Assembly (NCBI GenBank): GCA_903926205.1
Contig: CAIYID010000004.1
Coordinates: 1-57,717, forward strand
Length of the DNA stretch: 57,717 nucleotides
Direction of reading: 5' to 3'
From: an uncultured Bdellovibrionales bacterium
GTDB lineage: Bacteria > Bdellovibrionota > Bdellovibrionia > Bdellovibrionales > Bdellovibrionaceae
Positions within the stretch are counted from its first letter, which is position 1. Every line of letters begins with the position of its first letter. The notes under the pieces are model-generated. The model worked only from the letters and a program-made list of their open reading frames with translations, was not told where the DNA came from and searched no databases. A program made the translations under genes and the position numbers. This document shows, piece after piece, positions 1 to 57,717 of the stretch.

Positions 1-126
1 GGAGGCGTTCGATAATGATACATAACCATTAATGAATAAATAATATTCAAAATCATAAAGATTCTCGAAAAAGAGTCCGATAAAGTAACGAGCTAAAGGA
101 AAAAAGATTAATAATTAGGAGGATTT

Positions 127-822
127 TTGCAAAGAATTTTGATCGTGGATGATGACAAAGTGATACTAAGGACTTTGCAAGCCATGCTTGAAAAATACTC
201 CTATTCTGTTGTTACTGCGGTTGACGGTCACGATGCGTATGAAAAAATACAACAAGAAAAATTTAATCTTGTTATCACAGATATTAATATGCCACATCAA
301 TTTAATGGTTTTCGCTTGATGAAAGTCATTCGAGAAGATGCGCGTAATAAAACGACTCCTGTGGTTGTTCTCACGGGAAGAAACAATGAAATAGATGTTC
401 TTCGTACCATTCAGGCCGGCGCTGATGATTATATAGTTAAGCCCATCAATGTGGACGTTTTTCTTGCAAAAATAGAAAACCTCATGGGTTTAAAAAATAA
501 AAATCCAGGTTTTTATACATCTAAGGTGGAATATTCGGCGACTTGGTTAGCCCATTTAAAAATTGTAGGAATTTCGGAGCAAGGATTGATATTTAAAGCT
601 CCATTGCCATTACCAATTGATCTTAAATTTAAAATTGAAAGTCCTTTATTTACTGAGATTGGTATGGCTCAACCATTTTTAAGAATTTACTATGTTTCTC
701 CTATTGATCCATCAGATCAAAGCTATCATGTAGAAACTAGTTTTGTCGGCCTAGGTGAGACTGATTTTCAGCTCATACGTCGCTGGGTTATGAAAAATAA
801 TCTTAATAAAATGGCCGCCTAG
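127..822 (+). CDS. Response regulator with PilZ-like C-terminal domain
   Basis: A 231-residue protein. Residues 1-120 form a receiver domain, with acidic residues D8-D10, phosphoacceptor D52 in the stretch TDINMP, and the conserved lysine in VKPIN. Residues from about 130 look like a PilZ-type domain: short beta strands with a SEQGLIFKAPLPLP segment and a closing FVGLGETDFQLIRRWV. PilZ domains usually bind cyclic di-GMP, but the RxxxR motif is not clear here, so nucleotide binding is uncertain. The start is a TTG at 127, chosen because AGGAGG lies just before it at 117-122. It opens a run of two-component genes and has no adjacent partner kinase, so it is probably fed by a kinase further along. 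Confidence 0.8.
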   Translation: MQRILIVDDDKVILRTLQAMLEKYSYSVVTAVDGHDAYEKIQQEKFNLVITDINMPHQFNGFRLMKVIREDARNKTTPVVVLTGRNNEIDVLRTIQAGADDYIVKPINVDVFLAKIENLMGLKNKNPGFYTSKVEYSATWLAHLKIVGISEQGLIFKAPLPLPIDLKFKIESPLFTEIGMAQPFLRIYYVSPIDPSDQSYHVETSFVGLGETDFQLIRRWVMKNNLNKMAA

Positions 823-948
823 ATCAGTCTCGGCGTTCTGTCTTAAAGTTAAACAAAAAAGTTGAGAATTCTTAACACCAGCTCCATCGCCCTTTCATTT
901 TATGACTGTACAATAAAGAGAGTCACAAAAAGGAAAGGCGTGTTCTTA

Positions 949-2307
949 ATGATAAGAGTTCTGATTCTTGAAGATGATCCGGTTGAACTTAAAATCTGGC
1001 AGCTTCGTATAAAAAATTTGTTCCCTAAAGCTGAGGTTTTAGCTTTACCCTGCGTTGATCGCTTGGACCCGGATATTGGTAAAATCGAGGATGTTGGAAA
1101 AAATTTTGATATCATTATTTCAGATATTTTTTTAGCGGGTGAAACGAGCGGTATTGAGTTTGTTAGGCGTCAATCTCAGGAAACACAGCAAAAAATCATA
1201 CTTTCCTCAGGGGTTTCTTTAGAAAGTTACACTGAGCTCGCGAAGGAACTGAATTTAAATTGTCATTTTATTCAAAAGCCACTGAATAAAATAAATGTGC
1301 AAGAAATGCTGATAAAGGTTCTGCAAAAACAAGATAAGGATTTTTTCGCGGAATCAACGTTCGAAGAAACTGATAAAGTCATTGATTTTCAGAAGAAAAA
1401 AATTCGTCAGTCAATGCCAGTTTTTCTCATTACTGGGTGCAGTTCTGGAGTCGGTGAGTCTTTAGCAAAACTATTGTTAATGAAAAAAGCTTATCGACTG
1501 GTGCTAACGGCGCGTCCGAAATCATTGGCTCTTTTGAGGGAAAGATTTCGTGAGGATTGTCGTGTAATGATTCTTCCTCTCGACCTGACAAACGAAAGTC
1601 AGATACAAGAGACGGTGCTGCAGGTTTTAAAAAGATGGGGACGTATCGATGTGCTGGTAAATAATGCAGGTCTTTGTTACCGCTCAGTGGTTGAGCAAAT
1701 GGATATGGATTCTGAAGAATCGCAGATGAAAACAAATTATCTTGGGCCTATGGCGCTCATCAGATCAGTTATGTCGGTCATGAGGGAAAATGGGCGTGGT
1801 AAAATCATTAATGTGTCTTCTGTTTCAGGAATTATGGGAATGCCGACCATGGCTTCCTACAGTGCATCTAAGCATGCTCTTGAAGGAGCTTCGGAATCTC
1901 TTTGGTATGAAATGAAACCTTTTGGTATTAATGTCACCGTCGTACGGCCTGGGTTTGTAAACAACGAAGGTCATTCCCATGTTGCTTCGGCCGACAAGGC
2001 TCGTCTTGCAGAAATTCTAAATGGACCCTACTCAGACTTCTATGTATTCATGAAACCGTTTGTTTCTTTTTTAATGAAATTTTCACTCCAAAATTCTGAT
2101 GCCGTTGCAATTAAAATAATGAAAATAATAAAGACTCAAAATCCGCCTCTTTGGGTGAACGCAACTTTTGATGCTTATTTGTTTTCTTTCTTGAAGTCGA
2201 TACTGCCTGCTACCTGGTTCTACAAACTGATGAATCAATTTTTCCTTCGAGCGGCCAAGTGGGGAGAGGGATATAGCAAGGCAGATAAACGAAGATTAAT
2301 TTCCTAA
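949..2307 (+). CDS. Receiver domain fused to a short-chain dehydrogenase/reductase
   Basis: A 452-residue protein with two parts. Residues 1-130 are a receiver domain: D9/D10 acidic pocket, phosphoacceptor D59 in IIISDIF, lysine K110 in FIQKPLN. Residues 157 to the end are a classical SDR oxidoreductase: nucleotide-binding TGCSSGVG (162-169), NNAG (238-241), an INVSSVSG serine strand, and the catalytic pair Y304/K308 in YSASK, followed by a PGFV segment. The frame stays open further upstream, but ATG 949 is preceded by AGGAAAGG at a good distance and begins exactly at the receiver domain. The substrate is unknown. Phosphorylation probably controls an enzyme directly rather than DNA binding. 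The fusion is uncommon and appears intact. Confidence 0.85.
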   Translation: MIRVLILEDDPVELKIWQLRIKNLFPKAEVLALPCVDRLDPDIGKIEDVGKNFDIIISDIFLAGETSGIEFVRRQSQETQQKIILSSGVSLESYTELAKELNLNCHFIQKPLNKINVQEMLIKVLQKQDKDFFAESTFEETDKVIDFQKKKIRQSMPVFLITGCSSGVGESLAKLLLMKKAYRLVLTARPKSLALLRERFREDCRVMILPLDLTNESQIQETVLQVLKRWGRIDVLVNNAGLCYRSVVEQMDMDSEESQMKTNYLGPMALIRSVMSVMRENGRGKIINVSSVSGIMGMPTMASYSASKHALEGASESLWYEMKPFGINVTVVRPGFVNNEGHSHVASADKARLAEILNGPYSDFYVFMKPFVSFLMKFSLQNSDAVAIKIMKIIKTQNPPLWVNATFDAYLFSFLKSILPATWFYKLMNQFFLRAAKWGEGYSKADKRRLIS

Positions 2308-2356
2308 AATAGGTTTGTCTATTTCGCTTTCAAATTGCGATCGAGTTATTATTTAG

Positions 2357-3070
2357 CTAGGCGATTTTCACGGAGTTCATTGTTTGAAGAGAAAATTTGT
2401 ATCCAGCGTTGTGAATAGCAATTATAGTGTGATCTGAGCGCGAGATTTTTTTTCGAATTCGACTGATATGTGAGTCAATTGTTCTATCTGAAATGCTGAA
2501 ATTTTGCTTCCACGCAGCATTAATTATCTGCTCGCGAGACATTACCTGATCTTTGTATTTTGCTAAAAAACTGAGAATTTTAAATTCCATTGAGGTTAGT
2601 TCAATGATTTCTGTCTGGTTATCGAAGAAAGTAAAAACTTTTTGTTCAAGATGGTTGATCGTCAAGTTTCCTGCTTGAGTTAAAGTTTCACCTTCTTTTA
2701 CTTGTTGATGTCGTTTGAGTCTTGCTTCGACTCTGATTTTTAATTCAACAGGATCAAAGGGTTTTGGGATGTAGTCTTCTGCTCCCATATGAAAGGCCAG
2801 GACTTTATTCTGGATTTGAGTTTTTGAAGTCAGAATAATAACTGGAATTTTTGCAAAATGCTCATTTTCATTGAGTCGGGTGAGAAATTCAAAGCCATCT
2901 CCATCGGGCAGACTAAGGTCGAGAATGATAAAATCGATTATATTTTGTTTTAATTCTTTATATGCTTCGAGCAGCGTCGTTGCTGTTAAAACTTGTGCAG
3001 TACTGAGAAAAGTACGTTTAATGATGAGTTGAACTTCTTTAGAATCTTCTACACAAAGCAATTTAATCAT
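2357..3070 (-). CDS. OmpR/PhoB-family response regulator
   Basis: A 237-residue regulator. Residues 1-120 are a receiver domain with acidic E8/D9, phosphoacceptor D51 in LDLSLPDGDG and lysine in PKPFDP. The C-terminal part is a winged-helix DNA-binding domain of the Trans_reg_C type, with EFKILSFLAKY and SISDRTIDSHISRIRKK. A GGAGAAG ribosome site precedes ATG 3070. It is convergent with the REC-SDR gene and divergent from the Hpt gene. No sensor kinase is adjacent on its strand. It could receive phosphate from the Hpt protein encoded next door. Confidence 0.88.
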   Translation of the reverse strand: MIKLLCVEDSKEVQLIIKRTFLSTAQVLTATTLLEAYKELKQNIIDFIILDLSLPDGDGFEFLTRLNENEHFAKIPVIILTSKTQIQNKVLAFHMGAEDYIPKPFDPVELKIRVEARLKRHQQVKEGETLTQAGNLTINHLEQKVFTFFDNQTEIIELTSMEFKILSFLAKYKDQVMSREQIINAAWKQNFSISDRTIDSHISRIRKKISRSDHTIIAIHNAGYKFSLQTMNSVKIA

Positions 3071-3314
3071 GGAACTTCTCCGATAATCATATCGGCAGAA
3101 CAGAAGTAAAGTTCAAGTATTTTACTTGCGTTTCTTAAGCTAAAACAGAGAAGATATGGAATAGGTTTGAGTTATAAATTGATAGGCATACCAATATGAG
3201 ATTTGTTAAGACTTTTTGAAGTTGGTAGCTCAAGTATTTGAGAGAAAAAGTTCTTAAAAGCAAAAGAGAATAAGCTAAAAAAATATCTTATTCGGAATAA
3301 GGGATTAGGCAATA

Positions 3315-3692
3315 ATGGCACTGGCCGAGACAAAACAATCTGTCTTAAATTCCGAGACCCTCGAGAGTCTAGAAAGCCTCCAAATCGAGGGAGAGCCGGA
3401 TTTGGTTTTTGAAATTTTCTCAATTTTTATTGAAAACGCTGCAGAGAGATTGGCGTCAATGGATCGACTAGCAAGTTTGGCACAGCTTCAGGACTTATCA
3501 ATGGAAGCTCATGCTCTCAAATCAAGCGCTCGAGCTATTGGAGCCCTCAATCTTGGAAAAATGTGTGAACAGTTGGAATTTCACCCGGAGCAAGGTCTCG
3601 GAGCAGAAAAACTTCTTGAAAAACTTCATAGTGAAATGAACCTTGTTATCATTGAACTAAAAAAACATAAACCTGCTTTGTCAAATTTCTAG
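3315..3692 (+). CDS. Free-standing Hpt (histidine phosphotransfer) protein
   Basis: A 125-residue, all-helical protein matching the Hpt family. The phosphorylatable histidine is H66 in EAHALKSSARAIGA, followed by the usual glycine and a leucine-rich helix with MCEQLE. Hpt proteins shuttle phosphate between the receiver of a hybrid kinase and downstream response regulators. The hybrid kinase at 6942-8645 carries a C-terminal receiver but no Hpt of its own, so this gene would complete a phosphorelay with it; that link is inference. The ribosome site is weak (AGG before ATG 3315). Confidence 0.85.
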   Translation: MALAETKQSVLNSETLESLESLQIEGEPDLVFEIFSIFIENAAERLASMDRLASLAQLQDLSMEAHALKSSARAIGALNLGKMCEQLEFHPEQGLGAEKLLEKLHSEMNLVIIELKKHKPALSNF

Positions 3693-3730
3693 TATTGACT
3701 GGGTTTCAATTCCGGTTAACTCTTTAGAAT

Positions 3731-6700
3731 ATGGAAAATTCAAAAAAACCAGAATATTTAGTCGGCATTGGTGCGTCTGCGGGTGGTCTTGAGGCGCTTC
3801 AAGATTTTTTTAATAATATGCCTGCGGTTCATGATCTTGCTTTTGTTGTGATCCAGCATTTGTCGCCGGATTTTAAATCGCTCATGAATCAGCTCTTGAG
3901 TAATTTCACAAAGCTAAAAATTCAGGTCGTCGAAAATAAAATGCTCATCGAAAAAGACACGATCTATTTGATTCCACCAAAGAACAACATGATTGTTGAA
4001 AACGGTACACTTTATCTTTCGGAGCAAGAACGCGGACATGTTTTAAATTTACCAATAGACATTTTTTTTAAATCTATGGCTAAGGATTTTCTCAATAAAT
4101 CGATTGCGGTTGTTTTATCGGGAACTGGAAGCGACGGCTCGGCAGGAATTCTAGAAGTTGGTGGTGTTGGCGGACTGGTGATTGCACAAAATCCTGATAG
4201 CGCTCAATTTGATGGAATGCCAAGAAGTGCTATTAATACCCAAGTTGTCAATAAGGTTCTTGATGCCAACTTGATCCCAGCATTTATTTCTGATTATCTG
4301 AAGAATCCGATTATCCAAGCAACAGAGTTAGAAAAGGATGAATATAAAAAATCTGGGGATACTTATGGGCAGATTTTTAGTCTTTTAGCTAAGAAAAAAA
4401 AGGTTGATTTCTCCGATTACAAAGAAAGTACAATGTATCGCAGGATCGATCGACGAGCAAAGACACTCTTGATTTCCTCAATCGAAGAATATGCTCAGCG
4501 TTTGTTCAATGACGACACGGAAATCGAGTGTCTTTTTAATGATCTCTTGATTGGTGTCACTTCTTTTTTTAGAGATCATGAAGCTTTTGAAGCTCTTGAA
4601 TCTGAGCACATTCCAGCACTCTTTCAACAAAGAATTGATACCCAACAATTACGTGTATGGATTGCCGCCTGTTCGACTGGCGAAGAAGCTTACTCTTTTG
4701 CTATTCTGCTTAAAGAATACTCGGAAAAGCTAAAAAAGGCTTTTGATATTAAAATTTTTGCTAGCGATATAAGTCGGAGCTATCTCAGCATTGCAAACCA
4801 AGGCTGTTTCACCGAAGCGTCTCTGGTCAATGTATCGCAGCAAAGAAAAGATCAATTTTTTTTAAAAAAAGGGGATCGTTATTATATTGTGCCTGAAATA
4901 CGCAATATGATTGTGTTTGCTCCGCAAAATTTGGTTGTGGATCCTCCCTTTACCAATATCGATTTAATTTCATGTAGGAATTTTTTAATTTACATAAAGC
5001 CTGAGGCACAACAACGAATAATTTCCTCATTTCACTTTTCCCTCAATAAGGGAGGAATTTTGTTTTTAGGTTCGAGCGAAGGAACTGGCGATCTTAGTAG
5101 CAGTTTTTCCGAAGAAGATAGAACCTGGAAGATTTATAAAAAAATGACTGATGGGCGTATGCCTTTTTATGTAGGACCACGAAAACAGACCACGAGTCGT
5201 TCAATAATTGAACACTTAGATCAAAAACGCTCTTTCAAAGGGCCCAGAATTCTTAAGCAGAAAATTTATGACTTGCTGCTTGAACAATACCTTGAAGATT
5301 CTATTGTTATTGATGTTGAGGAGGAGATTCTACACACGACGGGTAAGGCTAATGTTTTTTTAAATCTTCAATCAGGAAGAATGTCGAGTAATATTATTCG
5401 CTTGATTCATGAAGACTTGCGATCAGTGATAACTTCTGGAATTCATCGAGTTCAAACAGAAAGACGAAATGTTGTTTATAAAAAAAATATAGTTATGATG
5501 GATGGGCAGGAAATCAATGTCGATATCGCAATTAATCCTCTTTATTTAGCTCAAGATGAAATTGGTTTTTTTGTTTTAAAATTCGAAAATTTTTATGAAA
5601 GAAAGAAAGAAGAAGCAACGACGGCTGTTTATGAGATAAATAGTCAAGCTAATCAATTGATTCACGATCTTGAATTTCAGATTCAGACAACAAAAGAAAG
5701 CCTGCAATCAGCTCTTGAAGAGGCCGAAACTACCAATGAAGAACTGCAGTCGACAAATGAGGAACTGCTCGCTTCGAATGAGGAACTCCAATCAACCAAT
5801 GAAGAACTGCATGCTGTGAATGAGGAGCTGTATACCGTCAATTCAGAACACCAAAAGAAAATTGGAGAGCTTGAATCTTTAGAAGAAGACATCAATAATA
5901 TCGCCCATGCCACCGAAGTTGGGACTATCTTTCTGGATGAAAATCTTTGTATTAGAAAAATAACACCGACGGTGTCAGAGACATACAATATTCTGCCTTA
6001 CGATGTTGGGCGTTCAGTTGAGACTTTTGCTCTGCCTTTTCTTAACGAGAACTTTATAAAAAAAGTACGTGAAGTTCAAAAATCGAAAACAGTGCAATAC
6101 GTCGAAAGCGGCAATGACAGCGAGAAATCAATTTTAATTAAAATTCTACCTTATTCGGGAGCAAAAAAAAATCGCGGGATAGTCATTTCAATGCTTGATA
6201 TGACTCTTCAAAAAAACACCGAAATTAAGTTAAATGTTAAAACAAGAGAGCTAGAAGAAGCAACAAAACAGCTCAGTGATTTCGCTCATCTTACGGCAAA
6301 AGATATAAATAATATTTTTGAAAGATTAGAAAAAGAGATAAAGGATTTGAAATGTCCTCTCAATGCAGAGGTGCCAGTGAATTGCAAGATCACTCAATTG
6401 TCACCGCGACTGGCGGCTTTGAGTCTTCATGCTAATGCCTTGAGGCAATTCTCCGAATTGCGTCGAGAAAATCTAAGACTTACGTCAGTTAATTTAAATG
6501 AATTGGTTAAAGATGTATGTTCTGAATTTAAAAGCCATGAAACTTCAGTTATTTTTGATCAGCCGATTGATTTGCCGACTGTTAGTTGTGATCAAGATAT
6601 AATTCGCAATGTTTTTGTTGCGCTGATTGGTAACGCGCTTAAGTTTAATGTCTCGTCTCAAAAGAAAGTAAAGATCGGTTACTGTCATTCAGAGGAACAG

Positions 6701-6961
6701 CATATTTTTTCAGTGCACGATAACGGCATTGGAATTTCTGAAGACCAATTTTTTCAAATATTTAAAATATTCTCCGGATTAAATCGAAAAGGTCTTTCTT
6801 CAGAGGGACAGGGTGTTGGCTTGGCTCTGGCTAAACGAGGTTTGGAATTGCAGAAGGGAAAGATCTGGGTTGAATCGGAAGTTGATGTTGGTTCTACTTT
6901 TTATTTTTCGCTTCCTGATAATTCCATTGAGTCGGGCGGGGTTGAATATCGAATCAAATGA
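3731..6961 (+). CDS. CheB-CheR-coiled coil-PAS-histidine-kinase-like fusion protein
   Basis: A 1076-residue multi-domain protein. Residues 10-185 are a CheB methylesterase domain with catalytic S16 (GASAGG), H43 (IQHLSP) and D135 (GTGSDG). Residues about 210-470 are a CheR methyltransferase, with AACSTGEEAYS as SAM-binding loop and CRNFLIY. A coiled coil of NEEL repeats spans about 655-720, followed by a PAS domain (about 725-830) and a kinase region. The expected H-box reads FAHLTAKDI, so lysine K857 replaces the phosphoacceptor histidine. The ATPase part retains an N box (NALKFN), DNGIGIS and GQGVGLALAKR. There is no N-terminal receiver on CheB. Such fusions are common near phytochromes and stress sensors, where the Che domains are not usually chemotactic. 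Confidence 0.9.
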   Translation: MENSKKPEYLVGIGASAGGLEALQDFFNNMPAVHDLAFVVIQHLSPDFKSLMNQLLSNFTKLKIQVVENKMLIEKDTIYLIPPKNNMIVENGTLYLSEQERGHVLNLPIDIFFKSMAKDFLNKSIAVVLSGTGSDGSAGILEVGGVGGLVIAQNPDSAQFDGMPRSAINTQVVNKVLDANLIPAFISDYLKNPIIQATELEKDEYKKSGDTYGQIFSLLAKKKKVDFSDYKESTMYRRIDRRAKTLLISSIEEYAQRLFNDDTEIECLFNDLLIGVTSFFRDHEAFEALESEHIPALFQQRIDTQQLRVWIAACSTGEEAYSFAILLKEYSEKLKKAFDIKIFASDISRSYLSIANQGCFTEASLVNVSQQRKDQFFLKKGDRYYIVPEIRNMIVFAPQNLVVDPPFTNIDLISCRNFLIYIKPEAQQRIISSFHFSLNKGGILFLGSSEGTGDLSSSFSEEDRTWKIYKKMTDGRMPFYVGPRKQTTSRSIIEHLDQKRSFKGPRILKQKIYDLLLEQYLEDSIVIDVEEEILHTTGKANVFLNLQSGRMSSNIIRLIHEDLRSVITSGIHRVQTERRNVVYKKNIVMMDGQEINVDIAINPLYLAQDEIGFFVLKFENFYERKKEEATTAVYEINSQANQLIHDLEFQIQTTKESLQSALEEAETTNEELQSTNEELLASNEELQSTNEELHAVNEELYTVNSEHQKKIGELESLEEDINNIAHATEVGTIFLDENLCIRKITPTVSETYNILPYDVGRSVETFALPFLNENFIKKVREVQKSKTVQYVESGNDSEKSILIKILPYSGAKKNRGIVISMLDMTLQKNTEIKLNVKTRELEEATKQLSDFAHLTAKDINNIFERLEKEIKDLKCPLNAEVPVNCKITQLSPRLAALSLHANALRQFSELRRENLRLTSVNLNELVKDVCSEFKSHETSVIFDQPIDLPTVSCDQDIIRNVFVALIGNALKFNVSSQKKVKIGYCHSEEQHIFSVHDNGIGISEDQFFQIFKIFSGLNRKGLSSEGQGVGLALAKRGLELQKGKIWVESEVDVGSTFYFSLPDNSIESGGVEYRIK
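5735..5839 (+). repeat. Five imperfect 21-bp tandem repeats encoding a NEEL coiled coil
   Basis: Inside the CheB-CheR fusion gene, a 21-bp unit beginning AATGAAGAACTGCA recurs five times. Each copy encodes one seven-residue NEELxxx turn (NEELQST, NEELLAS, NEELQST, NEELHAV, NEELYTV). It is a heptad-register repeat of the linker coiled coil typical of this protein family, so it is protein-coding structure rather than a mobile or regulatory repeat. Confidence 0.85.
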
Positions 6962-8645
6962 TCAGTTAAAAATCGATTCTTTTCAAGAGATTGTCAATTA
7001 TAAAAAAGTATTGATGTTTACTCGTGAAGTATTGCTCGTGATGCGAGTTGGCGGAATCTCCGAAGCTATTTTTAATTTCTTAAGAGAGCATCTTAAATGT
7101 GAAAAGGTTGGTTTAATTCGAATCACTCATGGTGAAGTTGATCTGAAATTATTTATTGCGAATAGTCATTTAATCACCATAGATGAGGAAATAAAAAAGA
7201 TCATAAAAAAACAAATTGAACTAGATCAGACAATTTTACATTTTGTTAGTTCGAATAGATCTATTTCAATACTGTTACTCAAGTCGCGAGGCGAGTTGAT
7301 CGGGGCACTTCTTATTTACAATAGCGAAGCTTTTATAAAAACGCTTGAACTGCCATCGGATTACCACTTGCTGATGCTCTTTTTAAGTCATACTTCTTCA
7401 GCATTAAGAGGAGCGCATGAAATTGATAGTGCCATTAATCAAAAGCTTAATCAGTCAATCACATTAGACCGTGACCGTTTGCAAAGCATAAATAAACGGC
7501 TGGAAAATGCGATGCAAGTGAAGTCAGAGTTTTTGGCGAGAATGAGTCATGAAATGAGAACTCCTTTGAGTGTGATTTTAGGTATTATAGATTCTTTGGA
7601 AGAGAAGATTCAGGATCGCTCTGTTGCGGACCTTTTTGGTACAATGAAAAATGCGGGATCAAGTCTGTTGATGCTCATCAATGATGTTCTAGATATTTCA
7701 AAAATAGAAGCCAATGAGTTAAAACTGGATTTGAAGCCTTTGAATTTTCGCGAGTTTATAGAGCAGACGGTTGCTCTTTTTCGAGAAAAGGCGAAGCAAA
7801 AATCAATTCAGCTTGGATTTAGAATAAACCAAGATGTGCCAGAATTTGTATTAGGAGACACACTCAGGTTAAAGCAAGTGCTTTTTAATCTTCTAGGTAA
7901 CGCCCTCAAGTTTACGACAGAAGGTGAAATCCACTTAAGTGTTGTGAAATACCGAAAGCGTGATCATATTTTATTTGAAATTTCAGATACAGGTATTGGG
8001 TTAAGTGCGGAGCAAGCAAAAAAAATATTTGAACCATTTACCCAAGCTGATGAAAGTACCACTAGAAAATATGGTGGAACAGGACTTGGTTTGAGTATTA
8101 CGAAGAAGTTGGTTAAATTAATGGGAGGCGAAATTTTCGTAACTGAAAATAAAGCAGCAGTGTCCGGGTCCGTTTTTATTTTTGATTGCAGATTACCAGC
8201 AACTGCGGCTCCTGCAATGAGTAAACAAAAAACTGAGATTAGCACTGAGTTTTTAAATCGTCCGCTAAAAATATTGATCGCTGAAGATGTTGCGGAAATC
8301 CAACTTGTTATGAGGTTGTATTTAAAAAATACTCGCTTTCAGCTCTCTTTTGCTGAAAATGGAATTGAAGCCTTAGAAAAATACAAGGCTGGAAGCTTTG
8401 ATCTTGTTTTTATGGATATTCATATGCCAATTCTTGGAGGCATTGATTCCACGAAAAATATTCGCGAATTTGAACAACAAGAAAAGTTGGCTAAAACTCC
8501 AATCATTGCACTAACAGCCAATGCTGAGACTGATAATGCTGAAGATATGCGATTAGCCGGTGTCGATGATGTTCTGATAAAACCTGCAAATAAAGCCCAA
8601 ATAATGGATTGCATTGTTCGCTGGACTGAAAAGAAAATATTTTAG
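6942..8645 (+). CDS. Hybrid sensor histidine kinase with C-terminal receiver
   Basis: About 567 residues. The N-terminal 170 residues look like a GAF-type sensor fold without membrane segments, so the protein is probably cytoplasmic. A HisKA domain follows with H203 in ARMSHEMRTPLS. The HATPase domain has NALKFT, DTGIGLS and GTGLGLSITKKL. The receiver carries D492 in FMDIHMP and lysine in LIKPANK. The frame is open further upstream, but that part is the out-of-frame end of the preceding kinase-like gene. The TTG at 6942 behind GGGCGGGG is preferred; ATG 7014 is an alternative. It lies between the CheB-CheR protein and the phytochrome, and could accept a signal from either. Confidence 0.85.
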   Translation: MNIESNDQLKIDSFQEIVNYKKVLMFTREVLLVMRVGGISEAIFNFLREHLKCEKVGLIRITHGEVDLKLFIANSHLITIDEEIKKIIKKQIELDQTILHFVSSNRSISILLLKSRGELIGALLIYNSEAFIKTLELPSDYHLLMLFLSHTSSALRGAHEIDSAINQKLNQSITLDRDRLQSINKRLENAMQVKSEFLARMSHEMRTPLSVILGIIDSLEEKIQDRSVADLFGTMKNAGSSLLMLINDVLDISKIEANELKLDLKPLNFREFIEQTVALFREKAKQKSIQLGFRINQDVPEFVLGDTLRLKQVLFNLLGNALKFTTEGEIHLSVVKYRKRDHILFEISDTGIGLSAEQAKKIFEPFTQADESTTRKYGGTGLGLSITKKLVKLMGGEIFVTENKAAVSGSVFIFDCRLPATAAPAMSKQKTEISTEFLNRPLKILIAEDVAEIQLVMRLYLKNTRFQLSFAENGIEALEKYKAGSFDLVFMDIHMPILGGIDSTKNIREFEQQEKLAKTPIIALTANAETDNAEDMRLAGVDDVLIKPANKAQIMDCIVRWTEKKIF

Positions 8646-8727
8646 TTTTGTTACTTCTACGTCCTCGAAATTTCCATTCTCATTGACCTTTCAATTTGAA
8701 AAAGGGCTTCTTTCGGATTGCCCGAAG

Positions 8728-8757
8728 TTGATTTTATGATATATGGTTTTGTATTAA
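8728..8757 (+). promoter_or_regulatory. Possible vegetative promoter of the phytochrome gene
   Basis: A TTGATT hexamer at 8728-8733 and a TATTAA hexamer at 8752-8757 are separated by 18 bp, about 20 bp ahead of the phytochrome start. The match to sigma-70 consensus is moderate. Nothing else in the 130-bp gap looks like a promoter. Confidence 0.35.
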
Positions 8758-8776
8758 CGGTTAGACAGAGGGCGAT

Positions 8777-10306
8777 ATGAACAAAAATGGAAATATTAAA
8801 TCACCCAACCATCCTGCAGAACTAGAAAAACTTGTGCTCAGCTGTGAGGCAGAGCAACTTCACCTGTCGGGCGCAATTCAGCCCTTCGGTGCTCTTCTTC
8901 GCATCGATACGCAGACACACAAAATCACCCATGCTTCGGCCAATCTTGTCGAATTTATAGGTCTCGAGGCTTCTGCCGTTTTAGGCCAGCCGGCAGAAAG
9001 CTTGAACTGGATTAAATCAGGACTCTTTCCTTCTTTGCCGGAAACCCCGGGAAAGACTGTCGTCATTCAAAAAATTGTCGAAAAAGAAAATGAAAGAGTG
9101 GATGGCTTAGCTATACGAGGAACAAATTGCATTTTAGTCGAGTTAGAAAAAATTAATACAAACGATGAATCTCTATCTCTTGAAGATTTTTTGGATTCCT
9201 TAAGCTCTGTTCGTCTTGATCTTGGTAAAGATGCACTTAAGGAACACCATCAGCTTCTCGTGGATGCCTTCAGGGCGATCATCGGTTATGATCGCGTGAT
9301 GATCTATCGTTTTCATGAAGATTGGACTGGCGAAGTTGTTGCCGAAGCCACAAGTAAAACGAAGGGGAGCTATCTGGGGTTACATTTTCCCTCCAGTGAT
9401 ATTCCCGCTATTGCTCGGAACCTTTACCTTCAAAATCCCGCACGCATGATCCCTGATGCAAAAGTGGCTCCTATTTCAATTCTGAGTAAAGAGAACACTC
9501 CACCGGATTTAACGAGATCTGATCTTCGGAGTGTTTCTCCTGTTCATTTACAATATCTTGAAAATATGGGCGTAGCGGCTTCGTTTTCGGTGCCTATTCG
9601 TTCCGGTGGTAACCTTTGGGGTTTAGTGGCCTGCCATCATTCAAGTCCGCTTCTGCTGTCGCCTGAGCAGCGCTCAGCTTGCGTAAAATTGACAGATGCT
9701 TATAGTAAGTCGCTGATGACACATCTCTTGGGTCGAAGGATGCAAACGATCGATGGCCTCAATCGCCGTATTGATGGTATCATGAGGGATCTTGCCAATT
9801 ACAGTGATCTTCAGTCTGGAATTCACGATTTAGGAGACCAGTTGCTAGAGACGATGGAGGCGCAGGGTTTTGCAATGGCCGTAGGTAAAACTCTTGTGAG
9901 CGTTGGCGAAGGGCCCTCTATCGATCAAATAATGATGATTGATGACTGGTTTCTCAATCAGTATGAAAAACCAACCTTAATTAACAATCATCTTGAAGAG
10001 TTTTTTCTAGATCCGCAGATTCTCCAACAAATCCGAGGACTTTTAGCGATAAAAAGCTGTTCACCGCAATTAGGTTGGATTCGTTGCTATTGGTTTCGAC
10101 CTGAACTAAAACAAGAAGTCGCCTGGGCGGGTAATCCTAATAAACCAATGATGGAAAAAGAGGGCGTACTGATGCTCTCTCCTCGAAGTTCTTTTAAAAC
10201 TTGGATGGAGATTAAGTCAGGTTATAGCCGCCCTTGGAGCGGTGAGATCCAAATGGTTGCGACCAAGTTTCGAAGTGCTCTTTATTCATTGAGCTTACGA
10301 AAATAA
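8777..10306 (+). CDS. Bacteriophytochrome photosensory module (PAS-GAF-PHY, no output domain)
   Basis: A 509-residue protein with the full phytochrome photosensory core. A PAS domain follows C23, which sits in LSCEAEQLHL at the position used by bacteriophytochromes to bind biliverdin. The GAF domain (about 140-320) has YDRVMIYRF, the DIP motif in FPSSDIP, and VACHH near the chromophore pocket. The PHY domain (about 340-509) retains the tongue motif SPRSSFKTW. The protein ends right after PHY, so the usual histidine-kinase module is missing. Signal output must go through a partner, most simply the hybrid kinase just upstream. A GAGGGCG ribosome site precedes ATG 8777. No haem oxygenase gene for making biliverdin is visible in the window. 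Confidence 0.9.
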   Translation: MNKNGNIKSPNHPAELEKLVLSCEAEQLHLSGAIQPFGALLRIDTQTHKITHASANLVEFIGLEASAVLGQPAESLNWIKSGLFPSLPETPGKTVVIQKIVEKENERVDGLAIRGTNCILVELEKINTNDESLSLEDFLDSLSSVRLDLGKDALKEHHQLLVDAFRAIIGYDRVMIYRFHEDWTGEVVAEATSKTKGSYLGLHFPSSDIPAIARNLYLQNPARMIPDAKVAPISILSKENTPPDLTRSDLRSVSPVHLQYLENMGVAASFSVPIRSGGNLWGLVACHHSSPLLLSPEQRSACVKLTDAYSKSLMTHLLGRRMQTIDGLNRRIDGIMRDLANYSDLQSGIHDLGDQLLETMEAQGFAMAVGKTLVSVGEGPSIDQIMMIDDWFLNQYEKPTLINNHLEEFFLDPQILQQIRGLLAIKSCSPQLGWIRCYWFRPELKQEVAWAGNPNKPMMEKEGVLMLSPRSSFKTWMEIKSGYSRPWSGEIQMVATKFRSALYSLSLRK

Positions 10307-10339
10307 AGCTAACAATATAATTGCGAGATTCCACGAATC

Positions 10340-10366
10340 TTGAAACTTGATTTTTTCAAGTTTCAA
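10340..10366 (+). terminator. Perfect 11-bp hairpin after the phytochrome gene
   Basis: TTGAAACTTGA and its exact complement flank a five-T loop, 34 bp past the phytochrome stop codon. No long T-run follows, so it may be a weak terminator, an mRNA-stabilising hairpin or a binding site. Its position after a gene end favours transcription termination or 3-prime-end protection. Confidence 0.4.
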
Positions 10367-10433
10367 TCGAAGTAGGCCTTAGAAACCCGTGCAAAAAATA
10401 ATTTAATCATTGTAAAAAGTGTTCTTGAATAAA

Positions 10434-10715
10434 ACGGTAAAAACAGAACGCTTAGCCACGCTCTGCGGGAGGCTACTGTTAAGTTCACGGCTCAAGTAAA
10501 ATTTGATGTGAATGGTGTCAAGGGCTCTATTGGAAATAGTGAATCAATGAGTGAAAGAGAAAATTCTTTCTGAAACTTTAATGAACTCTGTTCTCGCTGA
10601 CGTTTTCGCCAATGCGAGTTTAGAATTTACCAAGACTTCAAGACGAACGAGCAAAGCTGAGTTAGCTCAAATCAAGGCCGCCTATCAGCGGCGCTCAACA
10701 GCTCGACAGTCTTAG
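10434..10715 (+). pseudogene. Possible frameshifted gene remnant
   Basis: Two overlapping open frames in different phases read like protein. The first (about 10434-10573) has no start codon and includes VKFTAQVKFDVNGVKG. The second (GTG 10551 to stop 10715, 54 residues) includes LMNSVLADVFANASLEF. A single-base change near 10555-10570 would join them into one frame of about 90 residues. No ribosome site precedes either, and I recognise no family. It may equally be non-coding sequence open by chance. Confidence 0.25.
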
Positions 10716-10907
10716 CCCCGTGAGACAATAACCAAGAATGAAGATCACCCAAAGTTAAGATAATCTGATTCGGGCTCAAGTGCTGCACTAAGGCTAACGG
10801 TTAAAAATGATAAAGTTGATTAAGATAAAAATTTATGTAAAGAATTTCAAAGCCTTCAAGGGGGACTTGAAACTTCCCTTGATCTTCTCTTAATCAATGG
10901 AGCTCAA

Positions 10908-12170
10908 ATGAAATTCAATGTAAAATGGTTAGCCTCTTTGATCCTAATAATTTTGACCTGTTTGTTCGAGTCAAAGGGTTATGCAATTCCCGCGTTTGCT
11001 CGCAGAGAAGGTGTCAGTTGTGTGACTTGTCACACCAATGGTAGCGCACCAAGGCTCACCAGATATGGCTACGAGTACCGTCGTGCGGGCTTCCGTGATC
11101 CAGATCAGATTGGCAAAGTGGAAGTTGATGAAAAAGCGATGACAATTGGAAGTCATATGTCTGCAAATATTAATATTGACTACGAATACGTCACTGAAAA
11201 GCCTGTCGGGGGCTCAGAGGGAGTCACAAGTAATCAATTCAACTCTCCAGGCTTTGCTCTTTGGCCAGCCAATGGTGGGTTCATGGGCAATTTTGGAACC
11301 TGGGTTGAGGTTGATATGAATTTCGGTACTACCGGAGGTGCTGGAAGTGCCAGTCTGTCGACAGGTGATGTCCGTTACGTCACGGGCTCTGCTGATTTCT
11401 TTTTTAGTATTCGCTCTGGCGTTCTCGCGGGTGAAGGCTTTGGAGCTTCAGACCAATGGCTTGATGATGCCAATGTGCCATTGATTGACTCTGAAAATGC
11501 CAATTACAACCAAGACACTTTGGCTTTACCTCTCGGGCCGATGACAATGTCACAACTGGGCACTGAATTCGGTTTAACCTCACACAATACCAATCTGACT
11601 TTCGGAATCTACAACGGCTTAGATGGAGCTGCCAATGGAGGCTCTGGGACGGCAGCGACGGTTCAGCCGGCATTGATGCATAAAAATAAAGACACCAAAT
11701 TTCAGTTGGATCAATTCATTGGTGATAGAGCGGCTATCACTGCTATTTATTATGACGGTTATATTCCACTTTTGGATCCTACGAATACGACGCTCTGGAA
11801 TTCACATTATTCATTGGCTCGCCTTTACGGGACCTTGTCTATCACTCGTAGCATTGACCTCATGCTTGGAAGTCAATACGGTTGGTTCGATTATGTGTCT
11901 TCCAGCGGTAACGGCAATTTTAATAATCGGGGAGGCTTTATCGGAGCGACCTGGGCCGTTTCTGACAAACTCACCTTGGCAAGCCGAATTGATTACATTA
12001 ATTACAATCTATCAAGCTCCCAGGGGACGCCAAAAGCGAATGGATTTTCTGTTCAAGCGAGTGTTCCCGTTAATAAAACGTCCATCTTCGTGGCCCGTCT
12101 AAATAATACGTCCTCCGATTTGACCGGCGTCACTGATGATGCTCGTGTTGAATGGCGCTTTCTCTTTTGA
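10908..12170 (+). CDS. Outer-membrane fused monohaem cytochrome c-porin (Cyc2-like architecture)
   Basis: A 420-residue exported protein. Residues 1-26 are a signal peptide ending near YA. Immediately after comes a single c-type haem site, C38-V-T-C41-H42, in the context AIPAFARREGVSCVTCH, followed by PRLTRYGYEYRRAGF. The rest is Gly/Asn/Ser/Tyr-rich with alternating hydrophobic strands and ends in the aromatic WRFLF, as expected of a beta-barrel inserted by the BAM machinery. A short N-terminal monohaem cytochrome joined to a barrel is the architecture of Cyc2 iron oxidases and related porin-cytochromes; function here is inferred from architecture only. GGAG precedes ATG 10908. The gene stands alone with its own terminator. 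Confidence 0.75.
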   Translation: MKFNVKWLASLILIILTCLFESKGYAIPAFARREGVSCVTCHTNGSAPRLTRYGYEYRRAGFRDPDQIGKVEVDEKAMTIGSHMSANINIDYEYVTEKPVGGSEGVTSNQFNSPGFALWPANGGFMGNFGTWVEVDMNFGTTGGAGSASLSTGDVRYVTGSADFFFSIRSGVLAGEGFGASDQWLDDANVPLIDSENANYNQDTLALPLGPMTMSQLGTEFGLTSHNTNLTFGIYNGLDGAANGGSGTAATVQPALMHKNKDTKFQLDQFIGDRAAITAIYYDGYIPLLDPTNTTLWNSHYSLARLYGTLSITRSIDLMLGSQYGWFDYVSSSGNGNFNNRGGFIGATWAVSDKLTLASRIDYINYNLSSSQGTPKANGFSVQASVPVNKTSIFVARLNNTSSDLTGVTDDARVEWRFLF

Positions 12171-12191
12171 TGAAGAGATTTAGCTGTGGCG

Positions 12192-12222
12192 AACAGAGCT
12201 GAGTGAATCACTCAGCTCTGTT
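12192..12222 (+). terminator. Strong hairpin after the cytochrome-porin gene
   Basis: AACAGAGCTGAGT and ACTCAGCTCTGTT form a 13-bp perfect stem with a five-base loop, 21 bp past the stop codon. Only a short T-rich stretch (TTGGTTT) follows. It is a good candidate for the intrinsic terminator of this single-gene unit. Confidence 0.7.
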
Positions 12223-12545
12223 GGTTTACATCGTGACATCACAATTGGACATATTCTAAAATTACTCACTATGAATAAATAGCATTTTCTTACTTTGTTG
12301 TCTTTACCGACATAGCCTTTTTCAACACCTTCCTGGCGGCCATACTTTTCCACTGAAGTGGCATCAAGCTGAGTTCACTTCGTAGCTCGTCGCCTGTCTA
12401 AAACTTCGACAGGACTTTCGCTGCTAAATCAAAATAACCATGTTTGGGACTGGCCTGACTTTCGCTTAGTTCTATTAAGAAGAACTTATCGTTGGACCTG
12501 TAATGGATCTGCGAAAGTACTTTTGAAAAAGGGAGTTGAATAATC
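12223..12545. other. Gap of about 320 bp without a recognisable gene
   Basis: After the terminator there is no open frame with a start and ribosome site. A reverse-strand stretch at about 12270-12380 reads protein-like but is interrupted by stops and cannot be supported. A CCTGTC/GACAGG inverted pair lies near 12400. The right end supplies the AAAAGGGAG ribosome site of the metalloprotease. Confidence 0.5.
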
Positions 12546-15305
12546 ATGAACCCTCGAAAAGAATCAAAACTGCAAAGAAGGAAAAGTATTCTTAACTTTG
12601 AGGTTTTATTTTTTCTAGTTGCTTGCTCCTCACTTTTTTTAATGGCCTGTCAGCCTGCGGCCTCGCAAAAGGGAATAATGCCGAAGCCTGAAGTGCAAGC
12701 CGCAAAGGCGGTCACGGATTCATTTGCTGTTGAACTCGCAGGAAAAGAACTTGCGATTAATGAAAATCGAACTCAAATCACCATTAAGAAATCAGCTCTG
12801 GAAAAAGAATTTTTATTTATGGGTTCCCTCATATCTCAGCAGCCGATTCCCTCATTTTCAGGCTTAAAAAGTCGTGTCGTGGCCTTTCGTTTGATCAATG
12901 AAAAGCTTTTCCTGCTGGATGCGAACGAAGGGCATCAAATTTCTAAGGCGTTACCGCCAAAGTTAGTTTTAGCTGAATTTCCGATCATAAAACAAAATAC
13001 GGAAGACCTTACCTTTGATTTTAACTCAGGCATGTCGAAACTTTTTACCGAAAATGATTGGTACAGTGAAGATGAAGAACAAAGCTCTAATTATCGATAT
13101 AATTTAGATCAAAGCAAAGTATTGGTCAGTTACATCGATGGAGCGCGGTTAAGTACGAAAAGTAACACTTTGATCATTGATCAAGTGGCTCAAGTTGAAT
13201 CCAAAGACGCTGACGGAAAACTCAAAAATCTACCTGTTGCTTTGAAGTATTATTTATCTCCTTATCTTCCTGATTTAAACTTTAAACCGACCCAGTCAGA
13301 GGGATTAAAAACCTATGGTTATTTTGAGATCGCGCCGCAATTAGAAAAGGATGGCAGTTCCTTTATTCGAGTGAGTAAATGGGACATCAGTCATTCAATT
13401 CGTTTTGCGATTTCGGCTAATACTCCGAAAGAATTCCGCCAACCCATCACCGATTCAGTGCTGTATTGGAATCACATTATTGGCAAAGAAGTGTTGCAAG
13501 TAATTCAATTAGAGGATGAGAAAATCACGGCTCCTGATCCTGATTATAATATCATTCAATGGGTGGAAAATGATGCGGCAGGCATGGCCTACGCTGATGC
13601 GCAAATGGACCCTCGCACTGGGCAAATATTGCATGCGCAAATTTATATGACGAGTGTTTTTGGTACCATCGGAAAAATGAGAGCCGAAAGGAATTTGCGA
13701 GATGATAAAGCGAATAAAAAAATCAGTTTAAGAGGATTCCGTGGCTCTCTTCGGAGCTCGATTTATTGTCGTTATGAGAGTCAAAAAGCACTCGCAACCT
13801 TGGAACAGAGTTTAGGGCCGACCTCAGAAAAAATTTTTCCGAAGGATCGAGCTTTGCAAATTGCACAAGATTATGTACGAGAAGTTGTGACTCACGAAGT
13901 AGGGCACACTCTGGGGCTACGTCATAATTTTGCAGGAAGTTTGGCCGCCAATTTTCCAGCTGGCCAACGACTCAATTTTTTCAGCGAATATCTCAAGTTA
14001 GGGCGTTCGCGTGATGAATTTCGTGCTTCTAGTTCTGTTATGGATTACCTGTTTTTCGAAGAGTCTTCAATGCTTGGAAATCAAATTGCTCGTGGAGTCG
14101 GTGGGCTTACTTACGACCAACAGGCGTTGCAACATCTTTATCTTGAACGAAGCTTTGACTCTCATCCTGCTTTTTGCACAGACTCGGATGTTAATAAGTA
14201 CCAGGATTGTCAGCGATTCGATACCGGCCGAAACTTAGTCGAAGGAACGGCGTCAACCATTCAGCAGGCCTTCGATACGGCCGCATTGGGACTGATAAAT
14301 GTGTATATTCAAAATAAGGTGCCAAAAAATTTATCTGAACGGATTCTTCCAGTGGAACAAGTGGCCCTCAACCCTTTGCATGAAGCAACGACTGATATGG
14401 AGCCACGATTCACTCAATACAAAGCGTTCACGAAATTGGGTGGACTCGTTGCCGTTCGTTCTCAGTATCCTTTTGTTTCATCTCTTAATGAAAAAATCGT
14501 CAAACAAGCTGAGGTCAATTATTTACATAACCTTTTGAAACAAAACCAAGACGGCGTGAATGGAATTTTATCAGCTTTTCCTCCGATTGCAGATGATTTT
14601 GCAGAACGGATGTCTCTAAAATTCTCTCAGCTTTTAGATACGGAAGGCTATGGATCAGGCTCTTGGAATGGCATTGCCTATTCATTTTCTGAAGAAGAAA
14701 AGAAAGTCATGAGAGCCAATGCCAAGATCTACATGGTGCGTTTGCAAGAAGAGTTAGTGAGGCTTGACTTGCTCTCTTTATCTGGAGCGAGTGAACCTAA
14801 AGAGACGCCGGCTGTTGAGGATGATGCAGACAAACCGGAAGTTTCTGATAAGGCCGAAGAAGTTCTTTTACAGAAAAACTTAGGAGAGGATCTTATCAAA
14901 GTTATCAAGCAACGAGTTGACAAGTATGTTTTTCAAATTTCAGGAGAAGTAATTCCAGTCAAGTTAAGTCTTTTGCCTGAAGAGGGTGAAAAGAAAGCTC
15001 AAACGGTTAAAACTATTAGTGCTAAATTACCTCGATTTAAATATTCCTATGAAATTCGTTTGGCTGCCGTGAAATTACTCAGCGAGAGTCATTCAGAAGA
15101 TATTGCTTTTGGTATCGCTGAAAAAGCTAACTATGTGCAACGGTTCAAAAAGATGATAACAAAAATCTTGAATGTTGACGATCTTGATAAAGTTGATCTT
15201 AATCACTTAAGCCACGAGGAAGTTCAATGGCTCTTAGAGAATAAGAAAATTTTAGAAGTTTTGACCACTGGAAGTGAAAGTGGGAACGATCCTGCTCCTG
15301 CTTAG
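12546..15305 (+). CDS. Lipoprotein zinc-dependent metalloprotease (metzincin type)
   Basis: A 919-residue lipoprotein. The N-terminus has a basic stretch, a hydrophobic core and a lipobox LMAC with the lipidated cysteine at C35. The catalytic zinc site is H450-E-V-G-H454-T-L-G-L-R-H460, followed by NFAGS, and a Met-turn SSSVMDY lies about 45 residues later. This arrangement is typical of the large bacterial zinc metalloproteases annotated with DUF5117-type domains. The acid-rich C-terminal third has no recognised domain. It is probably anchored at the outer membrane or periplasmic face and degrades proteins; in a predator, prey protein would be a plausible substrate, but that is speculation. 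GGGAG precedes ATG 12546. Confidence 0.85.
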   Translation: MNPRKESKLQRRKSILNFEVLFFLVACSSLFLMACQPAASQKGIMPKPEVQAAKAVTDSFAVELAGKELAINENRTQITIKKSALEKEFLFMGSLISQQPIPSFSGLKSRVVAFRLINEKLFLLDANEGHQISKALPPKLVLAEFPIIKQNTEDLTFDFNSGMSKLFTENDWYSEDEEQSSNYRYNLDQSKVLVSYIDGARLSTKSNTLIIDQVAQVESKDADGKLKNLPVALKYYLSPYLPDLNFKPTQSEGLKTYGYFEIAPQLEKDGSSFIRVSKWDISHSIRFAISANTPKEFRQPITDSVLYWNHIIGKEVLQVIQLEDEKITAPDPDYNIIQWVENDAAGMAYADAQMDPRTGQILHAQIYMTSVFGTIGKMRAERNLRDDKANKKISLRGFRGSLRSSIYCRYESQKALATLEQSLGPTSEKIFPKDRALQIAQDYVREVVTHEVGHTLGLRHNFAGSLAANFPAGQRLNFFSEYLKLGRSRDEFRASSSVMDYLFFEESSMLGNQIARGVGGLTYDQQALQHLYLERSFDSHPAFCTDSDVNKYQDCQRFDTGRNLVEGTASTIQQAFDTAALGLINVYIQNKVPKNLSERILPVEQVALNPLHEATTDMEPRFTQYKAFTKLGGLVAVRSQYPFVSSLNEKIVKQAEVNYLHNLLKQNQDGVNGILSAFPPIADDFAERMSLKFSQLLDTEGYGSGSWNGIAYSFSEEEKKVMRANAKIYMVRLQEELVRLDLLSLSGASEPKETPAVEDDADKPEVSDKAEEVLLQKNLGEDLIKVIKQRVDKYVFQISGEVIPVKLSLLPEEGEKKAQTVKTISAKLPRFKYSYEIRLAAVKLLSESHSEDIAFGIAEKANYVQRFKKMITKILNVDDLDKVDLNHLSHEEVQWLLENKKILEVLTTGSESGNDPAPA

Positions 15306-15388
15306 TCTATTTTTTTCTCCTCATTTAATTTGCATAAAAATTAATATTCTATCTGGTGTCGTTGTGTCCACGTGTTGGCAAAAATACG

Positions 15389-15404
15389 TGGCATAGGACT
15401 TGCT
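15389..15404 (+). promoter_or_regulatory. Sigma-54-type promoter (-24/-12)
   Basis: TGGCATAGGACTTGCT matches the RpoN consensus, with the invariant GG and GC separated by exactly 10 bp. Predicted transcription would start near 15415, giving a leader of about 70 bases before ATG 15487. That leader contains a 7-bp hairpin (CTCTGTT/AACAGAG) at 15450-15466. Confidence 0.6.
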
Positions 15405-15486
15405 CAGCGTTTGCTGGGGGCTTGAATTAGAGTCAAAATTATACCATTACTCTGTTAAGAACAGAGTTTTCAAAAAGGATAGAAGA

Positions 15487-17043
15487 ATGAAAACAACAGT
15501 CATACTGGCTTTGCTTTTTCTTGGTCTGCGGTCTTTTGCAGCGCCGAATGAAAATACAAATCAAAATATTTCTCGAAATGGTCAGTCGCCACTCGAACTG
15601 ACGGTTCAATTGACAAAAAATATGTATCGTCAACAGCCATACGATGCTCATTATACAGTTCAGGTTCCTTATCAAGATACTGAATCTTATTTAGACACTG
15701 AAACTTCTTACGAAAATCAATATATTTGCCGCAATAGAACAGAATATGAACAGCGTTGTCATATGAATGATGGTTGTGATTCTGTTTCTGATTTTACTCC
15801 CATGTTTAATATAAAAGACTTCGGCGATATTACGACCTTTGGTCATGTGCCTGCTCCCGGTGGTGGTGGAGGCGGAGGCGATGATGAGCGTCCATCTCGG
15901 CCACCCCCTGGTGGCGGTGGCGATGAACGGCCCTCACGTCCACCTCCTCCACAACACCAATGTCACCCACATCAAGAATGTGAAAATGTTCCTGTGACGC
16001 GCCAAGAATGTGGTTACGAACAAGTCGTAGTCACTCACACTGTGACTAAATACCGACCCGTGACTCGTTATAGAGATGAAGACCGATGTTGCGTGACTAA
16101 GTATCAAGATATTTTTGATCATCAAGAACAGTTGCGTGTCGACATCGTATTTCCTCAAGGTAGCGAACTTCAAGCCAATGAAGAGGAACAACTTTCCGTA
16201 GAAATGAATAGTGCGACAGATGCAAGCTTGAGTTTTGACAACACAATATTCGCTTACGAAATTGTGTCTAAAAAAGTCAGCAATGGTGTTGTCACCTTCG
16301 TGTTAAAAACCGTTCCGAAATTTTCTGAAAAAGAGCTAGGCCTTTCATCGGTAATAGGTTTGAACTTGCTTGAGGATGGAAAGAACTCCCGAGTTTCCTT
16401 CATTGACACTGGACTTCGTCCACGAGTTCAGACTCAATACAGTTGGGAAGTCATTGAGCAAGAGTCCAACACTCAAGTCGCCCAAGGAAGTTTTGTTTCT
16501 AGCGGAGTCAAAGAAATTTCTTTGCCGGTTTCTGCAAAATTTAACATCGAAAGAACTTATGTTTTTAACGTCAATGTCATCCGTGAAGGAGTTGTATTGG
16601 CAGCGCCGATTAAATTTCAGGCACAGATCATCAACGCAAGAACTCCTGCAGATCCCGCGAAGATCACGAATGCTGACTTGGTGTCATCTCCTGCGATTCG
16701 AGCAACAGGTTCTGGTTCCATTGCTCTTACTTTGAGTGACGCTCTTCCAAATTTTGAAGAAGTGTCTACGACCTACAAAATCAAAATTGAGCGCGACTCA
16801 GGATTTTTGGGGTTAGGATCAAGTCTTCTTGTGGAAAAAACATTTTCTAAACCAAGAACAGACAATGTTAACTTTGCCTTTGATTTTCAAAGAGACTTGG
16901 GTATCAGTGATTCTGACATGAAAGATTTTGTGAAATCAGGAAAAACACTTTACCTCACCGTCGTGATTAGTCGGTATTCTCCTCTCGTGAATGCGGGCAA
17001 GGCTGTTCAGTTCCAAAAAACAGCTAAAATGGACGTCCCTTAA
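15487..17043 (+). CDS. Secreted cysteine-rich protein with Gly/Pro-rich spacer, function unknown
   Basis: A 518-residue exported protein with a signal peptide ending near RSFAAP. Residues about 70-215 are Cys-rich, with paired CRNRTEYEQRC and CHPHQECENVPV-type motifs. They are split by a low-complexity spacer of glycine runs and two DERPSRPPP repeats (about 120-155). The remaining 300 residues look beta-rich and may form Ig-like or adhesin-type domains. I recognise no family. ATG 15487 is chosen over the upstream open frame because it starts a clean signal peptide behind AAGGATAGAAG. It lies behind a sigma-54-like promoter and ends at a strong terminator, so it is a single-gene unit. The tyrosine- and cysteine-rich head suggests disulphide cross-linking outside the cytoplasm. 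Confidence 0.7.
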   Translation: MKTTVILALLFLGLRSFAAPNENTNQNISRNGQSPLELTVQLTKNMYRQQPYDAHYTVQVPYQDTESYLDTETSYENQYICRNRTEYEQRCHMNDGCDSVSDFTPMFNIKDFGDITTFGHVPAPGGGGGGGDDERPSRPPPGGGGDERPSRPPPPQHQCHPHQECENVPVTRQECGYEQVVVTHTVTKYRPVTRYRDEDRCCVTKYQDIFDHQEQLRVDIVFPQGSELQANEEEQLSVEMNSATDASLSFDNTIFAYEIVSKKVSNGVVTFVLKTVPKFSEKELGLSSVIGLNLLEDGKNSRVSFIDTGLRPRVQTQYSWEVIEQESNTQVAQGSFVSSGVKEISLPVSAKFNIERTYVFNVNVIREGVVLAAPIKFQAQIINARTPADPAKITNADLVSSPAIRATGSGSIALTLSDALPNFEEVSTTYKIKIERDSGFLGLGSSLLVEKTFSKPRTDNVNFAFDFQRDLGISDSDMKDFVKSGKTLYLTVVISRYSPLVNAGKAVQFQKTAKMDVP

Positions 17044-17076
17044 TTTCTAAGAACTTTATGAGGAGTTACTAGTAAT

Positions 17077-17106
17077 AAAAAGAGCCGTGAAAACACGGCT
17101 CTTTTT
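17077..17106. terminator. Bidirectional intrinsic terminator between convergent genes
   Basis: AAAAAGAGCCGTG and CACGGCTCTTTTT form a perfect 13-bp stem with an AAAA loop. It has A-run and T-run flanks on both sides, so it can stop transcription in either direction. It lies between the stop codons of the secreted Cys-rich gene and the DUF4105 gene. Confidence 0.92.
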
Positions 17107-17114
17107 ATTTTGTG

Positions 17115-19046
17115 TCAGTACCAGAAACCAAGAGAGAGGTTGATAGCTTCAATGTTTTGTTGGGGGCTTGCGAAAGAGTCCGCCTGGAGGCGAAGATCAA
17201 AGGGCATAAAATGATAGCTCAGGGCCAATTCAGCTTTCGATAGATAATGTTGATCGGGACCAGGAAAGTAGCGAATGTGTTCGAGGCTCCCTAAAATTTT
17301 TAGGTTCTCACTGATCTTAAAAAGTCCTAGCAGAAGAGTTCCTGGGCCAACTCGATAATTCAGTCCAATGACGTCATTGAAAGTGTTTGAGAACTCGGTG
17401 TGACCTGTGAATAAGACAGAGAGTGAGGCCTTGGTCGTCCCTAAGGTCACTCCGGCTCCGCCTTGAAGATATTCCGCCACACAAGCCGTACAGCTAGTCT
17501 CTACTGGTCGATAAAGACCGCCGCTCACTTGCCAAGATAAATATTTTTTTAAACGAGTAAAAGGTTGATAACTGACGACCTCGCCGATGAGCAGTTCATC
17601 CAAACGAGCCGTTTTGGTTTCGTCTAAAAGGACGCTGCCGCGCACTCGTCCGATATTCAAGGCTGAATCAGGGAGAAAGCCTTCGTCAGGATCAAGTAAA
17701 TCATGAAAGCCCGGACGAAGTTCAAAACCGAAGGCTCCGACATGAGCTTCGGATTCAATAAAACTGGAAAATTTTGAGCTGAGATGGCCAAGATCAGGTC
17801 GGAGGGGCACCTTCGCAGTCGTTGAAGATTCTAACGAGTTTCCTAAGGGTGTCTCTAAGGACAATTCACTGAAGTTCTCTTGAGTGTTTGGTTTTTTGGC
17901 TCTGAGTTGCAATAAACGAAAATCAATTTTTCTTTCAGCTTCCTCCACGCTGAAAGAATTTTCTAAAGCTTCGTATTTTTGCCAGTCCATCAACGCGTCC
18001 AGGGTTTTTGCCGTATCACTTTCCTGAATGAGTGCAATGTTGTTTTTAGTGATGTGAAAGCGGGCGAGTTCAGACTCATCCATTAAGGCAAGTCTATTTT
18101 CCAGCGTGTGGAGCAAGGATGGTCGATAATGAATGGAGCGAATGGCTTGATTTTGCTGAAGCAGGGAACGAATGGTGTCAACGGGAATGGCTTTTACATC
18201 AAATTGATTTTTTAAATTCCACTCAGGATTAGCCACTTCAAAAAGTGTCAGCAGTTGATAAGAACAATTGCGATTAAAGAAATAATAATCAAAATGGGTC
18301 GTACCCATTTCCCAGATATGGTTTAAAAGCCGATCAATTTGTTCTGGGGTAAGATTCACCTGATATTCCCAAAGATCACGACTATCCATATTCGAGTATG
18401 TATTAATTTTTAAATAGTAAGGCATTTGAGAATACATTCCAGGATACAAACCTAACAATCCTCGCAGTGGATAGGCAAAATCATGATTGGGTCCCATCAC
18501 GGCATCAAAACTGATCCCATAATCCAATAAATCATTTTTTTGTTTTTGGCCTTCGCGGGGAGCGGAATCGATGCGTAAAAAAGTATGACCAAACATCGAA
18601 GACGGGCTGCCAAAGTAGGCCGCGGCATAAATTAGAGTCACAGATCGGGCTTTGAAGCGATTTTTCCAGGTATTAAAATCATCACAAGGTGGCTCTGAAA
18701 AAGTCAGAGCCAAAATATTTTTCAAAAAACGATAACGTTCAGGGAAGGCACATTGAGCGTGTTGTTTTAAGGGGCCGACCGGAGTCGAATTGGGATTTTG
18801 AAAAGCGTCGAGATCGGATTGAAGCTCGGCTTTGGGATCTGTTTTTCCATGAGGACTAAGAAAAAAATCCAGGCCATCCGCTTCGCTTTTATCAACTCCA
18901 AACCAATTTTTTCTGTAATGGAGTAAACGTTTCCAGTAGGGGTTTTGCGAAACTGCAGAGATTTTTTCTTGGGAAGGGATTTCAGTCGCTTGAGTCGCGA
19001 CTGAAATCAATAAAAAATAAAGAATCAATAGAGAATTGAATCTCAC
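17115..19046 (-). CDS. DUF4105 (Lnb N-terminal-like) protein with C-terminal beta-barrel
   Basis: A 643-residue exported protein with signal peptide (hydrophobic core to about 20, cleavage near TQA). The middle part, about 130-310, matches DUF4105, with FGHTFLRID and NRNCSYQLLTLFE supplying the conserved His and Cys of a papain/NlpC-like active site. The last 230 residues are amphipathic and end in LSLGFWY, consistent with an outer-membrane barrel. DUF4105 is related to the periplasmic domain of the Bacteroides lipoprotein N-acyltransferase Lnb; that activity is not established here. The start is GTG, directly after the stop codon of the DUF3015 gene, so translation is probably coupled. Confidence 0.8.
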   Translation of the reverse strand: MRFNSLLILYFLLISVATQATEIPSQEKISAVSQNPYWKRLLHYRKNWFGVDKSEADGLDFFLSPHGKTDPKAELQSDLDAFQNPNSTPVGPLKQHAQCAFPERYRFLKNILALTFSEPPCDDFNTWKNRFKARSVTLIYAAAYFGSPSSMFGHTFLRIDSAPREGQKQKNDLLDYGISFDAVMGPNHDFAYPLRGLLGLYPGMYSQMPYYLKINTYSNMDSRDLWEYQVNLTPEQIDRLLNHIWEMGTTHFDYYFFNRNCSYQLLTLFEVANPEWNLKNQFDVKAIPVDTIRSLLQQNQAIRSIHYRPSLLHTLENRLALMDESELARFHITKNNIALIQESDTAKTLDALMDWQKYEALENSFSVEEAERKIDFRLLQLRAKKPNTQENFSELSLETPLGNSLESSTTAKVPLRPDLGHLSSKFSSFIESEAHVGAFGFELRPGFHDLLDPDEGFLPDSALNIGRVRGSVLLDETKTARLDELLIGEVVSYQPFTRLKKYLSWQVSGGLYRPVETSCTACVAEYLQGGAGVTLGTTKASLSVLFTGHTEFSNTFNDVIGLNYRVGPGTLLLGLFKISENLKILGSLEHIRYFPGPDQHYLSKAELALSYHFMPFDLRLQADSFASPQQNIEAINLSLGFWY

Positions 19047-19520
19047 TTAGCTAGCTAAATGGCAGCTTTGGTTAAGAGATGCGTCGCTTTGAATCTCAGA
19101 TTTTAAATGATTGAGCATTTGCTCAGCATCGACATCATTGGTAGGAAAAATGTTTTGATATTTAGATTTGATCATTTGTGAAAAAGCCGAAACATCATTG
19201 CAGCCCATCAGTTGCGAGAAAGCTGTCAAGTTTTCGCCTTGTCCACGAGCCATTTCTACTTTTAGGCTAGGCATATTTGCTTCAGCATACATCGCCGCTT
19301 CTTTTTCTTGGAAAGCAAAACCATGTGCCGAGCAGTTAGAGGTTCCAGAGGTGATTCCAAAAAATTGAGTCAGGAAAGAACCGTTGAAAGTTTCCGCCAA
19401 AGTTTGAGACATGATGGTGTCTTTCGTGAATATCAAACTTCCTAAGCCGCAACCTGCAGAATTTGCAAATGCAGATGTTGTAAAACCAGTAATCATTAGA
19501 CCAATTAAAAATAAACGCAC
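19047..19520 (-). CDS. DUF3015 family exported protein
   Basis: A 157-residue protein with a signal peptide (to about residue 19, FANSAGCGLGS after it). The CGLGS start of the mature protein, SNCSAHGF, a long helix and a final pair of cysteines fit DUF3015, a periplasmic family of unknown function often found beside DUF4105 genes. The start is GTG 19520, supported by AGGAGG four bases upstream. Its stop abuts the GTG of the DUF4105 gene, so the two form an operon. Confidence 0.82.
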   Translation of the reverse strand: MRLFLIGLMITGFTTSAFANSAGCGLGSLIFTKDTIMSQTLAETFNGSFLTQFFGITSGTSNCSAHGFAFQEKEAAMYAEANMPSLKVEMARGQGENLTAFSQLMGCNDVSAFSQMIKSKYQNIFPTNDVDAEQMLNHLKSEIQSDASLNQSCHLAS

Positions 19521-19627
19521 AAAACCTCCTATTAGTTTGTTTGTATTAAATTTACTCGTTTTATAGATGAAGACTCAATGACAAAAACTTCTGGTCTAGT
19601 GTGAAGTTACAGAGCGTCGGAGCTCCT

Positions 19628-20467
19628 TCACTTTTTTGCGAGTGAATCTAAACGTGAGAGAAAGCGTTTACGATTTTCAATTGTATCTAGAGCAAAAATA
19701 CCGACATGTCTTCCTTGCTCAAACTCCCAGATTTCCTTAGGCTCGGGCAAAGTTTCAAAGAGTAATTTTCCATTTGTGAATGAAACCACAGGATCTTTTT
19801 TGTCATGAATAACAAGTTTTGGCATTTTCAAAAGGTCGAGATCTTTTTTGGGGCTCTCGCTGTCAGAAATCAAAAGATAGGCGAGGGGACTAAAGAGCCA
19901 AGTCACAACATGATCGGAAAGTTTTTGCCGCGCAACTCTTTGAAAAGAAGCAAAGGTAGAGTCTAAAATTAAGAAATCGACCTCGGAACTTTCCTTCAGT
20001 TCTTCGAGTGCTTTCATCGCAAGGGCTCCGCCGAGACTTTGTGCATAGACAATAAATTTAGGTCTATGGAGCTCTTTGTGTTTTTCTAAAACCATTTTGA
20101 TAGCGGCCATACTGTCAAGAACCGAGCCGTGAACGTCCGACTGGCCTTCTGACTGTCCATACCCCCGGTAGTCGAAGATCCACAAATCATATCCGTATCG
20201 GGTGAGCCACGCTAAACTGATATAATGGCTGGTTAGATTTTCAGCGTTACCGTGAAATTGCAAAATGGTTCCTTTGGGGTTTTCGCAAGGGGTGCAGGGG
20301 AAATGCCAAGCTTTTAGTTTGGTTCCATCTGTGGATGAAAAAATAATTTCCTCGTGGGAGTATCCGAATTTTTCGGGAGGAAAGTAGACCACATGATCAG
20401 GTTGAAGAAATAAAGAAGTGCAACCGGAAGTGAACATTGAAATAAGAAGGAGTAAAAATTTTTTCAT
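19628..20467 (-). CDS. Lipoprotein alpha/beta hydrolase
   Basis: A 279-residue hydrolase with a lipoprotein signal peptide and lipobox cysteine C16 (TSGC). The fold motifs are clear: an oxyanion-type QFHGNAEN, FDYRGYGQSEG, nucleophile S144 in YAQSLGG, acid D225 in HDKKDP and base H254 in GRHVG. It resembles the BEM46/YfhR-like serine hydrolase group (peptidase S9-like esterases). Substrate unknown. ATG 20467 is chosen over a start 36 bases upstream because it begins the signal peptide, although no strong ribosome site is seen. It is likely tethered to a membrane in the envelope. Confidence 0.82.
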   Translation of the reverse strand: MKKFLLLLISMFTSGCTSLFLQPDHVVYFPPEKFGYSHEEIIFSSTDGTKLKAWHFPCTPCENPKGTILQFHGNAENLTSHYISLAWLTRYGYDLWIFDYRGYGQSEGQSDVHGSVLDSMAAIKMVLEKHKELHRPKFIVYAQSLGGALAMKALEELKESSEVDFLILDSTFASFQRVARQKLSDHVVTWLFSPLAYLLISDSESPKKDLDLLKMPKLVIHDKKDPVVSFTNGKLLFETLPEPKEIWEFEQGRHVGIFALDTIENRKRFLSRLDSLAKK

Positions 20468-20561
20468 CGAGTCTTGGCAGGATACAATCGCAGTTCCTAC
20501 CAAGCAAGACGATACGCTTCAAGCTTTAACCTTGGCTTTAGCTTTCGTTCTATTTTTAGTG

Positions 20562-20963
20562 CTATGGAGCTGTTGGAGTAGGAACGGGCGCCTGGCCAGG
20601 TGTTGGTATTGGAGTCGGCTCTGGCATGGGCATCGGCATCGGTTCTGGATGATGTGGTGCTAAGCTTTCGCAGTCTGCATAACCTTCGCCATTAACGAAG
20701 TAGTAAGGGTAATTGGCGTAAACATAAGCATAGCCACATTGCCCTGGAGGCAAAGTGAGGCTTCCTTCAAAGCTCACTGGATATCCTGTTTGAAGAATTC
20801 CGGTGACGTTGGCAGAGCATTCCAAAACTTCAGCACAAGTTGTATTGCAAAACTGAACCACAACTCGATTGGGAGTCACTTGAAGGTGACCTCTTACCGG
20901 AAAAGCCAAAGAAAAACTTGAAATGACAGAAAAAATAAATACGAAAGAAAGCTTTTTAAACAT
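20562..20963 (-). CDS. Small secreted protein with proline-rich tail, function unknown
   Basis: A 133-residue exported protein: signal peptide to about residue 20 (SFSLA), a mature part of about 80 residues with five cysteines (CNTTC, LEC, GQC, ADC) and a predicted beta-sandwich look. A C-terminal tail of Pro-Met/Pro-Thr repeats follows (PEPMPMPMPEPTPIPTP). I recognise no family. AGGAGG lies ahead of ATG 20963. It is 26 bp downstream of hemB on the same strand and may be read through from it, though a functional link to haem is not evident. Confidence 0.75.
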   Translation of the reverse strand: MFKKLSFVFIFSVISSFSLAFPVRGHLQVTPNRVVVQFCNTTCAEVLECSANVTGILQTGYPVSFEGSLTLPPGQCGYAYVYANYPYYFVNGEGYADCESLAPHHPEPMPMPMPEPTPIPTPGQAPVPTPTAP

Positions 20964-20989
20964 GTGAACCTCCTTGTGTAACTTAAGAT

Positions 20990-21964
20990 TTAACTGAGGT
21001 ATTTGGCCATTTCAACAGCAAAATAAGTTAATATCATGTCAGCGCCAGCTCTTTTAATCGAATAAAGGCTCTCCACCATGGCTTTAGTTCCATCAAGCAT
21101 TCCGGCCGCTTCGGCGGCTTTGATCATGGCGTACTCGCCACTCACATTGTAGGCTGCGACTGGTGCATTGACGTGTTTCTTTAAGGTTTGGATGATGTCC
21201 AAATAAGAAAGTGCCGGCTTCACCATCACAATATCGGCTCCTTCGCGAATATCTAATTGCGCCTCGCGAATGGCTTCGCGGGAATTTCGGTAATCCATTT
21301 GGTAAGTTTTTTTGTCGCCGAATTTTGGAGCGGACTGTAAAGCATCGCGGAAAGGACCGTAAAAAGCGGACGCGTATTTAGCTGAGTAAGCTAAAATTCC
21401 AACATCAGTAAATCCTTCTTGATCCAAGGCTTTTCGAATCGCTCCCACACGACCGTCCATCATGTCAGACGGAGCGACAATGTCAGCACCTGCTTGGGCT
21501 TGAGTCACGGCCATCTTAATAAGAATCTCGATAGTCTCATCATTGAGAATTTCTCCGTCGCAAACGATTCCATCATGACCATCAGAAGAGTAAGGATCTA
21601 AAGCCACGTCAGTGATAATTGTTGATTCGGGAAAACGATCTTTCAGCATCTTAACTGTGTTGGGTAAAAGTCCGCTGGGATTGTGAGACTCTTTTGCGAG
21701 AGATGTTTTCAGGTTCTCTTCAATCGCTGGAAAGAGAGCAAAACTGGTCACACCAAGCTCTATGGCTTCGTCTATTTTTTTAGCAAGAAGATCTGGAGAA
21801 TATCTGCAAATTCCCGGCATAGTGTTAATCTTTTGAGTAATATTTTTACCTTCTGTCACAAAAACGGGCCAAATGAGCTCAGATGGAGTTAAGTGTGTTT
21901 CTGCTGTAAGATCACGAATTGATTGGCTTTTTCTAAGTCTTCGAGGGCGATATGTTATTTTCAT
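20990..21964 (-). CDS. hemB: Delta-aminolevulinic acid dehydratase (porphobilinogen synthase)
   Basis: A 324-residue enzyme of normal length that condenses two 5-aminolevulinate molecules to porphobilinogen, the second committed step of haem synthesis. The two active-site lysines are in YSAKYASAFYGPF and VMVKPALSY. The metal loop reads DVALDPYSSDGHDG with Asp rather than Cys ligands, so it is the magnesium-type (Zn-independent) enzyme. AGGAG precedes ATG 21964. It is transcribed divergently from the rest of the haem operon across an 80-bp region with a tandem repeat. Confidence 0.96.
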   Translation of the reverse strand: MKITYRPRRLRKSQSIRDLTAETHLTPSELIWPVFVTEGKNITQKINTMPGICRYSPDLLAKKIDEAIELGVTSFALFPAIEENLKTSLAKESHNPSGLLPNTVKMLKDRFPESTIITDVALDPYSSDGHDGIVCDGEILNDETIEILIKMAVTQAQAGADIVAPSDMMDGRVGAIRKALDQEGFTDVGILAYSAKYASAFYGPFRDALQSAPKFGDKKTYQMDYRNSREAIREAQLDIREGADIVMVKPALSYLDIIQTLKKHVNAPVAAYNVSGEYAMIKAAEAAGMLDGTKAMVESLYSIKRAGADMILTYFAVEMAKYLS

Positions 21965-21991
21965 AAAAAACTCCTAATCATTTTTATTAGA

Positions 21992-22013
21992 GATGACAAT
22001 CGGATGACAATTG
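21992..22013. promoter_or_regulatory. Two perfect-spacing 11-bp direct repeats between hemB and hemA
   Basis: GATGACAATCG and GATGACAATTG sit head-to-tail with no gap, differing at one base. Eleven-bp tandem half-sites are the usual operator layout for OmpR/PhoB-family regulators, and such a regulator is encoded in the downstream operon (26648-27352). The position between divergent hemB and hemA would allow control of both. Confidence 0.55.
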
Positions 22014-22038
22014 CCCCTCCAGGTTCAAGTACAAATGA

Positions 22039-22944
22039 ATGCATATGGAAGATATACTGCTCGTTCACAGAAAGTCCAATTCAAAAAAATCAAGCACAGA
22101 GCCTGTGAAATTGATCACTGGTTGTGCGGTGTGGAAGACTTGCCTTCGTCAGATTGCCTTCTTTGATGAGAGCTCTTTTGAGTTCAATTGCGAACAAGAT
22201 GATCAAATTTTACGAGGAGCTGAAGCACTTAAATTTTTACTTGAAGTTTTAACAGGTCTTCACTCGCCAGTGTTGGGTGAGACTGAGGTTCTAGGTCAAT
22301 TTCGACTTTTTATCGAATTGCGCCGAAGTCTTGGTGAAGTTCTGTTTTCAGAGCATCGCAAATGGCTTAATTTTTTAATGACTGAAGTTAAACGCATCCG
22401 TTCCGAACTGGTCTGCGGTTTGGGCTCTAATTCTTATGGTGGAATCATTCGTCAGCAAGCTAAAAATCTCAACGAAGTGAGCATTTTGGGCTCCGGCCAT
22501 TTAGCTAAAGAAATTCTTCCTTGGCTCACGCAAAAATCAGAGCTGACTTTGGTCTGTCGTGATGTTCAAAAAGTGGGCTTAGAAGATCCTAAATATGCCA
22601 AAGTAAATGTGCAAACTTACCAAAGTGTTAGCACTTTGGGCGAGGCTCTTGTCATTGCCGCCCCTCTTGAAGACGAGCAAATCTTGGCTCTCATTCAATC
22701 GGCTGGTTCGAAAGTAAAAAAGATTTTTGATTTGCGTGGGGAACAAAATCAGTTGAAACTACTTGCTACGAACATGGGTCTGGACGTTTTGTCTCTGGAA
22801 GACATGTTTGCAGAGTTAGCAGGATCAAGAACTGAAAATGAGCACAAAGTGGCTCATATTAAAAAAGTAATCACACAGCGGGTCGACCAATTCATGGAGC
22901 GCTCAGAATTGCGACCCATGGGTTGGGACGACATATGCGCCTAA
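22039..22944 (+). CDS. hemA: Divergent, shortened glutamyl-tRNA reductase
   Basis: About 301 residues against roughly 420 for the family. The identity rests on TGLHSPVLGETEVLGQF (family: GLDSxVLGExQILGQ), a VKRIRSEL helix, a Rossmann domain starting VSILGSGHLAKEILPW, and its place at the head of a haem operon containing hemL, its pathway partner. The nucleophile region reads LITGCAVWKTC, keeping a cysteine but losing the STCNRxE motif. The conserved active-site histidine before GLxS is a phenylalanine. The C-terminal dimerisation helices are mostly absent. ATG 22039 or 22045 is the start; neither has a good ribosome site. It may be a functional minimal enzyme or a relic partner. Confidence 0.75.
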   Translation: MHMEDILLVHRKSNSKKSSTEPVKLITGCAVWKTCLRQIAFFDESSFEFNCEQDDQILRGAEALKFLLEVLTGLHSPVLGETEVLGQFRLFIELRRSLGEVLFSEHRKWLNFLMTEVKRIRSELVCGLGSNSYGGIIRQQAKNLNEVSILGSGHLAKEILPWLTQKSELTLVCRDVQKVGLEDPKYAKVNVQTYQSVSTLGEALVIAAPLEDEQILALIQSAGSKVKKIFDLRGEQNQLKLLATNMGLDVLSLEDMFAELAGSRTENEHKVAHIKKVITQRVDQFMERSELRPMGWDDICA

Positions 22945-24455
22945 AAATATCAGCACGAAAAAGTGATCTCGCACGCCTACAAGCCTATCGAGTAGCGGAG
23001 GCTTTAAAAAAGAAGCATCCGCAAATAGAGATTGAATTTTTATTCAAAGAAAGTTTGGGAGATAAAAATCTCACGGATCCTTTGTGGAAAATTCCCGAAA
23101 AAGGTGTTTTCACAGAAGATTTTTATAATGAACTGGTCACTGGGGCGACCGACATGGTGGTGCACTCTTGGAAGGATCTTCCGACAGAGTTGAAGCCTGA
23201 CACTTTGATCACAGCCACTTTGCCACGAGCGGATCAGCGGGATTTGTTGTTGGTAAAAAAAGCGGATTTTTCAAAAATTCGTGAGCTGAAAAAAATTCGA
23301 ATTTTTAGTTCCTCTCCTCGAAGAGCTTATAATTTAGCGCCCTTTCTTCGAGAGACTCTTCCTTTTTCTTTGGATGGAGTGGATTTCGAATCCGTGCGTG
23401 GAAATATTCCGACTCGTTTACGAAAATTAGTAGAATCCACTGAAGTGAGTGGGCTCATTCTTGCGAAAGCGGCCCTCGATCGTTTGCTGGCAGCGCCAGA
23501 GGAAGAGTTTCTTCCAGCGCAGGAACTTATTCGCAACGCTTTAGCTCAAGTGGATTGGATGGTATTACCGCTTTCTGTGAATCCCAATGCTGCCGCGCAG
23601 GGAGCCTTGGCGATTGAAATCTTCAGTCAAAGAGAGGATCTTAAAAAATTATTACAATCCATCAATGATCCTATTTGCTTTGACTCCGTCTTAAAAGAGC
23701 GAGGGGTGCTCGCTCAATACGGCGGTGGTTGTCATCAAAAAATTGGTGTTGCGGTTTTGCCTCGAAGTTATGGGGCCATTCAAATTTGTCGGGGCTTGAC
23801 TGATTCAGGTGTTAAATTGAATCAGAATGAAGTCTTGAAAGAATCAAAACATAAATTTGCCGAAAGTGAAATGTGGAGTGGCTCATCGGAATCCTTTTTC
23901 ACCAGAGAAGAAATTAAGTTTCAAGGTATTCCCTCTGGGACGCAGGCTCTTTTTGTTGCAAAATCTTCGGCTTGGCCGAAAGGTCTTTCCTATTCTGGAA
24001 TTCTTTGGACTGCAGGAATTAATACTTGGAAGAAATTAGCAAAACTTGGTCTATGGGTGCATGGCACGCAAGATGGCTTGGGCGAAAATGAAGTGCAACA
24101 TTTGGAAATTTTAGCAGGGAAAAAATTGAATTGGGTCAAGCTCACGCATGAAGGTGGAGTCCAATCTGAAGGCAAAAAAACCCTTGCAACTTATCGCTTG
24201 TTACCAAAATCAAAAGCGGAAGTCGCAAGTGCTGAGATCTTCCAAGGTAAAAAAAGTTTTTTCTGGACGAGCAGCAGCCAATTTTTAAGAGCTCTTGAGC
24301 TAGAGCCTAGTCTTGCCGATAAAAATCACGCTTGTGGTCCTGGGAACAGCTTTCAAATCATCCAAGATAAATTGCAACAATTGCGACCTGATAAAGCGAA
24401 TCAAGTTGAGGTTTTCTTGTCGACAGAAGAATGGAAACAAAAATGCAAAAACTAA
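22935..24455 (+). CDS. hemCD: Fused hydroxymethylbilane synthase-uroporphyrinogen III synthase
   Basis: A 506-residue fusion. Residues 1-300 are Hem[24 protein letters not shown] with the catalytic aspartate, SSPRRAYNL, and the dipyrromethane-cofactor cysteine in [10 protein letters not shown]. Residues about 330-506 are a divergent HemD-like half, recognisable by [22 protein letters not shown] and ACGPGN, which match the family's TSxNAV and GPxTA motifs. Together they convert porphobilinogen to uroporphyrinogen III. The start at 22935 overlaps the hemA stop by 10 bp. No separate hemD is present in the cluster, which supports the fusion. Confidence 0.9.
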
Positions 24456-25744
24456 ATCCTTTCGCGAATCAAAGCAGTGAGTCCTTATTCGAACGAGCAA
24501 AAAAAGTAACACCCGGCGGAGTTCATTCACCGGTTCGATCTTTCAAAGGTTTAGACCATGCTCCTGTTTTTTTCTCCAAAGCCGAAGGGGCTTTTCTTAC
24601 CTCAGTGGAAGGCAAACGCTACATTGATTTTTGTCAAAGCTTTGGTCCTCTGATTTTGGGTCATCGTGATCCTGAAGTGCAAGAAGCGGTGAGCGAAATG
24701 ATCAACACCGCTTGGACCTTCGGAGCTTGCGAACCGTATTCTTTGGAACTGGCCGAGTGGATCAATGAAGAACTTCCTTGGATGGAAAAACTCCGTTTCG
24801 TTTCTTCAGGAACAGAAGCGGTCATGAGTGCTCTTCGTGTGGCGCGCGCGGCAACAGGTCGAAATAAAATTTTAAAATTTGATGGTTGTTATCATGGCCA
24901 TGTTGATTCTCTCTTGGTGCAATCGGGCAGCGGTCTTGCTGGTGAAGCAAGTTCTAGCAGTGCGGGAGTTTCCGCAGAAACGGCTCATCACACTTTAGTT
25001 ATTCCATTAGACTCAGAAGAACAACTACGCTCTGTTTTTGAAAGAGAAGGAAAGAATATTGCGGCAGTAATCATCGAGCCTTTACCTGCAAATTATGGCT
25101 TACTAGAACAGCGGAAGGAATTTCTGGCCGAAATATTCACTTTGGCTAATAAGCATGGAAGTCTGGTTATTTTTGACGAAGTGATTTCAGGTTTTCGAGT
25201 GGCAAAAGGCGGGATGGTGGAACTCACAGGCTTCAAACCGGATCTCGTGACCTATGGAAAAATCATTGGTGGAGGTTTTCCTGTTGGTTGTTATGGTGGT
25301 CGGCGGGAATTATTGGATTTGGTGGCTCCGTTAGGACCAGTGTATCAAGCTGGCACTTTGAGCGCAAACCCGGTGGGGATGCGGGCAGGTCTTGTGACTT
25401 TGAAAAAAATGAAACGGGAAAATGGCTGGGAAAAGCTCAATCAAAGAACTAAAAAATTCTCAGAACTTTTACGTACTGGCTTTGAGAAAAATTCTTTAGC
25501 ACTCCAAGTGGATTCGTCGGCCTCTTTGTTTTGGATTCATGCAGCAGTGGCAGGGAATATTCGCGCCATCGACAAAATCCCATCAACCCAAGGCTCTCGC
25601 TTTAAGAAACTTTTTCTGAAATCATTAGAAGCTGGCGTTTATTTAGCACCTAATGCTTATGAAGTAGGTTTTGTTTCCTTGGCTCATTCGGATGAATTAT
25701 TGAGCCAATCGGCTCAAATAATCATCGAGGCGGCTCGTGCTTAG
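24443..25744 (+). CDS. hemL: Glutamate-1-semialdehyde 2,1-aminomutase
   Basis: About 433 residues, normal for the family. This PLP enzyme makes 5-aminolevulinate from glutamate-1-semialdehyde, the product of HemA. Motifs: [12 protein letters not shown] at the N-terminus, [12 protein letters not shown], the PLP-contacting DEVISGFRV, and the PLP lysine K273 in [13 protein letters not shown]. The start could be ATG 24431 or 24443; both overlap the end of hemCD, so translation is coupled. With HemA it shows the C5 pathway rather than ALA synthase. Confidence 0.95.
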
Positions 25745-26651
25745 ACGCTTGGTCCTTAGTTTTAGAGTGAAAACCCTTTTGGCGATTTTGTGGTTTGGTT
25801 TCACTTTAGCTCTTGTTGCTTGGTGGTGGTTTTTCTCAATGAAGCAAACGGAGTTGAAAGATTCCGCCCGAAGAATGTTTTTTTGGGAGGGTTCAAGTCT
25901 TATTGCGTTTGTGATTGTGGGTGGTGGGATGCTCGTTTTTTTAACGTATAGAGACGAGCGACGCCATGAACGTTTAAAATTCTTTTTTTCTAATTTCACG
26001 CACGATATTAAAACCTCGATTTCAAGACTGCAATTACAAGCCGAAGTTTTAAAGGAAGAATCAAAAGAGAATCCCAATGAAAAGCAAAATCCGGTATTTC
26101 AGCGATTAGTGAATGATGTCTCTCGGCTTGATTTGCAATTAGAAAACTCTCTTTGGTTTGCGAATTTGGAGGACAGCCAATTTTATATAGAAAAACTGTC
26201 GCTCGTTGCTTTGATTGAAAAGTTGAAAAATGATTTCGAAAATTTGAAGTTTAAAATCGAAGGAAATGAAGTAGCACTTTTTGATCGAAGAGCGCTCGCT
26301 AGCGTGTTTCGAAATCTTTTTCAAAATGCGTTGATTCACGGAAAAGCCACAGAAGTGAATTTAAAAATTGAAGTTCAAGGATCATTTGTTCATGTGACGT
26401 TATCTGATAACGGTGTTGGCTTTCAAGGCGAAGTGCTAAAGTTAGGAAATGAGATCCTGCGAGAGCAAAATGGACGTGGCAATGGTCTTGGCTTAATGCT
26501 TTCACGGAGACTTATGAAAAGAATGAAAGGTGATCTACGTATTTTCAAAAGTGGTTCAACAAGTACTTCTGTTGAAAAAACGAAGGGAGTCTCCTCCTCA
26601 TCGTCCAATGGATTTAAGGCGGAAGTGATCTTGCCGAGGAGTCGTGGATGA
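25737..26651 (+). CDS. Membrane sensor histidine kinase embedded in the haem operon
   Basis: A 304-residue kinase. Two transmembrane segments lie at about 12-33 and 53-70, separated by only about 20 residues, so there is no real periplasmic sensor domain and the signal is probably sensed in the membrane. The HisKA helix has H89 in [12 protein letters not shown]. The ATPase domain has [16 protein letters not shown] and [11 protein letters not shown]. The start is GTG 25737, overlapping the hemL stop by 8 bp, with GAGG ahead of it. It overlaps the regulator gene by 4 bp. The pair is presumably co-expressed with haem enzymes and may sense haem, porphyrin or redox state; that is inference. Confidence 0.9.
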
Positions 26652-27352
26652 AATCGATTTTATTGGTTGAGGACGATGAATCCTTGGGTGAAACCTTAAC
26701 AGCTCGTTTGAAGAAAAATTATCAAGTGAATTGGGCGCAGTCAGTGACGGAAGCCTTGTCACTTTTTCGTTCAGAGAAAAAATTTGATCTTGTGTTGTTA
26801 GATGTGGGTTTGCCAGATGGAACGGGTTTTGATTTAGCAGAATCAATTCGTAAAACATCTAAAGTACAATTTGTTTTTTTGACAGCCCAGTCTGATGCAG
26901 AGTCTCGACTGCGAGGCTTTGAAATTGGAGCAGAAGAATTCATTCCAAAGCCCTTTCATTTAAAAGAGCTGTTGCTTCGGATAGATCATATTTTTCAAGT
27001 TCATGAACCCAAACTGGCGAAATTAGTTTTGAAGGATTGTGTGGTGGATTTTGAGGAATTGTCCATTCAGCGAATCACAAAGGGCATTGCTGAAAAGGTG
27101 GAGTATCCAGCACCTAACGAGATTAAATTACTGAAGTTTTTGGTTGATAAGTCTCCTCAAGTTGTGAGTCGAGACGAAATCATGGATGCGATTTGGGGAG
27201 TGGATAAATATCCGAGTCAGCGGTCCATCGACAATATTATTTTGCATTTACGGCATTTGTTGGGCGAAGACGGCGAAAGTCACATTCGTTCCGTGCGCGG
27301 TGTGGGTTATCAATGGGTAAAAAATGTGAATGAAAAAGGTGGTGAAAAATGA
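26648..27352 (+). CDS. OmpR/PhoB-family response regulator of the haem operon
   Basis: A 234-residue regulator. The receiver has acidic E8-D10, phosphoacceptor D52 in LLDVGLPDG and lysine in PKPFHL. The C-terminal winged helix includes SQRSIDNIILHLRHLL and VRGVGYQW. ATGA overlaps join it to the kinase gene before and hemE after, so it is inseparable from the haem genes. It is the obvious candidate to bind the 11-bp tandem repeats between hemB and hemA, giving an autoregulated pathway. Confidence 0.92.
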   Translation: MKSILLVEDDESLGETLTARLKKNYQVNWAQSVTEALSLFRSEKKFDLVLLDVGLPDGTGFDLAESIRKTSKVQFVFLTAQSDAESRLRGFEIGAEEFIPKPFHLKELLLRIDHIFQVHEPKLAKLVLKDCVVDFEELSIQRITKGIAEKVEYPAPNEIKLLKFLVDKSPQVVSRDEIMDAIWGVDKYPSQRSIDNIILHLRHLLGEDGESHIRSVRGVGYQWVKNVNEKGGEK

Positions 27353-28368
27353 ATCAAAATTTTCAAAATGCAATTCAACGAGTGAGTCAAAAAACGCCGC
27401 CGATTTGGTTTATGCGCCAAGCAGGACGGTATCATGCTCATTATCAAAATTTGCGAAAACAACATTCCTTTGAAGACTTGTGTAAAGTGCCAGAGCTTGC
27501 TGCAGAAGTCGCTCGCGGCCCAGTGGCAGATTTTGATTTTGATGTGGCAATTCTATTCAGTGATATCCTTTTTCCTTTGGAGGGATTAGGTACAGGTTTA
27601 AAATACACGGATCACGGACCGGAGTTATCAAGTCACTTGACGTCGCAAAATATTGGAAATTTGAAAGCTCCGCAAGAAGCCATCAGTTTTATGAAATTTC
27701 AAGGCGAAGCCATGAAGCTCACAAGGAAAGTGCTCCCTGCAAATAAAAGTTTGATTGGTTTTGTTGGAGGTCTCTGGACTTTATTCGTTTATGCCGTGGA
27801 AGGTTCCCATTCAGGAACTTTGATTAAGTCGAAGCAAGATCCCAAACTCTTTCATCAATTCATGGAGATTTTATTGCCGGTGATGAAAGCAAATATTCGA
27901 AATCAACTCGAGTCGGGCGCAGAGTTAGTGATGATTTTTGACACCGCAGCTGGGGAAGTGAGCTCTGACTTTTTTAAAGCAGAGATCTCTAACTATAACG
28001 TGCAATTATCGAAAGAATTCCCACAGCAACTGGGATATTATTCCCGCAGCACCCAACCAGATTTCTTTTCAGAAGACATGCTGAATGCTCCATGGGTGGG
28101 AATGGGTTTTGATCATCGTTGGAATTTGTCCACGGCCTTTAAGATGAATAAGACCGGTTTTGTTCAAGGAAATTTTGACCAAAGTTTATTTTTTCAAGAA
28201 GAATTGCAATTCAAAGCGACCGTGGAAAAATATCTTCAAAATGTAAAATCAATATCAAGTGAGGCTCGGAAATCCTGGGTCTGTGCTTTGGGTCATGGAG
28301 TTTTGCCTAAAACTCCTGAAGAAAATGTTCGTTATTTTGTGCGCCGTGCGCGCGAGGTCTTTTCATGA
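27349..28368 (+). CDS. hemE: Uroporphyrinogen decarboxylase
   Basis: A 339-residue enzyme that decarboxylates uroporphyrinogen III to coproporphyrinogen III. The signature PIWFMRQAGRYHAHY near residue 20, the DFDVAILFSDIL segment carrying the catalytic aspartate, GFVGGLWTLFVY and a final CALGHGVLPKTPEENV all match the family. It starts within the regulator stop codon (ATGA) and overlaps hemN the same way. Confidence 0.96.
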   Translation: MNQNFQNAIQRVSQKTPPIWFMRQAGRYHAHYQNLRKQHSFEDLCKVPELAAEVARGPVADFDFDVAILFSDILFPLEGLGTGLKYTDHGPELSSHLTSQNIGNLKAPQEAISFMKFQGEAMKLTRKVLPANKSLIGFVGGLWTLFVYAVEGSHSGTLIKSKQDPKLFHQFMEILLPVMKANIRNQLESGAELVMIFDTAAGEVSSDFFKAEISNYNVQLSKEFPQQLGYYSRSTQPDFFSEDMLNAPWVGMGFDHRWNLSTAFKMNKTGFVQGNFDQSLFFQEELQFKATVEKYLQNVKSISSEARKSWVCALGHGVLPKTPEENVRYFVRRAREVFS

Positions 28369-29717
28369 AAAACATGACAAAAATTTTAGCTAAATATGAT
28401 GTTCCAGTTCCTCGATACACGAGTTATCCCACGGTGCCTTATTGGACGGACTCTCCGACTCAAGAGCAATGGGTTCAGCATTTGAGAAGTCATCTTGGTC
28501 CCAATAAAGCCTGGTCGATGTATATTCACATCCCTTTTTGTGAAACGCTTTGCACCTTTTGCGGCTGCAATAATATCATCACAAAGGATCACAAAAAAGA
28601 AACAGCCTATGTTGATCTGGTCAATAAGGAGTGGGCACTCTATCAAGATTTAGTGCCAGAATTACGAAAAAGTTCTTTTCGACATATTCACTTAGGTGGT
28701 GGCAGTCCGACTTTCTTAACTCCGCCCTCATTACGTCAGTTATTAGAACCTATTTTTGCCAACGTGATCCGGGATGATAAAAACTTCGAAGCATCTGTGG
28801 AAGTTGATCCTCGAAGAACAAATAAAGAGCATTTACAAACTTTGAGAGAAATTGGCTTCAATCGAGTGAGCATGGGGATTCAGGATTTTAATCCTGAGGT
28901 GCAGCGACTTGTAAATCGTCATCAGCCATATGAAATCACGGCAAACCTCACTGAAGAAGCAAGAAAGCTTGGTTATGAATCTGTGAATTTTGACTTGATT
29001 TACGGCTTAGCGAAGCAGACTCCAGAAGGGATCACGGACTCAGTTAAAAAAACTTTGCAACTTCGTCCTGATCGGATTGCTTTGTACAGTTTTGCTTTGG
29101 TTCCTTGGATCAAACCAGCGCAACGTTTATTTAAAGATGAGGATCTGCCAAAGGCTTCAGAAAAACGTGATTTATACGAGATTGCTAGGGAGCAGTTGCT
29201 TTCAGGTGGTTATATTGAAGTCGGAATGGATCATTTTGCTTTGCCGACAGATAATTTGGCAATAGCGCTGAATAATCATCAATTGCATAGAAATTTTATG
29301 GGTTACACAGATCAAAGAACTGAAGTGATGTTAGGTCTTGGTGTGAGCAGTATCGCAGAGACTCCGGATAGTTTTCATCAAAATGAAAAACTTTTACCCA
29401 AATATGAAGCTGCGTTAAAGGCCGGCAAATTGCCTGGACTTCGAGGTCATATTCATAATCAAGAAGACAAAAACCGTCGCCGACAAATTCTGAAATTAAT
29501 GACCGAGTTCGAAGTTGAGTTTGAGTCTTTAGAACAAAGTCTGCTTGCAAAAGAATTCTTAGCAGAGATGGTCAATGATGGCTTAGTGGAGCTAACGGAG
29601 AAGAGTGTTAAGATCACTGCCGCCGGTCGCCCCTTTTTAAGAAATGCTTGCTTGTTTTTTGATGAACGTTTGAAGCGGAAACAACCAGACGCTAGAATTT
29701 TTTCGCAGTCGATATGA
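28365..29717 (+). CDS. hemN: Oxygen-independent coproporphyrinogen III oxidase
   Basis: A 450-residue radical-SAM enzyme converting coproporphyrinogen III to protoporphyrinogen IX without oxygen. The iron-sulphur motif is C59-x3-C63-x2-C66-G-C68 in FCETLCTFCGC; the C68 extension is typical of true HemN. YTSYPTVPYW and HLGGGSPTFL (glycine-rich SAM motif) are also present, as is the C-terminal HemN domain. No oxygen-dependent hemF is seen, so the window supports haem synthesis at low oxygen. It is ATGA-coupled on both sides. Confidence 0.95.
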   Translation: MKNMTKILAKYDVPVPRYTSYPTVPYWTDSPTQEQWVQHLRSHLGPNKAWSMYIHIPFCETLCTFCGCNNIITKDHKKETAYVDLVNKEWALYQDLVPELRKSSFRHIHLGGGSPTFLTPPSLRQLLEPIFANVIRDDKNFEASVEVDPRRTNKEHLQTLREIGFNRVSMGIQDFNPEVQRLVNRHQPYEITANLTEEARKLGYESVNFDLIYGLAKQTPEGITDSVKKTLQLRPDRIALYSFALVPWIKPAQRLFKDEDLPKASEKRDLYEIAREQLLSGGYIEVGMDHFALPTDNLAIALNNHQLHRNFMGYTDQRTEVMLGLGVSSIAETPDSFHQNEKLLPKYEAALKAGKLPGLRGHIHNQEDKNRRRQILKLMTEFEVEFESLEQSLLAKEFLAEMVNDGLVELTEKSVKITAAGRPFLRNACLFFDERLKRKQPDARIFSQSI

Positions 29718-30931
29718 TGAAGCAAAAAATCAATGTTATCGGTGGCGGCTTTTCTGGAATGACTTTGGCTTGGCAACTCGCCAAGAAAGGTTTTCCCGTT
29801 GCACTTTACGAAAAACAAAATCGTTTGGGTGGAGTGATTCAAACGCGTTTAAATGACTTCGGACAAGCCGAATCGGCCGCCAATGGAATCATGCTCTCCG
29901 ATGATGTCCTAGAACTTTTTTCAGATATTGGTTTTTCACCCGTTTCAACGAAATCTGAATCAAATAAACGCTATATTTATCGAGACAAACCAAAACAGTG
30001 GCCCTTAAAAATATTTGAGAGTCTTTTTCTTTTAGTTCGTTTAGTTAAAGTTTTGATTTTCGGTAAAAAATCAATTGAACCACGCTCGCATCAAACAATT
30101 GCGGAATGGTCGAATCAACATTTCTCTTCAGCATTGACAGAGTTTTTATTGGCTCCAGCTCTTCAAGGGATTTATGCGGGCGATGCTCATAAAATGAGCG
30201 CAACGCTCATTCTTGGTCCTTTTTTTAAGAATAAGAAAAAACGCCAATCTAAACAAAAAGGGATGGTGAGCGGGGCTAATGGGATGGAAGAGTTAATCCA
30301 AAAACTCGCGGAGCGTTTGCAAGCGCTTGGTGTTTCCATTCACTTAGGGCAAGAGGTCAATTCTGATCAATTGTCAGGACCGTCGGTGATTTCGACTTCC
30401 GTGCGCGAGGCACAAGCGATGCTGAAAGAAAAAAATCCAGCAGTGAGTTCAAAGCTAGAGAAAATAGAAACAGCTCCAATTGTAACAGTGACGACTTACT
30501 GGAAATCATTCCCGCAAATTTATCGAGGTTTTGGAGTTTTATTACCGCAGGCGTATCAGTTCCAAACATTAGGAATCTTGATGAATTCTTTCATCTATCC
30601 TTTTCGCGATAAATTTTGCGCTGAAACTTATATTCTTGGCGGCCCTTTGCGCTCAAGTGTGATCGACTGGTCGGATGAAAAAGTACTTGAGAAAATTCAA
30701 GAGGAACGTTTCAAGATTTTAGGTGAAAAAACGGAATTAGTGTCTCAGGTGATCACTCGCTGGCCTGATGGCTTACCACAGTACAATGTTAGTTTGGAAA
30801 AGGTTTTAGCTAGTCTTGAATTGCCTGAAAATATTTTTTTACATGGAAATTATTTAGGACAAATTGGTTTGACGAAAATTTTGAGCAGATCCAAAGAGCT
30901 GGCGGAAGTTTTGGCTCTTAAATATCACTAA
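29714..30931 (+). CDS. hemY: FAD-dependent protoporphyrinogen oxidase
   Basis: A 405-residue flavoprotein oxidising protoporphyrinogen IX to protoporphyrin IX. The N-terminus has the dinucleotide-binding NVIGGGFSGMTLAWQLAKKG and YEKQNRLGG. The C-terminus has IFLHGNYLGQIGLTKIL, where the family usually has GNxxxGxGxxxC. It is somewhat short for HemY (about 460), so it is a compact member. It is coupled to hemN by an ATGA overlap and lies 19 bp from hemH. Placement between hemN and hemH supports the call; the symbol hemG is also used for this type. Confidence 0.88.
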   Translation: MMKQKINVIGGGFSGMTLAWQLAKKGFPVALYEKQNRLGGVIQTRLNDFGQAESAANGIMLSDDVLELFSDIGFSPVSTKSESNKRYIYRDKPKQWPLKIFESLFLLVRLVKVLIFGKKSIEPRSHQTIAEWSNQHFSSALTEFLLAPALQGIYAGDAHKMSATLILGPFFKNKKKRQSKQKGMVSGANGMEELIQKLAERLQALGVSIHLGQEVNSDQLSGPSVISTSVREAQAMLKEKNPAVSSKLEKIETAPIVTVTTYWKSFPQIYRGFGVLLPQAYQFQTLGILMNSFIYPFRDKFCAETYILGGPLRSSVIDWSDEKVLEKIQEERFKILGEKTELVSQVITRWPDGLPQYNVSLEKVLASLELPENIFLHGNYLGQIGLTKILSRSKELAEVLALKYH

Positions 30932-30950
30932 TGATGAGTCGAGGAGATTA

Positions 30951-31979
30951 ATGAGTAAAACCGGAGTTGTACTCGTTAACATTGGAAGTCCAGAGGCTCC
31001 AGAAGAAAAAGCTGTTGGAAATTATTTAAAAAAATTTTTGATGGATAAAAGAATCATCACCTTGCCTTTTTTCCTTCGCTGGTTTTTAGTTTATGTCATT
31101 ATTGTTCCTCGTCGTGCCATTGAATCGGCAAAAAATTATAAAAAGATCTGGTTAAAAGAGGAAAATAAATCCCCTTTGATTTTTCATAGCGACAAATTTG
31201 TAGCGCAACTGCAGGTAGAGCTTGGAAGTGATTTTGTGGTTCGAATGGCGATGCAGTATTCGTCCCCGGAGTTATCGAAGGTTTACGCGGAGCTACGACA
31301 GGCTTCTTGCGATCGAATATTGATAGCACCGATGTATCCTCAGTTTTCCGAGGCCACCACGGGTTCAGTGAGAGCGGCGGTGAGAAAACTCACAGAAAAA
31401 AATCTGGCAGCAACTTCGCTACAAAATAAAAAAATTGATATTCAAATAATTAGACCTTTTTATCAGGAGTTTGCCAAAGCTCAGGCTCAAGTGGCTTTAG
31501 AAAGTTTGAAAGGGAAGACTTTTGATCACTATTTGTTTTCCTTTCATGGCTTGCCAATAAGCCAAATCAAAAAAGATTCAAAATGTCAAATCGACGATTC
31601 ATGTTGTCTTCATGAACGATCTTGCCAGCGAAATTGTTACCGCGCTCAGTGTTTTAAGACGGCTGACCTGATCGCAGAACAACTGCACTTGTCTCGCGAT
31701 AAATACACTGTCAGTTTTCAATCTCGCTTAGGAAGAACAAAATGGATACCTCCCTACACCATCAATGTGCTGAAGGCATTACCGAGTCGAGGAATAAAAA
31801 AATTGGCGGTGCTATGTCCTTCTTTTGTTGTCGACTGTTTGGAAACGCTTGAAGAAATTGGAATGAGTGGAAAAGAAACCTTTCTCATCAATGGAGGCAC
31901 GGAGTTTGATTTGGTTCCATGCCCTAATGTAAGCACGAATTGGGTTCGAGATTTTGCAGAACTAATTAAATCTGTTTAA
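30951..31979 (+). CDS. hemH: Ferrochelatase with internal cysteine cluster
   Basis: A 342-residue ferrochelatase, which inserts ferrous iron into protoporphyrin IX. VLVNIGSPEAP opens the protein. The catalytic histidine lies in FSFHGLP and the acidic partner in CPSFVVDCLETLEEI. Between about 212 and 234 there are six cysteines (C212, C218, C219, C225, C229, C234), where ordinary ferrochelatases have KGDPY. Internal Cys segments of this kind bind a [2Fe-2S] cluster in the myxobacterial/Bdellovibrio type of ferrochelatase. GAGGAG precedes ATG 30951. Its last four bases overlap the end of the convergent mgtA gene. Confidence 0.95.
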   Translation: MSKTGVVLVNIGSPEAPEEKAVGNYLKKFLMDKRIITLPFFLRWFLVYVIIVPRRAIESAKNYKKIWLKEENKSPLIFHSDKFVAQLQVELGSDFVVRMAMQYSSPELSKVYAELRQASCDRILIAPMYPQFSEATTGSVRAAVRKLTEKNLAATSLQNKKIDIQIIRPFYQEFAKAQAQVALESLKGKTFDHYLFSFHGLPISQIKKDSKCQIDDSCCLHERSCQRNCYRAQCFKTADLIAEQLHLSRDKYTVSFQSRLGRTKWIPPYTINVLKALPSRGIKKLAVLCPSFVVDCLETLEEIGMSGKETFLINGGTEFDLVPCPNVSTNWVRDFAELIKSV

Positions 31980-34660
31980 AGCCAAGTGACAAATTTCTTG
32001 ATGTACCAGGTTTTCACAATTTGAGTAAGGACGCAGTACGCGAGGAGAATTCCCAAGAGCCATGGAAAGTAAGTCCAAGGAAGGCTGACCAGCCCAATCG
32101 TGTGTCCTGCCGGTGTGAAGGGTAATATAATTCCCGCGAGCATAACGAGCACCGTGGTAAAAAGCACAGGAGCCGTCGCACTGCTCTGGAAAAATGGAAT
32201 TTTCTGGGTGCGGATCATGTGCACGATCAGAGTCTGAGAGAGTAAACCTTCAATGAACCAAGCAGATTGAAAGATCGCCTGATGCTCTTGAGTGTTGGCT
32301 TTAAATACATACCACATCAGTAAAAAAGTAGCGATGTCGAAAATGGAACTGATGGGGCCAATAAACATCATAAAGCTAGCAATTCCAGAGGGCTCCCACT
32401 TCCGAGGCTTCACTAAAAATTCTTTGTCCATTGTGTCCCAGGGGATGGCTACTTGAGAAAAATCATAGAGCAGATTTTGAATTAATATATGAATCGACAG
32501 CATTGGTAAAAAGGGAATAAATGCGCTCGCAATCAGCACGCTAAATACGTTGCCGAAATTCGAGCTGGCCGTCATTTTGATGTATTTCACGATGTTGCCA
32601 TAAACTTCACGGCCTTTGATCACACCGGATTCAAGGACGAGAAGACTTTTTTCAAGCAAAATAATATCGGCAGACTCGCGGGCTATATCAGTGGCAGAGT
32701 CCACCGAAATTCCAACATCGGCTTGGCGAAGTGCTGGCGCATCGTTGATTCCATCGCCTAAGAATCCGACAGTGTGTCCTTTGTTTTGTAGTGATTTGAT
32801 GATCTGAGACTTTTGCATGGGTGTGAGCTTAGAAAAAACATTCGTTCTTTCCGCAATGTCAGCAATCTCTGAATCGGTTTTATTTTCAATGTCTTTTCCT
32901 TGAACCAAGTTGGTGATATTGAGGCCCACTTCTTTGCAAACACGTCGAGTGATAATCTCGTTATCACCGGTGAGAATTTTCACCTCGACGCCATTTTCAC
33001 GAAGAAGTTTTAGAGCTTCTGCCGCCGTTTCTTTTGGAGGATCTAGGAAGGCCATGATTCCCATTAAAATCAGTTGGGTTTCATGAGAGACAGAATAATT
33101 AAACTGATCGGGTGGGAGGACTTTGTAAGCAAGAGCCACGACTCGACAGCCGGCTTCATTTTTTTCTTGAACGAGATCCAAGACTTTTTGTCTGAGCTCT
33201 TCAGTCAGAGGAACAGTGGTGCGCTCCAATTCCACGCGATCGCAAACACTCAAAACCTCTTCCACGGCTCCTTTGCAGATCAAAGAATGACTGCCATCAC
33301 GTTTTTTTACAATAACCGTCATCCGGCGACGAACAAAATCAAAAGGAACCTCATCAATTTTTTCATAATGATTGGCTTGGGATTCATGAGCCATTTCGTA
33401 GTGATTTAGAATAGCGCGATCTAAGAGATTCTTTAAGCCGGTTTGGTGGTAGGAATTGAGATAACCGTACTTCAAAACTCGATGATCTTCCTTGCCCTCG
33501 ATATTGAGATGTTCTTCAAGGATAATGCGATCTTGAGTGAGTGTGCCTGTTTTGTCAGTACAGAGCACGTCCATCGCTCCTAAGTTTTGAATGGAATTCA
33601 AACTTTTTACGACAACTTTTTTCTTGGACATCATCACCGCACCTTTGGCGAGGTTGGCGGTGACAATCATCGGTAGCATCTCAGGTGTTAAGCCAACAGC
33701 GACGGCTATCGCAAAAAGAAAAGCCTCTTGCCAGTCGCCTTTCATCACCCCGTTAATAATGAAAACGACGGGAACCATCACAAACATAAAGCGAATTAAG
33801 AGCCAACTAACTTTATTCACGCCAATATCAAAAGCCGTGAGGCTGCGGTGACCAACGACACTCTTAGCAAGATTGCCAAAGAAAGTTTTATCACCGGTAG
33901 AAAGAACGACAGTGACGGCAGAACCGCTCAAGACGTTGGTGCCCAAAAAACATAAATTTGATCGTTCAAGGGCACTGGCGGTTGGCTGATGTTGGGATTG
34001 AGCGATTTTTTCGATGGGCATGGATTCACCCGTTAAGGCGGATTCACTGACAAACAAATCTTTTGAGCTCAAGAGTCTAACGTCTGCAGGAACCATGTCT
34101 CCGGCTGAAAGGTGAATGATATCCCCAGGCACAACGTCTTCAAAAACGATTTCCAATTTTTTTGACAAGAGCTGTTCACCTACGAGTTCTTGACGGGTCA
34201 CCGTCGCGGTGGTTTTAACCATGGCACGAAGCGCTTCAGCTTCATTGGATGAACGAAATTCTTGAAGAAAACGCATGACCACACTGACGATAATCATCAA
34301 AGAAACAACAATCGTTCCTTTCATGTCATCCGTGAAATAAGAAACTAATCCTAAAATGATCAAAACACCAATGAAAGGGTTTTTGAAATTCGCAAGAAGC
34401 ATAACCGTCCAATGACGTTTTTGTTCCTGCGCAATGATATTCTTGCCAAAATGCTCTTCATTTATTTCAATCTCTTCAGGTGTAAGCCCGGCGGCGCGAG
34501 ACTGGACTTGAGTGAGAACTTCATTGATAGAAAGATCTGAAATTTGAGCCAAGCGATGTAAAAGAGCGGAACTGGAATTTGATTTTTCCTGACGACGTCC
34601 CATTTGTTGCACGCCAGAGCGATTCACAATTTTAGTCCAGACTTCTCGAAATGAACTCAT
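31976..34660 (-). CDS. mgtA: Magnesium-transporting P-type ATPase
   Basis: An 894-residue P3B-type ATPase that imports Mg2+. It has an N-terminal cation-ATPase domain, the TGES phosphatase loop, the phosphorylation motif DKTGTLT, GDGINDAPALRQADVG, and about ten membrane segments. The C-terminal SIHILIQNLLYDFSQVAIPWD is characteristic of MgtA/MgtB rather than Ca2+ or Na+ pumps. GGGAGGA precedes ATG 34660. It is divergent from the cNMP-binding gene. I looked for an M-box or similar Mg2+ riboswitch in the upstream 190 bp and could not support one. Mg2+ supply is relevant to the Asp-type HemB, but no regulatory link is shown. Confidence 0.93.
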   Translation of the reverse strand: MSSFREVWTKIVNRSGVQQMGRRQEKSNSSSALLHRLAQISDLSINEVLTQVQSRAAGLTPEEIEINEEHFGKNIIAQEQKRHWTVMLLANFKNPFIGVLIILGLVSYFTDDMKGTIVVSLMIIVSVVMRFLQEFRSSNEAEALRAMVKTTATVTRQELVGEQLLSKKLEIVFEDVVPGDIIHLSAGDMVPADVRLLSSKDLFVSESALTGESMPIEKIAQSQHQPTASALERSNLCFLGTNVLSGSAVTVVLSTGDKTFFGNLAKSVVGHRSLTAFDIGVNKVSWLLIRFMFVMVPVVFIINGVMKGDWQEAFLFAIAVAVGLTPEMLPMIVTANLAKGAVMMSKKKVVVKSLNSIQNLGAMDVLCTDKTGTLTQDRIILEEHLNIEGKEDHRVLKYGYLNSYHQTGLKNLLDRAILNHYEMAHESQANHYEKIDEVPFDFVRRRMTVIVKKRDGSHSLICKGAVEEVLSVCDRVELERTTVPLTEELRQKVLDLVQEKNEAGCRVVALAYKVLPPDQFNYSVSHETQLILMGIMAFLDPPKETAAEALKLLRENGVEVKILTGDNEIITRRVCKEVGLNITNLVQGKDIENKTDSEIADIAERTNVFSKLTPMQKSQIIKSLQNKGHTVGFLGDGINDAPALRQADVGISVDSATDIARESADIILLEKSLLVLESGVIKGREVYGNIVKYIKMTASSNFGNVFSVLIASAFIPFLPMLSIHILIQNLLYDFSQVAIPWDTMDKEFLVKPRKWEPSGIASFMMFIGPISSIFDIATFLLMWYVFKANTQEHQAIFQSAWFIEGLLSQTLIVHMIRTQKIPFFQSSATAPVLFTTVLVMLAGIILPFTPAGHTIGLVSLPWTYFPWLLGILLAYCVLTQIVKTWYIKKFVTWL

Positions 34661-34854
34661 GGTGTCCTCCCTGTTGAAACAACTGGCTGTAGGGACTTAG
34701 GGAAACATCGGGTTTTTTAACAAAAACTGAAGGGATTTTCTAGCCTCAGGTCCAATAAAACGCAACTAATTATCTAACTAATTAAACACCGACCAGAGTC
34801 TAACTTTAATGACTCACTTTGCCTATTTGATCCATTACGTTGAAAATCGAAATC

Positions 34855-36642
34855 ATGAGTGAGAATAGACATCCCACTGAGATTGCCAAAGAATTTCGCG
34901 GTTATCCATTTTTTAATGGATTTTCTGAAGAGCTTTTACTTCAGGTTTGCACGATGACTCACTGGAGACAGTTTTCTGAGGGTGAGTTCATTCTTGAACA
35001 AGGGACGATCAACGGATCGCTCTATTTTCTCGCTAAAGGGGAAGTTGAAATTATTGTTGATGGAGAGTTGGTGACTCGCCTAACGAATCGCGGAGAAGTG
35101 TTAGGTGAAATGAGTATCATTAGCCAGCAGCCGACGTCCGCAGGAATAAGAGCGGCGGCACAAGTTGAGTGTTATGTGATTGATTCTAAGGATTTTGAAC
35201 TGGTTTCACCTAAAGATCGAACTCAATTTCAATTTTTGATTTATAAAATCTATTCGAGTATTTTGACAGAGCGACTACGTTCGACAAATTTTAAAGCAAG
35301 ACAAGCCGAAATTGCTAATCGAGACATGGTCAGCGCACAGTTGGAATTGCAGAACACTAATTCGAGCCTAGCACAAAAGGTGATAGATCGAACTCTTGAA
35401 TTGAGCTTCAAGGCGCAACAATTGGAAGAGTCTCATTTGATATTAGAAAATCAAAATGCGGCTTTGACGGCAGGCTTCAAAAAACTGACTGATCAAGCTC
35501 AGATGCGAGATATCACGATTTCTAAAATGAAGAATTTAGACCAGACCTACCTTCAGCCATTGCATAAAACCCTCTTCAATATTCAAAGTGAGTTAACGAA
35601 AAGTGAACACTCAACAAATATAAATATTGCCTTACAGGAAGTTCAAGGAATTAGTGAGCAAATTCGATCCTTGTTGGAATTCTTTCAGTCAGAAAAAGCG
35701 ATGGAAGATCGAAAAGTTTTGTTGGTTGATCCAGATAAAAAACAGCAGTTGGTTGCAAAGATGGCACTTGGTGGGACAGGCGTGAACCTGGATATTACAG
35801 GTGATCTTGAATCAGCAAAAAACGCCTTATCCAATGAGAGTTATGATCTCATTTTTTGTGATATGGAGATGTCAGACTTTATGCAAATGACCCATGATCG
35901 TGGGGTAAAGGCTCCCATTGGAGCTTTTACAGATGGAAATTTGTTTTCCTATTTGAAAAAGTTGCAAGACCTTCCTTTCATTAACTATGTTGTGAGCCGT
36001 GATGTGAACGATCGAAGTTTGACGACCAAGACGATTTTGACCACCATCAATAAAATTTTAAATAATGATTTTTTTGGTTTGGAAAAATATCTCACTTGGG
36101 GAGTTGATGTTCACGAAGCAAAAGTCTACAAAAGTTCCGAACGTGCGGATCAAATTCAGAAAATGCAAGAGGCCTTTAAAAAAATTGGAGTTCGAAGTTC
36201 ATTATTGAGTCGGTGTGGTTTGGTGGCAGAAGAAATGTTGATGAATGCAATTTACGATGCCCCTGTTGATTCAAAGGGAAAAGCTTTGTTTAATCATTTG
36301 CCGCGCACCGAATTAATTGAATTGAAGCCTGATCAAGCCGCATTATTACGCTATGCTTGTGATGGAAATATGATAGCAATTTCTGTTTCCGATACTTTTG
36401 GCGGCTTACAGAAGAAAAATATTTTTGAGTATTTAGAAAGTTGCTATCAAGGACAAGCTGGATCTTTAAATCAAGGGAAGGGTGGCGCGGGTAGAGGCTT
36501 GCATCAAATCATTGAAACATCGAGCTTAACTATTTTCAATGTGCAAAACAAAATTCGCACCGAAGTAATATGTTTGATCAACACAGATCCTGGTGATAAA
36601 CATGATTCTTCAAGACCCAATTTTCATTATTTTTATTTTTAG
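34855..36642 (+). CDS. Sensor protein: cNMP-binding, coiled coil, degenerate receiver, ATPase-like domain
   Basis: About 595 residues, no membrane segments. Residues 15-135 form a cyclic-nucleotide-binding domain (FILEQGTINGSLYFLAKGEVEII, GEVLGEMSIISQQPTSAGIRA). A coiled coil spans about 150-230. A receiver-like domain (about 290-410) keeps VDPD and CDMEM but lacks the conserved lysine-proline, so it is probably not phosphorylated normally. The C-terminus resembles a GHKL/HATPase_c_2 domain (EEMLMNAIYDAP, GKGGAGRGLHQII), as in RsbW-type serine kinases. The start is ATG 34855 or TTG 34840; neither has a clear ribosome site. It lies 9 bp before the CBS-PAS gene, so the two are likely one operon. 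Confidence 0.8.
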   Translation: MSENRHPTEIAKEFRGYPFFNGFSEELLLQVCTMTHWRQFSEGEFILEQGTINGSLYFLAKGEVEIIVDGELVTRLTNRGEVLGEMSIISQQPTSAGIRAAAQVECYVIDSKDFELVSPKDRTQFQFLIYKIYSSILTERLRSTNFKARQAEIANRDMVSAQLELQNTNSSLAQKVIDRTLELSFKAQQLEESHLILENQNAALTAGFKKLTDQAQMRDITISKMKNLDQTYLQPLHKTLFNIQSELTKSEHSTNINIALQEVQGISEQIRSLLEFFQSEKAMEDRKVLLVDPDKKQQLVAKMALGGTGVNLDITGDLESAKNALSNESYDLIFCDMEMSDFMQMTHDRGVKAPIGAFTDGNLFSYLKKLQDLPFINYVVSRDVNDRSLTTKTILTTINKILNNDFFGLEKYLTWGVDVHEAKVYKSSERADQIQKMQEAFKKIGVRSSLLSRCGLVAEEMLMNAIYDAPVDSKGKALFNHLPRTELIELKPDQAALLRYACDGNMIAISVSDTFGGLQKKNIFEYLESCYQGQAGSLNQGKGGAGRGLHQIIETSSLTIFNVQNKIRTEVICLINTDPGDKHDSSRPNFHYFYF

Positions 36643-36651
36643 GAGTGAATC

Positions 36652-37470
36652 TTGATTAAAGCCAAAGAAATTATGCATATTTCTACGCCTGTGTTGCCAT
36701 TCAGTGCCACGGTGCCGGAGGCTATTGCTTTTTTTGCAAAAAATAAATTGGAATTTGCAGCGGTACAAGCAAGTCCTGAACGTTTTCATGGGGTGATCAC
36801 AGAGGGCGGCTTGATGCGCATTTATTTGCGTTATAAAAGTCATCCTGAGCGTGAATCTTTAATTCTCTACCGAGATTTATTTGAGCCCGCCCAGCTCATT
36901 AATGAAAATGAACCCTTTGCTGAAATTGTAAAAAAAATTGTTACAGCAGTAGGTCATAGGGTTTTTGTCATTAATGAATCTTCTGCAGTTATCGGTTACA
37001 TCAAGGCTCAGGATATTTTACCATTTTTCCTAGAAAAGTCTCGCGCAGCAGTGACGGAATCTCCGTCTGATTTGAATGCTGTTCATTCTAATCTGTATCT
37101 TTATGAAAACTTTTTTACACAATCACCTTTTTTGATGCATTCTATCAACCGCCAAGGTGAAATTCAGATGGCCAATGAAATTCTGCATCGGGTGTTGGGT
37201 TATCAATATGGTGAACTGCTAGGTAAAACAGTCCTTGATCTTTACCCAAAGGAAGTGCAGCAAAAAGTAGCAGAAAGCCTGAGTCAAATCATCGACAAAG
37301 GCTCTCACAAAATAGTTAAGGGTCAGATGGTTCATAAAAATGGAAACTTGGTCGAAGTCGAAATGGTGAGTCGTGCCTTATTAGATCAAGGTGGCGACAC
37401 CATTGGCACGATCACGGTCTCACGTCCAATAGATATGAAATACTTACTGGACTGTCTTCCTCCTATTTAG
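36652..37470 (+). CDS. CBS-domain pair fused to a PAS domain
   Basis: A 272-residue protein. Residues 1-130 contain two CBS motifs (AKEIMHISTPVLPFSATVPEAIAFF and the RVFVINESSAVIGYIKAQDIL block), which usually bind adenine nucleotides. Residues about 145-265 are a PAS domain (NEILHRVLGYQYGELLGKTVLDLYP, GNLVEVEMVSRALLD). There is no output domain, so it probably works by binding a partner, such as the neighbouring ATPase-like sensor. The start is TTG 36652, chosen for the AGGAG at 36641-36645. Confidence 0.85.
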   Translation: MIKAKEIMHISTPVLPFSATVPEAIAFFAKNKLEFAAVQASPERFHGVITEGGLMRIYLRYKSHPERESLILYRDLFEPAQLINENEPFAEIVKKIVTAVGHRVFVINESSAVIGYIKAQDILPFFLEKSRAAVTESPSDLNAVHSNLYLYENFFTQSPFLMHSINRQGEIQMANEILHRVLGYQYGELLGKTVLDLYPKEVQQKVAESLSQIIDKGSHKIVKGQMVHKNGNLVEVEMVSRALLDQGGDTIGTITVSRPIDMKYLLDCLPPI

Positions 37471-37478
37471 TTAACATA

Positions 37479-37530
37479 ATAATTCAAACGTTTGATTAAA
37501 AATCTTGTTTTAATCAAACGTTTGAATTAT
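37479..37530. promoter_or_regulatory. Double palindromic operator upstream of the TetR gene
   Basis: Two copies of the 10-bp palindrome CAAACGTTTG sit at 37485-37494 and 37515-37524, 30 bp centre to centre, i.e. about three helical turns. The surrounding sequence extends them into one perfect inverted repeat with 23-bp arms (37479-37501 and 37508-37530) around a six-base spacer. The site ends 10 bp before the TetR start, so binding there would block transcription of the whole efflux operon. This is the typical layout of a TetR autoregulatory operator. Confidence 0.85.
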
Positions 37531-37540
37531 CTTTCCCAGC

Positions 37541-38206
37541 ATGGCTCATCAAGCTAAATCGACAGACAAGCAAATAGACAAGCAAATTGATACGGACGCT
37601 CGCGAAAAGCTGATTCAAGTGGCTGGAGAATTATTTTCTCAACATGGATTAGACGGAGTCAGCACTCGCGAAATTGCTGCCAAAGCAGAATTAAACGTGA
37701 GCTTGATTTCCTATTATTTCGGAGGAAAAGAAGGCCTTTATAAAACCGTGATTCATGAATTTGCTTTGACGATGCATAAATATGTTCAAAAGTATTTGGA
37801 AGAATTGACAGAAGAAAAAGTGGAAGCAAAAACCTTTATTGTAAATATCACTCAAGGTTTAGTCGCCGTCACCAAATTGAAAATAGGCCTTCGTCATTTG
37901 TCAGTCATTTTGCATCGAGAAATGTTGAGTGGTCTTCCTTATGCAAGAGAAACCCATGAAAATGTTTTTAATGAATTAGCTAATGAAACCATTGCCGTGT
38001 TTAAGCGAGCTCAACGAAAAGGTATTTTGCGAAAAGATATCAACCCACAAGTTTTATTTCTCACTCTTATTTTCACAATTGAAAACTATGTATTACAGCG
38101 TCAGTTGGAAACAAAATTTTGGAAATCATGTCCGCAAGTTTTAGAAGACACTGACGAATTTGTTATTGAGCTGGTTAAAATTATTTTTGAAGGAGTTTTA
38201 AAATGA
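37541..38206 (+). CDS. TetR-family repressor of the efflux operon
   Basis: A 221-residue TetR-type regulator. The N-terminal helix-turn-helix is clear: AGELFSQHGLDGVSTREIA then LISYYFGGKEGLYKTV. The C-terminal ligand domain matches no family I can name. ATG 37541 has no Shine-Dalgarno sequence (CTTTCCCAGC precedes it), and a TTATCT hexamer 9 bases upstream could be a -10 box, so the message may be leaderless; this is tentative. It overlaps the TolC gene by ATGA and sits directly behind the double palindrome. Confidence 0.9.
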   Translation: MAHQAKSTDKQIDKQIDTDAREKLIQVAGELFSQHGLDGVSTREIAAKAELNVSLISYYFGGKEGLYKTVIHEFALTMHKYVQKYLEELTEEKVEAKTFIVNITQGLVAVTKLKIGLRHLSVILHREMLSGLPYARETHENVFNELANETIAVFKRAQRKGILRKDINPQVLFLTLIFTIENYVLQRQLETKFWKSCPQVLEDTDEFVIELVKIIFEGVLK

Positions 38207-39660
38207 AGAGACTCATGTTTTTCGGTTTTCTCACGCTTTTTAGTCATCTTTTTTGCCAGGCTGAGGCCTTAAGTTTAGATGAGTTCCTCAGTGCTGTGGC
38301 ACTCAAACATCACTTGATTCTGGCCAATGAAAAAAGCAAGGAAGCCGCCGCCTTTAAACGCATTGGTGGTGACTCGAATTTATCACCACTCCTTTCTTTA
38401 TCAGCTGGATATTTAGATGATCAGAAAATGAGCATGATGATGCCAGGTTTTTTTATGATACATAATACTTCTTGGGTCTATTCTGCGGGACTAGCTAAAA
38501 ATTTTGAGACCGGAACTCAGGCCGCTCTTAATATGAATTTGAGTCAGTCGAGTTTGACTCTTGATAATATGGCGACGGGAGTTCCTCAATACACTAGTTT
38601 TGGTTCGGCCACGGTAGCGTTCGGTTTGAGTGTTTCCCAATCCTTGTGGAAAGATTTTTTTGGTCATGGCACAAGGTTGCGCCAAGATCGTGAACGTAAA
38701 ACTGAAGAACTCACTAAAGAAAATTTTAATCTTCAAACAAAACAAATTTTAATTGAAGCTGAATTGGCATTTTGGGACTTATTATATCTACAAGAAGAAC
38801 AAAAGCTTCGACAAGACTCTCTCGCGCGAGCGAAAAAAATTGAAACTTGGGTAAAAAATCGTTTTAGCAATGGAATTGGCGATAAGTCAGATGTTCTGAA
38901 TGCTGAAGGCTTGGCTGCAGTTCGTGAATTGCAGCTCATCCAAAATCAAGATGATATTGTGGCTAATCGACGCAAGGTTATGGATATGATGGAACTTCAA
39001 AATCCCAATGAAACACCAAAAATGGACGGTGAATTATCTCAGGCTCGTCATTTGGAAGCTTTAGCTACTGGCTCTGAAAAAGGTCGTCGAGTGCGCTTAG
39101 ATTCCTACTTAACTGTTCTGGAGTCTAAAACTAAGGCGATCGGTTCAGAAGAGGCCGCAGAAGCGATGAAACCAGATCTGGTCTTGAGTGGCGGCTATTC
39201 AACAAATTCTTTTGATTTAAATAATGGTATTAGCGGAGCTTATAGTAATATCTATCAAGCGAACACTCCCACTATGAGTGTGGGTTTGAAATTTACATGG
39301 CTTCTTGATTCAGATTTGAAAAATGCCAATCGTGAGGCCGCTCGTAGAGACTCATTAGCTTCAGTGATGAAAATGGAACGTCAGTTATTGGAAAGTGATT
39401 CTGCTTGGCAAGAGTTGTCTCGACGCCATCATGAGCTCACACGAGAAGTTGCCGCCGCTCACATTGTCGCGGATGTGCAAAACAGAAAAGCCGCAGCAGA
39501 AAGACAAAAATTGGAAAAGGGTCGTACGATCACTTTACAGGTGATCACCGCAGAACAAGATGCGGCGGAATCGGAATTAACGTTGGCTCGTTTGCAAGCA
39601 GCTCAGCGAAAAATGGAGTCTCAAGCTCGAATGTTTGTGACTCTAGAGGAGACAAAATGA
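38203..39660 (+). CDS. TolC-family outer-membrane efflux protein
   Basis: A 485-residue exported protein with a signal peptide ending near CQAEA. Two long, repeated alpha-helical stretches with beta segments between (GLSVSQSLWKDF, KFTWLLDSD) match the TolC/OEP family. It forms the outer-membrane channel of a tripartite pump. It is ATGA-coupled to the TetR gene before and the RND gene after. Confidence 0.9.
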   Translation: MKRLMFFGFLTLFSHLFCQAEALSLDEFLSAVALKHHLILANEKSKEAAAFKRIGGDSNLSPLLSLSAGYLDDQKMSMMMPGFFMIHNTSWVYSAGLAKNFETGTQAALNMNLSQSSLTLDNMATGVPQYTSFGSATVAFGLSVSQSLWKDFFGHGTRLRQDRERKTEELTKENFNLQTKQILIEAELAFWDLLYLQEEQKLRQDSLARAKKIETWVKNRFSNGIGDKSDVLNAEGLAAVRELQLIQNQDDIVANRRKVMDMMELQNPNETPKMDGELSQARHLEALATGSEKGRRVRLDSYLTVLESKTKAIGSEEAAEAMKPDLVLSGGYSTNSFDLNNGISGAYSNIYQANTPTMSVGLKFTWLLDSDLKNANREAARRDSLASVMKMERQLLESDSAWQELSRRHHELTREVAAAHIVADVQNRKAAAERQKLEKGRTITLQVITAEQDAAESELTLARLQAAQRKMESQARMFVTLEETK

Positions 39661-42600
39661 AACTGGCAGAATTATCCATTAAAAGACCTATTTTTATCAC
39701 CAGTGTTGTTGGTTTGATGTTGATCTTGGGAGTCATGTCACTTTTTAAAATGAGCGTGGATTTATTTCCTGATGTGAGTTTTCCAATTTTATCGATACAG
39801 ACTTTGTATCCAGGAGCATCGCCAGTCGATATGGAGCGACAAGTTTCAAAGGTTTTGGAAGATGAACTTTCCTCCTTGGCGGGACTTAAAAATATAACGA
39901 GTGAAAATCTGGATAGTGTTTCTTTGATTATCATGGAATTTAAATTAGGAATGGACATTAAAGATTTGGAGCAACAGGTCCGTCAACGCATTGGTAATAT
40001 TCGTAGAAATTTACCAACAGAGATAAAAGATCCTGTGATTCGACGTTTTGATCCTGCCGATCAGGCCGTGGTGCGATTGGCCGCAAGTTCTAATATGGAT
40101 CCAGCAAAATTATTCGATACCATTGATCAAGTGATTAAACCTCAAATAGAAACTCTTAACGGAGTTGGGCAGGTTTCTATTATTGGAGGCCGAAAACGTG
40201 AAATTCAAGTTTCAGTAGATAAGAGCAAGCTTGAGGATAGAGAAATTTCTTTGTTGCAAGTCGTGGATAAAATTCGCAACACTTCGAAAGATGTCCCAGT
40301 TGGAAAAATTGATTTATTAAAGACTCAAACTATCTTGCGTGCTTCGGGGGAGTTTGAATCCCTGGATGCTTTAAGAAAAGTGAATGTGAATTTCATGGGT
40401 TCGGATCGCCCTGTTCGGTTAGATACCATCGCGGAAGTGAACGAGGGCCTTGTCGACGAAGTGGCTTCGGCTAGTTTGATGACTAAAGCTGATTCTTTTC
40501 AACGATTACCGACTGTTTATATCGATGTATTTAAACAGTCTGGATCAAACACGGTGAAGATCGTAGATTCCGTCATCAAAAAAATTCCGCTGGTGAATGA
40601 ACTATTGAAGCAGAGAAAAATAGATTTGAAATTAAATTTGGTTCGAGATACCGCACGCCCTATTCGCTTAAATATTGATGATGTTCGCGACAGTATCATG
40701 ATTGGGATTTTTCTCACTATCCTTGTGGTTTTCTTTTTCTTGGGCAGTGTGCGATCAACTTTCATTACGGGCATGGCTTTACCGAATTCGCTCTTAGGTG
40801 CTTTTGTTATCATGTACATGATGGGATTCACGATTAATATTATGACGCTTTTAGCGCTTTCGCTGGCGGTCGGATTATTAATTGATGATGCCATCGTGGT
40901 GCGAGAAAATATTTTTCGGCACATGGAATTAGGGGAAACACCCTTGCAAGCTGCCATCAAAGGAACAAGTGAGGTTTCCTTAGCGGTCATAGCAACGACT
41001 CTGGTCGTCGTGGCGGTGTTCGGTCCTATCGCTTTTCTGGACGGAATTGTTGGTCAGTTTTTCAAGCAATTCGGTTTAACTGTCGTTTTCATTATGCTGA
41101 TCTCACTTTTTGATGCTTTTACCGTGGCACCAATGCTGTCAGCCTATTTGGCTTCTGCGAACGAACATCATCGAGGCAACGGGCCTGTGGCACGAATGCT
41201 CGCGGCCTTTGACCGATTTCAAAATTGGCTGGAGAATAAATATCAGTCCACCATTGAATGGGTGCTTGATAATAATTTAAAAACACTTGGAATTGCTACA
41301 GTGATTTTTTTGACGAGTCTGAGTTTGGCCGCTTTTATTCCAAAAAACTTTATGCCAACTCCAGATAATGGGGAGTTTTTTGTCAATTTAGAAATGCCAG
41401 TTGGAACAAATCTAGAAACAACGAAAAATTTTGCAGAAAAAATGGTTGATCAAATTAAAAGTCATCCGGCTCTTGATTTAATTTCAACTGTGGCCGGTAC
41501 CTCAGCAGGACTCGATGAACCAAATAAAGCAAATATTTATATTCATTTGGTGCCACGAAAAGAACGTAAGCAAGCAACGAGTCGAGTGAAAGATGAACTT
41601 CGTCAAATGCTAGAACCGTTCAATAAGGAAGGTAAAGTTTCCATTGGCGATGTGGATATTGCCAATTCGGGACAAAAAGCTTTTAACTTGAATGTGACGG
41701 GTGATGATTTGGACCAGTTGTCTGCCTATGTTGATAAGCTCAAGGCAAAAATGGAAAAAATTCCAGGGCTGATGGATGTTGATACAAATTATCGTTCCGG
41801 CAAGCCCGAATTTCATGTCGATTTTGATCGAACAAAATCAGAATCTCTCGGTGTTTCAACAGTGATTGCCGGTGGAGAGTTGCGAACTCGTGTGGAGGGA
41901 GGACTTCCTGGTACTTTTCGCCAAAATGGACAAGAATACGATATTCGTGTTCGGTTACGCGAAAAGGATCGTGATATTCGAAAAGAGTTTGCAAGCACAC
42001 ATGTCCCAAATGTGAATTTCAATATGATTCCATTGTCAAAAGTCGCAATAGGTAAAGAGACCACGGGTTATTCACAAATCAATCGTCAAAACAAAGCAAG
42101 ATTTATTAATATTGAAGGAACCATTGGTACCAATGGGAATCTGGGGAGCATCACAACAGAAGTAGAGAAAATTTTGAAAGAAGATCCGACTTTAAAAGTG
42201 CCAGCAGGGATCGCTTATAGCTTCAAAGGTCAAGCAGAAGATTTTAGAGACCTTATGCAAAACATGCTGATTGCTTTAGGTTTAGGGGTGATCTTTATTT
42301 ATCTTGTGCTTTCAAGCTTGTATGAAAGTTTTATCACTCCGCTTTCGATTCTTCTCGCGCTTCCTTTGGCTGTTGTTGGAGCTTTAGCGGCACTTTTTCT
42401 GACTCAAAAAAGCATCGATCTTTTTTCGATGATCGGGATTGTTCTTTTGATGGGGGTCGTCGCTAAAAATTCAATCTTATTAGTCGATTACACTCAATTG
42501 CTTTTAGCCCAGGGTATGCCACGAAGAGACGCCTTGATCAAAGCCTGCCGCACACGATTGCGTCCCATTTTAATGACAAGTTTCGCCCTGATTTCAGGAA

Positions 42601-42785
42601 CTTTGCCAATTGCCTTAGGTTTAAACGAGGCCTCCGCGCAACGAACTTCCATGGGGATAGCTATCATTGGGGGGCTAATAAGTTCAACTTTTCTAACTCT
42701 GGTTGTTGTTCCGGCGGCCTTCGGGTATGTAGATGACTTCCGCTTATTTTTGGGTCGCTGGCTGAATAAGTTCCGCGGCGTATAA
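39657..42785 (+). CDS. RND efflux pump inner-membrane transporter (AcrB-type)
   Basis: A 1042-residue RND transporter with about twelve membrane segments and two large periplasmic loops. It opens SIKRPIFITSVVGLMLIL. The proton-relay aspartate pair is in LSLAVGLLIDDAIVVREN, and the second half has GVVAKNSILLVDYTQ. These are HAE-1 (drug) features rather than the heavy-metal HME type. It exports compounds using the proton gradient together with TolC. It is ATGA-coupled to the TolC gene. No membrane-fusion protein (AcrA/HlyD) gene lies in the operon, which is unusual. Confidence 0.93.
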   Translation: MKLAELSIKRPIFITSVVGLMLILGVMSLFKMSVDLFPDVSFPILSIQTLYPGASPVDMERQVSKVLEDELSSLAGLKNITSENLDSVSLIIMEFKLGMDIKDLEQQVRQRIGNIRRNLPTEIKDPVIRRFDPADQAVVRLAASSNMDPAKLFDTIDQVIKPQIETLNGVGQVSIIGGRKREIQVSVDKSKLEDREISLLQVVDKIRNTSKDVPVGKIDLLKTQTILRASGEFESLDALRKVNVNFMGSDRPVRLDTIAEVNEGLVDEVASASLMTKADSFQRLPTVYIDVFKQSGSNTVKIVDSVIKKIPLVNELLKQRKIDLKLNLVRDTARPIRLNIDDVRDSIMIGIFLTILVVFFFLGSVRSTFITGMALPNSLLGAFVIMYMMGFTINIMTLLALSLAVGLLIDDAIVVRENIFRHMELGETPLQAAIKGTSEVSLAVIATTLVVVAVFGPIAFLDGIVGQFFKQFGLTVVFIMLISLFDAFTVAPMLSAYLASANEHHRGNGPVARMLAAFDRFQNWLENKYQSTIEWVLDNNLKTLGIATVIFLTSLSLAAFIPKNFMPTPDNGEFFVNLEMPVGTNLETTKNFAEKMVDQIKSHPALDLISTVAGTSAGLDEPNKANIYIHLVPRKERKQATSRVKDELRQMLEPFNKEGKVSIGDVDIANSGQKAFNLNVTGDDLDQLSAYVDKLKAKMEKIPGLMDVDTNYRSGKPEFHVDFDRTKSESLGVSTVIAGGELRTRVEGGLPGTFRQNGQEYDIRVRLREKDRDIRKEFASTHVPNVNFNMIPLSKVAIGKETTGYSQINRQNKARFINIEGTIGTNGNLGSITTEVEKILKEDPTLKVPAGIAYSFKGQAEDFRDLMQNMLIALGLGVIFIYLVLSSLYESFITPLSILLALPLAVVGALAALFLTQKSIDLFSMIGIVLLMGVVAKNSILLVDYTQLLLAQGMPRRDALIKACRTRLRPILMTSFALISGTLPIALGLNEASAQRTSMGIAIIGGLISSTFLTLVVVPAAFGYVDDFRLFLGRWLNKFRGV

Positions 42786-42804
42786 GCTTATCAGGGGAGT
42801 TTGA

Positions 42805-43275
42805 GTGCAAAGGTTTTTGCAAAGATTAAAGCTAAGACAATTCATTAGTCTCGACAAGCTCGGTATGAGTTTGTCCCTTCTTTGCGCCATTCATTGCTTG
42901 CTCACTCCAGTGATTATGCTGTCTTTGCCAATCATGGCTCGCTATTACATTGCTCATCCTTGGTTTCATTGGTTGATGGCAGTGATGATTATTCCAGTGG
43001 GGCTGGGGGCTTTTATTTCGGGCTATCGTCATCATGGACGAATTTCTGTGATAATTCTTGGAGTGCTTGGTTTAGTGATTATTGGCATCGTGCCGGTTTT
43101 TTTTCATCGTGCACTGACTTGGTGGAGTGAGCCGTTCATTATGGTGGTGGGCAGTGGTTTTTTGATCACGGCCCATTGGATTAATCGTAAATCTTGTTCC
43201 TGTGAGATGCATGGTCATGGGCACGAAGCATCTCGTCCTATCGTCAATACAAAGGGAAATTCGTCGGTTAACTAG
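42805..43275 (+). CDS. MerC-domain membrane protein with metal-binding tail
   Basis: A 156-residue protein with four hydrophobic segments. The first carries LCAIHCLLTPV, the CxxxC-type pair of the MerC family of mercury uptake proteins. The C-terminus ends with SCSCEMHGHGHE, a Cys/His-rich metal-binding tail. GTG 42805 is preceded by AGGGGAG and is 19 bp after the RND gene, so it is in the same operon. Many MerC-domain proteins occur without mercury resistance genes; here the substrate is unknown. Confidence 0.82.
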   Translation: MQRFLQRLKLRQFISLDKLGMSLSLLCAIHCLLTPVIMLSLPIMARYYIAHPWFHWLMAVMIIPVGLGAFISGYRHHGRISVIILGVLGLVIIGIVPVFFHRALTWWSEPFIMVVGSGFLITAHWINRKSCSCEMHGHGHEASRPIVNTKGNSSVN

Positions 43276-43283
43276 CGAAAGAA

Positions 43284-44945
43284 TTACCGAAGAGCTCGAC
43301 GTAGAATTTTCCCGACATTTGTTTTTGGTAAATCCGCACGAAACTCCACAGCCTTCGGAACCTTATAGTTGGTCAGGCTTTTTCGAGCATGCTCGATGAC
43401 TTCTTCAGCGGTTAAGGAGGCATCTCTTTTAACGATAAAAACTTTCACAGCTTCCCCTGACTTTTCATCGTTGATACCAACCGCGGCCACTTCGAGGACT
43501 TTTGGATGCGAGGCAATCGCATCTTCGACTTCGTTCGGATACACATTGAAGCCAGAAACTAAAATCATGTCTTTTTTGCGATCCACGATTTTAAAATATC
43601 CATTATCCAAAAGAATGGCGACATCCCCAGTGTAGAGCCAGCCATCCTTGATTGTTTTTTTGGTTTCATCATCTCGATTCCAATATCCGCGCATGACTTG
43701 AGGACCCTTCACGCAAAGTTCACCGGCTTCGCCCGGAGCAACTTCTTGTCCGTCTTCATTGATCAGCTTCACGTTGGTTGAGGGCACGGGCATTCCGATG
43801 GTTCCCACCGCGTCTTTACCAATCACCGGATTGCAAGTCACAACAGGACAGGCTTCAGTGAGACCATAACCTTCAATCAATTTTGATTTGGTTCGAGTTT
43901 GCCATTTTTCGCTGACAGTTCTTTGTAAAGCGGCCGCTCCTGCCACTGATAATTTCAAATTTGAAAAATTAATTTGATCAAAAGCTGGGTGATTCATCAA
44001 AGCATTGAACAAAGTATTCACACCGGTCACCACCGTGAAACGAGTTTTTTTCAAAGTTTTGATAAAATCAGAAAAATCACGAGGATTGGTGATCAGAATA
44101 TTTTCACCTCCGTAATACATCAAAGTCATGCAATTCACGGTCAAAGAAAAAATATGATAAAGAGGCAAAGGCGTGACGATCACTTCTTCACCAGGAACGA
44201 GGAGAGGCTTCATCCACTCGACAATTTGAAGCATATTTGAAATTATATTTCGATGAGTGAGCACCGCTCCTTTTGAAACGCCAGTCGTGCCCCCGGTGTA
44301 TTGTAAAAAGGCGATGTCTTCGTGAAAAGTTTCTACATTTTGATAAGGCTTTGTGGCACCCACTTCAAGGGCTTGGCGGAAGCTGTAAGCTTGAGGAATA
44401 GAATAGTCCGGGACCATTTTTTTTACATGTTTAACAACTTTGTTGACGATAAAATTTTTAGGAAAAGGAAAAAGATCACCAAGTTCAGTGATGACCACAG
44501 ACTCAATGTCCGTTTCCGAAACGACTTGCTCCAGTAAATGGGCAAAGTTAGCAAGGATCACGATGGCTTTGGCTCCTGAGTCGCGAAACTGATGTTTCAT
44601 TTCCGGAGCGGTGTAGAGAGGATTGGTGTTGACGATGGTGAGTCCCGCACGCAGTGCTCCAAACATGGCCACAGGAAATTGAAGAATATTTGGCATCTGC
44701 AAAGCGATACGATCACCTTTTTTTAGCTTCAATTCGTTCTGTAAAAAAGAGGCAAAGTTTCCGACCAATTGATCTAATTTTTCAAAGGTGATCGAGACAT
44801 CCATATTGGTATAAGCGCGATTGGTGCGATATTTTCTGACGGCTTCGTCAAAAACGCTCATTAAGTTAGGGTACAAATTGGGGTTGATGTCGGCAGCGAC
44901 TCCGGTTGGATAATTTGGTAGCCAAGGTTGATTGGAAGTTTGCAT
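43284..44945 (-). CDS. fadD: Long-chain fatty acid-CoA ligase
   Basis: A 553-residue AMP-forming acyl-CoA synthetase. The ATP loop is YTGGTTGVSKGAVLTH, then YGLTEACPV, GWLYTGDVA, DRKKDMILVSGFNVYP and the C-terminal lysine in PKTNVGKILRRAL. It activates free fatty acids for beta-oxidation or lipid synthesis. ATG 44945 (GAGGAAAAAA just before it) is chosen over an upstream in-frame start. It is convergent with the MerC gene, 8 bp between stop codons. Confidence 0.92.
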   Translation of the reverse strand: MQTSNQPWLPNYPTGVAADINPNLYPNLMSVFDEAVRKYRTNRAYTNMDVSITFEKLDQLVGNFASFLQNELKLKKGDRIALQMPNILQFPVAMFGALRAGLTIVNTNPLYTAPEMKHQFRDSGAKAIVILANFAHLLEQVVSETDIESVVITELGDLFPFPKNFIVNKVVKHVKKMVPDYSIPQAYSFRQALEVGATKPYQNVETFHEDIAFLQYTGGTTGVSKGAVLTHRNIISNMLQIVEWMKPLLVPGEEVIVTPLPLYHIFSLTVNCMTLMYYGGENILITNPRDFSDFIKTLKKTRFTVVTGVNTLFNALMNHPAFDQINFSNLKLSVAGAAALQRTVSEKWQTRTKSKLIEGYGLTEACPVVTCNPVIGKDAVGTIGMPVPSTNVKLINEDGQEVAPGEAGELCVKGPQVMRGYWNRDDETKKTIKDGWLYTGDVAILLDNGYFKIVDRKKDMILVSGFNVYPNEVEDAIASHPKVLEVAAVGINDEKSGEAVKVFIVKRDASLTAEEVIEHARKSLTNYKVPKAVEFRADLPKTNVGKILRRALR

Positions 44946-45282
44946 TTTTTTCCTCTTTCCTAAGAATAGACTGAAGCGCAAACCTCATGTGAATCAAGAA
45001 AAATTTTCATGAAGTTTAAAGTGATCCTCATAAAGTTCTTCCAAAGTGACGTTTCGCAACTTCCTGTCTAGGTCGTTGACTGCTTATTATGAATGGAACT
45101 GACGCTCTTATATGTTTAGTTGTCGCATTCAAGGTGATTGAAGAAGGTTTAGTCACCTGCTGAAATTCTAACGAACAGTCTTTAAATAATCTCAATTTGA
45201 TTCAAACGATAGGCATTTAACTACATAAAATTACATGTGAAAATATGTAATTTCTGGCATCTAGTTTGCACCTCTCAAATGC
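44946..45282. other. Gap of about 340 bp with regulatory signals
   Basis: The gap separates divergent fadD and an unknown exported gene. It holds no plausible gene. The right end has an inverted repeat, AAATTACAT (45228-45236) and ATGTAATTT (45245-45253), and immediately after it a sigma-54-type promoter (listed separately). The left 200 bp contain no clear signal beyond the fadD ribosome site. Confidence 0.6.
45255..45270 (+). promoter_or_regulatory. Sigma-54-type promoter (-24/-12)
   Basis: TGGCATCTAGTTTGCA matches the RpoN consensus, with GG and GC exactly 10 bp apart. A 9-bp inverted repeat lies just upstream. Transcription would start near 45281, about two bases before ATG 45283, which implies a leaderless message or a chance match. 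Confidence 0.5.
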
Positions 45283-46470
45283 ATGAGAAACTGGCTTATT
45301 CTTTTAGTCTTAGGTGTGATGGGATTGGTTTACGCTGTGACCGCTCGGTGGAGCCACTTTGAAAAAACGCCAGACACAGCTGCCGATATTTCAATGCCTC
45401 AACTACAGCGATCAATTCCAACTCTAGAGCGTCGATCAGTCAATTCAAGCATTCGAGTATTGCAACAAAGTCATGTTATTTTTGCTGAGAGTTGGCGCTT
45501 ACTTGTGGGTACAAGTTCAATTCCAAACTCTGTTATGAAAGCCACAGCAGGAAGACTTTCTCATCATTTGGCAGGAGAACTTAGCACTCTTCAGTCTCCA
45601 AAAAGTTGCCCTCAAGCTCATGATGATTTGCTCTTTGTCTTTGGTCATTCAAACAGTGAAAACATAGAAATCAATTTGAAACATAATACTTGCCGATCTC
45701 ATCTTTCTAGATCGGGCTCCACAATGAGCCAGCCTGTCGCAGAATTAAAGTGGAGTCGATTTGAAAATTCAAATAATGAAACGACTCTTGAAGTGGTTTT
45801 TCATCCGAATCAAATTTCAGAGGGTGCGGGTGAATCTTTGGCCATGCTCAATAATCCGATTTCGTGTCTTTATCAACTAGGTGAAAATGACAAAATTTTG
45901 AAATTGAATTGTCATAATTTAGGGCAAGGAGTTGGGCGAGCTGAGCACTACAGCTTCAGCAAATTTGAATATGTAGCCAATCAACAGGAGTTGTTGATTG
46001 TGGAAGCGGATCATTATCAAAATTTGATGGAAAAAATCGGCTGTGCCTCTGAGAAACCTTGTTTAAATTTACGAGTTCCACTACTAGGGAAAATTCACGT
46101 TGTTGATAATCGAAAAATGGGGAAAATAAAAAAACTTGAGTTGGCTCCTGCTTCTCTAGTAACACCAAATTCAGAGGTCATTGCAAATTCTGAAATACTC
46201 AGTGCAAGCAATGCAATTCCTGGTGCGATGGCAAATTCTGGAAATATTGACCCTGGGCAGGCGCCAGGAAAAATGCGTGCAGAGGCGTCGATGTCAGTTG
46301 AAAATGGTGATCCTGCTCTTCAAGGTTTACCTAGTGAAAATATTGATAGCACTAGTCTTGCAGCAGCGCAGACGGGCAGTGAAATTCCACCAAGGATGAA
46401 TCCCTCGGACGCTGTTCCACTCCCAGGACCTGTTAATTCAGGACTCAGAGTTTCAACTGAGGAAAGATAA
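45283..46470 (+). CDS. Membrane-anchored or exported protein, function unknown
   Basis: A 395-residue protein with one N-terminal hydrophobic segment (residues 4-20), acting as an anchor or signal peptide. The mature part has four or so cysteines (KSCPQ, TCRSH, SCLYQ, CASEKPC) and no motif I recognise. The last 100 residues are low-complexity, rich in Ala, Asn, Ser, Gly and Pro, and may be a spacer. No ribosome site precedes ATG 45283. Its end overlaps the end of the convergent arginase-family gene by 26 bp. Confidence 0.65.
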   Translation: MRNWLILLVLGVMGLVYAVTARWSHFEKTPDTAADISMPQLQRSIPTLERRSVNSSIRVLQQSHVIFAESWRLLVGTSSIPNSVMKATAGRLSHHLAGELSTLQSPKSCPQAHDDLLFVFGHSNSENIEINLKHNTCRSHLSRSGSTMSQPVAELKWSRFENSNNETTLEVVFHPNQISEGAGESLAMLNNPISCLYQLGENDKILKLNCHNLGQGVGRAEHYSFSKFEYVANQQELLIVEADHYQNLMEKIGCASEKPCLNLRVPLLGKIHVVDNRKMGKIKKLELAPASLVTPNSEVIANSEILSASNAIPGAMANSGNIDPGQAPGKMRAEASMSVENGDPALQGLPSENIDSTSLAAAQTGSEIPPRMNPSDAVPLPGPVNSGLRVSTEER

Positions 46471-47428
46471 TGTGAAATAAAATTAAGGCGGCCAATTTAC
46501 TTGTTCGATCATCTTGATCCAAAGTCGGAGAAACTTCGTAAATACCAATTCCTTGCAGATCAAAATTGGAATTCAAATAACCTAGAACAGGGAGAACTTC
46601 CTGAAGCAGCAAGCCTGTCGCAAAGCTTTGTGAGCACCCTGGCGCTTCGCTGTTTCGAAAAACATCGATATCAAGGCTGATCCAAAGTGGACGAGAAGAA
46701 AAGATTTCCCTTTTGTCTGATTTAAGACTTGATTGAATGGCAGAGAGAAGGTCGAGTCCTTCGACACTAAAAAGCTCTAGTATCATAGCGGAATGATTTT
46801 GTGCCCATGACTTATGAGAAATGCTGTTGCATTGAGGTTGAATGCCAACTTCGAAGAAATCGATTTTTTCATGAAATTTTTCTAAAAGACGATAAAAAGG
46901 CGTGCCTGAGTGAAAGCCTTGATTCGTCGGACGCACATCCAAGTGGGAATCAAAGTTCATGACGATGGGGCGCAGAGAAGATTTTTTTAAGTTGTATTCA
47001 ATAAAAGCGGCCGCATCCGGGAATCCGTAATCATGTCCTCCACCCAGAGTGATTGGTTTTTTATTAGCCTCGAGAATCTCTTTTACGCAGTTTTGAGCAA
47101 AAGCATGCCGCTCTTCGAGTTTCCCGGCTATTTCGATATTTCCTAAGTCAAATAACTGGGGTTTTGCTTTTGATTCTTTTAAAGCAGGAAGGGTCATACG
47201 ATATAAATAGTTGCGAATAGTGTCGGGTGCCAAGCGAGCGCCGGTTCTGCCGCCATTCACCTGAATACCTTCATCATCTGGATAGCCGAGTAGAGTCCAG
47301 CTGTTTTCTTTGGTCTTAGTGAGGTCAACAAGAGAAATTGATTGAGTGATTTCTCCAATACGAGGATCATTCGGATCATTTTTAGAGAAAAATAAAGAAT
47401 CAGCGACGGTTTTTACATTCAACGGCAT
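46445..47428 (-). CDS. Arginase-family hydrolase, probably formimidoylglutamase
   Basis: A 327-residue ureohydrolase with the three metal-binding motifs of the arginase family: GGGHDYGFPD, MNFDSHLDVR and SLDIDVFRNSEAPG, supplying the two Mn2+ sites. GYPDDEGIQVNGGRTGARLAPD resembles HutG, which hydrolyses N-formimidoyl-glutamate in histidine breakdown. Agmatinase or arginase cannot be excluded from motifs alone. No other hut genes are nearby. ATG 47428 has a poor ribosome site and overlaps the upstream gene by 29 bp, so translation is probably coupled. Confidence 0.82.
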   Translation of the reverse strand: MPLNVKTVADSLFFSKNDPNDPRIGEITQSISLVDLTKTKENSWTLLGYPDDEGIQVNGGRTGARLAPDTIRNYLYRMTLPALKESKAKPQLFDLGNIEIAGKLEERHAFAQNCVKEILEANKKPITLGGGHDYGFPDAAAFIEYNLKKSSLRPIVMNFDSHLDVRPTNQGFHSGTPFYRLLEKFHEKIDFFEVGIQPQCNSISHKSWAQNHSAMILELFSVEGLDLLSAIQSSLKSDKREIFSSRPLWISLDIDVFRNSEAPGCSQSFATGLLLQEVLPVLGYLNSNFDLQGIGIYEVSPTLDQDDRTSKLAALILFHIIFPQLKL

Positions 47429-48014
47429 TTGAGAAATTCAATTTTGTTAGTTCATAGATTCGTGAGATATCAGATTCTTGGTCATAAAAGTTAAATTGAG
47501 CCACGTTGCCGTTGATTGTTAAGCTGGCCGCAATCACATTATCCTCTGCGGAAAAGAGAATTTTCCAAGAATTGTTTCCACCAGGGACAATCGAATATTT
47601 CATAGATAAGGCTTTATTGGAGTCCTTGACCTGAGCCGATAATGAAACCAAAGCTGTTGAAAAGTCTTTAAAATCAATCCAGTCTAAGCCATTCCTCCAA
47701 GTGCCAATGAGCGCGGCTAAGGCGACGAAGTCGATGGTATCTAAAACGAGAGCGTTATTAACCACATCCCCAGAGCCTTCCAAAAAATCACCAGACACTA
47801 GTCGAAGAAGTGTTTTCTGGGCTTCTGCAGTGAGAGTTTTTAACTCTAGAGGAGCAAATTTATTGGTTGTAGAAACTAAATAAATATTTTTATTTTCTTT
47901 TGAAATGACGCCTGAATAGGTACTACTGGCTAATGTCACTTCCGATATTACTAAGGGAATAAAAAAACTGCAGAAGCAAATAATTTTATAAAAAAAGGCC
48001 TTTTCAGGTTTCAT
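47400..48014 (-). CDS. Small exported protein, function unknown
   Basis: About 204 residues: a signal peptide with core KIICFCSFFIPLVIS, then a mixed alpha/beta protein with no recognised motif. The start is ATG 48014 or 48032; both are poorly supported. It overlaps the start of the arginase-family gene by 29 bp, which suggests one transcription unit and coupled translation rather than a shared function. Confidence 0.6.
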   Translation of the reverse strand: MKPEKAFFYKIICFCSFFIPLVISEVTLASSTYSGVISKENKNIYLVSTTNKFAPLELKTLTAEAQKTLLRLVSGDFLEGSGDVVNNALVLDTIDFVALAALIGTWRNGLDWIDFKDFSTALVSLSAQVKDSNKALSMKYSIVPGGNNSWKILFSAEDNVIAASLTINGNVAQFNFYDQESDISRIYELTKLNFSNAVECKNRR

Positions 48015-48077
48015 GGCCCGGAGTTGTGACATCAGAGGTCTATAGATTCAAACTCATTTTAACCTGCCGCACTGGGT

Positions 48078-48083
48078 TATAAT
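48078..48083 (+). promoter_or_regulatory. Consensus -10 box (TATAAT)
   Basis: A perfect TATAAT lies 67 bp before the start of the next gene, but no good -35 hexamer is found 17 bp upstream. A start near 48090 would place a 22-codon hydrophobic open frame (ATG 48091 to TAA 48159) directly at the 5-prime end of the message, overlapping the downstream gene's start. Confidence 0.4.
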
Positions 48084-48149
48084 GAAAAAAATGAACAATT
48101 ATACGCGCTGCGTATTCAAGATTATTCTTTTATTAGGTCTAATTATCAT

Positions 48150-48755
48150 GTGGATGTAAGTGCATTGAACACCGTATTTCCAAAGACCATTGAAATTCTT
48201 CATGAGAAGAAAATTTCCTATTTACAGGAGCAATACAAGAAGACTCTTCAGCAGCAGTTGATGCTTTCTGAAACTGCGGATACATCTCGTTGGTTTCCAG
48301 TCTTTTTGAAGTTCCAAGGAATTCGGCCCGAAATTTTGGAAGTGGCGGAGTTTGAATATCTTCGGCATCTCGTCAGCGGTTTTGATTCGAATGTTGTCGA
48401 ATTGAAAGAAGGACTTTTGTGTTTAAATTCTTCCGCGCAATTCGTGGAACTTCATCATTGCCAGCCAAAATTGAATCGTGATTCTGGACTTTATTGTTTT
48501 TTCAAAAAGCAGAATGAGTTGATTGAGTTTAAACTGAATATTTGTCAGGCGCTCGTGATTGATTTACTTCAAGAGGATCGACGATTTTCGTTGGAGCAAT
48601 TATCTTTGCAAGCCACGACTCATAAAATGGGAAAACTGCAAAGTTTAGCGAAATGGAAAGAGACTATTTTTCAAATGGTGCAGGTCGGACTTTTAGTGAG
48701 CCAGGCTCAGGACTCTTGGTCGACAAATCAAAGAGCGAGTAATTACGACAATTAA
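48150..48755 (+). CDS. Cytoplasmic protein, function unknown
   Basis: A 201-residue protein without signal peptide or membrane segment, rich in helices. It has WFPVFLKFQGIRPEILEVAEFEYLRHL and a C-terminal LSLQATTHKMGKLQ stretch that I cannot place in a family. Proteins of this sort are often called DUF2063-like or putative DNA-binding in other groups, but the match here is not supported. The frame is open another 90 bases upstream without ATG/GTG/TTG, so GTG 48150 is the only normal start; a CTG at 48072 or 48108 is possible. It is followed 17 bp later by an outer-membrane protein gene. Confidence 0.6.
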   Translation: MDVSALNTVFPKTIEILHEKKISYLQEQYKKTLQQQLMLSETADTSRWFPVFLKFQGIRPEILEVAEFEYLRHLVSGFDSNVVELKEGLLCLNSSAQFVELHHCQPKLNRDSGLYCFFKKQNELIEFKLNICQALVIDLLQEDRRFSLEQLSLQATTHKMGKLQSLAKWKETIFQMVQVGLLVSQAQDSWSTNQRASNYDN

Positions 48756-48772
48756 ACTTCAAGGAGTTGTGA

Positions 48773-49360
48773 GTGAAGAAAATAATGTTATGTGCGTTCT
48801 TTTTAATAATGAGCAACATTGCTCAGGCCTCATCTTTTGGTCGTTATAGTAGTAGTAGCAGCGATAGTAGCGTTTATCGTTTTGGTTGGAGCTTAATGAG
48901 ATATGATCATACAACAAAATACAACGGTCTTCCTGCGACGGACACTCAAGAAAATCATTTTAGTACTAAATTTGGATATACCTTTTCGAATGGATTTTAC
49001 CTTGGTGCCTTGTATGAGTCAGCCACCATGTTTTATCAAGCTACCGGTACACCCTCTCCCGAAGTGAGAGTCAGTTATGGACCGAGCCTTGGGTATTATA
49101 ATGCGGGTTTTTTTATTTTGGGCTCTTATTTATCAAACACCACAGATACTTTGCCGAATGGGAGCTATTATTCTGGGGGGTCAGGACTCGAAGTTGAAGT
49201 TGGTTACAATTACAGCGTAGCGGCAAATTTTTATATCGGAGTCAGTCTTATCTACAACAGTTATAGTTGGAGTCAATACACCCAGAGCGGTGTTAGTTCT
49301 AACCAAACCAATACCCAAACAGACACTTATCCTGCACTGGGTTTAGGTTTTACGTTTTAA
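48773..49360 (+). CDS. Small outer-membrane beta-barrel protein
   Basis: A 195-residue exported protein with signal peptide (to about residue 19, AQA). The mature part has a Ser-rich start (SSSSSDSS) and about eight amphipathic strands. It ends in LGLGFTF, the aromatic C-terminus of outer-membrane barrels. The GTG 48773 start follows AAGGAG. It is probably cotranscribed with the preceding gene. The 3-prime end overlaps the end of trmO by 11 bp. Function unknown, as for most eight-stranded barrels. Confidence 0.75.
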   Translation: MKKIMLCAFFLIMSNIAQASSFGRYSSSSSDSSVYRFGWSLMRYDHTTKYNGLPATDTQENHFSTKFGYTFSNGFYLGALYESATMFYQATGTPSPEVRVSYGPSLGYYNAGFFILGSYLSNTTDTLPNGSYYSGGSGLEVEVGYNYSVAANFYIGVSLIYNSYSWSQYTQSGVSSNQTNTQTDTYPALGLGFTF

Positions 49361-50162
49361 TTGATTCTTTTATCAAAAATTGATGAGTGATGAATTCTCG
49401 ATGGAGACTCTTGTCCTGATATTTGTCACTTATATCTTGTAAATCATCTTTGCTGTAACCAGAGAAGATTTCCTGTAAATGAACAGACTCATTTTCTACA
49501 GAAAATAAAATACGCCAGGTTCGATAAGCTAAAATATAAAGTTCAGTTGATTCCAGAGCGGGAGATGAGACTGTCGATAGGCGTTTCTTTTTTGAATTGA
49601 GAGGTTCTTCGCTCAATTGATTTTGAATGAAACCTTTTAATTCAGAAACTCCGTGAGAATGAAGAAAATCTAATTGAGATTTTGTGAGTTCACTCCAGTG
49701 AATTTGATAGATTTTGCTCTGAATCCAACCAGTGTTCGCTTCCGGAAAACAATCCGCGTAGGGCAAATAAGGTTTTATGTCAAGAATCGGCGTCTGATCC
49801 AATAAATCATAGGAGTCCACAAAAATTTTTAATCCTTCAATTTTTCTGAGACGAACACAGCTCATACCGATGGGATTGGGGCGATAAGGGGAGCGAGTTG
49901 CAAAAACTCCCACTTTGTTGGCACTGCCTCGCGGAGGTAGCACTTTGGGCTTCCAATGATGATTGTGATGAAATTCGAAGAGAAGCCAAAGATGAGAGAA
50001 TGTTTGGAGTTGGTCTAAGCCTTGCTCGAAATTTTTCCCGTTTTGCAATTCAACGTAGCCTTCACTGTTATCGTCGAAAGTAGAATCAACGCTTCCTTGT
50101 CTGGCCGCTTCGTAAGGATTTTCTTTGTTGCAATGGAAAAATCCGATAGGTTCGAAGTTCAT
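49350..50162 (-). CDS. trmO: tRNA (N6-threonylcarbamoyladenosine37-N6)-methyltransferase
   Basis: A 270-residue protein of the TsaA/YaeB (TrmO) family, which methylates t6A37 in tRNAs reading ACY codons. FEPIGFFHC opens the barrel, then FSHLWLLFEFH, FATRSPYRPNPIGMS and YDLLDQTPILDIKPYLPY, the family signatures, and the C-terminal domain. The start is ATG 50162 within the stop codon of the TrmH-family gene (ATGA overlap), which is better than the longer frame at 50180. Confidence 0.92.
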   Translation of the reverse strand: MNFEPIGFFHCNKENPYEAARQGSVDSTFDDNSEGYVELQNGKNFEQGLDQLQTFSHLWLLFEFHHNHHWKPKVLPPRGSANKVGVFATRSPYRPNPIGMSCVRLRKIEGLKIFVDSYDLLDQTPILDIKPYLPYADCFPEANTGWIQSKIYQIHWSELTKSQLDFLHSHGVSELKGFIQNQLSEEPLNSKKKRLSTVSSPALESTELYILAYRTWRILFSVENESVHLQEIFSGYSKDDLQDISDKYQDKSLHREFITHQFLIKESIKT

Positions 50163-50962
50163 GAGTTTTGCCGACTCCATTCAAAAGCTGCGATGGCAGC
50201 GGCCTGGCCCACATTCAAACTATTTTTTATTCCATACATTGGAATTTTTCGAATTTCACTAACTTTGGAAAGCAAAGAATAATCCAAGCCAAACCGCTCA
50301 TTGCCCAAGAGAAAAGCGGTGGGACCCTTGAGTGGTTGATCATAGAGACTTTCCGTTTTTGTCGTCGTTTCTAGGGCAATCACTTGAATTTTCTGAGCGA
50401 GATAATACTCAATAGCGAGCTCCGCATGATGGAAAATTCGTTGCGGGATGAATTGATCAGCACTCATTGAGGTTTTTTTTACTTGAGCTTGTTCAGAATT
50501 AGGAGTGTAGCCGCACAAAGCCACTTCTGAAGCTCCGACACCATCAGCTAAGCGAAAAATAGCGCCGACATTAAAAGCAGAACGAATATTATCTAAAATA
50601 AAGTAAAGTGGTCTTCGTTGGTAATCCTGGCAAAATTGATCTTGAGTCGTCACAAAATCGGTAGGTAAAAAATCTTGGTCGCGAAGCTGACGATCAAGCT
50701 GGCGTTCCACAGGAATCATTAAATTCACAAAATGACGAAGACTCATGTCCGTCGAAAAATGTTGAGGCGTTTCTCCTAATTTTTGAAGTTCTAGTAAAGA
50801 CGAGCTTTTAAAAGGCTCTAAAAGAGCCTCGATCAAATGAATTTTTTTTTGGTTTTCTGCACTCAATTTGTGTAAGTCAAAATTGGAGGTCTCTATCTCT
50901 AGTGATAAAGTTAAAATCTTTTGCAGAGAGTGAACTTGATCAGGGGTTAATCGACTAGACAT
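50159..50962 (-). CDS. TrmH/SpoU-family RNA 2-prime-O-methyltransferase
   Basis: A 267-residue SPOUT enzyme. The three knotted-fold motifs are clear: NIRSAFNVGAIFRLADG (motif 1), LLGNERFGL (motif 2) and IPMYGIKNSLNVGQAAAIA (motif 3). The substrate, rRNA or tRNA, cannot be told from sequence. The extra N-terminal 100 residues are helical. It lies 45 bp after metG and is ATGA-coupled to trmO, so all three tRNA/RNA-function genes form one operon. Confidence 0.9.
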   Translation of the reverse strand: MSSRLTPDQVHSLQKILTLSLEIETSNFDLHKLSAENQKKIHLIEALLEPFKSSSLLELQKLGETPQHFSTDMSLRHFVNLMIPVERQLDRQLRDQDFLPTDFVTTQDQFCQDYQRRPLYFILDNIRSAFNVGAIFRLADGVGASEVALCGYTPNSEQAQVKKTSMSADQFIPQRIFHHAELAIEYYLAQKIQVIALETTTKTESLYDQPLKGPTAFLLGNERFGLDYSLLSKVSEIRKIPMYGIKNSLNVGQAAAIAAFEWSRQNS

Positions 50963-51007
50963 GGAATTCCTACTTCAAGGTTATTTGGGCGTGCCAACTT
51001 GGCTTTA

Positions 51008-53068
51008 TTATTTTACTTTATCACCAGGCTTTGCTCCCGCATCAGGTGATAAAATAAATAGTTCGTTTCCGCCGGCGCCAGCAGCGAGGACCATTCCTTC
51101 GCTCAAGCCAAATTTCATTTTTCGAGGTTTGAGATTTGCTACAATTAGCGTGTGTCGCCCAATCAAATCCGCCGCTTTATAAGCGGAACGAATACCTGCA
51201 AATATTTGTTTAGTGCCCAAGGGGCCGACATCCACCTTTAAACGTAGAAGTTTATCTGCTTCTATCACTTCTTCGGCCTCGATGATTTTGGCAATTCTTA
51301 AGTCCACTTTAGAAAATAAATCAATTTCAATTTCACCAGAGTCTGGTGATGAAACTGAGATTTCATTTTTAATTGCCTTCGCGCTGGGTGCTGCTGACAA
51401 TTTTTGATTTGGATTTTGAATTGGAACGGTTGCAGTTTTTGGTTTTGATTCTTCCACCATCGCCTTAACTTTTTCGGTATCCACTCTTTGAGCTAAATGT
51501 TCGTAATCATGAATCAGATGATTTGAAAGTGCTTGAGTCGCATCACTCCATTGATAAGATTTTTCAGAGAAAAGTTTTTCCACTTTCGCCGTGTAAATAG
51601 GCAAAATTGGTTTTAAATAAATACTCAACATTCTAAAAATATTGAGCGTAGTTGTAAGCACTTTTTTAGTTTCAACTAAATTATGTTCCAGAGTTTTCCA
51701 TGGAGCTTTCTCGTCAAAATAACGATTGGTTTCCTCAGCGATGCCTCTGATTTCGGAGATCGCACGAGCAAAATCTCGTGATTCGAATAAGGCAGCAATC
51801 TCTTCGGATTTTGCCGCTGACGCGGCAAAAAGTTTTTGACCGTCGGAGTCCATTTCTGTCATTAGACCATCGGATTTTTTCTTGAGCATTTGAGCACCAC
51901 GAGAACCTAAATTAGTGATTTTTCCAATGAGATCGGAATTCACACGATTGGTAAAATCAGATTCGGACCAGTCAAAATCGTCCACCGTATGACTGAGTTT
52001 GCTGGCGTAGTAATAGCGCAAAAATTGAGGATCCAAATGATTCAAATAGTTCCGGGCGGGAATATTAGTCCCTTTGGATTTACTCATTTTTTCACCGTTG
52101 ATGGTGAGTCTCCCATGGACAAAAACCTGGGTTGGCGTTCGATACCCAGCCGTTTTTAAAAGAGCTGGCCAAAATAAAGTATGAAAGTAAACAATGTCTT
52201 TTCCAATGAAATGATAGACTTCGGTATTTTCTGACTTCCAGAAGTCTTCGAACTTGAGACCCAATTTTTTGGAAAACTGGAGCGAAGCTGAAATATACCC
52301 CATTGGGGCATCAACCCAGACATAGAAATATTTGTCGCTAAATCCGGGTATTTTAAATCCAAAATAGGGAGCGTCGCGAGAGATATCCCAGTCGCGCAGT
52401 GGTTCGTTAAACCACTCTTTCATTTTATTCGCCATTTCCTTAGTGGTGTGCTCGGGCAGCCATTGCAAAAGAAACTCACGGAAATGATCGAGCTGAAACA
52501 TCGGGTGATCTGAATTTTTTTTGACTGGAGGCTGGCCGCAGAAAGAACAGTAGGCTTCTTTTAAATCGTTGGGCGAGTAGGTGGCACTGCAGACATCACA
52601 GTTATCGCCGTATTGATCTTTAGCACTACATTTGGGGCAAATCCCTTTGACAAAACGATCCGGTAAAAACATTTGGTCATGGTTACAATAAAGCTGCTCC
52701 ACCGGTTTGGTAGTGATGTGATTTTTTGCTTTCATGGCATGCCAGAATTCTTCACAAAGTTCCCGATTTTCCTTACTGTTGGTTGAAGAATAATGGGAAA
52801 ACTCAATTTGAAAATCGGCGAAATCTTTCGTGTGATCTTTCCAAACGCCGTCGATCAGTTGTTCGGGGGTGATTCCTCGTTTTTTTGCTTCCACCATGAT
52901 GGCCGTGCCGTGAGTGTCATCGGCGCAAATATAGTGACATTCATGGCCTCGCATTTTTTGAAATCGACTCCAAAAGTCAGCTTGAAGATATTCAACTAAG
53001 TGTCCGACATGAATGGGACCATTGGCATAGGGCAAAGCGGCAGTGACGAGAATTCTTCGATTTTTCAT
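51008..53068 (-). CDS. metG: Methionyl-tRNA synthetase
   Basis: A 686-residue class I synthetase of the long type. The HIGH-type motif is in ALPYANGPIHVGHL and KMSKS in GEKMSKSKGTNI. Two zinc knuckles (CPKCSAKDQYGDNCDVC and CSFCGQPP) are present in the connecting domain. The C-terminal domain, about 580-686, is the tRNA-binding/dimerisation fold (FSKVDLRIAKI, GLSEGMVLAAG). A linker with Pro/Ala/Lys bridges the two. ATG 53068 is preferred over a start 36 bp upstream because it opens directly into the catalytic core. Only 24 bp separate it from the divergent aminotransferase start. Confidence 0.96.
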   Translation of the reverse strand: MKNRRILVTAALPYANGPIHVGHLVEYLQADFWSRFQKMRGHECHYICADDTHGTAIMVEAKKRGITPEQLIDGVWKDHTKDFADFQIEFSHYSSTNSKENRELCEEFWHAMKAKNHITTKPVEQLYCNHDQMFLPDRFVKGICPKCSAKDQYGDNCDVCSATYSPNDLKEAYCSFCGQPPVKKNSDHPMFQLDHFREFLLQWLPEHTTKEMANKMKEWFNEPLRDWDISRDAPYFGFKIPGFSDKYFYVWVDAPMGYISASLQFSKKLGLKFEDFWKSENTEVYHFIGKDIVYFHTLFWPALLKTAGYRTPTQVFVHGRLTINGEKMSKSKGTNIPARNYLNHLDPQFLRYYYASKLSHTVDDFDWSESDFTNRVNSDLIGKITNLGSRGAQMLKKKSDGLMTEMDSDGQKLFAASAAKSEEIAALFESRDFARAISEIRGIAEETNRYFDEKAPWKTLEHNLVETKKVLTTTLNIFRMLSIYLKPILPIYTAKVEKLFSEKSYQWSDATQALSNHLIHDYEHLAQRVDTEKVKAMVEESKPKTATVPIQNPNQKLSAAPSAKAIKNEISVSSPDSGEIEIDLFSKVDLRIAKIIEAEEVIEADKLLRLKVDVGPLGTKQIFAGIRSAYKAADLIGRHTLIVANLKPRKMKFGLSEGMVLAAGAGGNELFILSPDAGAKPGDKVK

Positions 53069-53092
53069 AAAAACTAAGCTAGCAATAGTCTG

Positions 53093-54097
53093 ATGAATAT
53101 GCAAACTCCCAGACTCTCCGCGAATGACGTTTTTGATATTTTGGAAGCCAAGACGATCAAACTTAGCCAGGCGGGCTATTATGCTATGTATTCCAGCTGG
53201 CTGGGGGGAATTGTCACTGACGTGGGTTTAATGAATTTACCCATTGATGATCATATGGTTCATCGTGGCGACGGAGTGTTTGAAGCTTTGAAGTTAGTGA
53301 ACGGTGGAATTTATCTCTTGGAAGAACATTTGGAGCGACTTTTTTTAGGTGCCGCCAAGCTGAATTTGAATCAAAACTATAACAAGGATCAATTGCGCCA
53401 AATTATTTTACAAACGGCGCAAGCGGGTTTAGATTTTTTTGTTCAAAAAAATCCAGGCGCTCAAATTCAAGATTTTTCCGCTATTGTGAGACTCTTCCTC
53501 AGTCGTGGTCCTGGAAGTTTCGGCACTAATCCTTATGAGACAATAGGGAACCAGTTCTATTGTGTGATCACAGAACTTAAAGCGGTCAGCCCCGAAAAAT
53601 ACAAAACGGGAGTAAGTATTGGAAAAAGTCATCTTGCTGTGAAATCTTCGTGGTTTCCTACGATTAAAAGTTGTAACTATTTGCCAAATGTCTTGATGAA
53701 AAAAGAGGCGGTTGATCGTCATCTTGACTTTACTGTGACGTTTACAGATGAGGGATTTATGGCTGAAAGTTCCACCGAAAATATTTTTTTATTGGATCGA
53801 TCTTTGCAATTAGTCCATCCTCGTTGTGACTATATTTTAAAAGGTACAATGATGACCAGAATTTTTGAATTGGCGAAATATCATAATATTGTACCGGTGG
53901 CAGAGCCCGCAGATATCACGGAGTCAAATTTGATTGGAGCTCAAGGTGTCTTTATGTCAGGGACGACCTTTGATCTTCTCCCTGTCAATAATTACGAAGG
54001 AATGAAAATCCCTTCTGCCACTGTTTATGAAAAGTTGTTTAAATTATTGAAGGAAGATCAACGCGCGGGCTCACCTAAGATGACAGCACTCAAGTAA
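53093..54097 (+). CDS. Class IV PLP aminotransferase
   Basis: A 334-residue fold-type IV PLP enzyme. HRGDGVFEALKLVNGGIYLLEEHLERL at the N-terminal side and IKSCNYLPNVLMKKEA with the PLP lysine, then AESSTENIFLLD, match branched-chain aminotransferases, D-amino-acid aminotransferases and aminodeoxychorismate lyases. I cannot choose among these from motifs. ATG 53093 is used; ATG 53099 is an alternative. No ribosome site is strong. The divergent gap to metG is only 24 bp, so the promoters must lie inside the neighbouring coding sequences. Confidence 0.85.
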   Translation: MNMQTPRLSANDVFDILEAKTIKLSQAGYYAMYSSWLGGIVTDVGLMNLPIDDHMVHRGDGVFEALKLVNGGIYLLEEHLERLFLGAAKLNLNQNYNKDQLRQIILQTAQAGLDFFVQKNPGAQIQDFSAIVRLFLSRGPGSFGTNPYETIGNQFYCVITELKAVSPEKYKTGVSIGKSHLAVKSSWFPTIKSCNYLPNVLMKKEAVDRHLDFTVTFTDEGFMAESSTENIFLLDRSLQLVHPRCDYILKGTMMTRIFELAKYHNIVPVAEPADITESNLIGAQGVFMSGTTFDLLPVNNYEGMKIPSATVYEKLFKLLKEDQRAGSPKMTALK

Positions 54098-54118
54098 AAC
54101 CACGATCTTGTATTAAAA

Positions 54119-55159
54119 TTAAACTTCTAGCTGGATTTTAGAGAGCAATTCAGGATCACTTAAAACCATTTCACCACCACGGGCAATGGCGAGCAGGGGA
54201 TCTTTTGAAATTCTTACCGGTAAGCGGATCTCATTCTGCAATCGCAAATCCAAATCACGAATGAGGGCGCCGCCGCCAGCTAAAACCACACCGGCTTCAA
54301 TGATATCAGAGACCAGTTCAGGCGGAGTTTTTTCGAGGGCAGAGTGAATAGCTTCGATGATCTGATTGATGTCATGATCCATGGCATTTCCGATTTCTTC
54401 CGAAGAGACTTCGATCGATTTTTGTAAGCCAGAATCCAAATCTCGGCCAGAAATTGTGATTGTTTTGATGTCTTTTTTAGGCGTTGCCGTTCCTATATCA
54501 ATCTTCAATTGCTCGGCCACTTCTTGGCTGATCACCAAGTTGCGCTTCTTTTTTAAATATTCAGTGATGGATTCATCAATTTTGTGCCCACCCACACGAA
54601 TTGCACGACAATAGACAATATCAGCAAGAGCAATAACTGCAACCTCGGTCGTGCCTCCACCAATATCAACGATCATGCTGCCGCGGGCTTCCTTTATTGG
54701 AAGATCTGCACCCATAGCGGCGGCCATGGGTTCATCGATCAAGATAACTTCCCGTGCTCCGGCGGCTTTCCCGGCTTCGATAGCGGCACGTTTTTCAACT
54801 TCAGTCACTCCATAGGGAAGTGAAATAACGATGCGAGGCCGTTTCATAAAAGCTTTCATTCCAGGTCGATTCAAGAAATGGCGAAGCATTACTTCTGTCG
54901 TGTCGTAGTCAGCAATGACTCCCTCTTTGAGCGGACGAAAAGCAATAATGCTTCCAGCTGTTTTCATTATTTTGTCTTTTGCTTCTTGACCAACAGCAAC
55001 GACCTTCCGTTTTTCAGAACTCACTTCTGAAAAAGCGATCAGAGTGGGCTCGTTGATAACTACACCTTTACCTCTGACGGCGATCAGGGTGTTCGCAGTG
55101 CCTAAATCAACATATATGTCTGCGCCCTTTGCTCCATCATCCTTGAAGAAGGAAAACAT
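54119..55159 (-). CDS. mreB: Rod-shape determining protein MreB
   Basis: A 346-residue bacterial actin homologue. DLGTANTLIAVRGKGVVINEP is the first phosphate loop, DIGGGTTEVAVIAL the second, and LAGGGALIRDLD the adenosine motif. It polymerises on the inner membrane and directs side-wall peptidoglycan synthesis. AAAGGAG is ideally placed before ATG 55159. No mreC or mreD follows. It sits 9 bp downstream of a small exported protein gene and shares its promoter. Confidence 0.97.
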   Translation of the reverse strand: MFSFFKDDGAKGADIYVDLGTANTLIAVRGKGVVINEPTLIAFSEVSSEKRKVVAVGQEAKDKIMKTAGSIIAFRPLKEGVIADYDTTEVMLRHFLNRPGMKAFMKRPRIVISLPYGVTEVEKRAAIEAGKAAGAREVILIDEPMAAAMGADLPIKEARGSMIVDIGGGTTEVAVIALADIVYCRAIRVGGHKIDESITEYLKKKRNLVISQEVAEQLKIDIGTATPKKDIKTITISGRDLDSGLQKSIEVSSEEIGNAMDHDINQIIEAIHSALEKTPPELVSDIIEAGVVLAGGGALIRDLDLRLQNEIRLPVRISKDPLLAIARGGEMVLSDPELLSKIQLEV

Positions 55160-55168
55160 AGTACTCCT

Positions 55169-55819
55169 TTAGTGTTTCTTTTTCGGTGAGATTTCTTTCT
55201 CATCAAAAATATAAGTTAAATTTCCTGAAATATAAGTGAAGGCATTATTTAAACTAACGCCTAACTCAGCACCGAACATCCATTTTGGCTCATCTGGTGG
55301 GCGATATTCACAACCCCCGACGAGTTGCAGTGCTGTCTGAGTGTTTGAGGGGGTTCCGACCAAGCTCAATGGAAGAGAAGCATAAGGTGTTACAGGGCCG
55401 TAGATCGTTTCAAAGTTTTTACTGACCAAGGGGATGATTCTTATCGCATCCCAATTTCCTCCTGAGCGACGTGCATAAGTGGCTTCCACCTTGCCACCAA
55501 CTGAGGGTTGGTTGCCATAATCAGGAATTGGTACCCATTTGTAAGAAAGAGAGGCTTCAAAATTAGTGTCACCGACTCCCATGCGAGCACGAAAACTTCC
55601 ATCGGGACCATAGGGAGCATCTAAAAAACCTGAAAAGTTGAAACCCGAGTTATCAAAAACAAATTGGGGTTCCATGCCGATTTGGTATTGACCCGGTTTA
55701 ACTAAATTTCCGCTTTCTCCAACGGTAAAGTAAGCCATGGAAATGGATGAGAGCATAATAATTCCTAGCATTAAGGAGGCTTTGCTGCTCATGGATGCGA
55801 TTCGGTTTTGTTTCAACAT
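55169..55819 (-). CDS. Exported barrel-like protein preceding mreB, function unknown
   Basis: A 216-residue protein with a signal peptide (core LMLGIIMLSSISMAYF). The mature part is beta-rich, Gly/Pro/Tyr-containing, with features of a small outer-membrane barrel (YGPVTPYASLPLSLVG, YISGNLTYIF), and ends in a charged PKKKH tail. I recognise no family. ATG 55819, preceded by GGGAGAATTT, is chosen over a longer frame. It is 9 bp upstream of mreB and behind a good promoter, so the two are co-transcribed; a role in envelope shape is possible but unproven. Confidence 0.7.
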   Translation of the reverse strand: MLKQNRIASMSSKASLMLGIIMLSSISMAYFTVGESGNLVKPGQYQIGMEPQFVFDNSGFNFSGFLDAPYGPDGSFRARMGVGDTNFEASLSYKWVPIPDYGNQPSVGGKVEATYARRSGGNWDAIRIIPLVSKNFETIYGPVTPYASLPLSLVGTPSNTQTALQLVGGCEYRPPDEPKWMFGAELGVSLNNAFTYISGNLTYIFDEKEISPKKKH

Positions 55820-55847
55820 AAATTCTCCCATTTTTTTGACGAAATTG

Positions 55848-55876
55848 ATTCTAAAAACATCTCGCATGTTTGACAA
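55848..55876 (-). promoter_or_regulatory. Sigma-70-type promoter of the exported protein-mreB unit
   Basis: On the minus strand TTGTCA (55871-55876) and TAGAAT (55848-55853) are separated by exactly 17 bp, a good match to the vegetative consensus. It lies about 30 bp ahead of the start codon. On the plus strand the same bases read TTGACA, but no matching -10 follows. Confidence 0.6.
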
Positions 55877-55923
55877 GAAAGGGATTCAACGTCAACCTAG
55901 TGCATGAAAGGGTTTATACTTTC

Positions 55924-56691
55924 ATGAAATTACCTATAAGTTTAGTGATTGTGACTTTGAATGAAGAAAAAAATATAGGTCGGTGCCTCAAATCGGCGCC
56001 TTGGGCTGATGAAATTCTTGTTCTTGACAGTGGAAGTCAAGATCGAACCACAGAAATTGCTCAAAATTTAGGAGCTCGTGTCTTCAGTGAACCTTGGCGT
56101 GGTTATGGCCCGCAAAAACATCGAGCTGCTGAATTAGCAAAAAATGATTGGGTTTTTGCTATTGATGCTGACGAAGAAATCAGTGCTGATTTAAGCGCAG
56201 AAATAGTAAAAAAATTTTCACAGTTAAATTCCTCAACGGCTTATCGAATTCCAAGAAAATCCTTTTATCTTGGTCGATGGATTTTGCACGGAGGTTGGTA
56301 TCCTGATTTCCAAACCCGTCTTTTTCATCGACGTTTTCATCAATGGAATGATCAAGTGATTCATGAAAAAGTGGAAGCAAAGTCTCAAGAGAACTTCAGT
56401 TTTTCAATATTACATTATGTCTTTCGTGATGTTAGCCAACATGTGATAACAAATAATCGTTATTCTGAATTACAGGCGCAGCAGCATCTTGCAAACGGCG
56501 GGAAATTTTCTTGGTTTAAGTTTTTAACCAAACCAATGAGTAAATTTTTAGAATGTTATTTTTTAAAATTGGGATTCTTAGATGGTTTTGCTGGCTATTT
56601 TATTGCCGTCAGTGCGGCATATTCAGTGTTTATTCGATGGGCAAAAATTAAGCAGTTTTCTGATGAAAAAGGGAGTCATCTCTATGACTAG
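55924..56691 (+). CDS. Family 2 glycosyltransferase (LPS core type)
   Basis: A 255-residue GT2 enzyme. ISLVIVTLNEEKNIGRCLKS opens the GT-A fold, with LVLDSGSQDRT and the metal-binding IDADEEIS (DxD-like). The C-terminal segment RIPRKSFYLGRWILHGGWYPDFQTRLF is typical of the WaaE/KdtX-like LPS-core beta-1,4-glucosyltransferases. There is a hydrophobic C-terminal helix. ATG 55924 is chosen because the longer frame has no function upstream. It overlaps the FecR-domain gene by 8 bp. Confidence 0.88.
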   Translation: MKLPISLVIVTLNEEKNIGRCLKSAPWADEILVLDSGSQDRTTEIAQNLGARVFSEPWRGYGPQKHRAAELAKNDWVFAIDADEEISADLSAEIVKKFSQLNSSTAYRIPRKSFYLGRWILHGGWYPDFQTRLFHRRFHQWNDQVIHEKVEAKSQENFSFSILHYVFRDVSQHVITNNRYSELQAQQHLANGGKFSWFKFLTKPMSKFLECYFLKLGFLDGFAGYFIAVSAAYSVFIRWAKIKQFSDEKGSHLYD

Positions 56692-57568
56692 ATTGGTGAT
56701 GAGGGCTTTATTCCTTTTTTTGGTGGGATCTTCTGCCTTAGCTGAAACAAAAGTCAAATTCCCACTCATTTCTCAGCTGAATGGTCATGTCGAGTTGGTT
56801 TTAAAAAATGGTGAAGTCAGGGCGGCCAAAAGAAATGAGATTTTGAGAGAAAAAGTATTGCTAAAAACAGGTGTTAATTCTCAATTACAAGTGGAATTGG
56901 GAGAGGGCAACAGTTTGGTCATTTTAGAAAACTCCGAAGTTCAAATTCCCTTGATTGATTTAGATACGGGAGAAACAACTGAGGTTCATTTGCGTCGTGG
57001 CCAGATTCGGGTTGATTCTCGAGACAACAACCAGAGAGTGTACTCAACACCAGTGAGTCACGATGTGTACACTGAAGCTGAATTTTTATTAACTTATGAT
57101 ATTTCAACAGCCAAAGCAGTCATGACCTGTTTTCGAGGGGTGATAAATTTCCGTGGGTATGAGGGGGAAACTTCGGCTCGCCTTGCGGCTGGCGAGCGGG
57201 CTCATTTTCTAGGGGTTCTTGAAGGGAATTCGCCGAGTTTTGATGTTTTGTTGAAGGGGAGAAAGGTTGCTCGTGGACACTTGAGTTCGGTCGAAAGTCT
57301 TCCCAAAAGCGATTTTGAAAAGTTGCAAGGGTTGGCTTTAGTGCAAAGACCAGTGGTTCCCAAGAAAGCAAAAGAGGCTCTTCGGCAACCGGGTCAGATT
57401 TGCGAAAAACCGTTTGCAAGCCTCAATGAATGTGTTTGGATTTTTGAAGGGACTCAATGCGTTCGTCGACGTTGTGATGCTAACGGAATTTGGTCCGATT
57501 CTTTCAAAGTGCCTGCCAGTGCAGGAAAATGTCAGAAAAAAGCTGTCGTGTCGTTCTGTGATTATTAA
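56684..57568 (+). CDS. FecR-domain periplasmic protein with Cys-rich tail
   Basis: A 294-residue exported protein. A signal peptide ends near SSALA. Residues about 30-180 are a FecR-type domain (LNGHVELVLKNGEVRAAKRN, ENSEVQIPL, GQIRVDSRDNN, GEDSARLAAGE-like strand), a beta-helical fold known from anti-sigma factors and from LysM/FecR proteins. No transmembrane segment or iron-uptake partner is present, so it is probably structural rather than a FecI regulator. The last 55 residues contain six cysteines (ICEKPF, ECVW, TQCVRRRC, KCQKK, SFCDY), suggesting disulphides. GGGAG precedes ATG 56684. Confidence 0.8.
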   Translation: MTRLVMRALFLFLVGSSALAETKVKFPLISQLNGHVELVLKNGEVRAAKRNEILREKVLLKTGVNSQLQVELGEGNSLVILENSEVQIPLIDLDTGETTEVHLRRGQIRVDSRDNNQRVYSTPVSHDVYTEAEFLLTYDISTAKAVMTCFRGVINFRGYEGETSARLAAGERAHFLGVLEGNSPSFDVLLKGRKVARGHLSSVESLPKSDFEKLQGLALVQRPVVPKKAKEALRQPGQICEKPFASLNECVWIFEGTQCVRRRCDANGIWSDSFKVPASAGKCQKKAVVSFCDY

Positions 57569-57717
57569 ACTGGCGCATTATGATGGTGATGGCTTAGAGC
57601 TTGCTGATATTTTGGCATATGAAGCCAGAATGTTCGTGTTTATCAAACTCAAACCCACTTGCATCTGAAAATCGGACACTCGTTGTTGCTTGTGGGTTTT
57701 ATTCTAGAAAAAGCGAC
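57569..57717. other. Window end, no supported gene
   Basis: The final 150 bp follow the FecR-domain stop. AAACCCAC (57651-57658) and GTGGGTTT (57692-57699) are complementary but 33 bases apart, so they are only a weak terminator candidate. No start with ribosome site is seen on either strand. Confidence 0.4.

Follow-up and report, generated by a model that had tools for sequence, protein, structure and literature searches.

A receiver domain and a short-chain dehydrogenase share one polypeptide in an uncultured Bdellovibrionales bacterium. We analyzed a stretch of 57,717 nucleotides (hereafter, the window) in which one uninterrupted reading frame encodes a receiver (REC) domain that some 30 linker residues connect to a downstream short-chain dehydrogenase (SDR). 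That frame stays open in the 5' direction as far as a TTG at position 862, and the ATG at 949, preceded by the putative ribosome-binding motif AGGAAAGG, is the likely start. A preliminary description of this DNA had proposed that both proteins are carried on one chain; the frame and the key residues of both halves agree with this. The genes and domains are listed in the table.

Features of the REC-SDR locus and its signaling neighborhood (positions are those of the window).
Feature	Position	Strand	Remarks
REC-SDR fusion gene	949..2307	+	452 aa, ATG start
AGGAAAGG, probable ribosome-binding site of ATG 949	931..938	+	sequence
REC domain, residues 1-125	949..1323	+	D59 codon 1123-1125, S87 1207-1209, K110 1276-1278
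Linker, residues 126-156	1324..1416	+	helix 138-155 predicted at low confidence
SDR catalytic core, residues 157-340	1417..1968	+	TGCSSGVG 1432-1455, NNAG 1660-1671, Y304 1858-1860, K308 1870-1872
SDR C-terminal region, residues 341-452	1969..2304	+	likely substrate-binding part, by inferred function
Response regulator RRa	127..822	+	REC, then a C-terminal domain that no Pfam family matches
Response regulator RRb, OmpR type	2357..3070	-	REC and Trans_reg_C (Pfam)
Hpt protein, candidate phosphodonor	3315..3692	+	125 aa; PF01627, 2.5e-10
CheB-CheR-PAS-HATPase protein	3731..6961	+	1076 aa; Pfam
Hybrid histidine kinase (HisKA-HATPase-REC)	6813..8645	+	start uncertain, may be near 6972
Phytochrome photosensory part (PAS_2-GAF-PHY)	8777..10306	+	no kinase domain

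The receiver half is divergent in sequence, with a receiver fold in its structural model. Scanned alone, the N-terminal part matches Pfam Response_reg (PF00072) at 23.4 bits (6.9e-05), below the curated cut-off of 30.2, and the family is not detected in the whole 452-aa protein at an E-value of 0.001. The characteristic residues E8, D9, D10, D59, S87, and K110-P111 are present, and D9, D59, S87, K110, and P111 are invariant in all 18 aligned REC rows, the window's among them. This alignment (A1) omits the receivers of L148, on account of its stop codon, and L150, whose reading frame was hidden in the gene call and which was included in the REC tree. The REC model (5 sequences; pLDDT 83.1, pTM 0.81) runs in (beta-alpha)5 order, strand 3 ending at D59, strand 4 at S87, and strand 5 at K110, and receiver domains rank first when it is searched against the PDB (3jte, TM-score 0.78). 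Some relatives have receivers that exceed the family cut-off, for example L153 at 40.3 bits. The receiver had earlier been called intact, which is right for its residues and modeled fold but not for its family score; its identity is settled by residues and fold rather than by a score above the cut-off. A full-length model of the fusion (6 sequences) is of low confidence (pLDDT 68, pTM 0.62).

The dehydrogenase half has the core of a classical SDR. Residues 158-340 match adh_short in Pfam (6.5e-44), and the protein contains TGCSSGVG (162-169), NNAG (238-241), N263, S290/S291, Y304, and K308. It thus has in common with the classical family a Rossmann core with TGxxxGxG, NNAG, and the N-S-Y-K set; unlike classical SDRs, it has an N-terminal REC and belongs to a REC-linked branch, here seen only in Bdellovibrionales. 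N263, S290, S291, Y304, and K308 are identical in all 21 REC-linked rows; NNAG is whole in the window, and G241 is replaced by alanine in 5 of the 21. The proposal that both halves keep their functional residues extends to 18/18 rows for REC and 21/21 for SDR.

The cofactor of the SDR half is probably NADP(H). Arg189, which closes the second strand, is found in all 21 REC-linked rows and in all 78 other rows with a residue at that position, and by the rules of SDR cofactor use we take it to be a sign of NADP(H) preference. Structurally, the SDR half is best covered, among the 50 structures listed, by NADP-bound 17-beta-HSD1 (PDB 1qyx, 1fdt), with a TM-score for 1qyx of 0.52 by query and 0.82 by target. 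Identity is 24-25%, and a steroid substrate is not implied. This fold likeness, together with the long C-terminal part, suggests that the substrate may be a lipid-like or hydrophobic carbonyl compound. Among the NCBIfam models shown, no cut-off for a named SDR subfamily is reached; PRK06914 and PRK06180 are the best, and the top score is 185.7 against a cut-off of 320. We dropped 3-ketodihydrosphingosine reductase (KdsR) as a subfamily assignment, its model scoring 157.7 of 400 bits.

The fusion occurs in two genomes and is therefore independent of any one assembly. The closest full-cover relative, in G029, is 47% identical over residues 1-442 and has the same architecture in an open frame of 461 aa. 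Within the window, the fusion frame is open across the REC-SDR joint, and the other two frames hit stops by 1470. A sequencing frameshift near 1390, a possibility raised in the preliminary description, is not seen, and an artifact of frameshift or assembly is ruled out by the open joint and the equally fused gene of G029. Separate translation of the SDR half also deserves consideration. It may begin at an internal ATG at 1414, but inspection of the sequence finds no ribosome-binding motif ahead of this codon. In G029, the nearest starts 5' of the SDR glycine motif (residues 149/150) sit within strand 1 of the SDR, and independent translation would scarcely yield a complete SDR there. Judged from these sequences, the protein is a genuine and probably functional fusion of receiver and dehydrogenase.

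Most relatives of the fusion are encoded as two adjacent genes. We sampled 140 genomes of the order Bdellovibrionales, 76 of which contain an SDR match with an E-value of at most 1e-30, and inspected the surroundings of 100 SDR family members, the window included. The weakest matches (approximately six, with E about 1e-31 to 1e-35) were left out of this neighborhood reading, and L028, which is the same locus as L044, was left uncounted. At 19 loci, the SDR gene is directly preceded on its strand by a separate gene for a receiver of the kind seen in the fusion, with a spacing that ranges mostly from a few-base overlap (the genes also overlap in G133) up to a 27-base gap. With the two fused genes, which come from two genera, this gives 21 REC-linked loci in 20 genomes, G029 having a fused gene plus a separate pair. 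Of the 79 remaining family members, a REC-bearing gene lies directly upstream in only two (L036 and L097), and a single-domain receiver in none. Chance neighborhood is thereby ruled out as the main explanation. Upstream of L036 is the gene for a different type of regulator (229 aa), and the L036 SDR lies elsewhere in the tree; the gene upstream of L097 encodes a 728-aa kinase with a receiver.

REC-linked SDRs form their own branch. In an SDR tree of 103 rows (3 of them outgroup), all 21 REC-linked SDRs and a fragment, L128, fall into one branch of 22 rows (SH-aLRT 92), and the solo/linked label requires 4 changes on the tree vs a shuffled mean of 22.5. The SDRs of the window and G029 group with L128 (95). 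Likewise, the REC tree pairs the receiver of the window with that of G029 as its sister (99/95) and nests both among SDR-adjacent receivers and their paralogues, apart from the other receivers of the window (99/99). A single fusion of a pre-existing gene pair fits these trees best, and the fused gene derives from a conserved gene pair, the putative output unit of a Bdellovibrionales phosphorelay.

Such a joining might carry no mechanistic meaning at all, if two co-transcribed genes in the same frame had simply lost the stop codon between them. Some present-day pairs are a single change away from this: in G045 the SDR gene starts in frame immediately after the REC stop codon, and in G066 the two are one codon apart, again in frame. 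We nevertheless regard a neutral event as very improbable, given a linker of some 30 residues, the occurrence of 47% identical fusions in two genera, and the intactness of both halves.

The fused form is rare in the phylum sample. A search at 1e-45 returned an SDR match in 80 of 368 genomes, with fusions only in the genome of the window (G000) and in G029. The preliminary description had suggested looking for REC followed by SDR together with the neighboring genes; our searches recovered the combination fused in G029 and as separate pairs at the 19 loci of the order. No adjacent REC was found in five matches from outside the order (L164-L168); a sixth from outside (L172) and one from within (L171) start at contig ends. 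A scan of a species collection gave 6 loci, one of them (L028) with REC beside SDR. A plasmid collection gave at least 5000 matching records, and none among the matches listed covers 80% of the query. The taxonomic restriction of REC-SDR is thus shown within the phylum sample.

REC-SDR genes are often embedded in phosphorelay clusters. The window encodes a hybrid kinase, an Hpt protein, and a terminal receiver together, which is the set required for a multistep phosphorelay; the Hpt and the kinase, noted earlier as potential phosphodonors of the same island, indeed lie within about 8 kb. The same island contains a CheB-CheR-PAS-HATPase chain with no HisKA match in Pfam, and it closes with the kinase-less phytochrome part. 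Across the wide loci, the recurring order is hybrid kinase, Hpt, divergent OmpR-type regulator, receiver 1 (single-domain), small hibernation-like gene, receiver 2, and SDR, which at several loci is incomplete or includes other neighbors. Hybrid kinases adjoin the REC-SDR pair in the loci that were sampled for a Pfam check of Hpt and kinase identities. An Hpt profile matches in 17 of the 21 REC-linked loci vs 4 of the 79 others, in a census where locus lengths are unequal and the Hpt and hibernation-like profiles were built from many of the loci then counted. In G043, the receiver is fused to an Hpt domain of its own, as a 279-aa protein (L147:3608-4444) whose gene overlaps the start of the SDR gene; this is another fusion within the same system.

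We propose that the fusion is a signaling enzyme, in which phosphorylation of the N-terminal receiver, or its absence, would determine how active the attached SDR is; the SDR itself probably uses NADP(H). To this reading, we assign a probability of roughly 60%. Phosphate would pass from the hybrid kinase to the kinase's own receiver, then to Hpt, and then to D59 of REC-SDR, with the OmpR-type regulator RRb fed in parallel. Phosphorylation would alter either the surface through which REC docks on the SDR or the dimer state, and the oxidoreductase would be turned up or down as a result. In most relatives, the receiver and the dehydrogenase would meet in trans as two co-encoded proteins; in the window they are joined and would act in cis. 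Since most relatives encode both proteins as neighbors within a signaling cluster, the enzyme is probably switched directly by the signal, and the fact that two adjacent genes are the usual form strengthens the functional link between REC and SDR. Phosphotransfer from the window's Hpt, direct control, its direction, and the cofactor are what we infer here; mere co-expression would fit the gene neighborhood and the fusion, too.

The receiver is less tied to the SDR than the SDR is to the receiver. In G020 and G023 (L174, L175), the whole cluster is present up to the second receiver and no SDR follows, and receivers of the SDR-linked type without an adjoining SDR occur in several further genomes. 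These receivers must therefore have a role independent of the SDR, and G020 and G023 argue against a strict dedication of the receiver to the enzyme. G051 (L148) has an in-frame stop in the receiver gene ahead of the lysine codon, beside an intact SDR, which reflects either a sequencing error or decay. In G128, L128 is the remnant of a decayed SDR, and its first part is similar to Hpt (7e-10 when the two sequences are compared); it looks like the product of a deletion that joined the start of an Hpt gene to the middle of an SDR gene. The truncated SDR frame with its Hpt-like opening stretch is registered in this genome as L128/L173. It is the SDR-less receivers, the G051 stop, and L128 on which we base the asymmetry between the two partners.

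An independent role for the receiver, together with the low REC family score, would also suit a different arrangement. REC could be a tether, a dimerization or localization module, or a phosphate sink, attached to a constitutively active SDR, so that fusion would only hold two proteins of the same pathway in a set ratio and at one place. We consider this unlikely, as the phosphorylation residues are invariant in 18/18 rows and REC is fused to, or directly upstream of, the SDR at all 21 loci of the branch.

Information could instead flow from the enzyme to the relay. Some binding-only relatives of SDRs serve as sensors, and the cluster places several receivers beside one Hpt; the SDR might sense a redox cofactor or metabolite and set the phosphorylation or dephosphorylation of REC, with phosphate returning to Hpt and the OmpR-type regulator. 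Pure sensing would have no need of the catalytic residues, which are kept in 21/21 rows, and such a reversal seems to us decidedly improbable. Control of the dehydrogenase by its receiver remains our preferred reading.

Receivers that act directly on enzymes have precedents. In Myxococcus xanthus, the single-domain receiver EpsW, once phosphorylated, reportedly stimulates EpsZ by direct interaction, and substitution of the EpsW aspartate abolishes the effect (PMC12802240). The likeness lies in a receiver that acts on a metabolic enzyme by contact and not through gene control. The differences are that EpsZ is a phosphoglycosyl transferase without homology to the dehydrogenase of the window, and that EpsW and EpsZ are separate proteins with a chemosensory kinase as the source, whereas the window has REC and SDR on one chain. 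REC domains fused to metabolic enzymes are themselves a described general kind of narrow taxonomic spread, with KaiC-like NTPase, glycosyltransferase, thioredoxin reductase, and pyruvate phosphate dikinase as named partners (PMC5847659, section 14). These response regulators with enzymatic output follow the same one-chain plan as the proteins of the window and G029, and SDR is absent among the examples of that section. A 2005 census, in its available part, leaves other enzymatic output domains untreated (PMC1183210). We found no report of a REC-SDR protein in the open-licence literature. Thus, the suggestion that direct phospho-control of a dehydrogenase is rarely described needs qualification: such control of an enzyme is not new in itself, given REC-enzyme fusions and EpsW-EpsZ, and the novelty seems to lie in the pairing of REC with SDR.

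Many REC-linked clusters contain genes that resemble ribosome hibernation factors. At least one hibernation-like gene is found in 14 of 21 REC-linked loci vs 6 of 79 others by profile census, 10 of the 14 positive loci having contributed to the profiles. The small gene type c4 has a profile match to ribosome hibernation factors (5njt, 1.3e-4). The c4 counterpart of G116, which was among the six profile rows, scores above the S30AE cut-off (25.0 vs 23.7). Type c3 reaches only 0.7 in a PDB profile search. From these comparisons, c4 appears hibernation-factor-like and is the better supported of the two; for c3 the resemblance is no more than suggestive. The S30AE-type c4 genes, and the weaker c3 genes, lie between phosphorelay receivers (L134-L153, L169, L170), and a translation-related gene inside a two-component cluster is unusual. 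The census found no hibernation-like gene in the first 14 kb of the window; three S30AE genes above the cut-off are located elsewhere in its genome.

If phosphorylation of D59 changes SDR activity, the fusion would offer a compact, soluble example of direct action by a two-component signal on a metabolic oxidoreductase, whose activity is easily followed by NADPH absorbance. Furthermore, complete genomes in the family contain the two-gene form, so that control in trans could naturally be compared with control in cis. The life-cycle signaling of these predatory bacteria is poorly known, and the conserved cluster of kinase, Hpt, OmpR-type regulator, receivers, hibernation-like factor, and SDR provides a defined target. 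More tentatively, and with considerable doubt on our part, the Bdellovibrionales phosphorelay might act on enzymes beyond genes, its terminal receiver switching a dedicated dehydrogenase in trans or, after fusion, in cis. As the clusters of many species add a hibernation-like protein, one signal could then set redox metabolism and translation together, for example in the non-growing attack phase of predators.

Other arrangements were also observed. In G116 and G117 (L169, L170), a receiver of the first type is followed by an S30AE-like gene, a short hydrophobic frame, and then a more distant SDR, without receiver 2. A similar cluster in G035 (L190) precedes a putative SDR of a different type (346 aa) and another oxidoreductase, presumably Gfo/Idh-like. 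In genus g4 (L040-L094, e.g., L054), the solo SDR relative sits in constant order behind a gene that is presumably DnaB-helicase-like.

Follow-up and report, generated by a model that had tools for sequence, protein, structure and literature searches.

An output-less bacteriophytochrome encoded near a CheB-CheR protein in an uncultured Bdellovibrionales bacterium, a candidate for light signalling in trans

A phytochrome core and its signalling neighbours

The window analysed here is a stretch of 57,717 nucleotides from contig CAIYID010000004.1 of an uncultured Bdellovibrionales bacterium. It carries a gene for a bacteriophytochrome, and Pfam searches establish that genes for a hybrid kinase, a CheB-CheR kinase-like protein and an Hpt protein lie upstream on the same strand (Table 1), as had been proposed from the letters of the DNA in a preliminary description.

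Table 1. Features of the phytochrome locus, in window coordinates.
Feature	Position	Strand	Basis
OmpR-type response regulator, divergent	2357-3070	-	Pfam
Hpt phosphotransfer protein, separated by 38 bp from the CheB-CheR gene downstream	3315-3692	+	Pfam
CheB-CheR-coil-PAS_10-HATPase protein, 1076 aa	3731-6961	+	Pfam, motif inspection
Hybrid kinase HisKA-HATPase-REC, with conserved His (in MSHEMRTP) and receiver Asp	6942-8645	+	Pfam, sequence
Gap of 131 bp upstream of the phytochrome, with a weak hairpin resembling a terminator at 8711-8727	8646-8776	+	
Output-less bacteriophytochrome, PAS_2-GAF-PHY, 509 aa, biliverdin Cys = C23	8777-10306	+	ORF, Pfam, alignment, AlphaFold2, Foldseek

The phytochrome matches the Pfam families PAS_2 (residues 23-124), GAF (161-298) and PHY (335-507), each above cut-off, and no further Pfam domain was detected in the protein. 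Its biliverdin cysteine lies within SCEAEQLHLSGAIQPFG and lines up with the cysteine of other bacteriophytochromes. Alignment with other phytochromes also reveals that the chromophore-pocket signatures are kept, namely PSSDIP (D208-I209-P210), H257 and H287, and the tongue motif PRSSF spans P469-F473. In the AlphaFold2 model (pLDDT 84.4, pTM 0.81), the final predicted helix covers residues 489-508, and the protein therefore terminates one helix past the tongue. Foldseek searches with this model return the photosensory modules of Agp1, IsPadC, PsBphP and DrBphP as top matches. These results bear out the earlier assignment of a PAS-GAF-PHY protein with C23, the DIP motif and the tongue motif, whose reading frame ends right after PHY and lacks the usual kinase. 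The protein shares with the canonical kinases DrBphP, Agp1, PsBphP and SaBphP2 the PAS-GAF-PHY order, the N-terminal Cys, DIP, the conserved His, the PRxSF tongue and the fold. In contrast to these proteins, it carries no covalent C-terminal DHp/CA kinase or other covalent output.

The preliminary description had also raised the concern that a kinase domain was split off by a sequencing error near position 10306. This reading is excluded because the six frames of 10201-10910 hold no remnant of a kinase, REC or GGDEF domain. Moreover, the closest relative (L032, about 50-51% identity) stops at the same place. A truncated, decaying and non-functional phytochrome, or one that lost its kinase through such an error, is favoured by the absence of an output domain and by nothing else. 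We regard it as very improbable, given the empty six frames, the retention of all signature residues, the relatives that end at the same point and the existence of entire clades that are output-less. Judged by its conserved residues and predicted fold, the gene product is a complete red/far-red sensor without a built-in output switch, and photoconversion is predicted on the same grounds.

Among the neighbours, the first ~170 residues of the hybrid kinase match no Pfam family. The CheB-CheR protein keeps active-site motifs of CheB (GASAGG, QHL and GTGSDG) and CheR (CSTGEEAY) and still has an ATPase domain, but the position of the phospho-accepting His of aligned kinases is taken by Lys (K857). 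Residues 663-690 form four tandem EExx[AST][AST]x heptads, a pattern like that of chemoreceptor methylation sites in Tsr-type receptors. By sequence motifs only, this protein thus combines CheR and CheB active sites with chemoreceptor-type methylation motifs. Tandem heptads of this form are located between CheR and PAS in all CheB-CheR fusions examined, whether linked to a phytochrome or not. The Hpt protein is possibly the next phosphorelay step, and the OmpR-type regulator could be the relay end point, a placement suggested solely by its position.

The phytochrome gene begins 131 bp past the stop codon of the hybrid kinase gene, and no significant overall RNA structure was found in the gap. 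Its G+C content is 44%, versus 36-37% for its two neighbours. More broadly, the signalling genes at 127-8645 are G+C-poor (35-42%) compared with values mostly of 41-46% elsewhere in the window, with the step falling at the phytochrome. The gene at 862-2307 encodes a Pfam-confirmed short-chain dehydrogenase domain, and its N-terminal sequence is reminiscent of a receiver domain (MIRVLILEDDP...).

The bacterium's own genome (G000, 3.34 Mb, 99.96% complete) contains one phytochrome and three heme oxygenase-like genes. One of the three, a stand-alone heme oxygenase of 189 aa (contig C19, L057:5138-5707), has as its best matches within the analysed set heme oxygenases that adjoin phytochromes. The other two, on contig C1 (L055:11300-12604 and L056:10109-11422), encode paralogous proteins of 434 and 437 aa that are 48% identical and carry a ~220-aa C-terminal extension, for which no Pfam match was obtained in the one checked. 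The proposed search for bphO was therefore fruitful, and the presence of heme oxygenase genes makes a supply of biliverdin plausible. The window itself includes a heme biosynthesis cluster (20990-31979), with hemB on the minus strand and, on the plus strand, genes for GlutR_N, porphobilinogen deaminase, class III aminotransferase, URO-D, radical SAM, amine oxidoreductase and ferrochelatase proteins. This cluster also encloses genes for a histidine kinase (25737-26651) and for an OmpR-type regulator (26648-27352).

Output-less phytochromes in other genomes

Phytochromes were sought in relatives of the bacterium, its phylum (369 genomes), one gammaproteobacterial order, one class and genome contigs, and loci were annotated with small HMMs derived from domains that Pfam delimits. 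The relatives listed from plasmid records are all below 36% identity and are mostly annotated as kinases. Many phytochromes have a frame that ends near residue 480-590, and the output-less representatives, about 44 in total, exhibit three types of neighbourhood. A separate case is L179:8742-10475, where a 222-aa kinase fragment lies no more than 33 bp downstream of a 577-aa phytochrome. The phytochrome groups with fused ones and was probably severed from its kinase by a frameshift, which is the artefact that had been feared for the window.

In type I loci, the phytochrome is located directly downstream of, and often overlaps, the gene for a 1500-1640-aa CheB-CheR-coil-PAS10-PAS protein. This partner ends in HK-REC at L042, L043, L044, L047, L048 and L177, and in GGDEF-EAL at L032, L149, L159, L173, L174 and L175. 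A full adjoining CheB-CheR gene is present at 13 loci, and two others (L045 and L178) fit the arrangement but are cut by contig ends. At L176, a separate 610-aa CheB-CheR gene is flanked by a PAS-GGDEF-EAL gene on one side and, on the other, by the phytochrome, whose N-terminus is doubtful because its match begins late (model position 42). Type I loci occur both in the window's phylum and in gammaproteobacteria, and a heme oxygenase gene frequently adjoins them.

Type II phytochromes (L033 and L143-L148) are directly upstream of a PAS-HK-REC-Hpt protein, although no Hpt domain was detected at L144. The HK-REC-Hpt portion of this partner is the same parts list as the kinase plus Hpt of the window. 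Type III comprises about 21 phytochromes from the gammaproteobacterial order around Lamprobacter (L110, L180, L181 and L150-L172 except L159), which belong to a large output-less clade and for which no signalling partner was detected. A heme oxygenase is nearby in seven of these loci, and apart from it no signalling neighbour recurs. The window phytochrome might likewise act alone on another kind of partner, as these Chromatiales-like proteins may, for example on a transcription factor in the manner of the known light-dependent RpBphP1-PpsR2 complex (PMC6899989). We consider this quite unlikely, since the window gene falls outside the type III clade and adjoins kinase genes.

The window resembles type I loci in that a CheB-CheR-coil-PAS gene is present upstream on the same strand, with one gene between. 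However, CheB-CheR and effector are not joined in one abutting polypeptide, because the kinase is separate and the gap intervenes, whereas in most type I relatives the partner gene overlaps or nearly touches the phytochrome. Within the phylum, a CheB-CheR neighbour accompanies output-less phytochromes with upstream sequence in nine of nine cases, but fused phytochromes in none of ten. The nine are the window, L042, L043, L044, L045, L047, L048, L177 and L178, of which L045 and L178 rest on partial evidence; L046, which lacks upstream sequence, is outside the count. The bacterium's own genome has only two CheB-CheR fusions of the window kind, and so the occurrence of one of them two genes ahead of the phytochrome, on its own strand, would be a coincidence of ~0.1%. 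The second fusion (CheB-CheR-PAS-HK-REC, 1639 aa, L187:5614-10533, contig C48) is unlinked to a phytochrome.

These findings suggest that the light signal is probably passed between proteins rather than along one chain, because the relatives adjoin the same kind of signalling protein. They also revise the first portrayal of the neighbours as orphan two-component parts: the CheB-CheR protein, rather than the hybrid kinase, is the best-conserved neighbour in relatives. No close orthologues of the window CheB-CheR protein (66 family genomes) or of the hybrid kinase (41 family genomes) were found.

Histories of the sensor and the CheB-CheR protein

A tree of 63 phytochromes places 43 output-less ones, a count that leaves out L179, on one side of a branch with support of 83/93. 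A single origin of output-less phytochromes is therefore possible on the basis of this tree. The window phytochrome nests with L032, L174 and L175 (100/99) and is the sole member of that clade in the 369 phylum genomes. CheB-CheR modules linked to phytochromes group in a clade (99/94) that is distinct from unlinked modules, and the window CheB-CheR protein is placed at the base of this clade (92/92) after the long branch L198 is dropped. In trees that include L198, the window sequence has no resolved place or sits on a long branch. Its identity to all linked CheB-CheR proteins is 33-38%, and close kinship with the partner of L032, L174 and L175 was rejected by an AU test (p-AU 1e-4). For 12 type I pairs, window excluded, the distances between phytochromes and those between CheB-CheR proteins correlate with r = 0.85, to which shared ancestry contributes; this value falls to 0.55 with the window added.

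The trees thus indicate that the sensor in the window is gammaproteobacterial-like and that the CheB-CheR protein beside it has another kinship, and a step in G+C content separates the two. Given these histories, K857 and the intervening hybrid kinase, the sequences are compatible with re-pairing, with mere adjacency or with transfer of the sensor alone, each of which is possible. In the last case, the phytochrome would have been acquired horizontally from a type I system of gammaproteobacteria and would have left its CheB-CheR-GGDEF-EAL protein behind, so that its partner would be unlinked and the adjacent genes mere neighbours. The tree discordance, the G+C step and the isolation of the sensor within its phylum are as expected from such an event. 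Furthermore, its nearest phytochromes are all paired with a CheB-CheR-GGDEF-EAL protein, and none of the five CheB genes in the bacterium's own genome encodes a fusion of this kind, as judged by frame length or HMM. However, a CheB-CheR gene is once more found upstream on the same strand, for which chance is an unlikely explanation, and its product groups, though weakly, with the phytochrome-linked clade. We therefore view solitary transfer as a minority explanation that is possible but rather doubtful.

Proposed signalling in trans

We hypothesize that the product of the window gene is a functional biliverdin phytochrome core and that it signals in trans with its own neighbours as partners, a reading that we favour by a modest degree from the sequences compared. 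For the output-less phytochrome family as a whole, signalling in trans is likely. The intact frame with its pocket signatures and confident fold, the recurrent pairing, the pair co-variation, the type II parts list and K857 all speak in favour of the reading for the window. The tree discordance, the intervening kinase, the 131-bp gap and the G+C step count against the window's neighbours as partners. The original proposal of a split photoreceptor that signals by contact is thus upheld in part. Signalling in trans is the best reading, as type I pairing recurs and no fused phytochrome in the analysed set exhibits it, and protein contact is the presumed route. The assembly of such a receptor from the window's own parts is less secure, as phytochrome and CheB-CheR protein have different histories.

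According to this hypothesis, heme oxygenase, for which a gene is present, would supply biliverdin. The PAS-GAF-PHY core is expected from its conserved residues and fold to bind this pigment at C23 and to toggle between a red and a far-red state. The tongue and the last helix would then act on the separate CheB-CheR-coil-PAS partner, the adjacent hybrid kinase or both, a step suggested by the conserved gene pairing and the pair co-variation in relatives. Having lost its phospho-accepting His, the window CheB-CheR protein may serve as an adaptor. Kinase activity would come from the HisKA-HATPase-REC protein, from which phosphate would move to its own REC domain, then to Hpt and to a response regulator. 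More speculatively, CheR and CheB might adjust the sensitivity of the complex through methylation of the chemoreceptor-like heptads in the coil of the partner itself. Such self-methylation, a conceivable step of adaptation, would not be specific to phytochrome-linked CheB-CheR proteins.

Signalling in trans by photosensors is already known (PMC6899989, PMC6798134). In Rhodopseudomonas palustris, RpBphP1 signals through light-dependent contact with the separate protein PpsR2; unlike the window phytochrome, RpBphP1 carries PAS9 and HOS output domains, and its partner is a transcription repressor (PMC6899989). Short LOV proteins and SR-Htr complexes, in which Htr is a methyl-accepting transducer, are sensors without a covalent effector for which signalling in trans is presumed or shown (PMC6798134). 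These differ from the window system because the sensors are flavin or retinal proteins and the partners are not CheB-CheR fusions (PMC6798134). Output-less phytochrome entries in R. palustris are mentioned in passing, in passages that give no partner or gene context (PMC9587094). The phytochrome diguanylate cyclase IsPadC (PDB 5LLW) couples its core to GGDEF, a domain also present in the partners at L032, L174 and L175, but this link is covalent in IsPadC and divided over two genes at the three loci. No description of a phytochrome and CheB-CheR pairing was found in the open-access PMC papers searched.

Phytochrome signalling has mostly been studied as a conformational change along one covalent helix. 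A recurrent lineage in which this helix is cut and a separate CheB-CheR protein is present represents a natural mix-and-match system of sensor and effector. We tentatively raise the prospect, which we rate as speculative, that output-less phytochromes and CheB-CheR-coil partners constitute a widespread class of soluble photoreceptors. One protein would sense light and the other would provide memory by means of a methyltransferase, a methylesterase and a chemoreceptor-like methylation coil of its own, and would relay the signal to interchangeable outputs (kinase or c-di-GMP enzyme). If such a two-protein class exists, the window would be a further variant, in which coil protein and kinase are separate genes. 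The pairing of phytochrome and CheB-CheR protein would connect red-light sensing to chemoreceptor-style adaptation.
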